A stretch of 64,000 bases of DNA, taken from the NCBI GenBank assembly GCA_951799425.1, contig OX637409.1, positions 13,550,960 to 13,614,959 of the forward strand, in the 5' to 3' direction. The stretch is from Ilex aquifolium. Its lineage: Eukaryota > Streptophyta > Magnoliopsida > Aquifoliales > Aquifoliaceae. The position numbers and the translations under genes were made by a program. Below the pieces are notes generated by a model, which saw nothing but the letters and a program-made list of their open reading frames with translations, ran no database searches and was not told the origin of the DNA. This document shows, one piece after another, positions 1-64,000 of this stretch (the first letter of the stretch is position 1; every line of letters starts with the position of its first letter).

Positions 1-950
1 ATTTCACACACTTGATCAGTAGAGGTTACAACAGATACTTGTTTAAGTTTTTTCATTTCTAAGGCTTCTAATTTTCGAGATAAATTAGCCATTTTAGCTC
101 TTAAATCATCATCGTCTTTTAAAACATATTTCCCTCTTTCAGATATAGATGGCCTATTTTCCACAATGTTTGAAGAAGTTGAGTCCCACATCTGGGAACT
201 CTCCGAAATAGTATCAAAAAATTGAAATGCTTCTTCAGGATTTTTACTCATAAATTCTCCTTGAGCCATCATTTCAACAAATTGTCTCATTGCAGATGGA
301 AGAGCATCATAAAAGAAACCAACTAAAGTCCAGTTTTCAAATGCATGATGTGGACAAGCTTGGAGAAGATCTTTAAATCTTTCCCAACATTGATAAAAAG
401 TTTCTTTTTCCTTTACAGCAAAATTCATTATTTTACGTCTTAGTGCATTTGTACGATGCACAGGAAAAAACTTTTTAAAGAACTCAGTTTGTAAAGCTTG
501 CCAGTTTGTGATAGAATTTGCTCTTAAAGAGTTAAGCCATAGTTTAGCTTTATCTTTTAACGAAAAAGGAAAAAGTTTTAATTTAATCATTTCAGAATTA
601 TCTTGCAAAGTTCCACAGACTTCTTCAAATTCTTTCATATGAACATAAGGATTTTCATCTTCCAAACCATGGAACTGTGGTAGTAGTTGTATTGTTCCTG
701 ACTTGATATTAATATTTGGAGCGTCTGTTGGAAAAGCAAAACATGACGGAACATTAGTTCTAGTAGGATGTAAATATTCTCTTAACGGTCTAGTATTTTG
801 AACTATTTCCTCTTCTCTAGCCTCTTCCTCCCTAGGTACGTTTTGAGCCATACTTAAATTAAATGATTCTTGTGTAGATGCAGATGAAGAAGATGAGGAA
901 GATGAAGGAGTTGACTGATTTACAGAACCTACTGATGAATGAACAGACAT
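1..950 (-). CDS. gag: Athila-type gag, N-terminal part (element L), runs off the left edge
   Basis: The reading frame starts at the ATG complementary to 948-950 and reads leftwards out of the window. It is nearly identical to the gag of element A at 35629-36578, with about nine base differences counted by eye. The order is a Ser-rich N-terminus, a GLEDENPYVHMKEFEEVC block, and the helical retrotransposon gag domain with IKLKLFPFSLKDKAKLWL and a WERFKDLLQ motif, typical of Athila gag. Gag packages the element RNA into virus-like particles. Unlike the A copy, the codon at 605-607 is CAA (Gln) rather than a stop, and I saw only substitutions against A, so this portion looks open. It lies downstream of the primer site at 1099-1117 and the LTR at 1124-3001, which makes it the first gene of a second, tandem element. 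Confidence 0.85.
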   Translation of the reverse strand, partial: MSVHSSVGSVNQSTPSSSSSSSSASTQESFNLSMAQNVPREEEAREEEIVQNTRPLREYLHPTRTNVPSCFAFPTDAPNINIKSGTIQLLPQFHGLEDENPYVHMKEFEEVCGTLQDNSEMIKLKLFPFSLKDKAKLWLNSLRANSITNWQALQTEFFKKFFPVHRTNALRRKIMNFAVKEKETFYQCWERFKDLLQACPHHAFENWTLVGFFYDALPSAMRQFVEMMAQGEFMSKNPEEAFQFFDTISESSQMWDSTSSNIVENRPSISERGKYVLKDDDDLRAKMANLSRKLEALEMKKLKQVSVVTSTDQVCE

Positions 951-1123
951 AGACTAAAAATAACAAACTATAAACATATATAACAAACAAACAAATAAAT
1001 TTATTTATTTATTATTTTTTTTTTTATAAATATTATTTTAATTTTAATTTTAATTTTATATTTTATTTTATTTTATTTTATTTTTTTAATTACCTTAACT
1101 CCCCGGCAACGGCGCCAAAAACT
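951..1123 (-). other. 5' leader of element L with tRNA-Asp primer binding site
   Basis: This is the untranslated leader between the LTR and the gag start. It is very A/T-rich with long T and TTTTA runs. On the minus strand, just inside the LTR end, positions 1099-1117 read TGGCGCCGTTGCCGGGGAG, which is complementary to the 3' end of plant tRNA-Asp. That primer is characteristic of Athila elements. Six bases separate the primer site from the LTR terminus at 1124. Confidence 0.85.
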
Positions 1124-1732
1124 TGATTCGCACTTTTTAGTGTGTCTGAATTATATTATTATTTTACACCCAAGTATAAGTGGTCAAATTGTAATTTTCT
1201 CGGTTTTAAGTCCAAGTATCGATCCCACAGAGAGTTGTTTAGTAATTTAAAACTTAAAATAAAATAAAAATATTAAAGGTGTTGTTTGAAGCAGAATATC
1301 GTTTGATAGCTTGTGATGTGAGCTTAGCTTGATAAAGACGAATTAAATAAAGTGCGTAAATAAAGCAGAGTGATGACAGGAATATAAAATATACCCTTCA
1401 GTTTAGGGATCCATATGCTTTGTATTGCTTAAGTTAATGGAAATGTTACCTCACAACAATTAACTCCCATGTTACTGGTAAGTCAATCGGCAGGTCTGAT
1501 GTATATAAATCATAACACAGCAGCTTCTTAGGCTAGCTGGTGGTATAAATAATAACTCAGCAACTTCTTAGGAAAGCTGGTTATATCCCCTTCAATTGAT
1601 TAACCCAAGCAAACCAGAAGGACAAGCCATTCATGAAGAATACTTGAGTTATTCCCTTGATGTTATGATTGTTACTTGTTTATATAATAAACCATAACAC
1701 AGCCGCGTCTTAAGCGAACTGGTGGTAGTATA

Positions 1733-2044
1733 GCATAACTCAGCAACTTCTTAGGAAAGCTGGTTACATAACCGCCAGTTAAACATCCTCAGTATTCCAG
1801 TGGAAGCAGAGCCATACCAATAGGAACACCATGGTTGTTAGACTGTCAGTCTATTTATATAATTTAGATATATATATAAACATATAGCATAACCCAGCAA
1901 CTTCTTAGGAAAGCTGGTTACATAACCGCCAGTTAAACATCCTCAGTATTCCAGTGGAAGCAGAGCCATACCAATAGGAACGCCGTGGTTGTTAGACTGT
2001 CAGTCTATTTATATAATTTATATATATATCTATATAAACATATA
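1733..2044 (-). repeat. 154-bp tandem duplication inside the Athila-type LTR
   Basis: The unit beginning GCATAAC(T/C)CAGCAACTTC starts at 1733 and again at 1887, with the AT-rich TATATATATAAACATATA tail repeated. A shorter, diverged relative precedes it near 1555. The same duplication is present in the other LTR copy near 37357-37670, so it predates the separation of these LTRs. Confidence 0.8.
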
Positions 2045-2555
2045 AATAAAACATCAGCATTTCCAGAACTCAAGCAATATTATACATATGTTTACCCTAG
2101 TTTGAAGGGTATAAACGACTACTCACACTCCATTACTATAGAAAAGCAAGAAGTGCGGGTAGTATTCATTACAACATAAATTAAAATATAACTTCTTTCA
2201 CAAAGAACACTTGAAACACAACCACATTTATTATCATTCAAGACACAAAAGTGGCGGTAGTTCAACTGTCCGAATAGAAAGATTACAACATAAATGTAGA
2301 AATACGGAAAGGGTGTCACACACCGGCTATTCCTCTCTCTTTTCTCTCTATCTTTCTCTAAGGTGTTCTTCCTTTGGAGCTTGGAGGCCGGCTGGTCTTG
2401 TATGAATAAGGGGCTGATTTTGTATGTTGGAAGTAACTGTATGTAGAAAAAAAGAACAAAGGAAGACTTGGTGTGGAAAGGCTAGAGAATGGAGGTAAGG
2501 TGTGAAGGCTTTTTTCTTTGGTGTCTGGATTGTATGAAATGTAAGAATTCAGCCC

Positions 2556-2565
2556 CTATTTATAG
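2556..2565 (-). promoter_or_regulatory. TATA box of the Athila-type LTR promoter
   Basis: Minus strand CTATAAATAG, followed downstream by GGGGCTGAATTC. It lies about 440 bp into the LTR from its 5' end, a plausible distance for U3. The same box is at 38180-38189 in the other LTR. No start site can be fixed from sequence alone. Confidence 0.6.
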
Positions 2566-3001
2566 AGGAGGAGGGGGGGCTTTAGGAAGGTCATCAACCC
2601 TTTAGGAAGGTTATGTCTTGCAGTAGGGTTAGGTGTCGCCGTCCGGAGCTGCCACTTCGCAACCTTCCAGAAGGTTGTGCCTTGCAGTGATGCTAGGTGT
2701 CGCCGTCTTGGGCTGCCTCTTGTCTTGCTTCCATTGGTACACATGTCTTTTCCTTATTGGTCCAAGTGTCATGCTCCCATTGGTCCAAGTTTCTTTATTG
2801 CACTTTAGTCCTTCGTCATTTCCAGCTTTGCAAATTTGTCTTGTACTTTCCAGTATTTCTGCATTTGACCCTGCAATCTTTAACATAATTTATTAAAAAA
2901 TTTAATTCACACCCAAAACATAATTCATAATATTTAGTTGTTTCATTTTTACAAAAGTGAGTACTTATCATTTTAATTTACACACCATTTAGGGTTAATC
3001 A

Positions 3002-3015
3002 CACCCCCTAACTTA
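3002..3015 (-). other. Polypurine tract of element A
   Basis: On the minus strand a purine-rich run (AGTTAGGGGGTG) abuts the LTR start TGATTAACCC. This is the usual primer site for plus-strand DNA synthesis. Confidence 0.75.
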
Positions 3016-4560
3016 AACTTTACTAGTCCCTAGTAAACATAAACTATAATACATCATAAACAGGAGTAAAATCATTTTCGTAGATCTTTTCACGATTGCA
3101 TTTAGCATATGCAACAAGCCGTTAAACTCCTAGGTGATCCCTAGTTGACGAGTTTTGTCTCGTGAAGGTTTTCAGTGAAGCTACCTGCAAACTTCAGTAG
3201 TTAGGAGTTTATTATTCATATTTTTCACAAAATTAATAGATCAATATTCCTTCTGTTTTCTTAAAAGACTTCCTTTTCTGATCACTATAAGAGTAACATA
3301 TGTTAGTTATAATATTATCTATATATTTTACAAAAACTTGTAAACAAAGTAAATAATTTCACATGTAATATATTTGAATCAACAGATATTTGAATAAAAT
3401 TTGGAATTTGACATAATCTCATGACAGGATATCAACACTATATTAGTTATATTATTAACATTCTCCTTTTATAGATAGATAGGACAAATACAATTGCATG
3501 ATTTCTGGAATCAAAAAGGACTTTTATTAGGTTGTACTGTGGCCATTGGGTTTAGAGTTTAAGAAACGACGTCTATGGGGTTCAAAAGTTACCTTTTGGC
3601 ACACCTCTTAAAACTTTATTTATTTATTCCTTTCATTTTTCACTTTCTTGGTTTTTTTTTTTTTTGGTGAGTGCGTTTTACGCTCCATCTCACTTTTTCT
3701 TGAACGAGTGCGTTTTACGCTCCATCTCACTTTTTCTTGAACGAGTGCGTTTTACGCTCCATCTCGCTTTTCTGTATCCTGTTGATTTAAAAGAGGGTGC
3801 AAGAAAATTATGTAGCAAAGGTAGGTTTAATATATTTTTATCTGGCTCGGGTACTTTTCGGGTTTCATGAAAAGAATTTATACTATTTTAGGCTCAAACA
3901 TGGCTGACTAATGATATAATTTTGTAAAAGAAATGGTTAAGGCTCAAAATTAATCAAACATGGCCTAAGATCATTTTCCAGAAATTATGTATTTGTATCA
4001 TTCCTATAAAAAGAATTTCAAGGATAATGCAAGTAATATAAGCTAACGAGTGCTAATCAAAACAAAATTAATGAGATTATTCAAAGAAAGTTTACCGTAG
4101 AATCGAAGATGTTTATTTGAGTAGATGTAGAATATCTCTCCAAGGGAGATTGACTCAAATTCTGCAATTGATTATACATCTCCACTATATATGCAAAGAG
4201 TGTAATATTTCACAAGGTTTCTGAAATAAAAGAAATCTATTTGTGCTTGTAAAAGTAAGTTTTAACAAAAATATTAAGATAATATATAACTAATATGAAA
4301 ATCCCGCGTGATCACATTAAGGTTATTTTTACAAAACATAGGAATATTAACCTAATTTAACTGTAAATTATATGAAATACATCTCCTAACTAATTTTTTT
4401 TTTTTTTTTTTTTTCAGAACTTAAATTAAAACACACAGCATGTTTAAAAACATAAAGTAAATTGTATAAACTAAAAGCACATAATGTAAAGGCTGAGTGA
4501 AAGAAAGTAAAATTTTTTTTTTTTTAAAATCTCCAGTCGATTTAAGAGTTAGAAGATTCT
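3016..4560 (-). other. Long conserved 3' non-coding region of element A
   Basis: No open frame of note. Two blocks are conserved with element K although much of the rest has diverged. Block 3098-3196 (K 55838-55939) contains the stems CTAGG/CCTAG and ACGAG/CTCGT, with changed loop sequence in K. Block 3781-3985 (K 56743-56940) includes the shared words AGAGGGTGCAAGAAAATTA and GATATAATTTTGTAAAAG. A 37-bp unit starting GAGTGCGTTTTACGCTCC is repeated about 2.8 times at 3669-3771 in A only. Confidence 0.7.
3669..3771. repeat. 37-bp tandem repeat in the 3' region of element A
   Basis: Units begin at 3669, 3706 and 3743 (third unit partial), each starting GAGTGCGTTTTACGCTCCAT. Part of it is read as an apparent 68-codon plus-strand frame, which is only the repeat. 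It is not present at the corresponding place in element K. Confidence 0.85.
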
Positions 4561-4887
4561 CCTCTTGAATGGTCTTGAAGATCTTCTTGTTCATTGTCTT
4601 CGATCCATAATTTTGACTGGTTCTTGGTTTGTAATTGCAGGTTATTTCTTTGATGTTCTACACTGGTGTTCTTTTTCCTGTCAATTCCTGCAATTTACAA
4701 CATTAAATATAACTTTATTCTACAAAATTTTACTAACCACTCTTTTTTTTTCTTCAGGACTGTGGTGTTTTTATTTTATTATTTGTTATTTCTTATTTAC
4801 GGATTTCCTATTTAATCTAATAGCTATTTATATTTATTTACAGCTATACATATATTCCCAAAAAGCTATACATTTCATTGATCATAT
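4561..4887. other. A/T-rich spacer after the small cysteine-rich gene in element A
   Basis: A T-rich plus-strand frame of 108 codons (4565-4891) crosses this spacer. It reads as hydrophobic residues because of the base composition and has no counterpart in element K, so I do not call it a gene. I see no other structure here. Confidence 0.5.
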
Positions 4888-5292
4888 CTAGTCTGTATCA
4901 GAACTATCTAGTTCAGTAACATTAGTGACACGGTTAATTTCAGATCTCACGTATCTGTTTAGCATCGGGCCGGAATAGGATGGCGTTTCAGGGTAATCCT
5001 TGCTCTGCCCATCCCTAATCCACCGTAAACGATCTAACGATCGACCTGAAATTGGTTCCGCACACTTATTATACTGTCTCAGATGTTCTGTACGACCACA
5101 TTTTACACAAGCACAGAGACGATTTGCTCTTCGATGTTTAGCATATGTGCTTTTTCCACATAGGGGTCGTGCTTGGCTTTCAAAGATTTCTAAATTTCGA
5201 ACAGATTTAGCTTTTTGCATGATCAATGTATGTATATCTTTTGGAAGTTGACGTAATAAAATTAAACTCAACCAAAATAATTTTTCGTCCAT
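4888..5292 (-). CDS. Small cysteine-rich, basic accessory protein of element A (viral nucleic-acid-binding-protein-like)
   Basis: An intact 134-residue frame downstream of pol. Seen directly: an N-terminal helical, hydrophobic stretch (residues 1-35) containing LPKDIHTLI, then C45-G-K-S-T-Y-A-K, a basic arm HRRANRL, then C62-x2-C65-G-R, H70 and C77, then an acidic C-terminus. Element K has a homologue with the same start, the same spacing of C45, C62, C65, H70 and C77, and matching C-terminal words SKDYP, YSG and LNR. The layout (LP-x-D-[IV], then C-G-x-x-[TY/TF]-A-K, basic arm, CxxC-x-R) resembles the cysteine-rich nucleic-acid-binding proteins of carlaviruses and allexiviruses, known as RNA-binding proteins and silencing suppressors. 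Function is inferred by resemblance only. An alternative is an unrelated zinc-knuckle protein unique to these elements. Confidence 0.75.
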   Translation of the reverse strand: MDEKLFWLSLILLRQLPKDIHTLIMQKAKSVRNLEIFESQARPLCGKSTYAKHRRANRLCACVKCGRTEHLRQYNKCAEPISGRSLDRLRWIRDGQSKDYPETPSYSGPMLNRYVRSEINRVTNVTELDSSDTD

Positions 5293-5360
5293 TTTTCAAA
5301 ATTTTTTTTTTTTTTATAAAATATAAAAATGACTTAAGAAATTATTTAAAATTGACTCCC

Positions 5361-5397
5361 TATCTGGTTCTTTAACGTCTGACAGTCACAAAGACGA
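5361..5397 (-). promoter_or_regulatory. Conserved block upstream of the accessory gene, probable splice acceptor (element A)
   Basis: This block matches K 59961-59997 at all but two positions, although flanking non-coding DNA does not align. On the minus strand it reads through TTTGTGACTGTCAG (TGGCAG in K), followed by A(C/T)GTTAAAGAACCAGATAG. The CAG after a T-rich start fits a 3' splice site that would bring the downstream gene onto a spliced mRNA. The accessory start codon lies 68 nt downstream here and 23 nt downstream in K. Confidence 0.5.
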
Positions 5398-5623
5398 ACA
5401 AAATTTTTAACTCAAAATTACTATTTTAAACTCATAAAGTAAACTCATATGCCTATCTCCCCAATTGAAATTAAATGTTATCTGTAATATAAGAACAGTA
5501 ATAGTTAACATTGGTAATAAAAACCAGGAATTTGTTGACTTTCAGCAATTATGATCTCTGGCTTTTACGCAGCAGATTTGATCTGTCAAATAAATTACAA
5601 GTAATTAGTGATACTATTAATAA
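5398..5623. other. Non-coding spacer between pol and the accessory gene of element A
   Basis: A/T-rich, no frame and no recognisable motif beyond the conserved block next to it. Confidence 0.5.
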
Positions 5624-8217
5624 TCAAATAACAAGACACACATAGACTGGATCAAAAAGTTGTACAGAAGTTATATCTTGAGTGAATCCATCATAATAGG
5701 GTTTAAGCCTTTGTCCATTTACTTTGAAGATATTCCCAGTTATTGGATTTTCAATTTCAATTGCCCCATGGTTGAAAACTTGTTTAACTATATACGGTCC
5801 TGTCCATCTAGATCTTAGCTTTCCAGGAAATAAACGAAGCTTTGCATTATATAACAGCACTTTTTGAGATGGTTCAAACGATTTTCTCATGATATTTTTA
5901 TCATGAAAAAATTTTGTTCTTGATTTAGCAATTTTTGCATTTTCATAAGCTTCATTTCTTAATTCTTCCAATTCATTAATTTGTAGCTTGCGACATACTC
6001 CAGCTTCATTTATATCAAAATTTAGCATTTTAATTGCCCAATATGCTTTATGTTCTAATTCTACAGGCAAATGACATGGTTTACCATAAACTAACCGATA
6101 AGGAGACATTCCTAAAATAGTCTTATACGCAGTACGGTAAGCCCAAAGCGCATCAGTTAATCTTAAAGACCAATCCTTACGATCTGGATTTACTGTTTTT
6201 TCTAAAATGTATTTTATCTCCCTATTAGCTAATTCAGCTTGTCCACTTGTCTGTGGATGGTATGGGGTGGATATTTTATGAGAAATCATGTATTTTTTCA
6301 TCAGGTTTTCAAAAAATTTATTACAAAAATGTAATCTACCATCACTGATGATTGTTCGAGGAATCCCAAATCTAGATAAAATATTTTCTTTTAAAAACTT
6401 GATCACTGTTCTGTGATCATTATTTCTACATGGAATTGCCTCTACCCATTTAGAAACATAGTCGACTGCAACCAAAATATACAGATATCCAAAGGATGGA
6501 GGAAATGGTCCCATAAAATCACTGCCCCAACAATCGAAAATTTCAGTAACTAAAATAGGGTTTAAAGGCATCATATTTCTTTTTGAAATATTCCCCATTC
6601 TTTGACATCTGTCACAGTTTAAACAAAAGATATGAACATCTTTAAAAATAGTTGGCCAATAAAATCCACACTGCAAAATTTTAGCAGCGGTTTTCTTTGA
6701 AGCAAAATGACCTCCGCAAGCTTCAGAGTGACAAAACTGAATTACCTGACTAATTTCATGACTAGGTACACAACGTCTTATTATTTGGTCCTTACAGTAT
6801 TTAAACAAATAAGGATCTTCCCAAAAAAAATTACGTACCTCCCTTAGGAACCTATTTTTATCAGTCCAGGTATAATTAGAAGGAATAGTACCAGTAGCTA
6901 AATAATTAACTATATCTACATACCATGGTACTTCGGTTATAGCTAAGAGTTGTTCATCTGGAAAAGTTTCTTTAATCGGAATTGATTCTTCTTTTATATT
7001 ATAGTTCAATCTTGACAAGTGATCTGCTACCACATTTTCTACTCCTTTCTTATCTTTAATTATAAGATCAAATTCTTGAAGTAACAAAATCCAACGTAGG
7101 AGACGTGGTTTAGCATCTTTCTTAGTAAACAAATATTTCAAAGCTGCATGATCTGTAAATACAACAATTGACGACCTAACCAAATATGAACGAAATTTGT
7201 CTAATGCAAACACAACAGCAAGTAATTCCTTTTCTGTGGTTGAATAGTTCATTTGTGCATCATTTAAAGTTTTACTTGCATAATATATAACATAGGGTTT
7301 TTTTTCTTTCCTTTGGCCCAATACAGCTCCTACAGCGTAATCACTTGCATCACACATTAGTTCAAAAGGCAAAGACCAGTCAGGAGGTTGCATGATAGGT
7401 GCAGAAATAAGCATGTTTTTTAATTTGTCAAATGCTAATTGGCATGCATCATTCCATTCAAATGTTATATCCTGACATAAAAGATTACAGATTGGTCTTG
7501 ATATTGAACTAAAATTTTTTATAAATCTTCGATAAAAACCAGCGTGACCTAAAAAAGACCGAACATCTTTTACGGTTTTTGGTGAAGGAAGATTAGCTAT
7601 TAAGTCGATTTTGGATTTATCGACTTCAATTCCTTTTTCAGAAACTATGTGACCTAGAATAATACCTTGTGTAACCATGAAATGACATTTTTCCCAATTT
7701 AAGACAAGGTTTGTTTCTTCACATCGAATGAGTACCTTTTCCAGATTTTCTAGACATAGTTGAAATGAATCACCATACACTGAAAAGTCATCTATAAAGA
7801 CTTCTAGATGTCGTTCTACCATATCACTAAATATGCTTAACATGCAGCGTTGAAACGTAGCTGGGGCATTACATAACCCAAAAGGCATTCTTTTATAAGC
7901 AAAAGTTCCAAACGGACATGTAAATGTAGTTTTTTCTAGATCATCTATTGCAATTTCAATTTGATTATAACCAGAATATCCATCTAGAAAACAATAATAT
8001 GCATGCCCAGCTATTCTTTCTAATACTTGATCTAGGAATGGTAACGGAAAGTGATCTTTTCTGGTAACAGAATTTAATTTTCGATAGTCAATACATACAC
8101 GCCAACCTGTGACTGTACGCATTGGGACTAATTCATTTTCTTGATTTTTTATTACAGTAACCCCAGATTTCTTTGGAACTACTTGTGTAGGACTGACCCA
8201 TTTACTATCAGATATAG
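5624..8217 (-). CDS. pol: Athila-type pol: reverse transcriptase, RNase H, integrase (element A)
   Basis: An open frame of about 865 codons of element A sequence; the first few codons (to 8230) come from the inserted LTR F. Reverse transcriptase comes first ([20 protein letters not shown] near residue 50, [10 protein letters not shown] near 80, catalytic FIDD at 145-148), then RNase H ([30 protein letters not shown]), then integrase with its HHCC finger (H-x-C region ending NCDRCQ), catalytic core ([22 protein letters not shown]) and a C-terminal [13 protein letters not shown] module. These are Athila signatures. One oddity: the core reads SDGRLHF where K has SDGGAHF. Interrupted upstream by F, so it cannot be made as one polyprotein. 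The end is a stop at 5624-5626. Confidence 0.92.
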
Positions 8218-8222
8218 GATAA

Positions 8223-10902
8223 TGTAACACCCTACATTTTATTTTATATATGCATATAGATTTATAGTAAATAATAGTTGAAATTTAGTTTTAATAAGTG
8301 AAAATATGAAATTTTAGGTCCTAGAACTTGTATTAAATAGGTTTGGTGTAAAAATATGTGTTGGAGAGGTTTGTGACGGATTTGGTTGGCTTAGGATGGA
8401 TTGGAATTGGAAAAGGGGTGAAACAATGAACAGTGCACGTGAACAGTACACTGGCTGCAACTTCAAGCCCAATTTAGACCTTGATTCAGTCAATATCTTT
8501 CAAAACTCAAAACATGAAAGTTGTAGAGCTCTTTCTTAGAATTCCATATCATCTTGAATCATCTCAATCGGAGCTCGGATGAGAGAGTTATACCCAGATA
8601 ACGAAGCGATGTCGAAACAGTCCGGCAGACTACCTTTTTTGTTGGAAAGTCCAAATTGCGCACCGTTATTTTTGTTAGAACCCTAACTCGTATATATTTC
8701 CAACCATATAGGTCACACATACTAGAAATACCTGAGTCAAATCAGTTTATTCTCCAAAGTTGACCAAAATCTGCACTGTGGTGTTCCTTGGATAGTAATT
8801 TTAATGTTTCGAGTGTAAATTTATTTTAGTTTTGAAATAAATCATAAAAATAAATGTTTTTAGGTTAAAATAAAATTAAAAATGAATCCGGAACGTCGAA
8901 AAACCTTAGGGTAGTCATATGGATCAAAATGAAGATATTTATTGGCAAAATTGTAATTTTTGAGAAAAATGAAATTTTTGGGCCCAATGAACAGTAAAAT
9001 TTGGGATTTTACTGCCCTTATAACCCCATTATCTTCTCATTTTCTTCATTTCTTCATTCCACTCTCACACCCCAACCCTTAGAACCCTAGAGGAAGACTA
9101 AGGGAGGAAGAAAAGGGAAGAGGGAGGTCCCTAGAGCTTGGGTTTCACTTTCAATCTTGATTCAAGGTAGGGGTTTTCTTCCATTCTTGTTCATTGATGT
9201 TAGGGTTAATTTATATGTATGTTTTGACTCTTAATCATATGTATTTGCTATGGGTTCCTTGTTTCCTTAATATTCTTGCAACCTTTATCATGTTTTGAGT
9301 AAAGTATTGGTGGGAGAACCATAAAAACCCTAGTTTTTGAGGAATGGGGATTTCTTTCTCAATATTCACTAAATCTTGGTGTTGAAAACTCTAGAGCTTT
9401 GTGTTGAGTAATATAATGATATTGATAATGATCTCTTGCATGTTTCTCTTTAAATTGCCCTATTTGAAGATATCACTTGTGAGAATTGGGGATTTTTCTT
9501 GAAAATTGCTTGTAAATAGGAGACTTGTGGAATTGTTACATTGAGGCTAGGGTATATATATATGTGTGTTTTGGCTATCAATGGTATATATATGCTATGG
9601 ATTCATCATCTCTTAGGCTTTTTGCAAAGATTACATGTTTTGAACAAAGTTAGTGTTTAATACCCATGAAATCTCTTTTCTAGTTTTAAAACCCTAATTT
9701 TTGGAGAGTAATGTATTTCCTTCTTAAATGCTTTCTTTATTATGAATTTCGAAACCGTAGTGCTTTGTGTTGGGTAGAAAAATGATGTTATTGTGATCTC
9801 ATGTATTTTTCTTAGTTGGTTGTGGAATTGTTACATGTTATATTTTGGAGATTTTAGACAGATACTTGTAAATTGAGATAAATGTTGGAATTGTATGCTT
9901 GGTTGGGTTGTTTGTGATGCACATGAGTGAGAGGTTCCATGTAAGGATGCTCACCCCTTCTCAAGAGGTTCCCGGTAAGGATGCTTGAGAAATAAGGCCG
10001 TTATAGTGAGAGGTTCTTTGTAAGGATGCTCACCCCCTTCCCAAGAGGTTTCCGATAAGGATGCTTGGGAAACAATGTAGTGATTGGTGAGAGGTTCCAT
10101 GTAAGGATGCTCATCCATTCTCAAGAGGTTCCCGGTAAGGATGCTTGAGAATCAAAGGTGACCTAAAAGGGGGTGGAGGTTACCACAAAGTATGCCACCT
10201 ACCAAAAGAATTGTTGGGAATTGTTTATGGCCATTAATGATTATTAATTGTATGTGATGTTCGTTTATTCATTTAAGTAATGTTTTTTTTAATAAACTTG
10301 AGATCCTTTTTTTAATGTCACCGCTTTATTTCAAATTATGTACCTATGTTATGTTAAAAATGAGACCGACCGTTTTAAATGATTTTCTAAACCTTGTATG
10401 GGTTTGGGAGAATTTTTCTACAGAGCTTCGTGCTCACCCCCTACCGCTAACATTTTTCAGATTACTCGCTTGAGGAGGACGTAAGGGTCGAGGAGCCCGC
10501 TACTTGGGAGACTCCACTTGACGGGGGTGTGGATCCCGAGGTGGACGCATAGAGCGACCTCCTTTCCTTTTGTACTAGACTAGGAACATTGTGTAGTCTA
10601 GCTTCTTTTGTTCATTCCGCTGCGCTACTTTAATTAATTTTTTTGAGATGTAATAGCAATGATTTGGGCTTATTATTTTGGATAATGTTGTAAATATTTT
10701 ATGGATAAATGGACCCGGTGTGGTCAATGTAGTATAATTGCACAGGTTGTGTTTTGGGTAGAGCTCCCCGAACAAAGGAGACTCTGCCCGAATTTCGTTA
10801 AATTAAGGACCCCCGGTTATTTATGGATTTTTATTAGTTGCTCTCATGGTATAAATGGTTTTAGAATGTAATGCCGTCCAGGGTGGTATTTGGGGCGTTA
10901 CA
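8223..10902 (+). mobile_element. Solo LTR F, chromovirus-like, inserted in pol of element A
   Basis: 2680 bp with ends TGTAACACCC...GGGCGTTACA, flanked by the 5-bp duplication GATAA (8218-8222 and 10903-10907). Without it, the pol sequence reads on as in element J. No internal coding region remains, so it is a solo LTR. Its 3' part (TGGACCCGGTGTGGTCAA, then GAGCTCCCC...AAAGGAGACTCTG) matches the 3' part of the D LTR, and the ends match E, H and I. It carries tandem GTAAGGATGCTC repeats at 9927-10155 and the shared cassette at 8511-8594. Confidence 0.88.
9927..10155 (+). repeat. Tandem repeats in solo LTR F
   Basis: Alternating units GAGAGGTTCCATGTAAGGATG plus CTCACC and CAAGAGGTTCCCGGTAAGG plus ATGCTTGAG occur about three times. 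Solo LTR H carries the same two alternating units in reverse orientation at 41346-41720 with a clean 100-bp period. Confidence 0.8.
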
Positions 10903-10907
10903 GATAA

Positions 10908-11110
10908 ATAATATTAGCATCTAATAGTTTAAGTACTTATGTACGAACTATTTCTTTCAAGTATGGGTTTAATCTTCTTTGCATTTGACGAGATGGTTTA
11001 GCATTTTCTTCTAAGTAGATACAGTGAGTACATAGAAGTGGACTTATCCCTTTTATATCTGCAATTGTCCATCCAATAACACTTTGGTGTTTTTTCAAAA
11101 CTTTTGTTAA
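10908..11110 (-). pseudogene. pol: Athila-type pol linker and start of reverse transcriptase (element A), broken
   Basis: Minus-strand sequence corresponds to J 49804-50073 (words GWTIADIKGISPLL, CIYLEE, PSRQMQRRLNP). It has at least two stop codons relative to J: one at 11111-11113 ending the protease frame, and one before VLKLLDANII near 10938. It is separated from the rest of pol by solo LTR F. It would join protease to reverse transcriptase in an intact element. Confidence 0.8.
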
Positions 11111-11628
11111 TTATTTTTCTTGATTTTCAGACAACTTTGATGATATAATTACCGGATGTATCTCATTTTCTTCTAAAAAGACATATTTTAGATTGGTTGG
11201 AAGGGGTTTAAATTCTTTTTTAAGAACTTTGACATTTGATTCTACAAGCTTTGGTAATAATTCTTCACATTGTAGATTTTTTATAGATGCATTTTCAGAT
11301 TCAATATCCAATTCAAATAACTCTTTTTTTAGAAAATTCTTTTCAAAATAACTTTGAGTTAATGTCTCAACACAATTTACTTCGTACGGTTCTTCTTCTT
11401 CTCTAGGTTGTTTTGTTCCTTCAAAAACATTTAATTCCAAAGTCATATTTCCAAATGAAAGTTTCATGACTCCATTCCTACAGTTAATCAATGCATTTGA
11501 TGTAGCTAGGAATGGTCGACCTAAAATAAGAGGTATGTATTGAGATGCATACATCTGAAAACTTGGTTCCGTGTCTATAACAATAAAATCTGCTGGAAAA
11601 TAGAATTGATCCACTTGGACAATAACAT
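11111..11628 (-). pseudogene. pro: Athila-type protease, C-terminal part (element A), cut by element B
   Basis: Reads VQVDQFYFPADFIVIDTEP and then the conserved protease motif ILGRPFLATSNALINC, followed by FGNMTLELNVF and an acidic linker. The N-terminal half with the catalytic DLG lies at 34522-34740, on the far side of element B. B inserted after AACAT, duplicated at 11624-11628 and 34517-34521. The frame ends at a stop just downstream. Codons upstream of 11628 in the same open frame belong to the B LTR and are not part of this gene. Confidence 0.85.
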
Positions 11629-12609
11629 TGTAAAACCCGAGAAAATTTGAACTTTTGCGAAAAAGGGCAAAAAGGTAATTTGCCACTATGGTACAGGTTG
11701 TAAACCTGAATTTTTTATAGAGCTCGGATGACGAAACGGACATCACCGTTGGATTCGTCTCGTGAAATCTAGTTAGCCTGTTAAATTTCATTGAATTCCG
11801 AGTTAGTCGGATTTTTTCGCGTTTTACGAGGCGGTCGAGCCTCGGGAGCCCAAAAAAATGAAATTCTGATTTAAAATTTTAAATTTTGGGAAATAAATGA
11901 CGGCAAGTTAAAATAAAAATATTTTGAACTTGAACCGGAGCGAAATTTAATCGTTTCGGGGTTAAAACGGACCCGGGAAATAAGGGTAGTGTGGCGCATT
12001 GTGGGCCAAGCATTTAAGGAGTATTTAAAGGGGAGAAAATCAGATTTCTCTCCCCATTTGCTCAGCCGGTTTTAACGTGAGAGGAAGAGAGGGAAAGAGC
12101 AAGTTTTCTCCACCTTCTCTCTACGATCTACACCCATTGAGAGATCAAATCCACTCGGGCCAAGAACAAAAGTCGTTCTCCTCGCCAAGGGCTACAAAAT
12201 CATACCAAGGAGGTCGGGTTTTGGAGAGAATCCAAGGACGGGATTTTTGGAGGCTAGGGCTTTGGGATAGGATCGGGTTTTGGAGGCTTCCTACGGTTGT
12301 TCTACACGCTACAAGAGGTAGGGTTCCCTCCTACTAAGGTTATTCCAAACCTAGGATGTTTTTATGAAATGGGTAAGATGGTAGATTGTATATCTCTTGC
12401 CTATTGTCGGTAATGTGTTGAAATGGGTATTGAAATGGGTAAAAGTCAATTCTAATTGGATTGGTAATTAGAAAATTTTAAATGAAATTTCTAGAATTGG
12501 GTATATGGGATTGACCCAATGAAATTCTTGGGTTATGTGAATTGTGGGCATGCTATGTGCTTATGTTATGCCATGAGAATTAAAGTGTGTTGTTACTTGA
12601 TTTTGTGAT
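11629..12609 (+). repeat. B 5' LTR, first piece
   Basis: Matches 32046-33026 of the 3' LTR. The TATA-like TATTTAAAG is at 12022-12030. The frame at 12077-12337 in the transcribed leader is duplicated in the other LTR but has no coding signature. The piece ends at GTGAT (12605-12609), the target duplication of C. Confidence 0.9.
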
Positions 12610-12997
12610 TGTGAAACCCGGGAAAATTTGAAATTTTTCTGAAAAAGGGCAAAATGGTAAATTGCCATTACTGCACGTATTTGAAATACATATGTTCTAG
12701 ACCTCGGATGAGGAAACGGAGTGCGTCGTCGGATTCGCAACGCGAATTCGAGTGACCACCAGAAATTTCGTTGAATTCCGAGATAGTCGGATTTTGTACG
12801 TAGTTCGAGACGACTGCGGGGCGATTGACCTTTTAAAGGTCCCCAAAAACGAGAAATATTAAATTTCCATAAAATTAAGTTAAAGTTCAAATAAAATTAA
12901 ATTGAAGTTAACCGAGATCAAATAAATCGTTTCGGGATAAAATCGGACCCGATTAAGTGGGGGACATGTGGCTCGACTCGGGCCAAGTCTTAAAAAG

Positions 12998-13005
12998 TAT
13001 AAAAG
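12998..13005 (+). promoter_or_regulatory. TATA box of the C LTR
   Basis: TATAAAAG followed by a G/A-rich stretch, about 390 bp into the LTR. The identical box in the 3' LTR is at 20686-20693. Confidence 0.65.
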
Positions 13006-14757
13006 GGGCAAAATATCTGAAAAATCAGATATTCTATACCCATTTGGCCGGCTGGTTCAGGCGTGAGAAGAGAGAAAGAGAGAAAATCAATTCTTCAAGT
13101 CTTCTCTCTTGGATTCCCGGAGCTCCGTCGCTCGGATCAACAAGAACCAAGAATTAAAGTTGCTCTACGCGGTGAGGGCTTCGACTACGTACCAAAAACA
13201 AGGCGTTTCAACGAATATCCAAGGGTGAAGTTTGGGGAAAGTCTTGGTTTTGAGTGATTTTGGTGTATAGAGATTGCCTACATCTCTATTGAGGTAGGGG
13301 TTATTCCTATCTTGGATTATTCTACCTTAGGTGTAGCTAGTTTAAGGGTATCTATATATATGCATGTGTATATATGTATATCTATATATGTGTTTATGGT
13401 TATGAGAATGGAAAGGTGAGCATGAAATTAGCTTAGGCTTGTTGCTAGCTAAATTTTGATATGTGTAAGTTATATGTGATGCATTATATAACTTGGTGAT
13501 ATTGAAGGCATGTTTTGTGTGTTGGAAGTTGTTGTTTTGCTTGAAATGAAACAATATGTTAGTGCCTATGAGGTGTTTGATAATATGCCTTGGTGGGTTG
13601 TTTAGATGATTTGTTTGGGGCCATTGGAATCACATGTTTGAATGTGTTATGGATGTGTTGACATATGCTCATTGATATGTTGTTTATGATGGTTTATGGA
13701 ATTTACATGCTTATGATTTAAATTCCATGGAATGTGAAGATATGTGTTGATTATTGCTCATGTAGTATACATTACATATTGGGCATGATCATGGCATCAC
13801 ATTCATGGGACAATTGCATGAGTGTTGGTGTGTGGGAGATGCATAGATTTAATCGACACCTTGTTTGGTGCTTGATATGTGGGCTCGGGAGAAATTGGAT
13901 CGACGATCCTTTTTGAGTCGCATGTTGCATAAGGAAAACTTGTGTTGGGTATAGCAAGAAGGGGCATGGCGACTTCCTTGGGTGCAAAACCCTAAACCAC
14001 TTGGTTGAGTCACTTGGCCGGCGGTGAGATTCCAGAAAAGTGACATGGTGTACGGAACCGGCGGTGTGATTCCGAAAATCCGTTGCCCAAAGAAAACACA
14101 AGGATTTGGTTATAAAAACACCCATTCAATGGGCAGATTCCAATAATGATCGGATTTCATAACGATCATTGGAAGGATTTTTCCGTCAATAGACGGGTTG
14201 CATTACACTTTGGCGTTGCATTGTGTTGTGTGAGTCGGTGAAGACTCGGGTTGAAATGCATGGGTGAGTGTCACTTCATTCCATGGCATAGCATTGTTGC
14301 ATTCCATCATAGAATGCATAAGTATGAGAAATGATTAATTATATGTTTATGTGATGATTACATGAGCATGTGCATCTAGGGGAAGAGTAACCTCTATAGG
14401 TTTATCTCTACTGGGCGTTGTGCTCACCCTATACGGGAAACAATTTCAGGTGTCGGGTTTACACCGGCGATTGGCTCCCATGGAGAGCATCAAGGGTGAA
14501 GGGGGCCTAAGTGCGGCCTTATCTCAAGATTTTGTAAACCTTTTGTTTTACAATGGTTTATGACATGTAAATTTTGTATAAACAAACTTATTTCATTCCC
14601 TTTTTGAATTATATTTGTATGGGATAGATTGTAATGGTCGTGTATGGATCTTGTGCAAAATGTAAAAATATAGTTGTACATGTCTTGGATGAGGTGAAAT
14701 TGAGTTAGGATGAATTGGAAATGAAAAATGGAGCAAGAAAGCAAATCTGTGCAGCAA

Positions 14758-14970
14758 CTACTGGTAGTCAATGGGTAACTACCGGTAGTCGACTGTCCAG
14801 TGTGTATCAGCTACCGGTAGCCAACAGGTAGTCGACTGTCCAGTGTGTATCAGCTACCGGTAGCCAACAGGTAGTCGTAACTCCAGAAGGTTTCGGCTAC
14901 CGGTAGACAACAGGTAGTCGTAACTCCAGAATGTTTCGGCTACCGGTAGCCGATAAACAGCTACCGGTAG
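14758..14970 (+). repeat. Array of CTACCGGTAG palindromes in the C 5' LTR
   Basis: Six perfect CTACCGGTAG sites start at 14779, 14811, 14854, 14897, 14940 and 14961; one variant (CTACTGGTAG) is at 14758. Three intervals are exactly 43 bp. Half-sites CAGGTAGTCG lie between them. The same array is at 22446-22658 in the 3' LTR. Confidence 0.9.
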
Positions 14971-15243
14971 TCATTCCAAAAATCTGAAATTTTCAATTGT
15001 TTTGCCAAATCTTTGGGCTTTGAATTTCCTTCCCTTAGATGATCAAAGTGGACCCTAATGGGGTACAAACCACAGTGTATGGAACTTTAATTGAATCAAA
15101 TGAATGTTAAACCGAATTTTCATTATGGGTTATAATCCCGGCTTAATAATATTCTTGATGTGGTGTCGGGCTAAGCGATATCCACGGATGTATCCGCGGG
15201 TTGATGGGTTATCAACGGGACCCCCGGATTTTGGGGTGTCACA

Positions 15244-15618
15244 GCTTGGTATCAGAGCCTAGGTATGCGATTTACTTAGGGCTTGTTGGGCATTGGGTCT
15301 AGACCATTGCATGCATTGTACATTTCATCTTGTGTGTTTAAAAGTTACATGTTAATGGTTGTTTGCTATATGTTATGTGCTACATGACATGTGAATTGTA
15401 TACATGGTAGGATGTACATGTAAAGGAACACATTAGGTTAGAAAACAAAACCCTGTGTTCGGAAAAAGAAATGGACGGAGTGGTTCATGGTATAAATGTC
15501 TACTAGTGGGTGGCATAAGCATTGCTAGTGAGACAATGAGAAGAATTCTCAAAGTTTCGAATCTTGATCCCGATTTTGGGATACCTTGTGAGACTTGTTT
15601 GCTAACTGAAAAATGTAG
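15244..15618 (+). other. C leader with initiator-Met tRNA primer binding site
   Basis: TGGTATCAGAGC at 15247-15258 is the primer site complementary to the 3' end of initiator Met tRNA, three bases after the LTR end. The rest up to the gag ATG is untranslated leader. Minus-strand frames across it are shadows. Confidence 0.88.
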
Positions 15619-16620
15619 ATGGCTAGTCGAGGAAGGGGACGCCGAGGCGGTGGGAGAACAAATCAACCCCCACCGGCCTTCGATCAACAGGTCTTTAATG
15701 AGACTATGGGCATGATGGCAGCTACGGTTGCACACCGGGGAGGTATGAGTAACCTCCAACAGTTCAAAGCGCATAAACCTCCAGTTTTTAAGGGAGGGGC
15801 GGATCCTATGGTGGCTGACCATTGGTTCCGGCAGGTTACGAAGATCTTGAAGGCAATGGGAATCACTTCCGATGCCAGTAAGATAACACTAGCTGCATTT
15901 CAGCTAGAAGGAGAATCCCAAGTGTGGTGGGATTGGGTCTCGGGCACGAAAAACCTTGAGACTATGACATGGGAAGAGTTCAAGGAGCTCTTCATGGGCA
16001 AGTATTTTCCACCGGCCATGCGACATGCAAAGGCCCGGGAGTTTCTGGAATTGAAACAAGGAACCATGACGGTGATGGAATACGTGGCGAAGTTCACGGA
16101 ACTAGCACGTTTCGCCGATGATTACGTAGCCACAGCTGTGGCTAAGGTAAGAAGGTTTGAGGAAGGCTTGAAGCTTTCCATTCGGGGGAAAATTGTAGGT
16201 CTTCTCCTACAAGATCTGGATTTAATGATCACGACGGCTATGGCAATTGAACGTGAGGTGGATGACGCGAGGAATATTCGCGAGGGTGGTACTAAGGACA
16301 AGAAGAAGGAGGGACCATCCTCTTCTTCTAGTACGGGGAAGAGGCAGAGGACTTCTACTCCGCAGGGACAGCAAGGGCAGAGCCGCGGCTATCAAGGCCA
16401 AGGCCAGGGTCAATCCTCCCAAGGTGGGAGAAATCAGAGGCCTTCCTACCAGGCAGGCCAACGGACTTGCTATCATTGCCACCAACCGGGGCACATGAAG
16501 CGGGATTGTCCTCAGAGGCAGGGATCCCAGAGTTATGGGGCATCCCAGTCCCAGTCTTCAGTGGGGCACACACAGACACCTTATGTTCCTCCCTACCCCA
16601 CTACGGGCCAGGGAAGCTAG
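15619..16620 (+). pseudogene. gag: C gag, first segment of the gag-pol frame, ended by a stop codon
   Basis: Starts MASRGRGRRGGGRT, a basic N-terminus. The gag domain follows ([50 protein letters not shown]), then a Ser/Gln-rich linker and a CCHC zinc knuckle at residues 284-297 (C-x2-C-x4-H-x4-C) that binds element RNA. The frame stops at TAG 16618-16620. Element B has CAG at the same place, so this is a single C-to-T change, and downstream codons continue in the same frame. Length and order are normal for Tekay gag. Confidence 0.92.
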
Positions 16621-19056
16621 TACCAGTTCCAGGGTGCTGCACAGACCCCTACTACATCACGTGCGAGTGCCACGCAATCAGGCCAGATGGGCCAGAGTTT
16701 GGGTCGAGGCCGAGGACAGGGTTCACAAGCAGGTACTTCGGGAACCCAGGGGCGTGTCTACGCCATGATACCTCAGACCGAGCCAGCAGACCAATCGGTG
16801 ATACAGGGTACATTTCTACTCTCTCGTTTATGGGCTAGGGTATTATTTGATTCTGGTGCATCACATTCATTTATTGCTGCATCTTGTGTGGAAGACTTGG
16901 GCTTAGAGGTTGAGACCTTGGAAGAGCCATTGCATGTGAGTTCTCCCCTAGGTGCTAGGGTGAGGGTTGGTCAGATATGTCGGGACTGTGAGTTAGAGAT
17001 CTCTGGGATTCTACTCACCGTTGACCTTAGGGTCATGGACATGTCGGAGTTCGATGTCATTCTAGGAATGGATTGGTTGACGGCACACCGTGTTGTTATT
17101 GACTGTGATCGGAAGAGGGTCACTGCTTATACGCCTGAGGGTGTTTGTTTCAAGTTCCAGGGGGACAAGCATGGTGCTTTACCCCAAGGGGTGTATGACT
17201 CCCGATGGCACGGGCAGTTGATGGGTTGGCTAGCAAGCCTTACCCTAGAGAACGAGGAGAGGCAGGAGTTGGGTCTACCTCGAGTGGTTTGTGAATACGA
17301 GGATGTTTTTCCGGATGAATTACCGGGATTACCTCCACATAGGGATGTAGACTTTACCATTGAGTTACATCCTGGCACTTCGCCCATTTCTATGACTCCA
17401 CATAGGATGGCGCCTGCTGAGTTGCAAGAACTCAAGGTCCAATTGCAGGAATTGTTGGACAGGGGGTTCATTAGACCGAGTACCTCACCATGGGGCGCTC
17501 CGGTGTTATTTGCAAAGAAGAAGGACAACACCCTTCGACTCTGCATAGATTACCGGCAGTTAAATAGGGTTACTATCAAGAACAGGTACCCTTTGCCGAG
17601 GATTGATGACTTGTTTGATCAACTGAGAAGGGCGCGGGTCTACTCCAAAATAGATCTACGTACCGGTTACCATCAGTTGAGGGTTAGGGAGGCAGATATC
17701 CCTAAGACGGCGTTCAGAACGCGGTATGGGCATTACGAGTTTACTGTCATGCCTTTCAGATTGACGAATGCCCCGGCGGCATTCATGGATCTCATGCATA
17801 GGGTGTTCCAACCCTACCTTGATCAATTTGTCGTAGTCTTTGTTGACGACATCTTGATCTATTCCAAGTCTGAGGAGGAGCATGAGGGTCACTTGAGGAT
17901 CGTTCTTCAGATCTTGAGAGACCATCAGTTGTATGCCAAGTTCAGCAAGTGTGAGTTTTGGCTGACTGAGGTGAAGTTTTTGGGACATGTAGTGTCGGCT
18001 TCGGGTGTATCCGTAGACCCGGAGAAGGTCGAGGCGGTGATGAATTGGGAAAGGCCGAAGTCAGTTTTCGAGATACGCAGTTTCTTGGGATTGGCTGGGT
18101 ATTATCGGCGGTTTATCGAGGACTTCTCTAGGTTAGCTGCACCTATGACGAAGTTGACTCGGAAGGAGGTTAAGTTTGAGTGGAATGATTCTTGCGAGAA
18201 GGTATTCCAGGAGTTGAAGAGGAGGCTTACTTCAGCTCCTATATTGATAGTCCCAGAAAGGGGACAGAGGTACACAGTCTATTGTGATGCCTCTAAGGAC
18301 GGGCTCGGATGTGTGTTGATGCAGTTCGGGAGGGTCGTGGCTTATGGTTCTCGACAGTTAAAGAACCACGAGCAGAATTACCCTACGCATGATATGGAGT
18401 TGGCGGCTATTGTCTTTGCCTTGAGGGTTTGGCGCCACTACCTGTATGGTGAGCAGTTTGAGGTGTTTTCAGACCACAAGAGTCTGAAGTACATCTTTAC
18501 ACAGCGGGACCTCAACATGAGGCAACGCAGATGGATGGAGTTTCTGGAAGATTACGACTTCACATTGCATTACCATCCTGGTAAGGCAAATGTGGTGGCT
18601 GACGCACTTAGCCGGAAGTCAAGGGGAGTCTTGGCTAGTATGGCTTCCCGGGAGTGGGAAATGCTCGAAACTGTGGGACAGTTTGGGCTACATTACATGG
18701 GGCAGGCTCAGGGTACCTTGGGAAGTTTGGTGGCTACGCCGTCCCTACTGAGCAGAGTGATTGAGTCTCAGGGGCAAGACCCAGAGATAGTGTCCTTTAA
18801 GGACCGGATGCAGTCGGGTACAGGTGACGAGGGCTGGGCCATTCATTTGGATGGTAGTCTTCGGTATAGGGGAAGGATTGTGGTTCCCCAATCTCCAGAT
18901 CTAAGGGAGGAGATTCTTAGGGAATTTCATTGTTCCCGTTTTGCGGTTCATCCAGGGGGCACGAAGATGTATCATGATCTTCGTCGCCAGTATTATTGGA
19001 GTGGGATGAAGAGACAAGTTGGTGAATTTGTTGGTAGATGTCTCACATGTCAGTAA
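16621..19056 (+). pseudogene. pol: C pol: protease, reverse transcriptase, RNase H, integrase zinc finger
   Basis: Continues in frame with gag after the stop; the first internal Met is at 16687. Protease active site is [11 protein letters not shown] (catalytic Asp at 16849-16851). Reverse transcriptase shows [20 protein letters not shown] and the catalytic [11 protein letters not shown] near 17840. RNase H shows [28 protein letters not shown] and [15 protein letters not shown]. The integrase HHCC finger ends RCLTCQ. The frame is ended by TAA at 19054-19056, directly after that finger. One conserved RT residue is also changed: MPFRLTNAP where B and D have MPFGLTNAP. Confidence 0.92.
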
Positions 19057-20244
19057 GTGAAGGCTGAACACCAGAGACCAGCGGGATTACTCCAGCCTTT
19101 GGAGGTAGCTGAGTGGAAGTGGGAGCATGTCACGATGGATTTTGTGACTCACTTGCCACGGACATCGCGGGGACATGATGCGGTGTGGGTGATAGTGGAC
19201 CGGCTTACGAAGTCGGCACACTTCTTGGCTGTGCGGATGACCTTCACATTGGAGGAATTCTGTAGGTTATATATACGGGAGATTGTCCGATTGCATGGGG
19301 TGCCCGTATCTATAGTATCGGATCGGGATCCCAGATTCACATCTCATTTTTGGGAGAGTTTCCAGCGAACCATGGGGACTCAGTTGATGATGAGCACTGC
19401 TTTTCATCCCCAGACGGACGGTCAGTCTGAGAGGACCATCCAGACACTAGAGGACATGCTGCGTGCATGCGTCCTAGACCTCAAGGGAAGCTGGGAAGAT
19501 CACTTACCCTTGGTAGAGTTTGCCTATAACAATAGTTATCAGGCGAGCACACAGATGGCACCCTATGAGGCATTATATGGGAGGCCTTGTAGATCTCCGG
19601 TTTGTTGGACGGAGGTTGGAGAGAGACCCTATACGGGTCCAGAGTTGATTAGAGACACCTCAGAGAAGGTGGATTTGATACGGAAGCGTCTTCTCACGGC
19701 GCAGAGCAGGCAGAAGAGCTATGCCGACAGACGGCGGCGACCTCTAGAGTTTGAGGTGGGAGATCACGTATTCTTGAAGGTTATGCCTACGAGAGGAGTG
19801 GTCAGGTTCGGCAAGCGGGGAAAACTGTCTCCGAGATATATCGGGCCCTTCGAGGTACTCGAGAGGGTTGGTGCAGTTGCTTACCGATTGGCGTTACCGC
19901 CTGATTTAGCAGGTGTTCACGCAGTATTCCATGTCTCTATGCTCCGGAAATACACACCTGATCCGACTCATGTGGTGGATTGGGGCGAGCTTGTTGTTGA
20001 TACAGATGGGACCTTCGAGGAGGGACCGGTGCGTATCATGGATAGCCGGGAACAGGTTTTGCGAGGCAAGACCGTGAGGCTAGTGAAGGTGCTTTGGCAG
20101 CACCGGGGAGTAGAGGAGGCAACATGGGAGCGTGAGGACACCATACGTGCCAATTACCCTTTCCTGTTTGAGGATAGAGGTACATTCTCATACTTACGGC
20201 TTGGTATTGAGAGTACATTACTTGTTGCATATGCATGCTATTAA
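19057..20244 (+). pseudogene. pol: C integrase core and chromodomain, same frame after the second stop
   Basis: Same frame as the two preceding segments. Integrase core motifs: [19 protein letters not shown] (first Asp), [10 protein letters not shown] (second Asp), [16 protein letters not shown] (Glu). [20 protein letters not shown] module follows, then the chromodomain (RIMDSREQVLRG...VKVLWQHRGVEEATWE...YPFLFED) at about 20025-20180. The chromodomain is the family feature of chromoviruses and is thought to steer integration to chromatin carrying particular histone marks. The final stop is at 20242-20244. Confidence 0.93.
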
Positions 20245-20280
20245 ATGTATATGTGTATGTGAATTTCAGGGACGAAATTC

Positions 20281-20297
20281 TTTTAAGGGGGGGAGAA
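20281..20297 (+). other. Polypurine tract of element C
   Basis: TTTTAAGGGGGGGAGAA immediately precedes the 3' LTR start TGTGAAACCC. It is the plus-strand primer site. Confidence 0.85.
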
Positions 20298-22931
20298 TGT
20301 GAAACCCGGGAAAATTTGAAATTTTTCTGAAAAAGGGCAAAATGGTAAATTGCCATTACTGCACGTATTTGAAATACATATGTTCTAGACCTCGGATGAG
20401 GAAACGGAGTGCGTCGTCGGATTCGCAACGCGAATTCTAGTGACCACCAGAAATTTCGTTGAATTCCGAGATAGTCGAATTTTGCACGTAGTTCGAGACG
20501 ACTGCGGGGCGATTGACCTTTTAAAGGTCCCCAAAAATGAGAAATATTAAATTTCCATAAAATTAAGTTAAAGTTCAAATAAAATTAAATTGAAGTTAAC
20601 CGAGATCAAATAAATCGTTTCGGGATAAAATCGGACCCGATTAAGTGGGGGACATGTGGCTCGACTCGGGCCAAGTCTTAAAAAGTATAAAAGGGGCAAA
20701 ATATCTGAAAAATCAGATATTCTATACCCATTTGGCCGGCTGGTTCAGGCGTGAGAAGAGAGAAAGAGAGAAAATCAATTCTTCAAGTCTTCTCTCTTGG
20801 ATTCCCGGAGCTCCGTCGCTCGGATCAACAAGAACCAAGAATTAAAGTTGCTCTACGCGGTGAGGGCTTCGACTACGTACCAAAAACAAGGCGTTTCACC
20901 GAATATCCAAGGGTGAAGTTTGGGGAAAGTCTTGGTTTTGAGTGATTTTGGTGTATAGAGATTGCCTACATCTCTATTGAGGTAGGGGTTATTCCTATCT
21001 TGGATTATTCTACCTTAGGTGTAGCTAGTTTAAGGGTATCTATATATATGCATGTGTATATATGTATATATATATATGTGTTTATGGTTATGAGAATGGA
21101 AAGGTGAGCATGAAATTAGCTTAGGCTTGTTGCTAGCTAAATTTTGATATGTGTAAGTTATATGTGATGCATTATATAACTTGGTGATATTGAAGGCATG
21201 TTTTGTGTGTTGGAAGTTGTTGTTTTGCTTGAAATGAAACAATATGTTAGTGCCTATGAGGTGTTTGATAATATGCCTTGGTGGGTTGTTTAGATGATTT
21301 GTTTGGGGCCATTGGAATCACATGTTTGAATGTGTTATGGATGTGTTGACATATGCTCATTGATATGTTGTTTATGATGGTTTATGGAATTTACATGCTT
21401 ATGATTTAAATTCCATGGAATGTGAAGATATGTGTTGATTATTGCTCATGTAGTATACATTACATATTGGGCATGATCATGGCATCACATTCATGGGACA
21501 ATTGCATGAGTGTTGGTGTGTGGGAGATGCATAGATTTAATCGACACCTTGTTTGGTGCTTGATATGTGGGCTCGGGAGAAATTGGATCGACGATCCTTT
21601 TTGAGTCGCATGTTGCATAAGGAAAACTTGTGTTGGGTATAGCAAGAAGGGGCATGGCGACTTCCTTGGGTGCAAAACCCTAAACCACTTGGTTGAGTCA
21701 CTTGGCCGGCGGTGAGATTCCAGAAAAGTGACATGGTGTACGGAACCGGCGGTGTGATTCCGAAAATCCGTTGCCCAAAGAAAACACAAGGATTTGGTTA
21801 TAAAAACACCCATTCAATGGGCAGATTCCAATAATGATCGGATTTCATAACGATCATTGGAAGGATTTTTCCGTCAATAGACGGGTTGCATTACACTTTG
21901 GCGTTGCATTGTGTTGTGTGAGTCGGTGAAGACTCGGGTTGAAATGCATGGGTGAGTGTCACTTCATTCCATGGCATAGCATTGTTGCATTCCATCATAG
22001 AATGCATAAGTATGAGAAATGATTAATTATATGTTTATGTGATGATTACATGAGCATGTGCATCTAGGGGAAGAGTAACCTCTATAGGTTTATCTCTACT
22101 GGGCGTTGTGCTCACCCTATACGGGAAACAATTTCAGGTGTCGGGTTTACACCGGCGATTGACTCCCATGGAGAGCATCAAGGGTGAAGGGGGCCTAAGT
22201 GCGGCCTTATCTCAAGATTTTGTAAACCTTTTGTTTTACAATGGTTTATGACATGTAAATTTTGTATAAATAAACTTATTTCATTCCCTTTTTGAATTAT
22301 ATTTGTATGGGATAGATTGTAATGGTCGTGTATGGATCTTGTGCAAAATGTAAAAATATAGTTGTACATGTCTTGGATGAGGTGGAATTGAGTTAGGATG
22401 AATTGGAAATGAAAAATGGAGCAAGAAAGCAAATCTGGGCAGCAACTACCGGTAGTCAATGGGTAACTACCGGTAGTCGACTGTCCAGTGTGTATCAGCT
22501 ACCGGTAGCCAACAGGTAGTCGACTGTCCAGTGTGTATCAGCTACCGGTAGCCAACAGGTAGTCGTAACTCCAGAAGGTTTCGGCTACCGGTAGACAACA
22601 GGTAGTCGTAACTCCAGAATGTTTCGGCTACCGGTAGCCGATAAACAGCTACCGGTAGTCATTCCAAAAATCTGAAATTTTCAATTGTTTTGCCAAATTT
22701 TTGGGCTTTGAATTTCCTTCCCTTAGATGATCAAAGTGGACCCTAATGGGGTACAAACCACAGTGTATGGAACTTTAATTGAATCAAATGAATGTTAAAC
22801 CGAATTTTCATTATGGGTTATAATCCCGGCTTAATAATATTCTTGATGTGGTGTCGGGCTAAGCGATATCCACGGATGTATCCGCGGGTTGATGGGTTAT
22901 CAACGGGACCCCCGGATTTTGGGGTGTCACA
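20298..22931 (+). repeat. C 3' LTR
   Basis: 2634 bp, the same length as the 5' LTR. TATA box at 20686-20693, palindrome array at 22446-22658. Differences from the 5' copy include C/A at the TTTCACCGAAT site, an added TA step near 21067, and CTACCGGTAG in place of the variant first palindrome. The end is followed by GTGAT, the target duplication. Confidence 0.94.
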
Positions 22932-22936
22932 GTGAT

Positions 22937-23745
22937 GACATGCTTGGGTGTTATTCAAGATAATGTTGGTATATGTATACATGTTATAATATATTGACAT
23001 TGTAGAGAATTCTGGAAAATTATATGTTTATGATGTAATTTTGCCATGAAAAATATAAAATGTGATTGGAATGTTCATGTGTTCCTCATAGCATATTGAA
23101 CATGGTAATATTGTTGCAATGGAGCATCACATTGCATATGCACGGGAACATCGCATTTAGTGGGTGTGTGTGCATGGTGGTTGTCTTCACCACGCATGGT
23201 GGATGACGAGTGGGCTCGGGTAAGATGGGTCGATGACCTAATCGAGTCGCACGTTTGCACGGTTGTTAGGGTTGGGGTAGTAAGAAGGGCTAGACTATCC
23301 CTCGGGTGAGAGACCCAGTGATTGGATACGCACTCCGTTGGTATAAGAGTCCATAAAGTGTGTCGGTGTACGCGGAACCGTTGGTGGAAGTCCATGAATT
23401 CCGTGTCGGTTGGGTGCCGTTGGTGTAAGTCCATAAATATCCACCCCAAGAAAGACCCTAGAATGAAATGTCATTTGATGTACAACATAAATGACGGATT
23501 AGTACACATTGACACTTGCATGTGTAGAGGAGCCGGGAAGGGCTCGGAGGATATATATGAATGGGTCTCACCTCATTCCATAGCATGGCATTGCAAATTT
23601 CATCATTGAATAGATTTCCTTGCTTGGGATGTTACGAATTGTTGTTTTGTGGCATGTGAACATTTCATATGCATATAGGTTGGGGAGTAGCCTCATTAGG
23701 AGATACCTTATTGAGCGTGGCTCACCCTTTGTGGGAAAAACATTT
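22937..23745 (+). repeat. B 5' LTR, second piece
   Basis: Matches 33027-33797 of the 3' LTR, with about 40 bp extra near 23015-23055. It ends at CATTT (23741-23745), the target duplication of solo LTR E. Frames here on both strands are repeated in the 3' LTR and are not genes. Confidence 0.9.
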
Positions 23746-26304
23746 TGTAACACCCCGAATTTTCTTTTATATATTTATAGATATATATATATATATAGTA
23801 AATAATATTTGTAAAGAGGTAGATATATGTACTGACATAAGAATAAACCGTAGGAATAAATGCTATGGAGGCAATTTGATTGTGAAGTTACGTGTCGAAG
23901 ATGTTTAAACTTGGAAAGGGTGATTAGACAAGTTTCTAAAAGTTTGTAGGTAAAAATAATGATTCCATTGAATCCGGAAGGTCGAAAAACATTGGGAGTG
24001 GTAATATGGGGTGTATTGGAAGTTAGGAAGTATTTTGGAGTTAAAACACATTTTAGAGAAAATTTGGGTATAAAGGATTTTGGACACTGTCTACTATTTC
24101 GAGAATAACTTTTTATTATTAATTCCAAATAATCTGAAATTTTGACATTAGATAGTAGACATCTAGAGCTACAAAAGTGTATCTCATTAAAATTTTCCAA
24201 TTCGACCTCTAAATGGGTCAAAAATGCACTGGAAGTGGAAGTAGAAAAATCTGGGTAGTAGCTACCGGTAGCTAAAATCAGCTACCGGTAGCCAATGGTC
24301 CAGTGTGTCCGAGCTATCGGTAGCCAAAATCAGCTACCGGTAGCCAATGGTCCAGTGTGTCTGAGCTACCGGTAGCCAACAGGTAGTCAAGTGTCCAATG
24401 TACCCGAGCTACCGGTAGCCAAAATCAGCTATCGGTAGTCACTGTAAAAATCCGAATTTTTTTAGTTCGCGAACCCTCGTTTTTCCCCCACTATAAATAC
24501 ATCCTCTCACCTCCTTAGCCTTCATTACACCACTCCAAACCCTAGATAGCTTGAGAGGAGAAGAGAGGAAGAGAAAAACACATTCAAGAGAGAGATTTAC
24601 ATCATTTGTGAAGATCAAACCCTAGATTTCTCAAAAATCTCACTTCCCCACCCATTTCTTTTCTTCTATTCTTCAATCACTCTCACCCAAATCTCTTGAA
24701 ACCCTAGGAGGACGAAATTAAGAGGAAAAAGGAAGGAGAATAGGAAGATTTTGAAGCTTGAGTCTTAGATTGAAGCTACAACTAAGAGGTAGGGGATTTC
24801 TTCCTATTCTCTTACATTGATGTTAGGGTTAACTTATATGTATTCTTGTGGTTTGAAATCGTATATACTTGCTATTAATTATTTGATTCTTGTTCTTCTT
24901 GCATTTATTGTCATGTTTTAAACATTGTGATGGTTGGGTAGCCATTAAAGCTCTCTTTTACTTCTTCAAACCCTAGTTTTGAGAAAAATAGATTTCCTCT
25001 TTATATTTCTTTTGCTCTCACCATCAAATCCTTAGTGCTTGATATTGTATAACAAAATGATGATTATGATGATCTCTTGCTCTTTTCCTTCAATTATCTT
25101 ATGGTACAAATTTGTGAAATTGGGGATTTTGGGATTTCTTGTGAATTGAGAGAATGTTTGTGATAATATCTCTTGTATGATTATTGGGATGGACTTGAAT
25201 TGCTTTCGAGCATTGCCATAGAGCGTTAGAGGTTAGTCTACCCCGATGGGGGTTTATGGTATGGTTAGAATGTGAGATATTTGTGGGATTTCTATCGTTT
25301 GCGTGGTTGTACGATACGAACATGGATTACTATGGACCGGGTATCATGTAGTGGGTAGACGTCTTTATATGCCACGCGGGTATGAACTTTTCCTACCACA
25401 TGGAGTGGGTAGACGCCTTTGTACGCCGTGTGGGTATAAACTTTTCCTATCGCTAATGATCACGGGTCAGTAAAGTGGGTTGTATCGGGTACACAGTGTG
25501 GGTCATCATGCATTGTACCATAAATTGTTTTGACAAGAGTTTCGGGAAGTATGGGATTCTGCGAGAACTTGTTGAAAACGGTTCATGGTAGAATGAATTA
25601 TCACTGGTATATGGTGTTTATTTATCCATTTCGATTACTACTGCTACTTAAACTTGAGATCTATTTAAAATATCCTGTTTTTCCTTCAAAATGTTATATA
25701 TGCTATTTGTGAAAATGAGACCAACCGTTGTATATGTTTTCCTAAACCTTGTTTGAGTTTGGGAAGATTTTGCTACAGAGCTTCGTGCTCATCCCCTACA
25801 ATTAACATTTTTCAGATTATGCTATCGAGGAGGAGCTTGGCGCTAAGGAGCCGGGCATTGGGGAAGCCTCATTAGAGGGGTACCTGGACCCCGAGTGGGA
25901 CATTTAGAGATGCCCCTTTTATTTTTGTACTAGACTAGTAACCAATATGTACAAACATTGTAAAGTCTAGTTTCTTTTGAAATTTCGTTGCAATATAGTC
26001 ATGTAATTCTTTTTGGTTGTAATGGCCTTAGTTTGACTTATTCTTTTGGGATGATTGTTGTGGATAGTACATATGGTGAATGAAATATTTTGGATTTGAT
26101 GGTTAGATAGACCCGGTGTGGTCAAGATATTATAATTGCACAGGTTGGGATTTTTGGGTGGAGCTTCCTGTACAAAGGAGACTCTGCCCAAAGTTTGTTA
26201 AAATTAAGAATGTTTCTTATTTGATGGATATATATTTAGTTGCTCTCATGACAGGAATGGTTTCATAATGTAATGTCGTCCAGGGTGGTATTTGGGGCGT
26301 TACA
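23746..26304 (+). mobile_element. Solo LTR E, chromovirus-like, in the 5' LTR of B
   Basis: 2559 bp, ends TGTAACACCCC...GGGCGTTACA, target duplication CATTT (23741-23745, 26305-26309). No coding region. TATA box TATAAATA at 24492-24499. A palindrome array with CTACCGGTAG words is at 24261-24439, and the shared cassette is at 24104-24180 in minus orientation. The 3' part resembles F (GACCCGGTGTGGTCAA; AAAGGAGACTCTGCCC). Confidence 0.9.
24261..24439 (+). repeat. Array of CTACCGGTAG-type palindromes in solo LTR E
   Basis: Perfect CTACCGGTAG occurs several times, with variants CTATCGGTAG, separated by CCAATGGTCCAGTGTGT or CCAAAATCAG spacers. The words match those of element C although the LTR ends belong to another subfamily. 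Confidence 0.88.
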
Positions 26305-26309
26305 CATTT

Positions 26310-27021
26310 CAGGTGTTGGGTTTGCACCGGTGGATGGCTCACTTGGGGAGCATCAAGCATGAAGGGGGCCGACTTGTGGCCTTAATTTTGAGTTGTAAAG
26401 TTTTTACCAAAATTTCCATTTTGATGTATAAATTATGGGAAATTGTTGTAATGGAATTTTATAAAGCATGTTATATGGACAATCCTATTACTCTGGTATT
26501 GGATGAGTTGGGGAAGGTTTGGAATGGATTGGAAATGAAAAATGGAGGAAAAAGGCAAAACTGGACAGAGAGTACCGGTACCGGGTACCGGTACTGAATG
26601 GTACCGGTACTGCGTACCGGTACCCCCTTTCCAGTAGGTTGACAGTACCGGTACCGGGTACCGGTACTGAATGGTACCGGTACCGTGTACCGGTACCCCC
26701 CTTTCCAGTGGGTTGACAGTACCGGTACCGGTACTCTCTTCAAAATTTTCAAGTTTTTCACACTGCTTCGCCCTATTTCCAATCTACGTTTTTCCTTCCT
26801 TCCAATGATATAAATAGACTATAATGGAGTATAAATCATGGTATATTGAATATTGGTTGAACCCAATGAAAAATCGAATCCGGTTAACAATTGTGAGTTA
26901 AGATCCCGGTTAAGGGGATACTACTACCATGGTGTTAGGTTGAGTGACATCCACGGGTATTTCCGCGGGTTGACGGGTGGTCAACGGGCAATAAAGGACC
27001 CCCGGAAATTGGGGTGTCACA
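26310..27021 (+). repeat. B 5' LTR, third piece, with GTACCGGTAC palindrome array
   Basis: Matches the 3' end of the LTR at 33803-34516. At 26572-26734 it carries about ten overlapping or spaced GTACCGGTAC palindromes. It ends GGGGTGTCACA at 27021. Confidence 0.9.
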
Positions 27022-27377
27022 GCTTGGTATCAGAGCATAGGTATGCGATTTACCTAGGGCTTGATGGGGCATGGGTCTAGACCATTGCATTCATTGTACA
27101 TTACATGTTATTTGCTTAAATTGCTACATGTTATGTGATATGTGATATGTGTATTATATGCATGGTAAAATGTGTATGGAAATGGACACACTAGGGTTAG
27201 AGAACTTAACCTTGGGAGTGGGAAAGCAAATGAACGGGAAAGTTCAAAGCGTAAGGGTCCACTATTGGAGGCATACGCTCTACTAGTGAGACAATGAGAA
27301 AGATTTAAATGTTTTAACTTTGGTCCCTACCTCGGGATACTAAGTTAGTGTGCCATTGCCATTTGACTTGTGTGTAG
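27022..27377 (+). other. B leader with initiator-Met tRNA primer binding site
   Basis: Primer site TGGTATCAGAGC at 27025-27036, then untranslated leader up to the gag ATG. It is alignable with the C leader. Confidence 0.87.
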
Positions 27378-27818
27378 ATGGCAAGTGGAAGAAGAGGACG
27401 TCGAGGCGGTGGGCGGAACAATAACCAACCACTACCGGTCTTCGATCAACAAGCGTTTACGGAAACCATGGGCATGATGGCGGCTACAGTTGCACAAGCT
27501 AGTGCAAATGCCGGACATGGAGGCGCGAGTAACCTCCAACAGTTTAAAGCACACAAACCTCCAGTCTTCATGGGAGGGGCGGACCCGATGGTGGCCGACC
27601 ATTGGTTCCAGCAAGTCAACAAGATCTTAGGGGCGATGGACGTCACCTCAGACACTACTAAGATAAGGCTAGCTACATTCCAGCTAGAAGGAGAAGCCCA
27701 ATTGTGGTGGGATTGGGTGACGGCCTCGAAGAACTTAGAGGCCATGACATGGGGAGAGTTCGAGGAGCTCTTCATGGGTAAATATTTCCCAACGGCTGTT
27801 CGACATGCAAAGGCCTGA
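27378..27818 (+). pseudogene. gag: B gag, N-terminal segment, ended by a stop codon
   Basis: Starts MASGRRGRRGGGRNNN and runs through the gag domain (DHWFQQVNKILGAMD; QLWWDWV; FEELFMGKYFP) to a TGA at 27816-27818, where C has an Arg codon. The frame is otherwise unbroken into the next segment, which begins 12 bases later with its first Met. Confidence 0.92.
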
Positions 27819-30800
27819 GAGTTTCTAGATTTGAAGCAAGGGTCAATGACGGTGATGGAGTATGTGGCTAAGTTCACCGAATTAGCCCGATTTGCTGATG
27901 ATTACGTGGCCACGGATATGGCCAAGGTAAGAAGGTTCGAGGATGGGTTGAAGCTATCCATCCGGGGAAAGATTGTGGGCCTCCGCCTGCAAGACTTGGA
28001 CTCTATGGTCGAGACAGCTATGGCCATTGAGAGGGAGGTTGACGATGCTCGAAGCATCCGTGAGGCGGGTGCTAAGGATAAGAAGAAGGAGGGCCAATCC
28101 TCTTCTTCTAGTTCGGGGAAGAAGCAGCGGACTTCTACTCCACAAGGACAGCAAGGACAGGGCCGTGGCTGTCAAGGCCAAGGCCAAGGTCAATTTTCCC
28201 AGGGCGGGAGAAACTTCAGGACTACCCACCAGGCAGGCCAGAAGACATGTTTCCATTGCCACCAACCGGGGCATATGAAGCGGGATTGTCTGCAGAGGCA
28301 AGGATCCCAGAGCTATGGGACACCTCAGTCCCAGTCATCAGTGGGACAGTCGCAGACACACCTTCTTCCTCCCTACCCCGCCATGGGCCAGGGAAGCCAG
28401 TATCAGTTCCATGGCAATACTCAGGCCCCTACCACTTTTCGAGCGGGGACTCCGCAGTCGGGCCAGATGGGCCAAAGCATGGGTCGAGGCCGAGGACAGG
28501 GCATGCAGGCCGGGACTTCGGGGACCCAGGGGCGTGTCTACGCCATTACACCTCAGGCTGAGCCAGTGGACCAGTCGGTCATTCAGGGTACATTTCTACT
28601 TTCTCGCTTATGGGCTAAAGTGTTATTTGACTCTGGTGCATCGCATTCATTCATTTCTGCATCATGTGTGAGGGATTTGGGCTTAGAAGTTGATACCTTG
28701 GAGGAGCCGTTATATGTGAATTCACCCCTAGGAGCTAGGGTGTGTGTGAATCAGATATGTCGGGGTTGTGAGCTAGAGATCTCGGGGATTCTACTCACCG
28801 TGGACCTTAGGGTTATGGACATGTCGGAATTCGATGTCATCCTTGGGATGGACTGGTTGGCGGCGCATCGGGTCGTTATTGATTGTGACAGGAAGAGGGT
28901 CACTGCCTATACACCGGATGGTGTTTGTTTCAAGTTTCAGGGGGAAAAACATGATGCTTTGCCTCAAGTCGTGTATGATTCACGATGGCATGGGCAATTG
29001 ATGGGTCAGCTTACGAGCCTTACCCTGGAGGACGAGGCAAGACAAGAATTGGGTCTACCTCGGGTGGTGTGCGAGTATGAGGACGTTTTTCCGAACGATT
29101 TACCGGGATTACCTCCCCATAGGGATGTGGACTTTAGCGTTGAGTTACATCCGGGTACTTCGCCCATTTCTATGACTCCACATAGGATGGCGCCAGCTGA
29201 GTTGCAAGAACTCAAGGTCCAATTACAAGAATTATTGGACAAGGGCTTTATTAGACCGAGTACCTCACCTTGGGGCGCTCCGGTGCTGTTTGCCAAGAAG
29301 AAGGATAAGACCCTTCGATTGTGTATAGACTATCGGCAGTTGAACCGGGTCACCATCAAGAATAGGTACCCTTTGCCGAGGATCGATGATCTGTTTGATC
29401 AGCTGAGGGGAGCGCGGGTCTATTCAAAGATAGATCTCCGCACGGGCTACCATCAGTTGAGGATTAGGGAGTCAGATATCCCTAAGACGGCGTTCAGAAC
29501 GCGGTACGGGCATTTCGAGTTTACGGTGATGCCATTTGGGTTGACGAATGCCCCAGCGGCATTCATGGATCTCATGCATAGGGTGTTCCAGCCCTATTTA
29601 GATCAGTTTGTCGTAGTGTTTGTTGATGACATCCTGATCTACTCCAAGACAGAGGAGGAGCATGAGGGTCACTTAAGAATTGTTCTCCAGACCTTGAGGG
29701 ACCACCAGTTGTACGCCAAGTTCAGCAAGTGTGAATTTTGGCTCACAGAGGTGAAATTCTTGGGACACGTGGTGTCAGCTTCGGGGGTGTCAGTTGACCC
29801 GGAGAAAGTTGAAGCAGTTATGAGTTGGGAGAGGCCAAAGTCAGTCTTCGAGATACGTAGTTTCTTGGGATTGGCAGGGTACTACCGGAGGTTCATCGAG
29901 GACTTCTCCCGACTAGCCGCACCTATGACTAGATTGACCCGGAAGGAGGTCAAGTTCGAGTGGAATGATTCGTGTGAGAAGGCATTCCAAGAACTAAAGA
30001 GGAGGCTCACTTCAGCTCCTATCTTGATTGTTCCAGAGAGGGGGCAAAACTACACGGTGTATTGCGATGCCTCCAAGGACGGACTGGGTTGTGTCTTGAT
30101 GCAGTCCGGGAGAGTGGTGGCTTATGGTTCTCGACAGTTGAAGAATCACGAGCAGAATTACCCTACGCATGATATGGAGTTGGCGGCCGTTGTCTTTGCC
30201 TTAAAGGTTTGGCGCCACTATTTGTATGGTGAACAATTTGAGGTGTTTTCGGACCACAAAAGTCTGAAGTACATCTTCACTCAACGGGACCTCAACATGA
30301 GGCAGCGTAGGTGGATGGAGTACCTAGAAGACTATGACTTCACTTTGCATTACCACCCTGGTAAGGTAAATGTGGTGGCTGATGCACTTAGCCGGAAGTC
30401 ACGGGGTGTCTTAGCTAGTGTAGCTTCCCGGGAGTGGCGGATGCTTGAGACTGTGGGCCAATTTGGGCTGCATTATCGAGGTCGGACTCAGGGTGTTTTA
30501 GGAAGTTTGGTGGCTACGCCTTCCCTACTGAGCAGAGTGATTGAGTCCCAGAGACAGGACTCAGAGTTATCATCCAACAGGGACCGAGTGCAGGCGGGTA
30601 CTGGTGACGAGGGCTGGGCCATTCACTCCGATGACAGTCTTCGGTTTAGGGGAAGGGTTATGGTTCCCCAGTCGACGGAGCTGAGAGAGGAGATCCTCAG
30701 GGAGTTCCATTGCTCTCGTTTTGCGGTGCATCCAGGCGGCACAAAGATGTATCATGATCTTCGTCGCCAGTATTATTGGAGCGGGATGAAGAGGCAGATT

Positions 30801-31835
30801 GGCGACTTTGTCAGTAGATGCCTCACATGTCAGCAGATTAAGGCTGAACACCAAAAGCCAGCTGGTATGCTTCAGCCGTTGGAGGTGGCTGAATGGAAGT
30901 GGGAGCACGTCACGATGGATTTTGTGACCCACTTGCCACGGACATCGCGGGGACATGATGCGGTGTGGGTGATAGTGGACCGGCTTACGAAGTCGGCACA
31001 CTTTTTGGCGGTGCGGATGACCTTCATTCTGGAGGAATTCTGCAGGTTGTACATAAGGGAGATAGTCCAGTTGCATAGGGTACCCGTATCTATAGTATCA
31101 GATCGGGATCCCAGGTTTACGGCTCACTTTTGGGATAGTTTCCAGCGAGCCATGGGGACTCAGTTGAGGATGAGCACAGCCTTCCATCCCCAAACGGACG
31201 GTCAGTCGGAACGGACCATCCAGACATTAGAGGACATGCTACGGGCATGCGTCCTAGACCTCAAGGGTAGCTGGGAAGAACATTTACCCTTAGTGGAATT
31301 TGCCTATAACAACAGTTATCAGGCTAGCATACGGATGGCACCCTATGAGGCACTTTATGGGAGGCCTTTTCGTTCTCCGGTCTGTTGGACTGAGGTTGGA
31401 GAAAGACCCTCTACGGGTCCAGAATTGATAAGAGACGCCTCGGAGAAGGTGGATCTGATAAGGAAGCGTCTTCTCACGGCTCAAAGCCGGCAGAAGAGCT
31501 ACGCCGATAGGCGGCGGCGGCCTCTGGAATTTGAGGTGGGGGATCATGTCTTCTTGAAGGTGATGCCTAAGAGAGGAGTGGTCAGATTCGGCAAGCGGGG
31601 AAAGCTGTCGCCGAGGTATATTGGGCCCTTCGAGATACTTGAGAGAGTGGGCACTGTGGCCTACAGATTGGCGTTACCGCCAACTTTATCGGGTGTTCAC
31701 GCGGTATTCCATGTCTCCATGCTCCGGAAGTTGTGGATTGGGGCGAGCTTGTTGTTGACACGGATGGGACCTTCGAGGAAGGGCCAGTGTGTGTCATGGA
31801 TAGTCGGGATCAGGTTTTGCGAGGCAAGACCGTGA
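27819..31835 (+). pseudogene. pol: B gag-pol: gag C-terminus, protease, RT, RNase H, integrase
   Basis: An open frame of over 1,300 codons. It contains the CCHC knuckle (C-x2-C-x4-H-x4-C near 28250), protease [13 protein letters not shown] with IDYRQLN and the catalytic VFVDD near 29625, RNase H with CDASKDGLG and ADALSRK, the integrase finger ending RCLTCQQ, and the integrase core ([30 protein letters not shown]). Unlike C and D it keeps Gln where they have a stop after the finger. Near 31731 a 22-bp deletion relative to C shifts the frame, so the last 35 or so residues are foreign and the chromodomain is lost. Confidence 0.93.
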
Positions 31836-32027
31836 GGCTTGTGAAGGTGTTGTGGCAGCACCGAGGAGTGAAAGAGGCAACATGAGAGCGTGAGGACACC
31901 ATACGTGCCAATTATCCTTTCTTATTTGAGGATGGAGGTATATTCTAATAGTCATTTAGTGTTATGTGACTGTGACATATGCATGTGGTTGTATGTGCAT
32001 GAGTGTGTGAATTTCGGGGACGAAATT
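31836..32027 (+). pseudogene. B chromodomain remnant, out of frame
   Basis: The DNA still matches the chromodomain region of C (GTGAGGCT.GTGAAGGTG.TGGCAGCACCG, in short pieces) but lies in a different frame from the integrase because of the upstream 22-bp deletion. It also has a TGA at 31883-31885 where C has Trp. It ends before the polypurine tract (TTTTAGGGGGGGAAGAA) at 32029-32045. Confidence 0.85.
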
Positions 32028-32045
32028 CTTTTAGGGGGGGAAGAA

Positions 32046-34516
32046 TGTAAAACCCGAGAAAATTTGAACTTTTGCGAAAAAGGGCAAAAAGGTAATTTGC
32101 CACTATGGTACAGGTTGTAAACCTGAATTTTTTCTAGAGCTCGGATGACGAAACGGACATCACCGTTGGATTCGTCTCGTGAAATCTAGTTAGCCTGTTA
32201 AATTTCATTGAATTCCGAGTTAGTCGAATTTTTTCGCGTTTTACGAGGCGGTCGAGCCTCGGGAGACCCAAAAAAATGAAATTCTAATTTAAAATTTAAA
32301 ATTTTGGGAAATAAATGACGGCAAGTTAAAATAAAAATATTTTGAACTTGAACCGGAGCGGAATTTAATCGTTTCGGGGTTAAAACGGACCCGGGAAATA
32401 AGGGCCGTGTGGCGCATTGTGGGCCAAGCATTTAAGGAGTATTTAAAGGGGAGAAAATCAGATTTCTCTCCCCATTTGCTCAGCCGGTTTTAACGTGAGA
32501 GGAAGAGAGGGAAAGAGCAAGTTTTCTCCACCTTCTCTCTACGATCTACACCCATTGAGAGCTCAAATCCACTCGGGCCAAGAACAAAAGTCGTTCTCCT
32601 CGCCAAGGGCTACAAAACCATACCAAGGAGGTCGGGTTTTGGAGAGAATCCAAGGACGGGATTTTTGGAGGCTAGGGCTTTGGTATAGGATCGGGTTTTG
32701 GAGGCTTCCTACGGTTGTTCTACACGCTACAAGAGGTAGGGTTCCCTCCTACTAAGGTTATTCCAAACCTAGGATGTTTTTATGAAATGGGTAAGATGGT
32801 AGATTGTATATCTCTTGCCTATTGTCGGTAATGTGTTGAAATGGGTATTGAAATGGGTAAAGGTCAATTCTAATTGGATTGGTAATTAGAAATTTTTAAA
32901 TGAAATTTCTAGAATTGGGTATATGGGATTGACCCAATGAAATTCTTGGGTTATGTGAATTGTGGGCATGCTATGTGCTTATGTTATGCCATGAGAATTA
33001 AAGTGTGTTGTTACTTGATTTTGTGATGACATGCTTGGGTGTTATTCAAGATAATGTTGGTATATGTATACATGTTATAATATATTGACATTGTAGAGAA
33101 TTCTGTAAAATGTGGTTGGAATGTTCATGTGTTCCTCATAGCATATTGAACATGGTAATATTGTTGCAATGGAGCATCACATTGCATATGCACGGGAACA
33201 TCGCATTTAGTGGGTGTGTGTGCATGGTGGTTGTCTTCACCACGCATGGTGGATGACGAGTGGGCTCGGGTAAGATGGGTCGATGACCTAATCGAGTCGC
33301 ACGTTTGCACGGTTGTTAGGGTTGGGGTAGCAAGAAGGGCTAAACTATCCCTCGGGTGAGAGACCCAGTGATTGGATACGCACTCCGTTGGTATAAGAGT
33401 CCATAAAGTGTGTCGGTGTACGCGGAACCGTTGGTGGAAGTCCATGAATTCCGTGTCGGTTGGGTGCCGTTGGTGTAAGTCCATAAATATCCACCCCAAG
33501 AAAGACCCTAGAATGAAATGTCATTTGATATACAACATAAATGACGGATTAGTACACATTGGCACTTGCATGTGTAGAGGAGCCGGGAAGGGCTCGGAGG
33601 ATATGCATGAATGGGTCTCACCTCATTCCATAGCATGGCATTGCAAATTCCATCATTGAATAGATTTCCTTGCTTGGGATGTTACGAATTGTTGTTTTGT
33701 GGCATGTGAACATTTCATATGCATATAGGTTGGGGAGTAGCCTCATTAGGAGATACCCTATTGAGCGTGGCTCACCCTTTGTGGGAAAAATATTTCAGGT
33801 GTTGGGTTTGCACCGGTGGATGGCTCACTTGGGGAGCATCAAGCATGAAGGGGGACGACTTGTTGCCTTAATTTTGAGTTGTAAAGTTTTTACCAAAATT
33901 TCCATTTTGATGTACAAATTATGGGAAATTGTTGTAATGGAATTTTATAAAGCATGTAATATGGACAATCCTATTACTCTGGTATTGGATGAGTTGGGGA
34001 AGGTTTGGAATGGATTGGAAATGAAAAATGGAGGAAAAAGGCAAAACTGGACAGAGAGTACCGGTACTGAATGGTACCGGTACTGCGTACCGGTACCCTC
34101 TTTCCAGTAGGTTGACAGTACCGGTACTGAATGGTACCGGTACTGTGTACCGGTACCCCCTTTCCAGTGGGTTGACAGTACCGGTACCGGGTACCGGTAC
34201 TGAATGGTACCGGTACTGGGTACCGGTACTCTCTTCAAAATTTTCAAGTTTTTCACACTGCTTCGCCCTATTTCCAATCTACGTTTTTCCTTCCTTCCAA
34301 TGATATAAATGGACTATAATGGAGTATAAATCATGGTATATTGAATATTGGTTGAACCCAATGAAAAATCGAATCCGGTTAACAATTGTGAGTTAAGATC
34401 CCGGTTAAGGGGATACTACTACCGTGGTGTTAGGTTGAGTGACATCCACGGGTATTTTCGCGGGTTGACGGGTGGTCAATGGGCAATAAAGGACCCCCGG
34501 AAATTGGGGTGTCACA
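32046..34516 (+). repeat. B 3' LTR
   Basis: 2471 bp, TGTAAAACCC...GGTGTCACA, uninterrupted. TATTTAAAG at 32440-32448. A GTACCGGTAC palindrome array is at 34058-34230, shorter than in the 5' LTR. It is followed by AACAT (34517-34521), the target duplication, and then protease of element A. Confidence 0.93.
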
Positions 34517-34521
34517 AACAT

Positions 34522-34740
34522 CTTCCACAATTCCTCTTGGAATTCTTATTGATCGGTCTGCTAATTGTAATTTAATATTGGAAGGTTTTAACTCACTTAG
34601 TCCTAGTTGTGTATAGACTGAATATGACATTAAATTACAACTGGATCCAAGATCTAACAGAGCTTGTTCAATTTGAAAATTTCCAATAAGACATGAAATT
34701 GTAGGACTACCCGGATCTTTGTACTTTAGATGTATCATGT
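34522..34740 (-). pseudogene. pro: Athila-type protease, N-terminal part (element A), cut by element B
   Basis: Minus-strand frame with the catalytic block ALLDLGSSCNLMSYSVY and TQLGLSEL, the DLG-type aspartic protease of Athila elements. The visible frame runs past 34522 into B and its last residues are B sequence. Its upstream end overlaps the gag frame in another register, so a frameshift separates gag and protease at about 34725-34738. J has one continuous frame here. Confidence 0.87.
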
Positions 34741-36230
34741 TGTATTATATTAACTTGCTCAGTTGCAAATGCTTTCTTTGGTACATTAGTTCTTCTTTTT
34801 GTTGTGCAAAGATCTTTTAGGAATTTAGCATAAACTGGAACTCGTTTTATTGCATCCAATAAGTGAATATTAATTTTTACCTGTTTAAATAGCTCGAGAA
34901 TATCAGATTGATCTTTTTCAGTTTGAAGTTGCTTGACTCTTTGAGGGAAAGGTAAAGGGATAGGACATGGCGGATCTTTTTCACTTTGTACTCCTGGTTG
35001 CTTTTTGATTAAAGGTTCAGATTCAAGTGGTTCGTTTACAGGAATTGACTCATGTATTTTTTTTGAAATCTTAGGTTTGATGGTTTTATCAATTACCTTA
35101 CCACTTCTTAGTGTTGTAATTGCTTGTACTTGATTTGACGAAGGTTCAGAGGATACATAATTAACATGACTCTGACTTTGTGGAGGTTTAGGTTGAGAAG
35201 GAAACTTTCCTTTCTCTGACGTACTCAAGGACTGGGTCAACTTAGCAAGATGACTCTTAATATCTTCAATACTCTGGGAAGTTTGAGCTTTAAAATCATT
35301 AAATGCTTGAGTTGTTTGAGTATTAAAACTCATTTGACTTTGAATAAATTGATTCATAGTGTCTTCCAGAGCTCTTCTTTGAGGAGGTTGATAAGGTTGG
35401 TACTGTTGTTGATTTTGTGGCTGTGGTGGACCTTGTGTTTGATTTTTAGGTTGTGTATTTCTCCAACTAAAATTCGGATGATTTCTCCATCCTGGATTGT
35501 AAGTTTCAGAATATGGATTTGAATATGGTTTATTATAAGTTGGAACAACATTTGATTGTTCAATTAAAACTTCTTTAAAGGCAGGTATAGTTGGACATTC
35601 TCCAGAAGGATGTCCTGACAACGCATAAATTTCACACACTTGATCAGTAGAGGTTACAACAGATACTTGTTTAAGTTTTTTCATTTCTAAGGCTTCTAAT
35701 TTTCGAGATAAATTAGCCATTTTAGCTCTTAAATCATCATCGTCTTTTAAAACATATTTCCCTCTTTCAGATATAGATGGCCTATTTTCCACAATGTTTG
35801 AAGAAGTTGAGTCCCACATCTGGGAACTCTCCGAAATAGTATCAAAAAATTGAAATGCTTCTTCAGGATTTTTACTCATAAATTCTCCTTGAGCCATCAT
35901 TTCAACAAATTGTCTCATTGCAGATGGAAGAGCATCATAAAAGAAACCAACTAAAGTCCAGTTTTCAAATGCATGATGTGGATAAGCTTGGAGAAGATCT
36001 TTAAATCTTTCCCAACATTGATAAAAAGTTTCTTTTTCCTTTACAACAAAATTCATTATTTTACGTCTTAGTGCATTTGTACGATGCACATGAAAAAACT
36101 TTTTAAAGAACTCAGTTTGTAAAGCTTGCCAGTTTGTGATAGAATTTGCTCTTAAAGAGTTAAGCCATAGTTTAGCTTTATCTTTTAACGAAAAAGGAAA
36201 AAGTTTTAATTTAATCATTTCAAAATTATC
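34707..36230 (-). pseudogene. gag: Athila-type gag, main part (element A)
   Basis: Open from just after the nonsense codon to a frameshift-caused stop at 34707. It contains the gag domain (MIKLKLFPFSLKDKAKLWL; TEFFKKFFHVHRTNALRR; CWERFKDLLQAYPHHAFE; FYDALPSAMRQFV), a short coiled-coil stretch (LRAKMANLSRKLEALEMKKL), a degenerate knuckle (C-E-I-Y-A-L-S-G-H-P-S-G-E-C), a Pro/Gln-rich segment and a Lys/Pro-rich tail leading towards protease. It assembles the particle. It matches J 51071-52570 and L 1-950. Confidence 0.9.
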
Positions 36231-36578
36231 TTACAAAGTTCCACAGACTTCTTCAAATTCTTTCATATGAACATAAGGATTTTCATCTTCCAAACCATGG
36301 AACTGTGGTAGTAGTTGTATTGTTCCTGGCTTGATATTAATATTTGGAGCGTCTGTTGGAAAAGCAAAACATGACGGAACATTAGTTCTAGTAGGATGTA
36401 AATATTTTCTTAACGGTCTAGTATTTTGAACTATTTCCTGTTCTCTAGCCTCTTCCTCCCTAGGTACGTTTTGAGCCATACTTAAATTAAATGATTCTTG
36501 TGTATATGCAGATGAAGAAGATGAGGAAGATGAAGGAGTTGACTGATTTACAGAACCTACTGATGAATGAACAGACAT
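36231..36578 (-). pseudogene. gag: Athila-type gag, N-terminal part (element A), ended by a stop codon
   Basis: Starts MSVHSSVGSVNQSTP with a Ser-rich stretch, then REEEAREQEIVQN and GLEDENPYVHMKEFEEVCG. It stops at TAA (36231-36233) where L has CAA, a single C-to-T change; the rest of gag continues in the same frame. Confidence 0.92.
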
Positions 36579-36747
36579 AGACTAAAAATAACAAACTATA
36601 AACATATATAACAAACAAACAAATAAATTTATTTATTTATTATTATTATTTTTTTATAAATATTATTTTAATTTTAATTTTATATTTTATTTTATTTTAT
36701 TTTATTTTTTTAATTACCTTAACTCTCCGGCAACGGCGCCAAAAACA
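36579..36747 (-). other. 5' leader of element A with tRNA-Asp primer binding site
   Basis: A/T-rich leader. The primer site at 36724-36741 on the minus strand begins TGGCGCCGTTGCCGGAGA, one mismatch from the tRNA-Asp match in L. The LTR begins six bases further, at 36748. Confidence 0.85.
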
Positions 36748-38625
36748 TGATTCGCACTTTTTAGTGTGTCTGAATTATATTATTATTTTACACCCAAGTA
36801 TAAGTGGTCAAATTGTAGTTTTCTCGGTTTTAAGTCCAAGTATCGATCCCACAGAGAGTTGTTTAGTAATTTAAAACTTAAAATAAAATAAAAATATTAA
36901 AGGTGTTGTTTGAAGCAGAATATCGTTTGATAGCTTGTGATGTGAGCTTAGCTTGACAAAGACGAATTAAATAAAGTGCGTAAATAAAGCAGAGTGATGA
37001 CAGGAATATAAAATATACCCTTCAGTTTAGGGATCCATATGCTTTGTATTGCTTAAGTTAATGGAAATGTTGCCTCACAACAATTAACTCCCATGTTACT
37101 GGTAAGTCAATCGGCAGGTCTGATGTATATAAATCATAACACAACAGCTTCTTAGGCTAGCTGGTGGTATAAATAATAACTCAGCAACTTCTTAGGAAAG
37201 CTGGTTATATCCCCTTCAATTGATTAACCCAAGCAAACCAGAAGGACAAGCCATTCATGAAGAATACTTGAGTTATTCCCTTGATGTTATGATTGTTACT
37301 TGTTTATATAATAAATCATAACACAGCCGCGTCTTAAGCGAACTGGTGGTAGTATAGCATAACCCAGCAACTTCTTAGGAAAGCTGGTTACATAACCGCC
37401 AATTAAACATCCTCAGTATTCCAGTGGAAGCAGAGCCATACCAATAGGAACACCATGGTTGTTAGACTGTCAGTCTATTTATATAATTTAGATATATATA
37501 TAAACATATAGCATAACCCAGCAACTTCTTAGGAAAGTTGGTTACATAACCGCCAGTTAAACATCCTCAGTATTCCAGTGGAAGCAGAGCCATACCAATA
37601 GGAACGCTGTGGTTGTTAGACTGTCAGTCTATTTATATAATTTATATATATATCTATATAAACATATAAATAAAACATCAGCATTTCCAGAACTCAAGCA
37701 ATATTATACATATGTTTACCCTAGTTTGAAGGGTATAAACGACTACTCACACTCCATTACTATAGAAAAGCAAGAAGTGCGGGTAGTATTCATTACAACA
37801 GAAATTAAAATATAACTTCTTTCACAAAGAACACTTGAAACACAACCACTTTTATTATCATTCAAGACACAAAAGTGGCGGTAGTTCAACTGTCCGAATA
37901 GAAAGATTACAACATAAATGTAGAAATACGGAAAGGGTGTCACACACCGGCTATTCCTCTCTCTTTTCTCTCTATCTTTCTCTAAGGTGTTCTTCCTTTG
38001 GAGCTTGGAGGCCGGCTGGTCTTGTATGAATAAGGGGCTGATTTTGTATGTTGGAAGTAACTGTATGTAGAAAAAAAGAACAAAGGAAGACTTGGTGTGG
38101 AAAGGCTAGAGAATGGAGGTAAGGTGTGAAGGCTTTTTTCTTTGGTGTCTGGATTGTATGAAATGTAAGAATTCAGCCCCTATTTATAGAGGAGGAGGGG
38201 GGGCTTTAGGAAGGTCATCAACCCTTTAGGAAGGTTATGTCTTGCAGTAGGGTTAGGTGTCGCCGTCCGGAGCTGCCACTTCGCAACCTTCCAGAAGGTT
38301 GTGCCTTGCAGTGATGCTAGGTGTCGCCGTCTTGGGCTGCCACTTGTCTTGCTTCCATTGGTACACATGTCTTTTCCTTATTGGTCCAAGTGTCATGCTC
38401 CCATTGGTCCAAGTTTCTTTATTGCACTTTAGTCCTTCGTCATTTCCAGCTTTGCAAAATTGTCTTGTACTTTCCAGTATTTCTGCATTTGACCCTGCAA
38501 TCTTTAACATAATTTATTAAAAACTTTAATTCACACCCAAAACATAATTCATAATATTTAGTTGTTTCATTTTTACAAAAGTGAGTACTTATCATTTTAA
38601 TTTACACACCATTTAGGGTTAATCA
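36748..38625 (-). mobile_element. 5' LTR of element A
   Basis: 1878 bp, TGATT...AATCA, nearly identical to 1124-3001. TATA box CTATAAATAG at 38180-38189 (minus strand). The right flank (from 38626) is reverse transcriptase of element D, so this is the true outer boundary of the array on this side. CACCC at 38626-38630 would be its target duplication; the partner lies left of the window. Confidence 0.92.
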
Positions 38626-40118
38626 CACCCCGGTACATCGCCCATTTCTATGACTCCACATAGGATGGCGCCTGCTGAGTTGCAAGAACTCAAGGTCCAA
38701 TTACAGGAATTGTTGGACAGGGGCTTTATTAGACCGAGCACTTCACCTTGGGGCGCTCCGGTTTTGTTTGCCAAGATGAAGGACAAGACCCTCCGACTAT
38801 GCATAGACTACCGGCAGTTAAATAGTGTTACTATCAAGAATATGTACCCTTTGTCGAGGATTGATGATTTATTTGATCAGTTGAGAGGGGCGCGGGTCTA
38901 CTCCAAGATAGATCTCTGCACGGGTTACCATCAGTTGAGGGTTAGAGATGCGGATATCCCTAAGACGTCGTTTAGGACGCGGTATGGGCATTTCGAATTT
39001 ACCGTCATGCCTTTTGGATTGACGAATGCCCCGGCAGCATTCATGGATCTCATGCATAGGGTGTTCCAACCCTACCTATATCACTTTTTTGTGGTCTTTA
39101 TTGACGACATTTTGATCTACTCCAAGTCTGAGAAAGAGCATGAGGGTCACTTGAGGGTTGTTCTCCAGACCTTGAGAGACCATCAGTTGTGCGCCAAGTT
39201 TAGCAAGTGTGAATTTTGGTATACAGATGTGAAATTTTTAGGACACATGGTGTCGGCTTTGGGTGTATCCGTGGACCTAGAGAAGGTTGAGGCAGTCATG
39301 AATTAGGAGAGGCCGAAGTCAGTCTTCGAGATATGCAATTTCTTGGGATTGGCAGGGTACTACCGGAGATTCATCGAGGACTTCTCCCGACTAGCTGCAC
39401 CTATGACGAGATTGACCCGGAAGGAGGTCAAGTTTCAGTGGGATGATTCGTGTGAGAAGGCATTCCAAAAGTTGAAAAGGAGGCTTACTTTAGCTCCTAT
39501 TCTGTTAGTCCCAAAGAGGGGACAGATGTACACAGTGTATTGTGATGCCTCCAAGGATGGACTTGGTTGCGTTTTTGATGCAGTCCGGGAGGGTGGTGGC
39601 TTATGGATCTCGGCAGTTAAAGAACCATGAGCAGAATTACCCCACACATGACATGGAGTTGGCGGCCCTTGCCTTTGCCTGGTACCACTATTTATATGGT
39701 GAGCAGTTTGAGGTGTTTTCGGACCATAAGAGTCTGAAGTACATCTTTACACAGCGGGACCTCAACAAGAGGCAACGCGGGTGGATGGAGTATCTGGAGG
39801 ACTATGATTTCACTTTGCATTACCATCCCGGTAAGGCAAATGTGGTGGCTGATGCACTCAGCCGGAAGTCACGGGGAGTCTTGGCTAGTGTGGCTTCCCG
39901 GGAGTGGCAGATGCTCGAGACTGTGGGACAGTTTGGGCTACGCTACATGGGTCAGGCTTAGGGCACTTTGGGGAGTTTGGTGGCTACGCCTTCCCTACTG
40001 AGTAGAGTGATCGAGTCCCAGGGGCAGGATACAAAGATTTTGTCCATTAGGGACCGAGTACAGTCAGGTACAGGTGACGAGGGCTGGACAATTCATATGG
40101 ATGGTAGTCTTCGGTTTA
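38626..40118 (+). pseudogene. pol: D pol fragment: reverse transcriptase and RNase H, decayed
   Basis: Begins at the insertion point of A and aligns with C 17380-18870. Visible: [56 protein letters not shown], RNase [12 protein letters not shown] and [10 protein letters not shown]. Breaks: TAG at 39304-39306 (Trp in C), one inserted base near 39575, an in-frame 9-bp loss near 39680, and TAG at 39959-39961 (Gln in C). It ends at GTTTA, where solo LTR G inserted. Confidence 0.92.
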
Positions 40119-40689
40119 TGACGAGCACAAAATATTGTATATTTGATGGCCTCATTACATGCATTTTAACTCAACATTGTAATTAATTACTTAGAGTTAG
40201 CCAAATTTATGAATAATGTTAAATTTTCGATGTTGCAGGTAATTATAACGTAAATCATGGATTTTTTAACCTTGCAACTAAGTGTGGAGGAGTGGTGAAG
40301 ACATGGACACATTACATGAGGATTTGGAGGCTTAAAAGTGAAAGAAATCAAGGAGGTATTGGTGCTTGGTAACAAAGGCACCAGCACCCACACCACTTGG
40401 TTGCAGTACCTCGGTTTTCCTCCTTTTTGACCATGATCCACTTCGAATCTGAAAAAGTGAAAAACATGAAAGTTGTAGATCCGGATGTCTTCTATATGTT
40501 ATCAAAATTTCAGCTCAATCAGACGGTTGAATCAAAAGTTATAACAATTCTAAAAACACTGGTCCGGAACAGAAGCGTATCGGTACGATTTACCTACTGG
40601 AGTTCGCGTACCGGTACGCTCTTCTGAAACAAACCAAAATGCCCAGAACTCCTGCAAGTCTTCTCCAACTTCTTGGGGGGCCCACCTAT

Positions 40690-42887
40690 TGTAACGCCCC
40701 AAAAACCACCATGGACGGCATTACATTCTAAAACCATTTACATAATGAGAGCACTAAGATAATCCATCAATAAGAAAATTTTTTCATTCATCATCCATAG
40801 AATTTACAATATCATCCCAAAAGAATAAGCCAAGCTATGGCCACAATATCAAAAGAATATGCCATACTATGTCATTTACATCTCAAGGATCAAACGTAAC
40901 TTAGCAGTAGAATAACAAAAGAAAACTAAACTTCACATGATTTCAAAATAAATTCTCAAGTCTAGTACAAAAGAAGCTATGTCTCTATAGGTCCACCTCG
41001 GGATCTACGTTCCCTTCTATGGGAGCTTCCCAATGTCCCGGCTCGTCAGTTCTGAGCTCCTCCTCTAGACAAAGACCTGAAATATGTTGTTTGTAGGGGG
41101 TGAGCACTAAGCTCTGTAGCAACATTCCTCCCAAACTCGAACAAGGTTTATAAAAGCATATAAAATGGTCGGTCTCATTTCACAAATAGCATATATAATC
41201 TTTGAAGTAAAACAAGGACATTTTACAACGGATCTCAAGTTTAAGTAGCAATAGTACTAGAAATGAACAATAATAACCAATTCTAATAAACATCCATTTC
41301 AAAATATAAACCATTTCCCACACATGATATAATATTGTCCTCCATGACATGAGCATCCTTACAAGGAACCTCTCACCCTCAAGGTTTGGTTTCTCAAGCA
41401 TCCTTACAAGGAACCTCTTGAGAAAATCACATACTGTCCTCTCTTGGCATGAGCATCCTTACAAGGAACCTCTCACCCTCAAGGTTTGGTTTCTCAAGCA
41501 TCCTTACAAGGAACCTCTTGAGAAAATCACATATTGTCCTCTTTTGGCATGAGCATCCTTACAAGGAACCTCTCACCCTCAAGGTTTGGTTTCTCAAGCA
41601 TCCTTACAAGGAACCTCTTGAGAAAATCACATACTGTCCTCTTTTGGCATGAGCATCCTTACAAGGAACCTCTCATCCTCAAGGTTTATTTTCGTTGATA
41701 TGAGCATCCTTACAATAAATACAATACCAACTATTCTCTCAAATACCCAACAATTACACAAGTCCCCAATTTACAAGCAATTCCATAAACTCCCAATTTT
41801 CTCAAGTAGTTGTACAAAGAGCAATATAAGAAAATGTACAAGAGATCATCATGAATACCATTTTTTTGCTCAATATGAAACACTAAAGTTTTGAAATCAA
41901 GAATAAATGAAGAGTTCAAGAGGAAAACCCATCACTCTTGAAAACTAGGGTTTTTCAAACAAAAGAGGGATTTCATGGGTATACAACCCTAACTTTGTGT
42001 AAAACATGTTAACAATTGCAAGAGAACCAAGAAACAATGAACCCATAGCAAATACATATGATTATGAGTCAAAACATATATATATAATAACCCTAACATC
42101 AATGAACAAGAATGGTAGAAAACCCCTACCTTGGTGTTCTTGAAATCTAGGGCTTGAATCTTGAATCACCCTTAAATCTTGTGTTTTTTCCTTTTGATCT
42201 TGAGTTTCTCTCTTCCTTTCTTTCTCTCCTAGGGTTCTAAACTGTTTAGGGTGAGAGTGGAGTGAAGAATGGGGCAAGTGGGGGCTTGAGGTGGTGTTTT
42301 AAACCAAAAAATCCCGACTTTTTAACTGTTCGGCGAGTGTCAGAGAAAATCGTACCAGTACTCCAAAGCTACTGGAGTCGGGCGTACCGGTACGGTTTGA
42401 CAGATTTTTGCTCCGACTTCCAGGGCAGTTTTGACCTATTTAGAGGTCGAATTGGAAAATTTTCATGAGATACACTTTTGTAGCCCTAGATGTCTACTAT
42501 CTACTATCCAAATTTCAGATCCATTGGATATAAGGATAAAAAGTTATGACCAAAATACTAAGAAGTGTCCAAGATCTCTTTTTACCCAAATTCTCTCTAA
42601 GTGTGTTTTCACTCCGGAATACTTCATAACTTCCAATACACCCCATATTACCTCTCCCAATGTTTTTCGACCTTAAGGATTCAATGGAGAACTTATTTTG
42701 ACCTAAAAATATTTAGAAACTTCCATAATCCCTCTTCTCAAGTTTACACACCTTCGAAACTCAAACTTCCCAATCTATTTGTCTCCCTAGTATTTATTCC
42801 TACTCTTACTACACATATCCCCATTTTTACAACAATTATTTACTATGTATCTATATACATATATAAAAGAAAATGCGGGGTGTTACA
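40690..42887 (-). mobile_element. Solo LTR H, chromovirus-like, nested in G
   Basis: 2198 bp, plus-strand ends TGTAACGCCCC...GGGGTGTTACA; the GGACGGCATTACATTC next to the left end is the reverse of the right end of F, so H is in minus orientation. Flanks CCTAT (40685-40689) and CCTAC (42888-42892) are a target duplication with one mismatch. It carries the 100-bp tandem repeats and the shared cassette. Confidence 0.85.
41346..41720 (-). repeat. 100-bp tandem repeats in solo LTR H
   Basis: Three full and one partial copy of a 100-bp unit with GAGCATCCTTACAAGGAACC and CAAGCATCCTTACAAGGAAC. Overlapping plus-strand frames at 41349, 41449 and 41649 are produced by the repeat. Same units as in F, reverse orientation. 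Confidence 0.9.
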
Positions 42888-42892
42888 CCTAC

Positions 42893-44106
42893 ACTTCTCC
42901 CACACCTACCCTGACATATTCTACACATAACCATGCCATCCTTACACAATTTCTTGACTTCGGAGACATTGACATTAATGGGGATGGGAGAGAAGGGGCC
43001 TGCCATGGTGGGTTGCAGGCTATCCTGTCCAAGGCCATCAAATCACCTCCCATTGATGGGAGGTCTGCACACACCTAGGGGGACCCTCCATGGACGAAAA
43101 TGCAGAGTTCTTCTCCATATATTCAGCATTCACACAAGATTCAAGGAGTGGCTACCTAAGCTTAGGAGTAGTTCCAAGGAAGAAGATAAATAGTTAGATT
43201 TTTGCATTGTCTTCACCCATTTCACTTGTAATCTTTTGTAAGGATCTTGTAAGCTTCATTTATTGTCTTTAATGTCATTTATTTCTAATGCTTTGCAAGT
43301 TTAGTTATGCATTCTAGATTTTACCATTGTTGTTTTGAGTTCTTCATTTTCAAGCTTTGAAATGGGTATTGAATATTTTTCTTCATAGCTTAAGATTTCT
43401 TGCTTTAAGTTAAGTTCAATGTTTCCTTTCTTCATTATGTCCCTTTACATTATGCATGTCTTTCTTGCTTTCATGAGTAGCTAGATTTTAAGTTGGTTAA
43501 TCCAAGGGAGAACTCCTCTTGGGTGTGCCACTTCAATTTGTTTTTTATTCCTCCTCTCAGAGTACGATGGCTCCGTTTGACTAGGTTGGGGTAAGGACTT
43601 GGTTGTGAGTTCTCGATACACCGTAGGCATCGTCACGGGGTATGCTTGAATCCTCACCTCCATTTTAGTGGAGGAAGGCTTGAGTTGATTTGATATTCAT
43701 ATTGGAATGACCTATTTGAATTAGCCAACACTTGTTTTCCATTGCATTTTCATTCACAAACTTCAATCACCAAAACAAAACCAAAAGATTTTACACTTTT
43801 CCTTTTTGACAAAATCACCTTCACACACTTGAACTTTCCTTCCCTGAGGAGACGACCTTGGAATACTTTTCCAAGTAAAACACGACACTCAAAAGACTCC
43901 TTGCGCTTGGGGAGCACTTTTGTTCACCACACACATATTTCACACATTCCATTTTGTACAATTCATTCCATTTTCATTACCACCATTCCGTTGCCCTATT
44001 TCCCACATTATTCCGAGGGAGAGTGACACTTCCTTCACACATACACCATATATACATTTTGGGGTGATATTAGGAGGTTAGGAACTACAACGGTTTTGAT
44101 CAAGCA
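42893..44106. other. Second piece of solo LTR G
   Basis: No gene. It has two hairpins, CCTCCCATTGATGGGAGG near 43047 and CCTCCATTTTAGTGGAGG near 43658. Frames on either strand are short and unconserved. Confidence 0.6.
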
Positions 44107-44646
44107 GTTTAGGGGAAGGATTGTGGTTCCCCAGTTTGCGGAGTTGAGGGAGGAGATCCTTAGAGTGTTCAATTGCTCTCGTTTTGCTGTGCATCCAGGT
44201 GGCACGAAGATGTACCATGATCTTCGTCGCCAATATTATTGGAGCGGAATGAAGAAACACATTGGAGATTTTGTTAGCCGATGTCTCACGTGTCAGTAGG
44301 TGAAGGCTGAACACCAGAGACCAGCAGGGTTACTCCAGCCTTTGGAGGTAGCAGAGTGGAAGTGGGAGCATGTCACGATGGATTTTGTGACCCACTTGCA
44401 ATGAACATCGAGAGGGCATGACGCGGTATGGGTGATAGTGGACCGGCTTACAAAATCGACACACTTTTTGGCAGTGCGGATGACCTTCACACTCGAGGAA
44501 TTCTGCAGGTTGTATATACGGGAGATTGTCCAGTTACATTGAGTGCCCGTATCTATAGTATCAGATCGGGATCCCAGGTTTGCGGCTCATTTTTTGGAGA
44601 GTTTCCAGCGAGCCATGGGGACACAGTTGATGATGAACACTGTTTT
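44107..44646 (+). pseudogene. pol: D integrase fragment: zinc finger and start of core, decayed
   Basis: Aligns with C 18871-19400. Finger: [19 protein letters not shown] ... RCLTCQ, then TAG at 44297-44299, the same codon that is TAA in C. Core start MDFVTHLQ, then TGA near 44403, where C has CGG, and another TGA at about 44541. It ends at GTTTT, the insertion site of solo LTR I. Confidence 0.9.
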
Positions 44647-46634
44647 TGTAACACCCCAAAACACACCCTGGACGGCATTACATTCCCAAAACTATTTACA
44701 TAATGAGAACACTAAGATAATCCATCAATAAGAAAATTTTTCCATTCATCATCCATAGAATTTACAATATCATCCCAAAAGAATAAGCCAAGCTATGACA
44801 ATTACATTCCAAAAGAATTATACTTAAACTTAGCAGCGGAATAAACAGAATACTAGACGATACATGATCTCAAAATAAATTCTCTAGTCTAGTGCAAAAG
44901 AAGCTGTATCTCTATATGTCCACCTCGGGATCTAGATTTCCCTCGAATGGGGCCTCCCAATACCCCTGCTCGTCAACTCCGAGGTTCTCCTCTAGCACCG
45001 TATCTGAAAAATGTAATTTGTAGGGGGTGAGCACTAAGCTCCGTAGCAACATTCCTCCCAAACTCGAACAAGGTTTATAAAAACATATAAAATGGCCGGT
45101 CTCATTTTACAAATAACATACATAATCTTTGGAGTAAAACAGGGACATTTTAAAATGGATCTCAAGTTTAAGTAGCAACAGTAATTTACATAAACAGTAA
45201 AAGAAACCAAGATCCAATACATATCCATTTTCCAAAATATAAACCATTTTCCCACAAGACCTTGTGGAATCCCATACTCCCACAAGTCCTTGTAGGAAAA
45301 CATTTTCCACAATAATACAACAATCCATCAATATGTACATGTATCTCAAACATGATGTAAGGCAAACCTCATGAATCGACACATTGAGTAATATCTAACC
45401 CACACACACCCACACAAATCTTATCAAAGATATCCATCCTTTAGGAAGGGCGTATACCATACCAATGGCAGTGACGTATCCAACCCAATTTCACAATTTA
45501 CAAGAATATCTTAAAAATCCCCAATTTAAGCATGTGACATTTTCAATAACCAACAAAGAAAATGAAAGAGATCACAACAATATCATTTTATTACTCAACA
45601 CAAAACACTATGATTTTAAAATCAAGAATAAAGGAAGAGTTCAAGAGGAAAACCCATCACTCTTGAAAACTAGGGTTTTTTTTTCAAACAAAAGAGGGAT
45701 TTCATGGGTATACAACCCTAACTTTGTGTAAAACATGTAATCTTTGTCAAAAATCCTAAGAGAGGATGATTACATAGCATATATATACCATTGATAGTCA
45801 AAACATACATATATAAATACCCTAACCTCAATGTAAGAGAAAGAGAAGAAATCTCCTACCTTGGTGTTCTTGAAAATCTAGGGTTTGATCCTTGAATCAC
45901 CATTTAACCTTGTGTTTCTTTCTCCTCCTTTATCTCCTCCTAGGGTTCTAATATGTTTAGGGTGAGAGTGGAATATAAGAATGGGGTAAAATGTAGTGGA
46001 AATGGGTGTTTTAAATGGTCAAATCCCGACTTTTACTGTTCGGCGAGCGTCAGAGAAAGAGTACCGGTACGGTATGGTACCGGTACGGTTAAGCCACTGG
46101 TTCGGGCGTACCGGTACTGTGTACCGGTACACTTCAGCTGCTTCGACTTCCAGGACAGTTTTGACCCATTTAGAGGTCGAATTGGAAAATGTTCGTGAGA
46201 TACACTTTTGTAGCCCTAGATGTCTACTATCTACTGTCCCAATTTCAGATCAATTGGACTTAAGGATAAAAAGTTATGACCAAAATACTAGAAGGTGTCC
46301 CAACTCCTTTTTACCCAAATTTTCTCTAAGTGTGTTTTCACTCCGGAATACTTCCTAACATCCAATACACCTCATATTACCTCTCCCAAGGTTGTTCGAC
46401 CTTCCGGATTCAATGGACACCTTATTTTGACCTAAAAATATTTAGAAACTTCCATAATATCTCTTCTCAAGTTTACACACCTTCGAAACTTAAACTTTCC
46501 AATCCATTCCTAAGCCAACCAAATCCATCACAAACCTCTCCAACACATATTTCTACACATATCCATATTTTTTACCACAATTATTTATTATATATCTATA
46601 TACATATAGAAAAGAAAAATTACGGGGTGTTACA
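44647..46634 (-). mobile_element. Solo LTR I, chromovirus-like, inserted in integrase of D
   Basis: 1988 bp, TGTAACACCCC...CGGGGTGTTACA, target duplication GTTTT (44642-44646, 46635-46639). Same orientation and internal order as H: palindrome cluster at about 46061-46131 and cassette at 46201-46280. No coding region. Confidence 0.9.
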
Positions 46635-47424
46635 GTTTTTCATCCCCAAACGGACAGTCAGTCGGAGAGGACCATCCAGACTTTCGAGGACACGCTACGG
46701 GCATGCGTCCTAGATCTCAAGGGTAGCTGGGAAGAGCACCTACCCTTAGTGGAGTTCGCCTATAACAATAATTATCAGGCGAGCATACAGATGACACCAT
46801 ATGAGGCACTATATAGGAGGTCTTATCGTTCTCCGGTTTGTTGGACAGAGGTAGGAGAGAGACCCTCTACAGGTCCGAAATTGGTTAGAGACACCTCGGA
46901 GAAAGTGGACTTGATACGAAAACGACTTCTCACGGCTCAGAGCCAACAGAAGAGCTACGCCGACAGACGGCGGCGACCTATAGATTTTGAGGTGGGAGAT
47001 CATGTCTTCTTGAAGGTGATGCCTAAAAGAGGAGTGGTCAGGTTCGGCAAGCGGGGAAAGCTGTCGCCGAGGTATATCGGGCCCTTCGAAGTACTTGAGA
47101 GGGTTGGTACAGTTGCTTACCGATTGGCGTTACCGTCAAATCTATCGGGTGTTCACACGGTATTCCATATCTCCATGCTCCGGAAATACACCCCAGATCC
47201 GACTCATATGGTGGATTAGGGCGAGCTTGTTGTTGATGCGGATGGGACCTTCGAGGAGGGACCGGTGCGTATCATGGATAGCCGGGATCAGGTTTTGCGA
47301 GGCAAGACCGTGATGCTAGTGAAGGTGTTGTGGCAGCACCGAGGAGCGGAGGAGGCGAGATGGGAGCGCGAGGACACTATCAGTACCAATTATCCTTTTT
47401 TATTCGAGGATGGAGGTACATTTT
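46635..47424 (+). pseudogene. pol: D integrase core C-terminal part and chromodomain, decayed
   Basis: Continues from 44646: [15 protein letters not shown] (catalytic Glu), [51 protein letters not shown], then MLRKYTPDPTHMVD and TAG at 47217-47219 where C has Trp. The chromodomain ([13 protein letters not shown]...LWQHRG) follows in the same frame to about 47424. Confidence 0.9.
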
Positions 47425-47500
47425 TGTAGTTATGAGGATGATATACTTGTCCCATATGCATGTGGTTGAATGTGCATGTATGTGTGAATTTCGGGGACGA

Positions 47501-47522
47501 AATTCTTTTTAGGTGGGAAGAA
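47501..47522 (+). other. Polypurine tract of element D
   Basis: TTTTTAGGTGGGAAGAA precedes the LTR start TGTAAAACCC at 47523. Confidence 0.75.
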
Positions 47523-49735
47523 TGTAAAACCCGGGTAAATTTGAACTTTTTATGAAAAAGGGTAAAACGATAATTTATCACTATAATGCGGACTTAAAAT
47601 ACATATTTCTCTAGAGCTCGGATGATGCAACGGACTTCACCATTGGATTCGTATCGCGAAACCGAGTTGCCCAAAAAATTTTTGACGACTTCCGAGATAG
47701 TCAGATTTTTCACATTTTACGAGACAACAGGGTGTCGAGTGACCTCACAAACGTCCCCAAAATAAAAATTTATAAAATTTCCTTATAATTGAAGGAAAGT
47801 TTAAATAAAAATAATTTGAACTTAAACTGGGATGAAATTAATCGTTTCGGGACGAAAACGGACCCGGACAAGGAGGGCGTGTGGCGCGACGTGCACCAAG
47901 CATCAAGGGCTATAAATATCGGTAAAAATCTGATTTTTTGGAAGAAATATCTTCTAAAATTAGTGTGTAAACGTGTGAGGGAGAGAGGAGAGGAAAAGGA
48001 GAAGAAAAACATAAATTTCAAGGCTTTTCTCGACGATTCACGGAGTTCTGCCAGTTGGAATTCTTTGAGCCAAGAGTTAAAGTCGATCATATCGACGATG
48101 GCTATGCAACCATATCAAGAACGAAGGATTTCACCGAAGATCCAAAGAAGAGATTTTGGGAAATCAAGAGTTTAGAGTTGTGGTTGGTGTTCTTGAAGGT
48201 TCTACCCTTCATTTTATGCTTCAAGAGGTAGGGTTCCCTCCTACTTTGGTTTATTTCCATCCTATGGTGTCCATAGGAAATGGTTGGGTGTATATAATGA
48301 CCTATGACTTGCCTATGGTTATGGAAAAGAGGAAATGGGTATAGAAATGGCTTGAACCAATTTCTAACTTGGGTTTGATGCATGGAAGTTACTTGTGTAA
48401 TTTCTTGGAATTTGGTATTGGTAGGCATGCTATGTGTTTATATCGTGCCTTTGTGAATAAGGTGTGTTATTGACTTAGATTATGTAATAACATCCTTATG
48501 TTTGGTTGTTAAGAATAAAATGTTGATATATGTTCATTGATATATTGTCATTGTGATGGATAAAGGTAATTATATGCACATGATATAATTGGCCTTGGTA
48601 TATTGATATACGGTTAAATTACTCATTTGGCATTCATTGCATCTTGAGCATGATATTGGTATCACATTTATGGGTATAAGACATGAGTGTAGTTGTGGGT
48701 GCATGGTTGATCAAACACCATCCTTGGTGTTTGATAAGTGGACTCGGGAAGGTTGGATCGAAGATCTGGCTGAGTTGCATGGTTGCATGAAAAACTTGTG
48801 TCGGGTATAGCAAGAAAGGCTAGATTCTCCTTTGGGTGCAAGACCCGGCTACTTGGTTCATACACTCCCCTGAGGTGAAATTCCGGAAAAGTGTAATGGT
48901 ATACGGAACCGGCGGTGTGATACCAAAATCCGTTGCCCAACAAAGACACAAGATTTTGTTTATAAAAATACTCATTTGATTTGTAACATCCAACAATGAT
49001 TTGGTTTTATAAACACATGACTTTTATTTCAAACAATCATTGGATGTATTTCATCAATGACAAACGTATTACACACGTGCATTGCATTGTGTTGTGGGAG
49101 TCGGTGAAGACTCGGGGTAAAGTGCATGAGTGAGTATCATCTCATATCATGACATGACATGGTAGAATTCCAATCTTGAATTACATGTTCTTGTTTGGAA
49201 TGGATAATGGTTGTTGATTGTTGCATGTGCACATTTCATATGCATCTAGGTTGGGGAGTAGCCTCTGTAGGAGATACTCTATTGAGTGTAACTCACCTTA
49301 TACGGGAAAACATTTCCGGTGCAGGGTACGCACCGGTAGAAGGGTCTCACTTGGGGCCTCAAGGATGAAGAAAAGCCGACTTGTGGCTTTTAATTCACAT
49401 TTTTTAAAACTATTGTGAAAAAAACTATGCTTTTGTAAAACACTCGCTAAATTAGTTTTTGAGCATGTAATGTATGTAAAAGAATTGTAATCGAACTGAT
49501 ATGAACTATTTTTAACGTAACCTTGCATGTATTAGATGAGTTTGGATAAATGGACCCAGTGTGATCAATGTTTACTCATAAATGGACCCGGTGTGGTTAA
49601 TATTGTATATTAGACCTCGGATGGGTTATGTGAGTGTATGTGGCACAGGTTGTGTTTTGGGTAGAGCTCCCCGTACAAAGGAGACTCTGTCCGAATTTTG
49701 TTAAATTAAGGAACCCTGGTTTTTGGGGTGTCACA
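47523..49735 (+). repeat. D 3' LTR (mosaic)
   Basis: 2213 bp, TGTAAAACCCGGG...GGTGTCACA. The first about 1.9 kb aligns with the B and C LTRs (GAGCTCGGATGA; GACTCGGG; TACGGAACCGGCGG). The last 200 bp instead matches F and E (TGGACCCGGTGTGG; CACAGGTTGTGTTTTGGG; AAAGGAGACTCTG). TATA-like CTATAAATAT near 47908. It has no palindrome array. Confidence 0.88.
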
Positions 49736-50127
49736 AATTCGTTCTCTTGATTTTTTATTACAGTAATACCATACTTTTTAGGGACTACTTGTGTAGGACT
49801 AACTCATTTACTATCAGATATAGGGTAGATAATATTAGCATCTAATAATTTAAGTACTTCAGCACAGACTACCTCTTTCAAGTGTGGATTCAATCTTCTT
49901 TGCATTTGACGAGATGGTTTAGCATCTTCTTCTAAATAGATACAATGAGTACATAGAAGTGGACTTATACCTTTTATATCTGCTATTGTCCATCCAATAA
50001 CAGTTTGGTGATCTTTGAAAAATTTTGTCAAGTCTTTTTCTTGAATTTCAGATAATTTTGATGATATTATCACTGGATATATTTCATCTTCCCCCCAAAA
50101 GACATATTTTTGGTTATATGGAAGAGG
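49736..50127 (-). pseudogene. pol: J reverse transcriptase start and linker, cut by element D
   Basis: Minus frame with SSKLSEIQEKDLTKFF, GWTIADIKGISPLL and RQMQRRLNPHLKEVV. It has a TGA at 49804-49806 where A has Trp, and D interrupts it at 49736 in the RT N-terminus. The other part of J pol lies left of D, outside the window. Confidence 0.88.
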
Positions 50128-51114
50128 TTATAATTCTGGTTTAAAAACTTTGACGTTAGATTCTTCAGATTTAGGTGAATTCCTCGTTGATATATCTTTA
50201 GATTCAGTATCAGGTATAGATTCTAATGCATATGACTCTTTTTGCATAAAAACATTTTCAAATAAACTTTGAGTTAACAACTCAACACAATTTACTTCAT
50301 GCACTTCATCTTCTTCTCTAGGTTGTTTTGCAATGTTAAAAACATTTAATTCCAAGGTCATGTTTCCAAATGAAAGTTTCGTGACTCCATTCTTACAATT
50401 AATCAATGCATTTGATGTGACTAGGAATGGTCGACCCAAAATGACAGTTATGTATGCAGATGCATGAAAAATTGGTTGCGTGTCTAAAACAATAAAATCT
50501 GCTGGGAAATAGAATTGATCAACTTGGACAATAACATCCTCTAGAATTCCTCGTCGAGTTTTTATAGATCTGTTTGCTAATTGTAATGTAACATTCATAG
50601 GTTTTAACTCACTTAATCCTAATTGTGTATATACCGAATATGACATTAAATTACAACTGGCTCCAAGATCTAGCAGAGCTTGTTCAATTCGGAAATTTTC
50701 AATGATACATGAGATTGTAGGACTAACTAGATCTTTGTATCTAAGAAGAGTGTTATGCTGCATTATAGTACTAAATTGTTCAGTTAGAAATAACTTTTTT
50801 GGCACATTTGTTTTTCTTTTTATGGTGCAAAGATCTTTCAAAAACTTGGCGTAAGCTGGAACTCGTTTTATTGCATCTAACAAAGGAATGTTAATTTTTA
50901 CTTGTTTAAAGAGCTCAAGAATTTTAATTTGATCTTTTTCAGATGAGGACTTCTTAATCCTTTGAGGAAAAGGTAAAGAAATAGGACATGGATGATCTTC
51001 TTTATTTTGTATTTTTTGTTGTTTTTCGGCTGAAGGTTCAAGTTCAAGTGGTTCATTTACAGGAATTGACTTACGTATTTTTTTTTGAAATTTTAGGTTT
51101 AATGGTCTTATCAA
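50128..51114 (-). pseudogene. pro: J gag C-terminus and protease
   Basis: A 328-codon frame. The Lys/Pro-rich gag tail (KIRKSIPVNEPLELEP) comes first, then LELFKQVKINIPLLDAIKR, then protease with the catalytic block ALLDLGASCNLMSYSVY, VDQFYFPADFIVLDTQP and ILGRPFLVTSNALINC, then an acidic linker. In this copy the protease is not interrupted. It is separated from upstream gag by a frameshift near 51100 and from RT by a stop at 50128-50130. Confidence 0.88.
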
Positions 51115-52570
51115 TCACTTTACCACTTCTCAGTGTTGTGATTGCTTGTACTTGACTTGGGGAAGGTTCAGAGGACACAATATTAGCTTGACTCTGTGGA
51201 GGTTTAGGCTGAGATGAAAATTTTCCCTTTTCTGACGTACTCAAGGACTGGGTCAACTTAGCTAAATGACTCTTGATGTCTTCAATACTTTGTGAAGTTT
51301 GAGCTTTGAACTCATTAAATGATTGAGTTGTTTGAGTATTAAAATTAATTTGACTCTGAATAAATTAATTCATAGTATCTTCTAGAGTCCTTCTATCTGG
51401 AGATTGATATTGTTGTTGATTTTGTGGCTGTGGTGGACCTTGTGTTTGATTTGTAGGTTGTGTATTTTTTCAACTGAAATTTGGATGATTTCTCCATCCT
51501 GGATTGTAGGTATCAGAATATTGATTTGGATAAGGCTTAGTATAAGTTGGAATAGCATTAGATTGTTCAATCAAAACTTCTTTAAATGCGGATATAGTTG
51601 GACATCTCCTGCAGGATGTCCTGACAATGCACAAATTTCACATATTTGGTCAGTAGAAGAAACAACAAATACTTGCTTAATTTTTTTCATCTCTAAGACT
51701 TCTAGTTTTCGAGATAAATTAGCCATTTTAGCTCTTAAATCATCATCTTCTTTTAATACATATTTTCCTTTTTCAGATGTAGACGACTTAGTTTCAACAA
51801 TATTTGAAGAAGTTGAGTCCCATATTTGGGAACTCTCAGAAATAGTATCAAAAAATTGAAATGCTTCTTCAGGATTTTTACTCATAAATTCCCCTTGGGC
51901 CATCATTTCAACAAATTGTCGCATTGCAGATGGAAGAGCATCATAAAAGAAACCGACTAAAGTCCAATTTTCAAATGCATGATGTGGACAAGCTTGGAGA
52001 ATATCTTTAAATCTTTCCCAACATTGATAAAAAAAAAAATTTCTCTTCTTTTACAGAAAAATTCATTATTTGACGTCTTAATGCATTTGTATGATGCACA
52101 AGAAATTATTTTTTGAAAAACTCAGCTTGTAAAGCTTGCCAGCTTGTGATAGAATTAGCTCATAAAAAATTAAGCCATAGTTTAGCTTTATATTTCAAAG
52201 AGAAAGGAAAAAGTTTTAATCGAGTCATTTTGGAATTATCTTGCAGAGTTCCACATACTTCTTCAAATTATTTCATATAAACAGAGGGGTTTTCAGTTTC
52301 CAAACCATGGAACTATGGTAATAACTGTATTGTCCCTGGCTTAATATTAATATTCGGAGCGTCTGTTGGAAAAGCAAAACATTACAGGACATTAGTTCGT
52401 GTGGGATGTAAATATTCTCTTAACTGTCAGACATTTTGAACTACTTCTTGCTCTTGCTCCCTAGGTACGTTTTGAGTCATACTTAATTCAAATGATGCTT
52501 GTGTAGATGAAGGTGATTAAGACGAAGGAGATGACTGATTTACAGAACCTACTGATGAATGAACAGACAT
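51071..52570 (-). pseudogene. gag: J gag, heavily broken
   Basis: The start ATG is complementary to 52568-52570. The same order as A gag can be followed: Ser-rich N-terminus, gag domain, coiled-coil (LRAKMANLSRKLEVLEMKKI), knuckle region, Gln-rich part. It is split by several stops and frameshifts; the clearest open pieces are 51571-51924, 51382-51570 and 51071-51256. A run of A near 52030 carries an insertion. Oldest-looking gag in the window. Confidence 0.85.
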
Positions 52571-52682
52571 AAACTATTAAAAGTAAACAAACAAACTATA
52601 AACATATAATACAAGTAACCAACTTCCTTATTATATTTAATTTCAAATTACCGTAACTCCCCTGCAACGGCGTCAAAAAACT
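52571..52682 (-). other. J leader with decayed tRNA-Asp primer binding site
   Basis: The region 52657-52675 matches the tRNA-Asp primer site with two substitutions (TGACGCCGTTGCAGGGGAG on the minus strand). The LTR begins at 52683. Confidence 0.8.
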
Positions 52683-53164
52683 TGATTCGACTTGTTTTAT
52701 ATCATACACTCAAGTATAAGTGGTCAAATTATAGTTTTCTCGGTTTAAGTCCAAGATCGATCCCACGAAGAGTTTTAATAATTGGAATTTAAAATAAAAA
52801 TAGTAAAGTTGTTGTTAATGCGGCGGAACATAAGATAGCTTGTGGTGTGAGTTTAGATTGATAACTAGTCTAAGTAAATAAAGTGCGTAAGTAAATTGGT
52901 GAAAGACAATAATATGAAAGGTACCCTTCAGTTTAAGGATCCCATATGCTTTATATAGGTTGAGTACTAAAAATGTCACCTTACAACAATTAACTTCCCT
53001 GTCACTTGGAAAGTCAACCGGTAGGTTTGATGTATATGAAACCAGAACACAGCAACTTCTTAGGTTAAATGGTGGTATATGTAACAATTGACTAATTCAA
53101 GTAAACCAGAAGGACAAGCCATTCAAGAGGAATACTGAAATTATTCAATTGTCAGGATTATATT

Positions 53165-53407
53165 ATGTATCAGTTAAACAACCTTAGTGAACCAGAAGGT
53201 CAAGCCATTCAAGTGGATCACTTAGGTTATTCATCTGACAACTTTATGTATGAGTTAAACAACTCTAGTGAACCAAAAGGTCAAGCCATTCAAGCGGATC
53301 ACTTAGGTTATTCATCTGACAACTTTATGTATCAGTTAAACAACCCTAGTGAACCAAAAGGTCAAGCCATTCAAGTGGATCAACTAGGTTATTTATCTGA
53401 AAATTTT
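53165..53407 (+). repeat. 81-bp tandem repeat in the J LTR
   Basis: Three copies starting 53165, 53246 and 53327, each reading ATGTAT(C/G)AGTTAAACAAC. Because 81 is a multiple of three, they give a plus-strand frame of 103 codons with 27-residue repeats. It lies antisense in an LTR, so it is not a gene. Confidence 0.88.
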
Positions 53408-53630
53408 GTGTACCATGCAACAGTAAAACATCCTCAGTGCAGCAGAAGGTTAAACCATTCAGTTGGAGCACCGTAGATATTCAACCGGCAGGTTGATGAT
53501 TCATAGATGACATAATTCTAGGGTACGTAGTAACACCCAATTACGTAGATCACTGTATCATGCATGAAGTTCATGATAATATATAGTATAGTAGAGCATA
53601 TTATAACTATAACCATCCATCAATTAAGGG

Positions 53631-53633
<3 letters not shown>

Positions 53634-53668
<35 letters not shown>
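53634..53668. repeat. TA microsatellite
   Basis: About 17 TA steps in the J LTR, at the position of the short TATATA runs in the A LTR. Confidence 0.9.
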
Positions 53669-53671
<3 letters not shown>

Positions 53672-53869
53672 TATAGTATAATTAAACATCGGCATTTCCT
53701 TAACTTAACCAATACTATACATATGTTTACCCCTCACTGAAGGGTATAAGTAAACTACTCACACTCCAAGACGTGCGGGTAATTTCTATTACAAAAGTAA
53801 ATATAATACAGACACTGACACTTCTTTCGTGAGGAATAGTTGAAATACAACCACCCTTAATATTTGACT

Positions 53870-55757
53870 TGATCCGAAATGTGTACACCCAAGTGCAGGC
53901 AGTCAAACTGTAGTAATAATCCGGTTTGAGTCCGGAGTCAAATCCACAGGGAACTCTTGTTGGTATTTTTGAGATAAGCAGTGGTGGAGACCTATTGATT
54001 GTAACCCTTGAGATTTGTGTGAGGTGTGAGATTTCCTGGACAGAATATAAGATTCTTTCCAAGAGAATTTTCTAAACAAAATATGAGATAAGCTCTAATG
54101 TAAAAGAGTCACTCTTTAGTTCAAGGATCTGGACATGTAGTTAATTATCCGGTTTATTATATTTGTGCTTGATAACTCAATTAACCCCCATGTCAATAGT
54201 AGGTTAATCGGAAGATAAATGTGGATTATGAGAATTAAGAACATGATTCCGATGTCTTTCTAGAAGTTTACAAGAATTGTATGTGCCGAGACTTAACCCG
54301 TCTACAAACAAGCAAGTGTTTCTACAAGACATCCAATCATGACATTAATGTTTCATTTCCATTCTTTAATTTAAGCACAATAATGGTGAAGATTGAAGGG
54401 TAGTCATGAAGATCTAGTCGGGGTACTTCCCTTGAACCAACGAGTCTTTCTATACAAGAGTTATCTATGTTATAGAAAGAACTCTTGGTTATACAAAGTA
54501 CTTTAGCTTTGCTAGATGCAATCAATCATTCAATAAGCATGGGGAATATAAAGCATTAAGCATAATCGAAATTGCACAATTATAACATCCGGATAATTTA
54601 TACATGCCCTTCTCCTCTTACAAAAGAGTGAATGAGAAACTACTCACTCTTCATGGCTTTGGTAAAGATAGAAAAGTGAGTGATGCTCATTCCTCCAAGT
54701 AGAGGGTTCACAAACCAATTCACAATAAACAAGGAGCCGATCTTCGACAAAGAATGAGTGAATCACGTTCCACCCTTCACGGCTTTGGCGAAGCTCTAGA
54801 AAAGTGGAAGAGTTTCACTCCTCTAAGGGAAGCAAGAAGCTCAAGCAATGGAAGTGAATGAAACACAAATTAAAGGTAGAAGAAAGATAGTTACTTTTGG
54901 AGGGTGATCCACAACCAAAGGTAAGCTATCTCCCTCTATGCATGTAAGTGAAAGTATAAGCGTAAAACTACTTTTATAACAAGCTAATAGATGTTGGACT
55001 AATGCCAAACCAATCTCTAGAACAACTAGTTCATACAAGGAAATATAAGATTACTCTACAACAATATTGGTGGGAGTCTAAGCCTCCATCAACCTCTCTA
55101 CCAAGGCCCCCAAAGCTCTCCAACAATGGGAGTATTTATAGGCAAGGAGGAGGAGACAAGAGGGGGTGAAAGAATAGTGTATGCCGCCCAAGTCCAAGTG
55201 AAAGCCAACTACTCTGCAGCCAGTCTGTGGAGAACGTTCGAACGTGAGTTGGCGTTCGAACGTTGCCTCTGTTTTTGCTTTATGGGCGTTCGAACGTTTC
55301 TTCTGTCTTTGCATTATGGGCGTTCGAACGCCAGATGTGGTCTGACCTTCTCACTCATGTGGCCTGTGGTGTTCTGTGAAGTTCATTTCCTCACTCTATG
55401 CAGTAGTCTGGTCCTCAATCAACTCAAGTGGACGTTCGAATGTGAGTTGGCGTTCGAACGTGGTACTCAAGTGCCTCAGAGTCTTCTTTCTTGGCTGCAA
55501 CACGCCTTCTCTCAGTAATCAGGTCTACTCACAGTTCAAGTGGACGTTCGAACGTGGGTTGGCGTTCGAACGTTCTTGCAGTGCTCCAAGCTTCTCCAAT
55601 TTTGTTCCCTAATGTGCTAGTGTTACATTCAAGTGTGATACTAGTTGTTCTTGAGTCCTTGTTCATTTTAGGACCTGAAATGACATCACTTAAACTCCAT
55701 CAAAGTACAATTAGTCTAAAAAAGGCATAGTAAAATGCTAATTTTAAGTACTAATCA
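53870..55757 (-). repeat. K 3' LTR
   Basis: 1888 bp, TGATCCG...TAATCA. The start aligns weakly with the A LTR (ACACCCAAGT; GGTTTGAGTCC; ATCCACAGGGA), so it is a diverged Athila-type LTR. TATA box TATAAATAC on the minus strand at 55132-55140. Paired CGTTCGAACG palindromes at 55235-55572. Confidence 0.87.
55235..55572 (-). repeat. Paired CGTTCGAACG palindromes in the K LTR
   Basis: Three pairs whose members start exactly 18 nt apart: 55235/55253, 55433/55451 (first member CGTTCGAATG) and 55545/55563, each pair with the spacer GT(G)(A/G)GTTGG. Single sites lie near 55287 and 55321. Confidence 0.9.
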
Positions 55758-55776
55758 CAGGTCCCAACCTAAATAT
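55758..55776 (-). other. Polypurine tract of element K
   Basis: On the minus strand TTTAGGTTGGGACCTG abuts the LTR start TGATTAG. It is less pure than the A tract. Confidence 0.6.
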
Positions 55777-57647
55777 TGCTAGTCTCTAGTAATACAATAA
55801 TTGAAAATCTATTTCTAATGCCTTTTTCATAGGTCATCCAGTTGCATTTAGCTTATGCAACAAGCCGTTGAACCACTAGGTTTACCCTAGCGGACGAGTG
55901 TTGTCTCGTGAGGGTTTTCAGTGAAGCTACCCACAAACTTGAGTCGAACAGATGTGTATGTGAGGTTGCTGATTAAAGTAAGTTAGCATCATGGTCGTTG
56001 AAACACCCAACCCTCAATTTCGACTTATATCCCGCATGCCCCTCTTTCGTAGGTATTTATTCTATGCAAAAATTAGCATCAGTCACTTTGGCATTCGGAA
56101 TCCCCTGTGTAGTAGGAATGGCCATCCTAGAAACAAGAATTTTTATATAACACACATTCCTCTTTATCACCTTCCATGGATAGCTTCGATTTCATAAATC
56201 TTTCTTAAAGTGCTCTCAGCAAAAATTCGCTCCGAGTATAGTGACTTGTCTCTTAAGGGACATGTGATCAGAAGATGGCCAGTCGAAAAATCACATGAAC
56301 AATTTTATTAAGGGAGTGAAGTTTAAGGAAACAAACTAATCATGTTTGGCATAATCTCATGGAAGAATATTGATGCAATTTAAAGAAATATCATTTACCA
56401 TACCCCACTTTTGGTTGACGACACATGCATGCAACAGACTTGAGATTAATTATGGCTTTTCATAGGTTGTAATGTGGCCAGAGGTCAGTGGCTAACGAAA
56501 TGACGTCAATGATATTCAAAAGTTATCCTTTCATTCTGTAATGTAGCACACTTCTTTCTAGCTTTTCAACATTTTGCCCAGAAATGATATTTCTTTCTTT
56601 TATTTTTCTCATTTTTCACTTTCTTGGCAATTTTCTGCCTTTCTGTTTCTTTTCTGTTTCAATTGTTCCCATCGATTTTTCTTTTCATTAAATAGTAACC
56701 TCCATAACCTTTTCCATTTTCCTTGCATTTCTGTGTCATATTGATTTATAAGAGGGTGCAAGAAAATTAGATAGCAAAGGTATGTCAAGTATGTTCTCTT
56801 GTGGCTCGGTTATCATATGGGTTTATCGAAGAAGAGATCATACATTGATGGCTCAAGCATGGCTAACTAGGGATATAATTTTGTAAAAGAAATGGTTGAA
56901 GGCTCAAAATTAAGTCAAAGATGGCCTAAGATCATTTCTCAAGTATGTGCACATGTATGTGTCATATGCGAATGTTCCCTGTGGGATATGTCAATAGATC
57001 ACTTTTAGTTGCGTCAATCAAAGCAAAGTTAATGAGATTATTCAAAAATTGAGAGTGAAAGACCTTACTTGAGTAAATGTTGATTGTCTCTCAAAAGTAA
57101 AGCAAGGCTCAAAACTTACCATGGTATTCATTGTCATCTCCACTAGTTATGTCAGGTTTCTCGTGGAATGTTGGTTATATATCAGTTCCTTTTTCGAGCT
57201 TGGTCATCTTGTACCTTAGGAATAGAAAATACCAATATACATTTGACAATTAAAGCATAGAAAGAATACCAATTTTCCAAGAAATGTGGTTTTAAGTCTA
57301 GGTTGCTAAGTTGAGGTGTCAAACCAATAATGTGATTAGTCACTATAACAAACAGTCTTAGCATTCACATTTGTTCCATCATTCATCAAAAAATAGTCAT
57401 ATTATACTAAATCTACACATATATTTACAAAGATAAAATTGATAAACTGAACCATTCATTTCACAACATATGATTGTTCAATACAAATACCAATGATTCA
57501 ATTCATCCAACCAAAACAGTAATAACACAAAAAAGTTTTAAACATCCATACTAACCCATAAAAAAAGAAATTCATCTACAAAAACTAAAACACCATACAT
57601 GAAGAAATAAACAAACACACAAAACCAAGAATATAAATCTCCCTCTC
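55777..57647 (-). other. Conserved 3' non-coding region of element K
   Basis: No credible gene. Block 55838-55939 matches A 3098-3196, with stems CTAGG/CCTAG (55876-55880, 55886-55890) and ACGAG/CTCGT (55894-55898, 55905-55909). Block 56743-56940 matches A 3781-3985. Between and beyond them the two elements align poorly. Confidence 0.7.
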
Positions 57648-58745
57648 TCACTCTCCACCAGCTCTACCCCTCAGGTAGCTAAGAATCTCCTCCTGCTATC
57701 GGAGAATCTCAGCTTGCTTGGTCTCGATGCCAAGCATGATGTCTCTCAGTGATCTCTGACTGCTGGTGCTGGGGCCTGCCTCTTGTGGCTGCTCTCTCTC
57801 TTCCTCCATCTCTATCTCCTCCTCCGCATTGAGCTCCTCTTGCACCTCGTCCACTCCATGGGTAGGGGCACCTCCTGTCTGGCCACTGGGCCGCCACTAT
57901 GACCTTGGCTCCTCCAGAAGGAAGCCTTGTTCAGTGGCCCCATTGGATTTTGGATCTCCATTTCTGGCCTCACCCTAACCCCATGATCTTTGCATATTTC
58001 AGTCACTTGGGTGCCGAAGGGAAGTGAATTCCACTTCACATCACACCCTTTCTTCATTTTCGTCAAAACTAGGGAGGGGAGGTCGATGCTTTGGCCTTTT
58101 CCAATTGCATACAATAGTCGGGCCATGTTGGGGAGTATTTCATTTTTTCTTCCTATCGAAGCAAAGTTGGCAACCGCAATCAAGTTCAACATCTTATATT
58201 TATCAGTCAACTCTCCTTGTCTAAATAATTTCTTCCCACCCCAAGAAAAACTAGATACCCCCGTTAGTTCTTTTCCTACCACATTCATCGTCACATTCTT
58301 TCTCGGGGGATAGGCGGGACTTGGTACTCGAGGCACCTCTTGCCTTATCCTCCAAATGTAATCTTCATCCACATCGATGTGGATTCCTCTCACATAGCTT
58401 TTCAACACCCCATTGATGATCTCGGCGTTGGAGTAAAACTGCCGCACCAAGTCTACTACGGCCTCTCCGCCATTTTGCAAGTACAAAACCCAACCCCTCC
58501 TATCCATCTCCGCAAAAATACCCAACTCAACAATATCAGTCAACACCACATCACGCTCACAAACCACAGCATGCTTTTGGTAGAAATTATCATACCTATC
58601 ATCTTTTAGAGCCGTAGAAAATCTGGTCTTTGTCATACCTCAGCGTAAGGGGGGGCCTCCCCTCTCTCACTTTGACTACTTCTTCCACAAAATTGGGTTC
58701 CTGAGTTGGTGGAATGCGCTTGGCAGGTAGCTTGGCCATTGGCAT
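57648..58745 (-). pseudogene. Athila env-like gene (3' ORF) of element K, broken
   Basis: Starts at the ATG complementary to 58743-58745 (MPMAKLPAKRIPPTQEP). The main open part is 57812-58636, with VVDLVRQFYSNAEIINGVL, SYVRGIHIDVDEDYIWRI and GKGQSIDLPSLVLTKM; this is the plant transposon-protein domain found in the extra gene of Athila elements. The C-terminus (57648-57890) is Glu-rich, ending LRDIMLGIETKQAEIL and LSYLRGRAGGE. Breaks: one frameshift near 58620, one near 57890, and one stop near 57700. I see no convincing signal peptide or fusion peptide, so env-like refers to position only. Element A lacks this gene. Confidence 0.75.
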
Positions 58746-59526
58746 GGTGTTTTCGGTTTTGAGTTTGTGAGGGTTTTGAAAATCTTGAGTTCTTGGTGAA
58801 AATGGAGATTCTTGATGTGGGAATGGTCTTGGAAGGGTTGATTTGAGGTAAAAATAGGGATTGAGGAGTGTTTTGAGGTCTGGGTAGTGAAAAGACAGCC
58901 TAGGGTTTGGAGGTTTTGAAAGGTTTTGGGGGGTTTTGAAATGAAGAAGACGAACCAGACTTTTATAGCCTGTGTCGTGACGTTCAAACGTTACTGACGT
59001 TCGAACGTGGATAGAAGGATTTTTAAAAGATCGTTCGAACGTGAGTGTCGTTCGAACGTGGCTAGCTCCCAGTACTTTTGAGTTTTCATCAGAGACCAAA
59101 TTACTGCAAGGTCTTTTCGTTCGAATGTTCTATTGGCGTTCGAACGTTAATTCTCGAACGTTCGAACGGGCTGAGCTCCCAGTACTTTTGAGTTTCATCA
59201 GGAGCTTCATCAGAGGTTGAGTACTCTAAGCAGCTGACGTTCGAACGTCACTTGGCGTTCGAACGTTGAATCAAAAAAAAATTTCTACACTACACTATAC
59301 ACAATCAGAGAGGCCTAAACACACAAGTTTTACAAAAAACCTATGGTGTCTCAGGATAAGTCCCTACCCATGCTTTAAGTTGGTATTCTGGGACATTCCT
59401 TACTCGGCCCATATTTTCATTTTCAATCAAAAGAGTTTGTACAAGAAGATTTTTACAGTTTTTACAAAAAATTCGGACCTTTGGCTTTCATCCCCACAAA
59501 AAATACAATTTCCTATAGAAAATAAT
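58746..59526 (-). other. Spacer between accessory and env-like genes of K, with palindrome pairs
   Basis: Contains a second cluster of paired CGTTCGAACG palindromes at 58981-59265 (member starts 17-19 nt apart). The sequence AGCTCCCAGTACTTTTGAG is repeated next to them. 59266-59526 has no recognisable feature. A minus frame at 58599-59099 overlaps but only its last third is env-like coding. Confidence 0.65.
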
Positions 59527-59937
59527 CTAATCCGAGTCTCCCTCTGTGTCTGTGTAGTTCGGACGACCATTAACTCTCCCAATTTCCTCTCTCACAAACC
59601 GGTTAAGCAAAGTACCGGAATAGCATGGCATATCAGGGTAATCCTTACTCAACTCATTCACTATCCAGTCTAATTGATCGAGTGTGCAACTGAAAATTGA
59701 TTCAGAACACTAGCTATATCTTTTCTCGTGAAAGACTCTGCCACATTGTTTACAGGCACCCAGCCTTTTAGCACGATGACGTTTGGCAAAGGTGATTCTG
59801 CCACAGAGGGGTTTCGCTTGTTTTTCTTGGATTTCGGCCTTCCTTACCAGTCTTGCTTTTCTCATGATCACAATATGCACATCATATGGAAAAGTGCGTA
59901 GAACTCCCAGACTAAACCAAAAAATTTTAACATCCAT
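59527..59937 (-). pseudogene. Small cysteine-rich accessory gene of element K, one internal stop
   Basis: Homologue of A 4888-5292. It has 136 codons plus stop; the only break is TAG at 59710-59712 (codon 76), directly before the conserved Cys 77. Conserved: MD-x-K-[IL]-F-W at the start, P-x-D-[IV]-H, PLCG, AK, the basic arm (KRHRAKRL), AC-x2-CGR, H70, then SKDYP, CYSG, LNRFVR and an acidic C-terminus. The frame stays open and alignable past the stop, so the stop is probably recent. Same place in the element, between integrase and env-like. Confidence 0.75.
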
Positions 59938-59960
59938 GCTTTCTAAGCTTTAAGACTTAC

Positions 59961-59997
59961 TATCTGGTTCTTTAACATCTGCCAGTCACAAAGACGA
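59961..59997 (-). promoter_or_regulatory. Conserved block upstream of the accessory gene, probable splice acceptor (element K)
   Basis: Matches A 5361-5397 except at two bases. Minus strand TTTGTGACTGGCAG then ATGTTAAAGAACCAGATAG. The ATG within it is out of the accessory frame and soon stops; the gene start lies 23 nt downstream. Confidence 0.5.
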
Positions 59998-60524
59998 TTG
60001 AAGCTGACTCACATACATAATCATCAATTTATACAAGGCAAGGTACACAATATGATAAGAACAACAACAAAAATAAGAAAAAAAACAACAAAAATTTTAA
60101 AAATTTATGAGCACATGGTGGCAATATGAACTGTAGTTCTCACCTCCCAACCTAAACAGAACATTGTCCCCAATGTTTCGAATTTACCAATTCACGGATC
60201 TTGGAGATGAGGTTGAAAGATAGAGATCTGTTCATCTGCCGAAACCTACAAATAAAAATACACAAATTACTCATCTTTGCACAGATCTGGGTTTCGGGTA
60301 GGCTGAAAATCCTTGTGTGTGAATGCGAACATGAGAAGAACACCCGTGAGCAAATATAAGATTAAAATGCAAAACATGAAACAAAAGATTGTGTTTGTAG
60401 AATGTATGGTCATGGGTTTATCAGATAACAGAGAAAACGAAGAAGAAAAAGGAAGAAGAAGAAGAAAAAGGGATAGGGGGGCCAATAGCGGCGGCTGGGA
60501 AAAAGAGGAAAAATAGTGGGAGCC
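59998..60524. other. Non-coding spacer between integrase and accessory gene of K
   Basis: A/T-rich, with a purine-rich plus-strand run (GAAGAAGAAGAAAAAGG) near 60450. It does not align with the much shorter spacer in A. Short frames on both strands look incidental. Confidence 0.5.
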
Positions 60525-61349
60525 TTATAAAGGCGCCCCATCGGGTCGGGTTGGGTTGGATTTTTCCTGACCCGATCCAATTAAGTGTCTGCAGGCACCA
60601 ATCTCGGAGGAGTATTCTGGTTCCTTTAAAAGAATGGTTTCCACATTTTTAACAAAGTCCTCCAAAAATGGTTTCAACCGCTGACTATTAATAGTAAAGA
60701 TATTACTGTTCGAGGGGTTTTCCACTTCAACTGCTCCATGTCCAAAAACCTTTTTGACAATGTAAGGCCCAGTCCATCTTGACTTCAACTTACCAGGAAA
60801 GAGGCGGAGTCTTGAATTAAATAACAGGACTTTTTGAGAAGGCTCAAAAGATTTCCGCACAATATTTTTATCATGAAAATTTTTTATCCTGGTTTTAGCA
60901 ATCTTAGCATTCTCATATGCTTCATTTCTCAATTCCTCCAATTCATTTATCTGAAGTTTCCTTGCTAGTCCGGCCTTGTCTAGGTCAACGTTCATTGCTT
61001 TAATAGCCCAATATGCCCTATGTTCCAATTCCACAGGTAGGTGACACTGCTTTCCATAGACTAATCGACAAGGAGACATGCCCAAAATTGTTTTAAAAGT
61101 AGTGTGGTATGCCCAGAGTGTATCAGTTAGTCTTAACGACCAATCTTTGCGATCTGGATTCACCATTTTTTCTAAAATTAATTTGATCTCCCGATTAGCT
61201 AGTTCAGCCTGTCCACTGATCTGTGGGTGATAAGGGGTTGCAATTTTGTGAAAGATCAAGTATTTTTTCATCAAATTCCAGAAGGGACGATTGCAAAAAT
61301 GAGCACCTCCATCACTTATGATTGATTTAGGAATTCCAAACCGGGACAA
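60525..61349 (-). pseudogene. pol: K integrase core and C-terminal part
   Basis: A 274-codon frame aligned with the end of A pol: [19 protein letters not shown] (second catalytic Asp), [13 protein letters not shown] (catalytic Glu), [36 protein letters not shown] and [19 protein letters not shown]. It extends further than A to a stop at 60525-60527. The first Met is internal; the real protein would begin far upstream. Confidence 0.92.
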
Positions 61350-62107
61350 AATATTTTCTTTTTAAAATTTGACCACTGTTCGGTGATCATTGTTTCGGCA
61401 TGGAATTGCTTCAACCTATTTGGATACATAGTCGACGACTACTAAAATGTATAGATAGCCAAAGGAAGAGGGAAATGGTCCCATAAAATTGATGCCTCAG
61501 CAGTCAAAAATTTCAATCACCAGAATGGGGTTTAAGGGCATCATGTTTCTTTTAGAAGTGCTTCCTAACCTTTGGCATCTATCGCAAGTTAAACAAAAGG
61601 CATGAACATCTTTGAAAAGTGTGGGCTAGTAAAATCCACACTGCAATTTTTTTGCAGCGGTTTTCCTTGATGAAAAATGGCCACCGCATGCTTCAGAATG
61701 ACAAAATGTTATTACCTAGCTGCTTTCATGAGTGGGGATGCAACGCCTTATGATTTGATCCTTACAGTACTTAAATATGTAGGGATCATCCCAAAAGAAC
61801 TTACGATCCTCCATCAGAAATTTCTTTTTGTCCATCATGGTAAAGGATGGAGGGAGTGTACCAATAGCTAGGAAGTTAGCAATATCAGCGTACCATGGTG
61901 TCTCATCAACCATGAACAGTTGTTCATCGGGGAACTTCTCATTGATTGGCAATCCATCTTCATTAAATTCATACGTTAATCTGGACAGATGATCTGCCAC
62001 CACATTCTCGACACCTTTCTTGTCTTTGATGGCAAGATCAAACTCTTGGAGCAAGAGTATCGATCTCAAGAGCCTTGGCTTGGCATCCTTCTTTGTGAGC
62101 AAGAATT
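61350..62107 (-). pseudogene. pol: K end of RNase H and integrase N-terminus, decayed
   Basis: 61716-62102 is open and reads [34 protein letters not shown] and [11 protein letters not shown] (end of RNase H and start of integrase). 61350-61715 covers the HHCC finger and the first core Asp, with at least four stop codons relative to A, including one just before KENIL. Confidence 0.87.
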
Positions 62108-63436
62108 TTAGGGCTGCATGGTCAGTGAATACAGTAACAGAAGAACCAACAAGATAAGAGCGGAATTTTTTAGAGCAAAAACTACAGCAAACAATTCTTT
62201 TTCAGTCGTTGAATAATTCATTTGAGCGTCATTCAAAGTTTTGCTTGCATAGTAAATCACATGGGGTTTCTTATCTTTTCTTTGTCCCAACACAACACCT
62301 ACAACATAATCACTTGCATCACACATCAATTCAAATGGAAGAGTCCAGTCAGGGGGTTGTATTATTGGAGCAGAAATTAATATGCCTTTAAGCTTGTCAA
62401 AAGCTTTCTGGCATGCTTCATTCCATACAAAATTTACGTCCTGACTCAGAAGATAACACATGGGTTTGGCTATGGTACTGAAATCTTTTATGAATCTTCT
62501 GTTGAAACCTGCATGTCCTAGGAATGATCGGACATCCTTTACAGTCTTAGAGGCGGGCAAATTTCCAATCAGATCTATTTTTGCCTTGTCAACTTTCATG
62601 CCCTCAGACAACACAATGTGACCAAGGACAATGCCATGTGTTACCATGAAATGGCATTTTTTCCAATTGAGCACTAGATTGGCTTCCTTATACTTGATTA
62701 GCACTTTCTCTAGATTGGTCAGACACAAATCAAAGGAATCATCATATACAGAGAAGTCATCCATGAAAACTTCCAAAAAATTTTCAACCATGTCATTGAA
62801 CAAGCTTAGCATACATCTTTGGAATGTTGTAGGAGCGTTACAAAGTCCAAATGGCATCCTTTTGAATGCAAAGGTGCCAAAAGGGCATGTAAATGTTGTT
62901 TTCTCCTGATCATCTAATGCTATCTCAATTTGATTGTATCCAGAATACACATCTAGGAAACAATAGAATGCATGGCCTGCAATTCTCTCTAGACCTTGGT
63001 CAAGAAATGGAAGAGGAAAATGATATTTTCTAGTGACCAAATTGAGTTTTCGATAGTCAATACACATTCGCCATCCTATGACGACTCGAGTTGGTACTAG
63101 TTCATTTGCATCATTTTTTACCACTGTGACCTCAGACTTTTTGGGCACAACTTGGGTTGGACTATCCCACTTGCTATTAGAGATGGGGAAGATTATCCCT
63201 GCATCTAAGAGCTTGAGTACCTCTGTTCTCACAACTTCTTTCATGTGAGGGTTTAGTCGTCGCTGCATTTGACGAGAGGGTTTTGAATCCTCTCCAAGGT
63301 ATATAGCATGATTACAGATTAATGGGCTTATACCTTTCAAGTCAGCGATGGTCCACCCAATGGTGTTTTTATGGCTTTGAAGAACTTCAATCAGTTTAAA
63401 CTCTTTCAAGTCTGTGAACTTAGATGAAATTACCAC
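62108..63436 (-). pseudogene. pol: K reverse transcriptase and RNase H
   Basis: A 442-codon frame: [54 protein letters not shown] region, [18 protein letters not shown], catalytic FMDDFSVYD, then RNase H CDASDYVVGVVLG and [14 protein letters not shown] frameshift near 62165 separates it from the rest of RNase H. Upstream, a TAA at about 63437-63439 separates it from protease. Confidence 0.92.
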
Positions 63437-63439
63437 TAG

Positions 63440-64000
63440 TTATGACTTGTCCTCTCCTAAGAATGCATATTTGAGGTCAGATGGGAGAGGTTTCAATTCA
63501 GGCTTTGGTGGCTTGATACTTGATGAGAATGGCTTTGTGCCACTTGGTGAAATCTCTTCGAATTTGGGGGCCCATGTCTCAACAGCATGAATAGGGCAAC
63601 TTTGTGGATTTGGGCCATCATTTGTTGTTTCAGATGAGATGAACTCTAGTAGAGATGATTCAGTAGGGTTCTCACATAATGTGTCATTCAGATGTTCCTG
63701 TATCAAAGATTCAATGAAGTTTATTTCCACTTCTTCCTTGTCTTCTTCTGGATGCTTAGCAATATTGAAAATGTTCAGCTTGAGAGTCATATTCCCAAAA
63801 GTTAATTTCATGACTCCATTCCTGCAATTGATTAGTGCATTGGAAGTTGCTAGGAAAGGTCGACCAAGAATGACGGGAATTTGGTTCTCTGAATGTATTG
63901 CTGGCTGAGTGTCCAAAACAATGAAGTCAACAGGGAAGACAAAGTTGTCCACTTGGACAAGTACATCTTCAACAATGCCTCTGGGGGTTTTGACAGATCT
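63440..64000 (-). pseudogene. pro: K protease, C-terminal part, runs off the right edge
   Basis: Visible frame: VDNFVFPVDFIVLDTQPAI, ILGRPFLATSNALINC, FGNMTLKLNIFNIAKHPEE, and an acidic, Pro-rich linker ending KYAFLGEDKS and a stop. The catalytic DLG would be just beyond 64000. J and A have the same order. Confidence 0.88.

Follow-up and report, generated by a model that had tools for sequence, protein, structure and literature searches.

Plants restrain retrotransposons largely via small RNAs, and the counter-moves of the elements are poorly known. The closest described relatives of the retrotransposon gene reported here are small cysteine-rich proteins of plant RNA viruses. The p10 protein of Grapevine virus A is an RNA-binding silencing suppressor (PMC9104223, PMC3712444) with an Arg-rich motif, a finger of the form CXCX4HX4C and a domain of unknown function, HKLDRLRFVKEGRV, reported as unconserved in the other vitiviruses compared (PMC9104223). 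The CRP of potato virus H suppresses local silencing (PMC3689765). Function nevertheless varies among these relatives, since p12 of chrysanthemum virus B shows no silencing suppression and acts as a transcription factor (PMC3689765).

Two related elements in the window

We analyzed a window of 64,000 nucleotides from Ilex aquifolium (contig OX637409.1). On its minus strand, an ORF running from 5292 to 4888 opens with ATG and comprises 134 codons (134 aa); the ATG lies about 330 nt downstream of the integrase of an Athila-like Ty3/gypsy element, here called A. The initial annotation held that two elements carry a homologous small protein in the same place, and this is borne out by the copy in element K (59937 to 59527), which is 51% identical to A over the 134 residues compared, each copy lying downstream of a same-strand integrase. 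The residues it named, Cys45, Cys62, Cys65, His70 and Cys77, are likewise present in both, the last Cys of K lying beyond its stop. Only A is intact: K is a pseudogene whose frame is interrupted once, by a stop following residue 75. A query set of 35 database proteins (E <= 1e-3) matched the window at these two places only; weaker matches (E 0.1 to 5.8) were treated as noise. The main features are as follows.

4888..5292, minus strand: NABP-like gene of element A, intact ORF of 134 codons (PF05515 1.6e-12, PF01623 1.5e-5)
59527..59937, minus strand: NABP-like pseudogene of element K, broken by a stop codon past residue 75
5624..8230, minus strand: RT, RNase H and integrase of element A in an 868-aa ORF (Pfam RVT_1, RT_RNaseH, Integrase_H2C2, rve)
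34707..36218, minus strand: gag of element A (Retrotrans_gag 3.4e-16)
36748..38627, minus strand: 5' LTR of element A (TG...CA ends and LTR pair; primer-binding site next to it, at 36741)
1124..3003, minus strand: 3' LTR of element A (LTR pair, TG...CA ends; followed by a further primer site and gag region, in tandem)
57812..58636, minus strand: third ORF of element K (PF20167, Transposase_32 1.6e-19); A has no such ORF of at least 100 aa
60525..61349, minus strand: C-terminal integrase region of element K (rve 0.0013, under the family cut-off)

Element A reads, on the minus strand, 5' LTR, primer-binding site (which we take to fit tRNA-Asp), gag, a nest of other elements, protease region, RT-RNase H-integrase, the gene, a G-rich tract and 3' LTR. 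Its LTR pair has 15 mismatches in 1905 aligned positions. The gag region begins at about 36578 and is split from pol by the nest (about 11629-34516), the junction being taken from colinearity with 49826-52608. The protease region (about 11.1-11.6 kb) was assigned by position and because it is colinear with 50128-51114, where an aspartyl protease was matched; the corresponding ORF of A itself has no Pfam match. Between the gene and the 3' LTR there is no minus-strand ORF of at least 100 aa. The pol region of K is 75% identical to that of A at the nucleotide level. A second (archaeal-type) RNase H is not among the Pfam domains of the 868-aa ORF, which fits Athila, described as gag-PR-RT-RH-INT without Tat's second archaeal-type RNase H, and not Tat (PMC6317226). 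By domain content, element A fits an Athila-like assignment.

Two further observations concern the surroundings of the LTRs. Positions 1-3007 and 35629-38631 are 98.9% identical, the primer site and gag start behind the 3' LTR (window 1-1123) being a near-copy of those behind the 5' LTR: the elements are arranged in tandem and share LTRs. A 103-nt noncoding block (3096-3198), some 90 nt short of the 3' LTR of A, is 86% identical to 55842-55944 of K (minus strand); it contains two short inverted repeats whose loops differ between A and K, with folding z of -0.87 and -2.17, and is a candidate RNA element.

Kinship with viral nucleic-acid-binding proteins

The initial annotation predicted a profile match to Viral_NABP, and this family (PF05515) is indeed the best match to A, with an E value of 1.6e-12 and 48.3 bits (cut-off 23) over residues 8-105. 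Carla_C4 (PF01623) also passes its cut-off (1.5e-5; 25.3 bits against 20.9), over residues 35-68 only. No other curated Pfam family exceeded its own cut-off for A, so the better match to another zinc-finger family that would have spoken against viral kinship did not appear; an eL43-like ribosomal zinc ribbon was considered and dropped, with a PDB profile E value of only 0.76. Nothing came close to a cut-off in NCBIfam for the seven proteins searched. The piece of K ahead of the stop passes both the Viral_NABP and Carla_C4 cut-offs. In a 13-member alignment (A2), Viral_NABP was found in 11 members and Carla_C4 in 10 (E <= 0.01), the two members lacking Viral_NABP being 64-aa pieces.

An iterative search of 5.8 billion proteins grew from 3 to 11 to 33 proteins at thresholds of 0.01, 1 and 10. 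For the last round the profile was built exclusively from element and metagenomic proteins. Its viral matches included Grapevine virus A (the RNA-binding protein, E 6.5e-8), Carrot vitivirus 1 (0.088) and Birch carlavirus (3.2). Apart from viral proteins, the matches listed were unnamed metagenomic ones, and two JGI proteins among the last-round matches carry the automatic label 'Viral nucleic acid binding'. Aligned pairwise, A and its Grapevine virus A counterpart are 46% identical over 63 aa; hhalign gave 4.5e-15 over 73 columns for this viral protein and, for the one from Birch carlavirus, 1.7e-9 over 30 columns. Among named relatives, the nearest by sequence is thus vitivirus p10.

Shuffle controls and reverse searches agree with this kinship. 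Against the Grapevine virus A protein, 1000 shuffles of A scored at most 23.5 bits and the real A 50.8, and for none of the three viral proteins did a shuffle score as high as the real sequence. Scored with an element-type profile, the three viral proteins reached 52.3, 32.1 and 26.8 bits (their own shuffles at most 5.6, 7.3 and 9.5). The Grapevine virus A protein alone, searched against the plant genome, gave a best E value of 9.4e-11, and the best 150 of 3186 candidates all match. Viral contigs and prokaryote genome contigs yielded no relatives; the silence of the viral contigs says little, since the Grapevine virus A protein as query matched none of them either. We consider the ORF almost certainly a true homologue of the flexivirus cysteine-rich NABPs. 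The viral kinship first proposed therefore stands in its general form, with the nearest named relatives being vitivirus proteins and the carlavirus protein far weaker; carlaviruses as nearest source were replaced by vitiviruses (by sequence) and trichoviruses (by fold).

Like the element protein, vitivirus p10 (Grapevine virus A ORF5, PF05515) has an Arg-rich arm, a CCHC finger, an LDRLR..G region, ETP-Y and an acidic end. It differs in being viral, in its length of 90 aa without the N-terminal helical part of about 40 residues, and in its finger spacing, CXCX4HX4C (PMC9104223) against CX2CX4HX6C in most of the 15 element family rows. In the exceptions among the latter (P0001, P0003 and P0016), either a Cys is absent or the pattern failed to pick up the finger. 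The element proteins share the HKLDRLRFVKEGRV-type region (SGRSLDRLRWIRDG in A), followed by ETP-Y, and a diverged version of this region occurs in the Carrot vitivirus protein. Carlavirus CRPs (PF01623) have in common with the element protein the GKSTYAKRRRA arm and the first CxxC, but only about 30 columns align (Birch carlavirus protein, E 3.2 in the protein search), and the finger of the carlavirus-type CRP of potato virus H, CX2CX9CX4C, is unlike that of the element (PMC3689765).

The structure model, made from 27 sequences, is weak (pLDDT 65.6, pTM 0.35), with predicted helices at 3-15, 18-39, 49-59, 84-94 and 109-123; because three of the aligned sequences are viral, the fold evidence is not independent. 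An earlier model from four sequences was useless (pLDDT 46.9). A fold search against predicted viral structures gave 37 matches at E <= 10, none of them at <= 0.001. Four of the best 28 are unnamed; 23 of the 24 named ones belong to alpha- and betaflexiviruses (one a hypothetical protein), and the other is p23 of Citrus tristeza virus. The first match, the 15-kDa protein of Cherry mottle leaf virus (a trichovirus), is full-length, with 33% identity over 128 columns, but modest (E 3e-3, low TM-scores, weak model). Against the PDB, the fold search returned only two meaningless matches.

Copies, linkage and constraint in the Ilex aquifolium genome

Searching the window's own assembly (800 Mb, 103 contigs) with A, we scored the best 150 of 4097 candidates, and all 150 match, at 81-100% identity. 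Together with the Pfam E value of A and the distance between its real score and the shuffle maximum, this confirms that the ORF at 4888-5292 is real, beyond chance. Counted by eye, 134 of these 150 places have no internal stop, a share that describes the best-ranked rows and is not a genome average. A second NABP-like group exists in the databases (P0018-P0033), in which P0031-P0033 appear, by eye, to share frameshifts, like decayed genomic repeats. With its member P0022 as query, the best-ranked rows of the genome gave not the second group itself but a third subfamily of the first group, 44-47% identical to the query, mostly 141 aa long and about 57% identical to A. Here 149 of the 150 scored rows have no stop, and many scores are identical. 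Of ten third-subfamily loci, eight match a ninth at 95-98% over at least 1.9 kb, and the tenth is more diverged.

The link to the integrase was assessed with the C-terminal integrase piece of A as query (best 150 of 11,696 candidates scored), comparing the first 50 integrase rows with the 150 scored gene rows. A gene row follows on the same strand, 305-344 nt downstream, in 28 of the 50, which is a lower bound because only 150 gene rows were scored; for the first 23 integrase rows (at least 95% identity) the count is 19. Absence from all other Athila elements, the second finding that would have spoken against the initial reading, was accordingly not seen: many elements of this genome have the gene beside the integrase.

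Twenty copies, chosen by hand and spread across the upper half of the gene rows, were read for their anatomy. Seven span gag to integrase, and their ATG lies 320-340 nt past the integrase piece; eight have gag and the protease region with no RT or integrase ahead of the gene; and five have neither gag nor pol, four of these with a primer site 445-491 nt upstream of the ATG. None of the 20 has a stop in the gene frame, and 19 use the same ATG, the first ATG of L010 being later. A third-ORF match (36-37% to that of K) stands behind the gene in 16. Because the loci were found through the gene, its presence there is no evidence; the open frame in the 13 copies whose elements lack RT and integrase is. 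The place of the gene is fixed after the integrase and many copies are open, and it thus does not correspond to an isolated endogenous non-retroviral virus element. Taken together, these data show a conserved additional gene of an Athila-like LTR-retrotransposon lineage.

Several unusual arrangements were seen along the way. L011, L013, L017, L018, L022 and L025-L027, with gag and protease region and without RT or integrase, form a non-autonomous subfamily, and five of these eight have a single gag-protease frame of 831-909 aa that starts ahead of gag. The RT and integrase of L039 are 80-82% identical to those of A (87% nucleotide identity to K), and this locus has two gene copies in a row (3026-3436 and 4994-5419) of 136 and 141 aa, about 71% alike. 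At G000:C15:22447249-22464501 (L028), five gene rows are spaced at 4.21 kb, and the one read consists of LTR, gene and LTR without gag or pol between. An array at G000:C2:23936061-23960542 (L040) has 17 rows spaced at about 1518 bp; the two units read are 99.9% identical and contain an integrase tail, the leader motif described below and a 112-aa NABP-like frame. As judged from these units, the array is satellite DNA from the integrase-NABP junction.

Selection was estimated between subfamilies and among copies. For A and K, omega is 0.34 (0.19-0.56), against 0.07 for the integrase. The subfamily pairs without the pseudogene gave 0.33, 0.34 and 0.27, with upper bounds of 0.53, 0.51 and 0.45. 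These estimates show purifying selection between subfamilies, with omega at about 0.3. Pooled pN/pS among copies is 0.29 for the seven full and 0.28 for the eight gag-protease copies, within-family ratios that are lowered by the ranking of copies by protein similarity. The five copies without gag-pol gave 0.64, from few changes, pointing to weaker constraint.

A conserved block precedes the gene in both elements of the window.

5354..5397, minus strand: leader motif of element A, 44 nt, CTGnCAG|A, candidate 3' splice site
59954..59997, minus strand: leader motif of element K, 91% identity to that of A

Between A and K, identity reaches 91% in the 44-nt block, against 65% for the aligned part of the gene. 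It was present in all 20 copies read, 43-70 nt upstream of the gene, and also at each of the two genes of L039, in three third-subfamily loci and in the 1518-bp array. A hairpin was rejected, as the motif is less stable than most of its own shuffles in A and K alike, and no Rfam family reached its gathering score anywhere in the window. Without a stable fold, a splice site is the preferred reading; CTGnCAG|A presumably fits the plant 3' splice site consensus, which makes the motif a candidate 3' splice site.

Proposed role, origin and comparison with other element genes

We propose that the element transcribes a short, probably spliced mRNA, with the conserved 44-nt motif serving as the 3' splice site. 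The small basic CCHC protein made from it would bind RNA (single-stranded RNA or siRNA) and blunt the RNA silencing directed at the element, in the way p10 acts for Grapevine virus A. A relative of viral silencing-blocking proteins is present in many element copies, and the elements may therefore use the same trick. Splicing, RNA binding and suppression by the element protein are all inferred, and we regard the explanation as a whole, from the NABP homologue in an Athila-like lineage to blunted silencing, as evenly poised. That silencing suppression is the main function, by analogy with p10, we would put just short of an even chance.

Alternatively, the protein might be an accessory nucleocapsid or RNA chaperone that binds the element's own RNA through its basic arm and CCHC finger, so that this RNA can be packaged, stabilized or exported, the suppression seen in viruses being irrelevant. 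The CX2CX4HX6C finger of most rows is close to a gag knuckle, the viral class is described as binding zinc and having an Arg-rich nuclear signal, and virion binding is described for one more distant CRP (PMC11213338); yet the conserved region extends past arm and finger (LDRLxW, ETPxY), and the gene is a separate frame behind pol, outside gag. We consider this role unlikely, if well short of negligible. Less probable still is a nuclear regulator that activates transcription from the element LTR or of host genes, as chrysanthemum virus B p12, a plant transcription factor of the homologous protein class, might suggest (PMC3689765). The basic arm could act as a nuclear signal, as in the viral class (PMC11213338), but the nearest named relative is vitivirus p10, an RNA-binding suppressor (PMC9104223, PMC3712444).

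As to the origin of the gene, the initial annotation offered capture of a viral gene by the element or a gene shared by viruses and elements; the homology holds, and the direction is not fixed by the tree. The two vitivirus proteins adjoin the element family with weak support (83/78), so that p10 falls, weakly, between two groups of unnamed or element proteins. The second database group lies outside, and a very long branch leads to the carlavirus protein. A topology uniting the three viral proteins was not rejected (p-AU 0.19), and omitting the long branches fixed the direction no better. A host gene acquired separately by viruses and elements would be compatible with a root left unfixed by a tree of only three viral proteins, but no cellular family matched in the profile searches and the protein search listed nothing but viral and unnamed metagenomic proteins, making this source very improbable. 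Kinship-free chance or convergence upon a zinc knuckle is practically negligible: CX2CX4H fingers are common, but the 73-column Grapevine virus A alignment extends outside the finger and none of the 1000 shuffles reached the observed score, which together rule out a convergent gag knuckle. Returning to the proposed silencing suppressor, it is conceivable, although we doubt it, that the lineage has a working suppressor in common with RNA viruses and that derivatives without RT/integrase or gag-pol keep the gene because it protects element RNA; the elements might even have donated it to flexiviruses, given the weak placement of p10 between the two groups.

In the open-licence PMC literature, as far as its accessible text goes, we found no report of an NABP-like gene in retroelements, and PF01623 led only to glyoxalase papers. 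A survey of LTR-element ORFs counted only those of at least 250 codons, a limit that a gene of 134 codons would escape (PMC6317226). A CDD screen of LTR elements from 121 angiosperm genomes lists 15 extra domains, and the nine named in its section 12 include no NABP (PMC9289625). The gene may thus serve as a marker missed by surveys restricted to ORFs of at least 250 codons. With a viral-suppressor homologue whose frame stays open in very many copies, the elements' answer to silencing becomes directly testable, and standard assays would suffice for the suppression claim. The finding also links the gene pool of RNA viruses to that of retrotransposons, and the claim joins two fields.

Two known systems invite comparison. 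Plant LTR elements have other extra ORFs (env-like, PF03078, PF10536, PF04195 and the DRBM-like Tekay ORF), which are likewise additional genes in the 3' part, and for the Tekay ORF a role against silencing has been put forward (PMC11728184); we claim no sequence relation between these ORFs and the NABP-like gene. Insect R1 LINEs with a tobamovirus-like helicase also have a plant RNA virus-type gene in a retrotransposon, with an anti-silencing role discussed (PMC4686597), but they differ from the Athila-like case in the gene, in being non-LTR elements and in their insect hosts.
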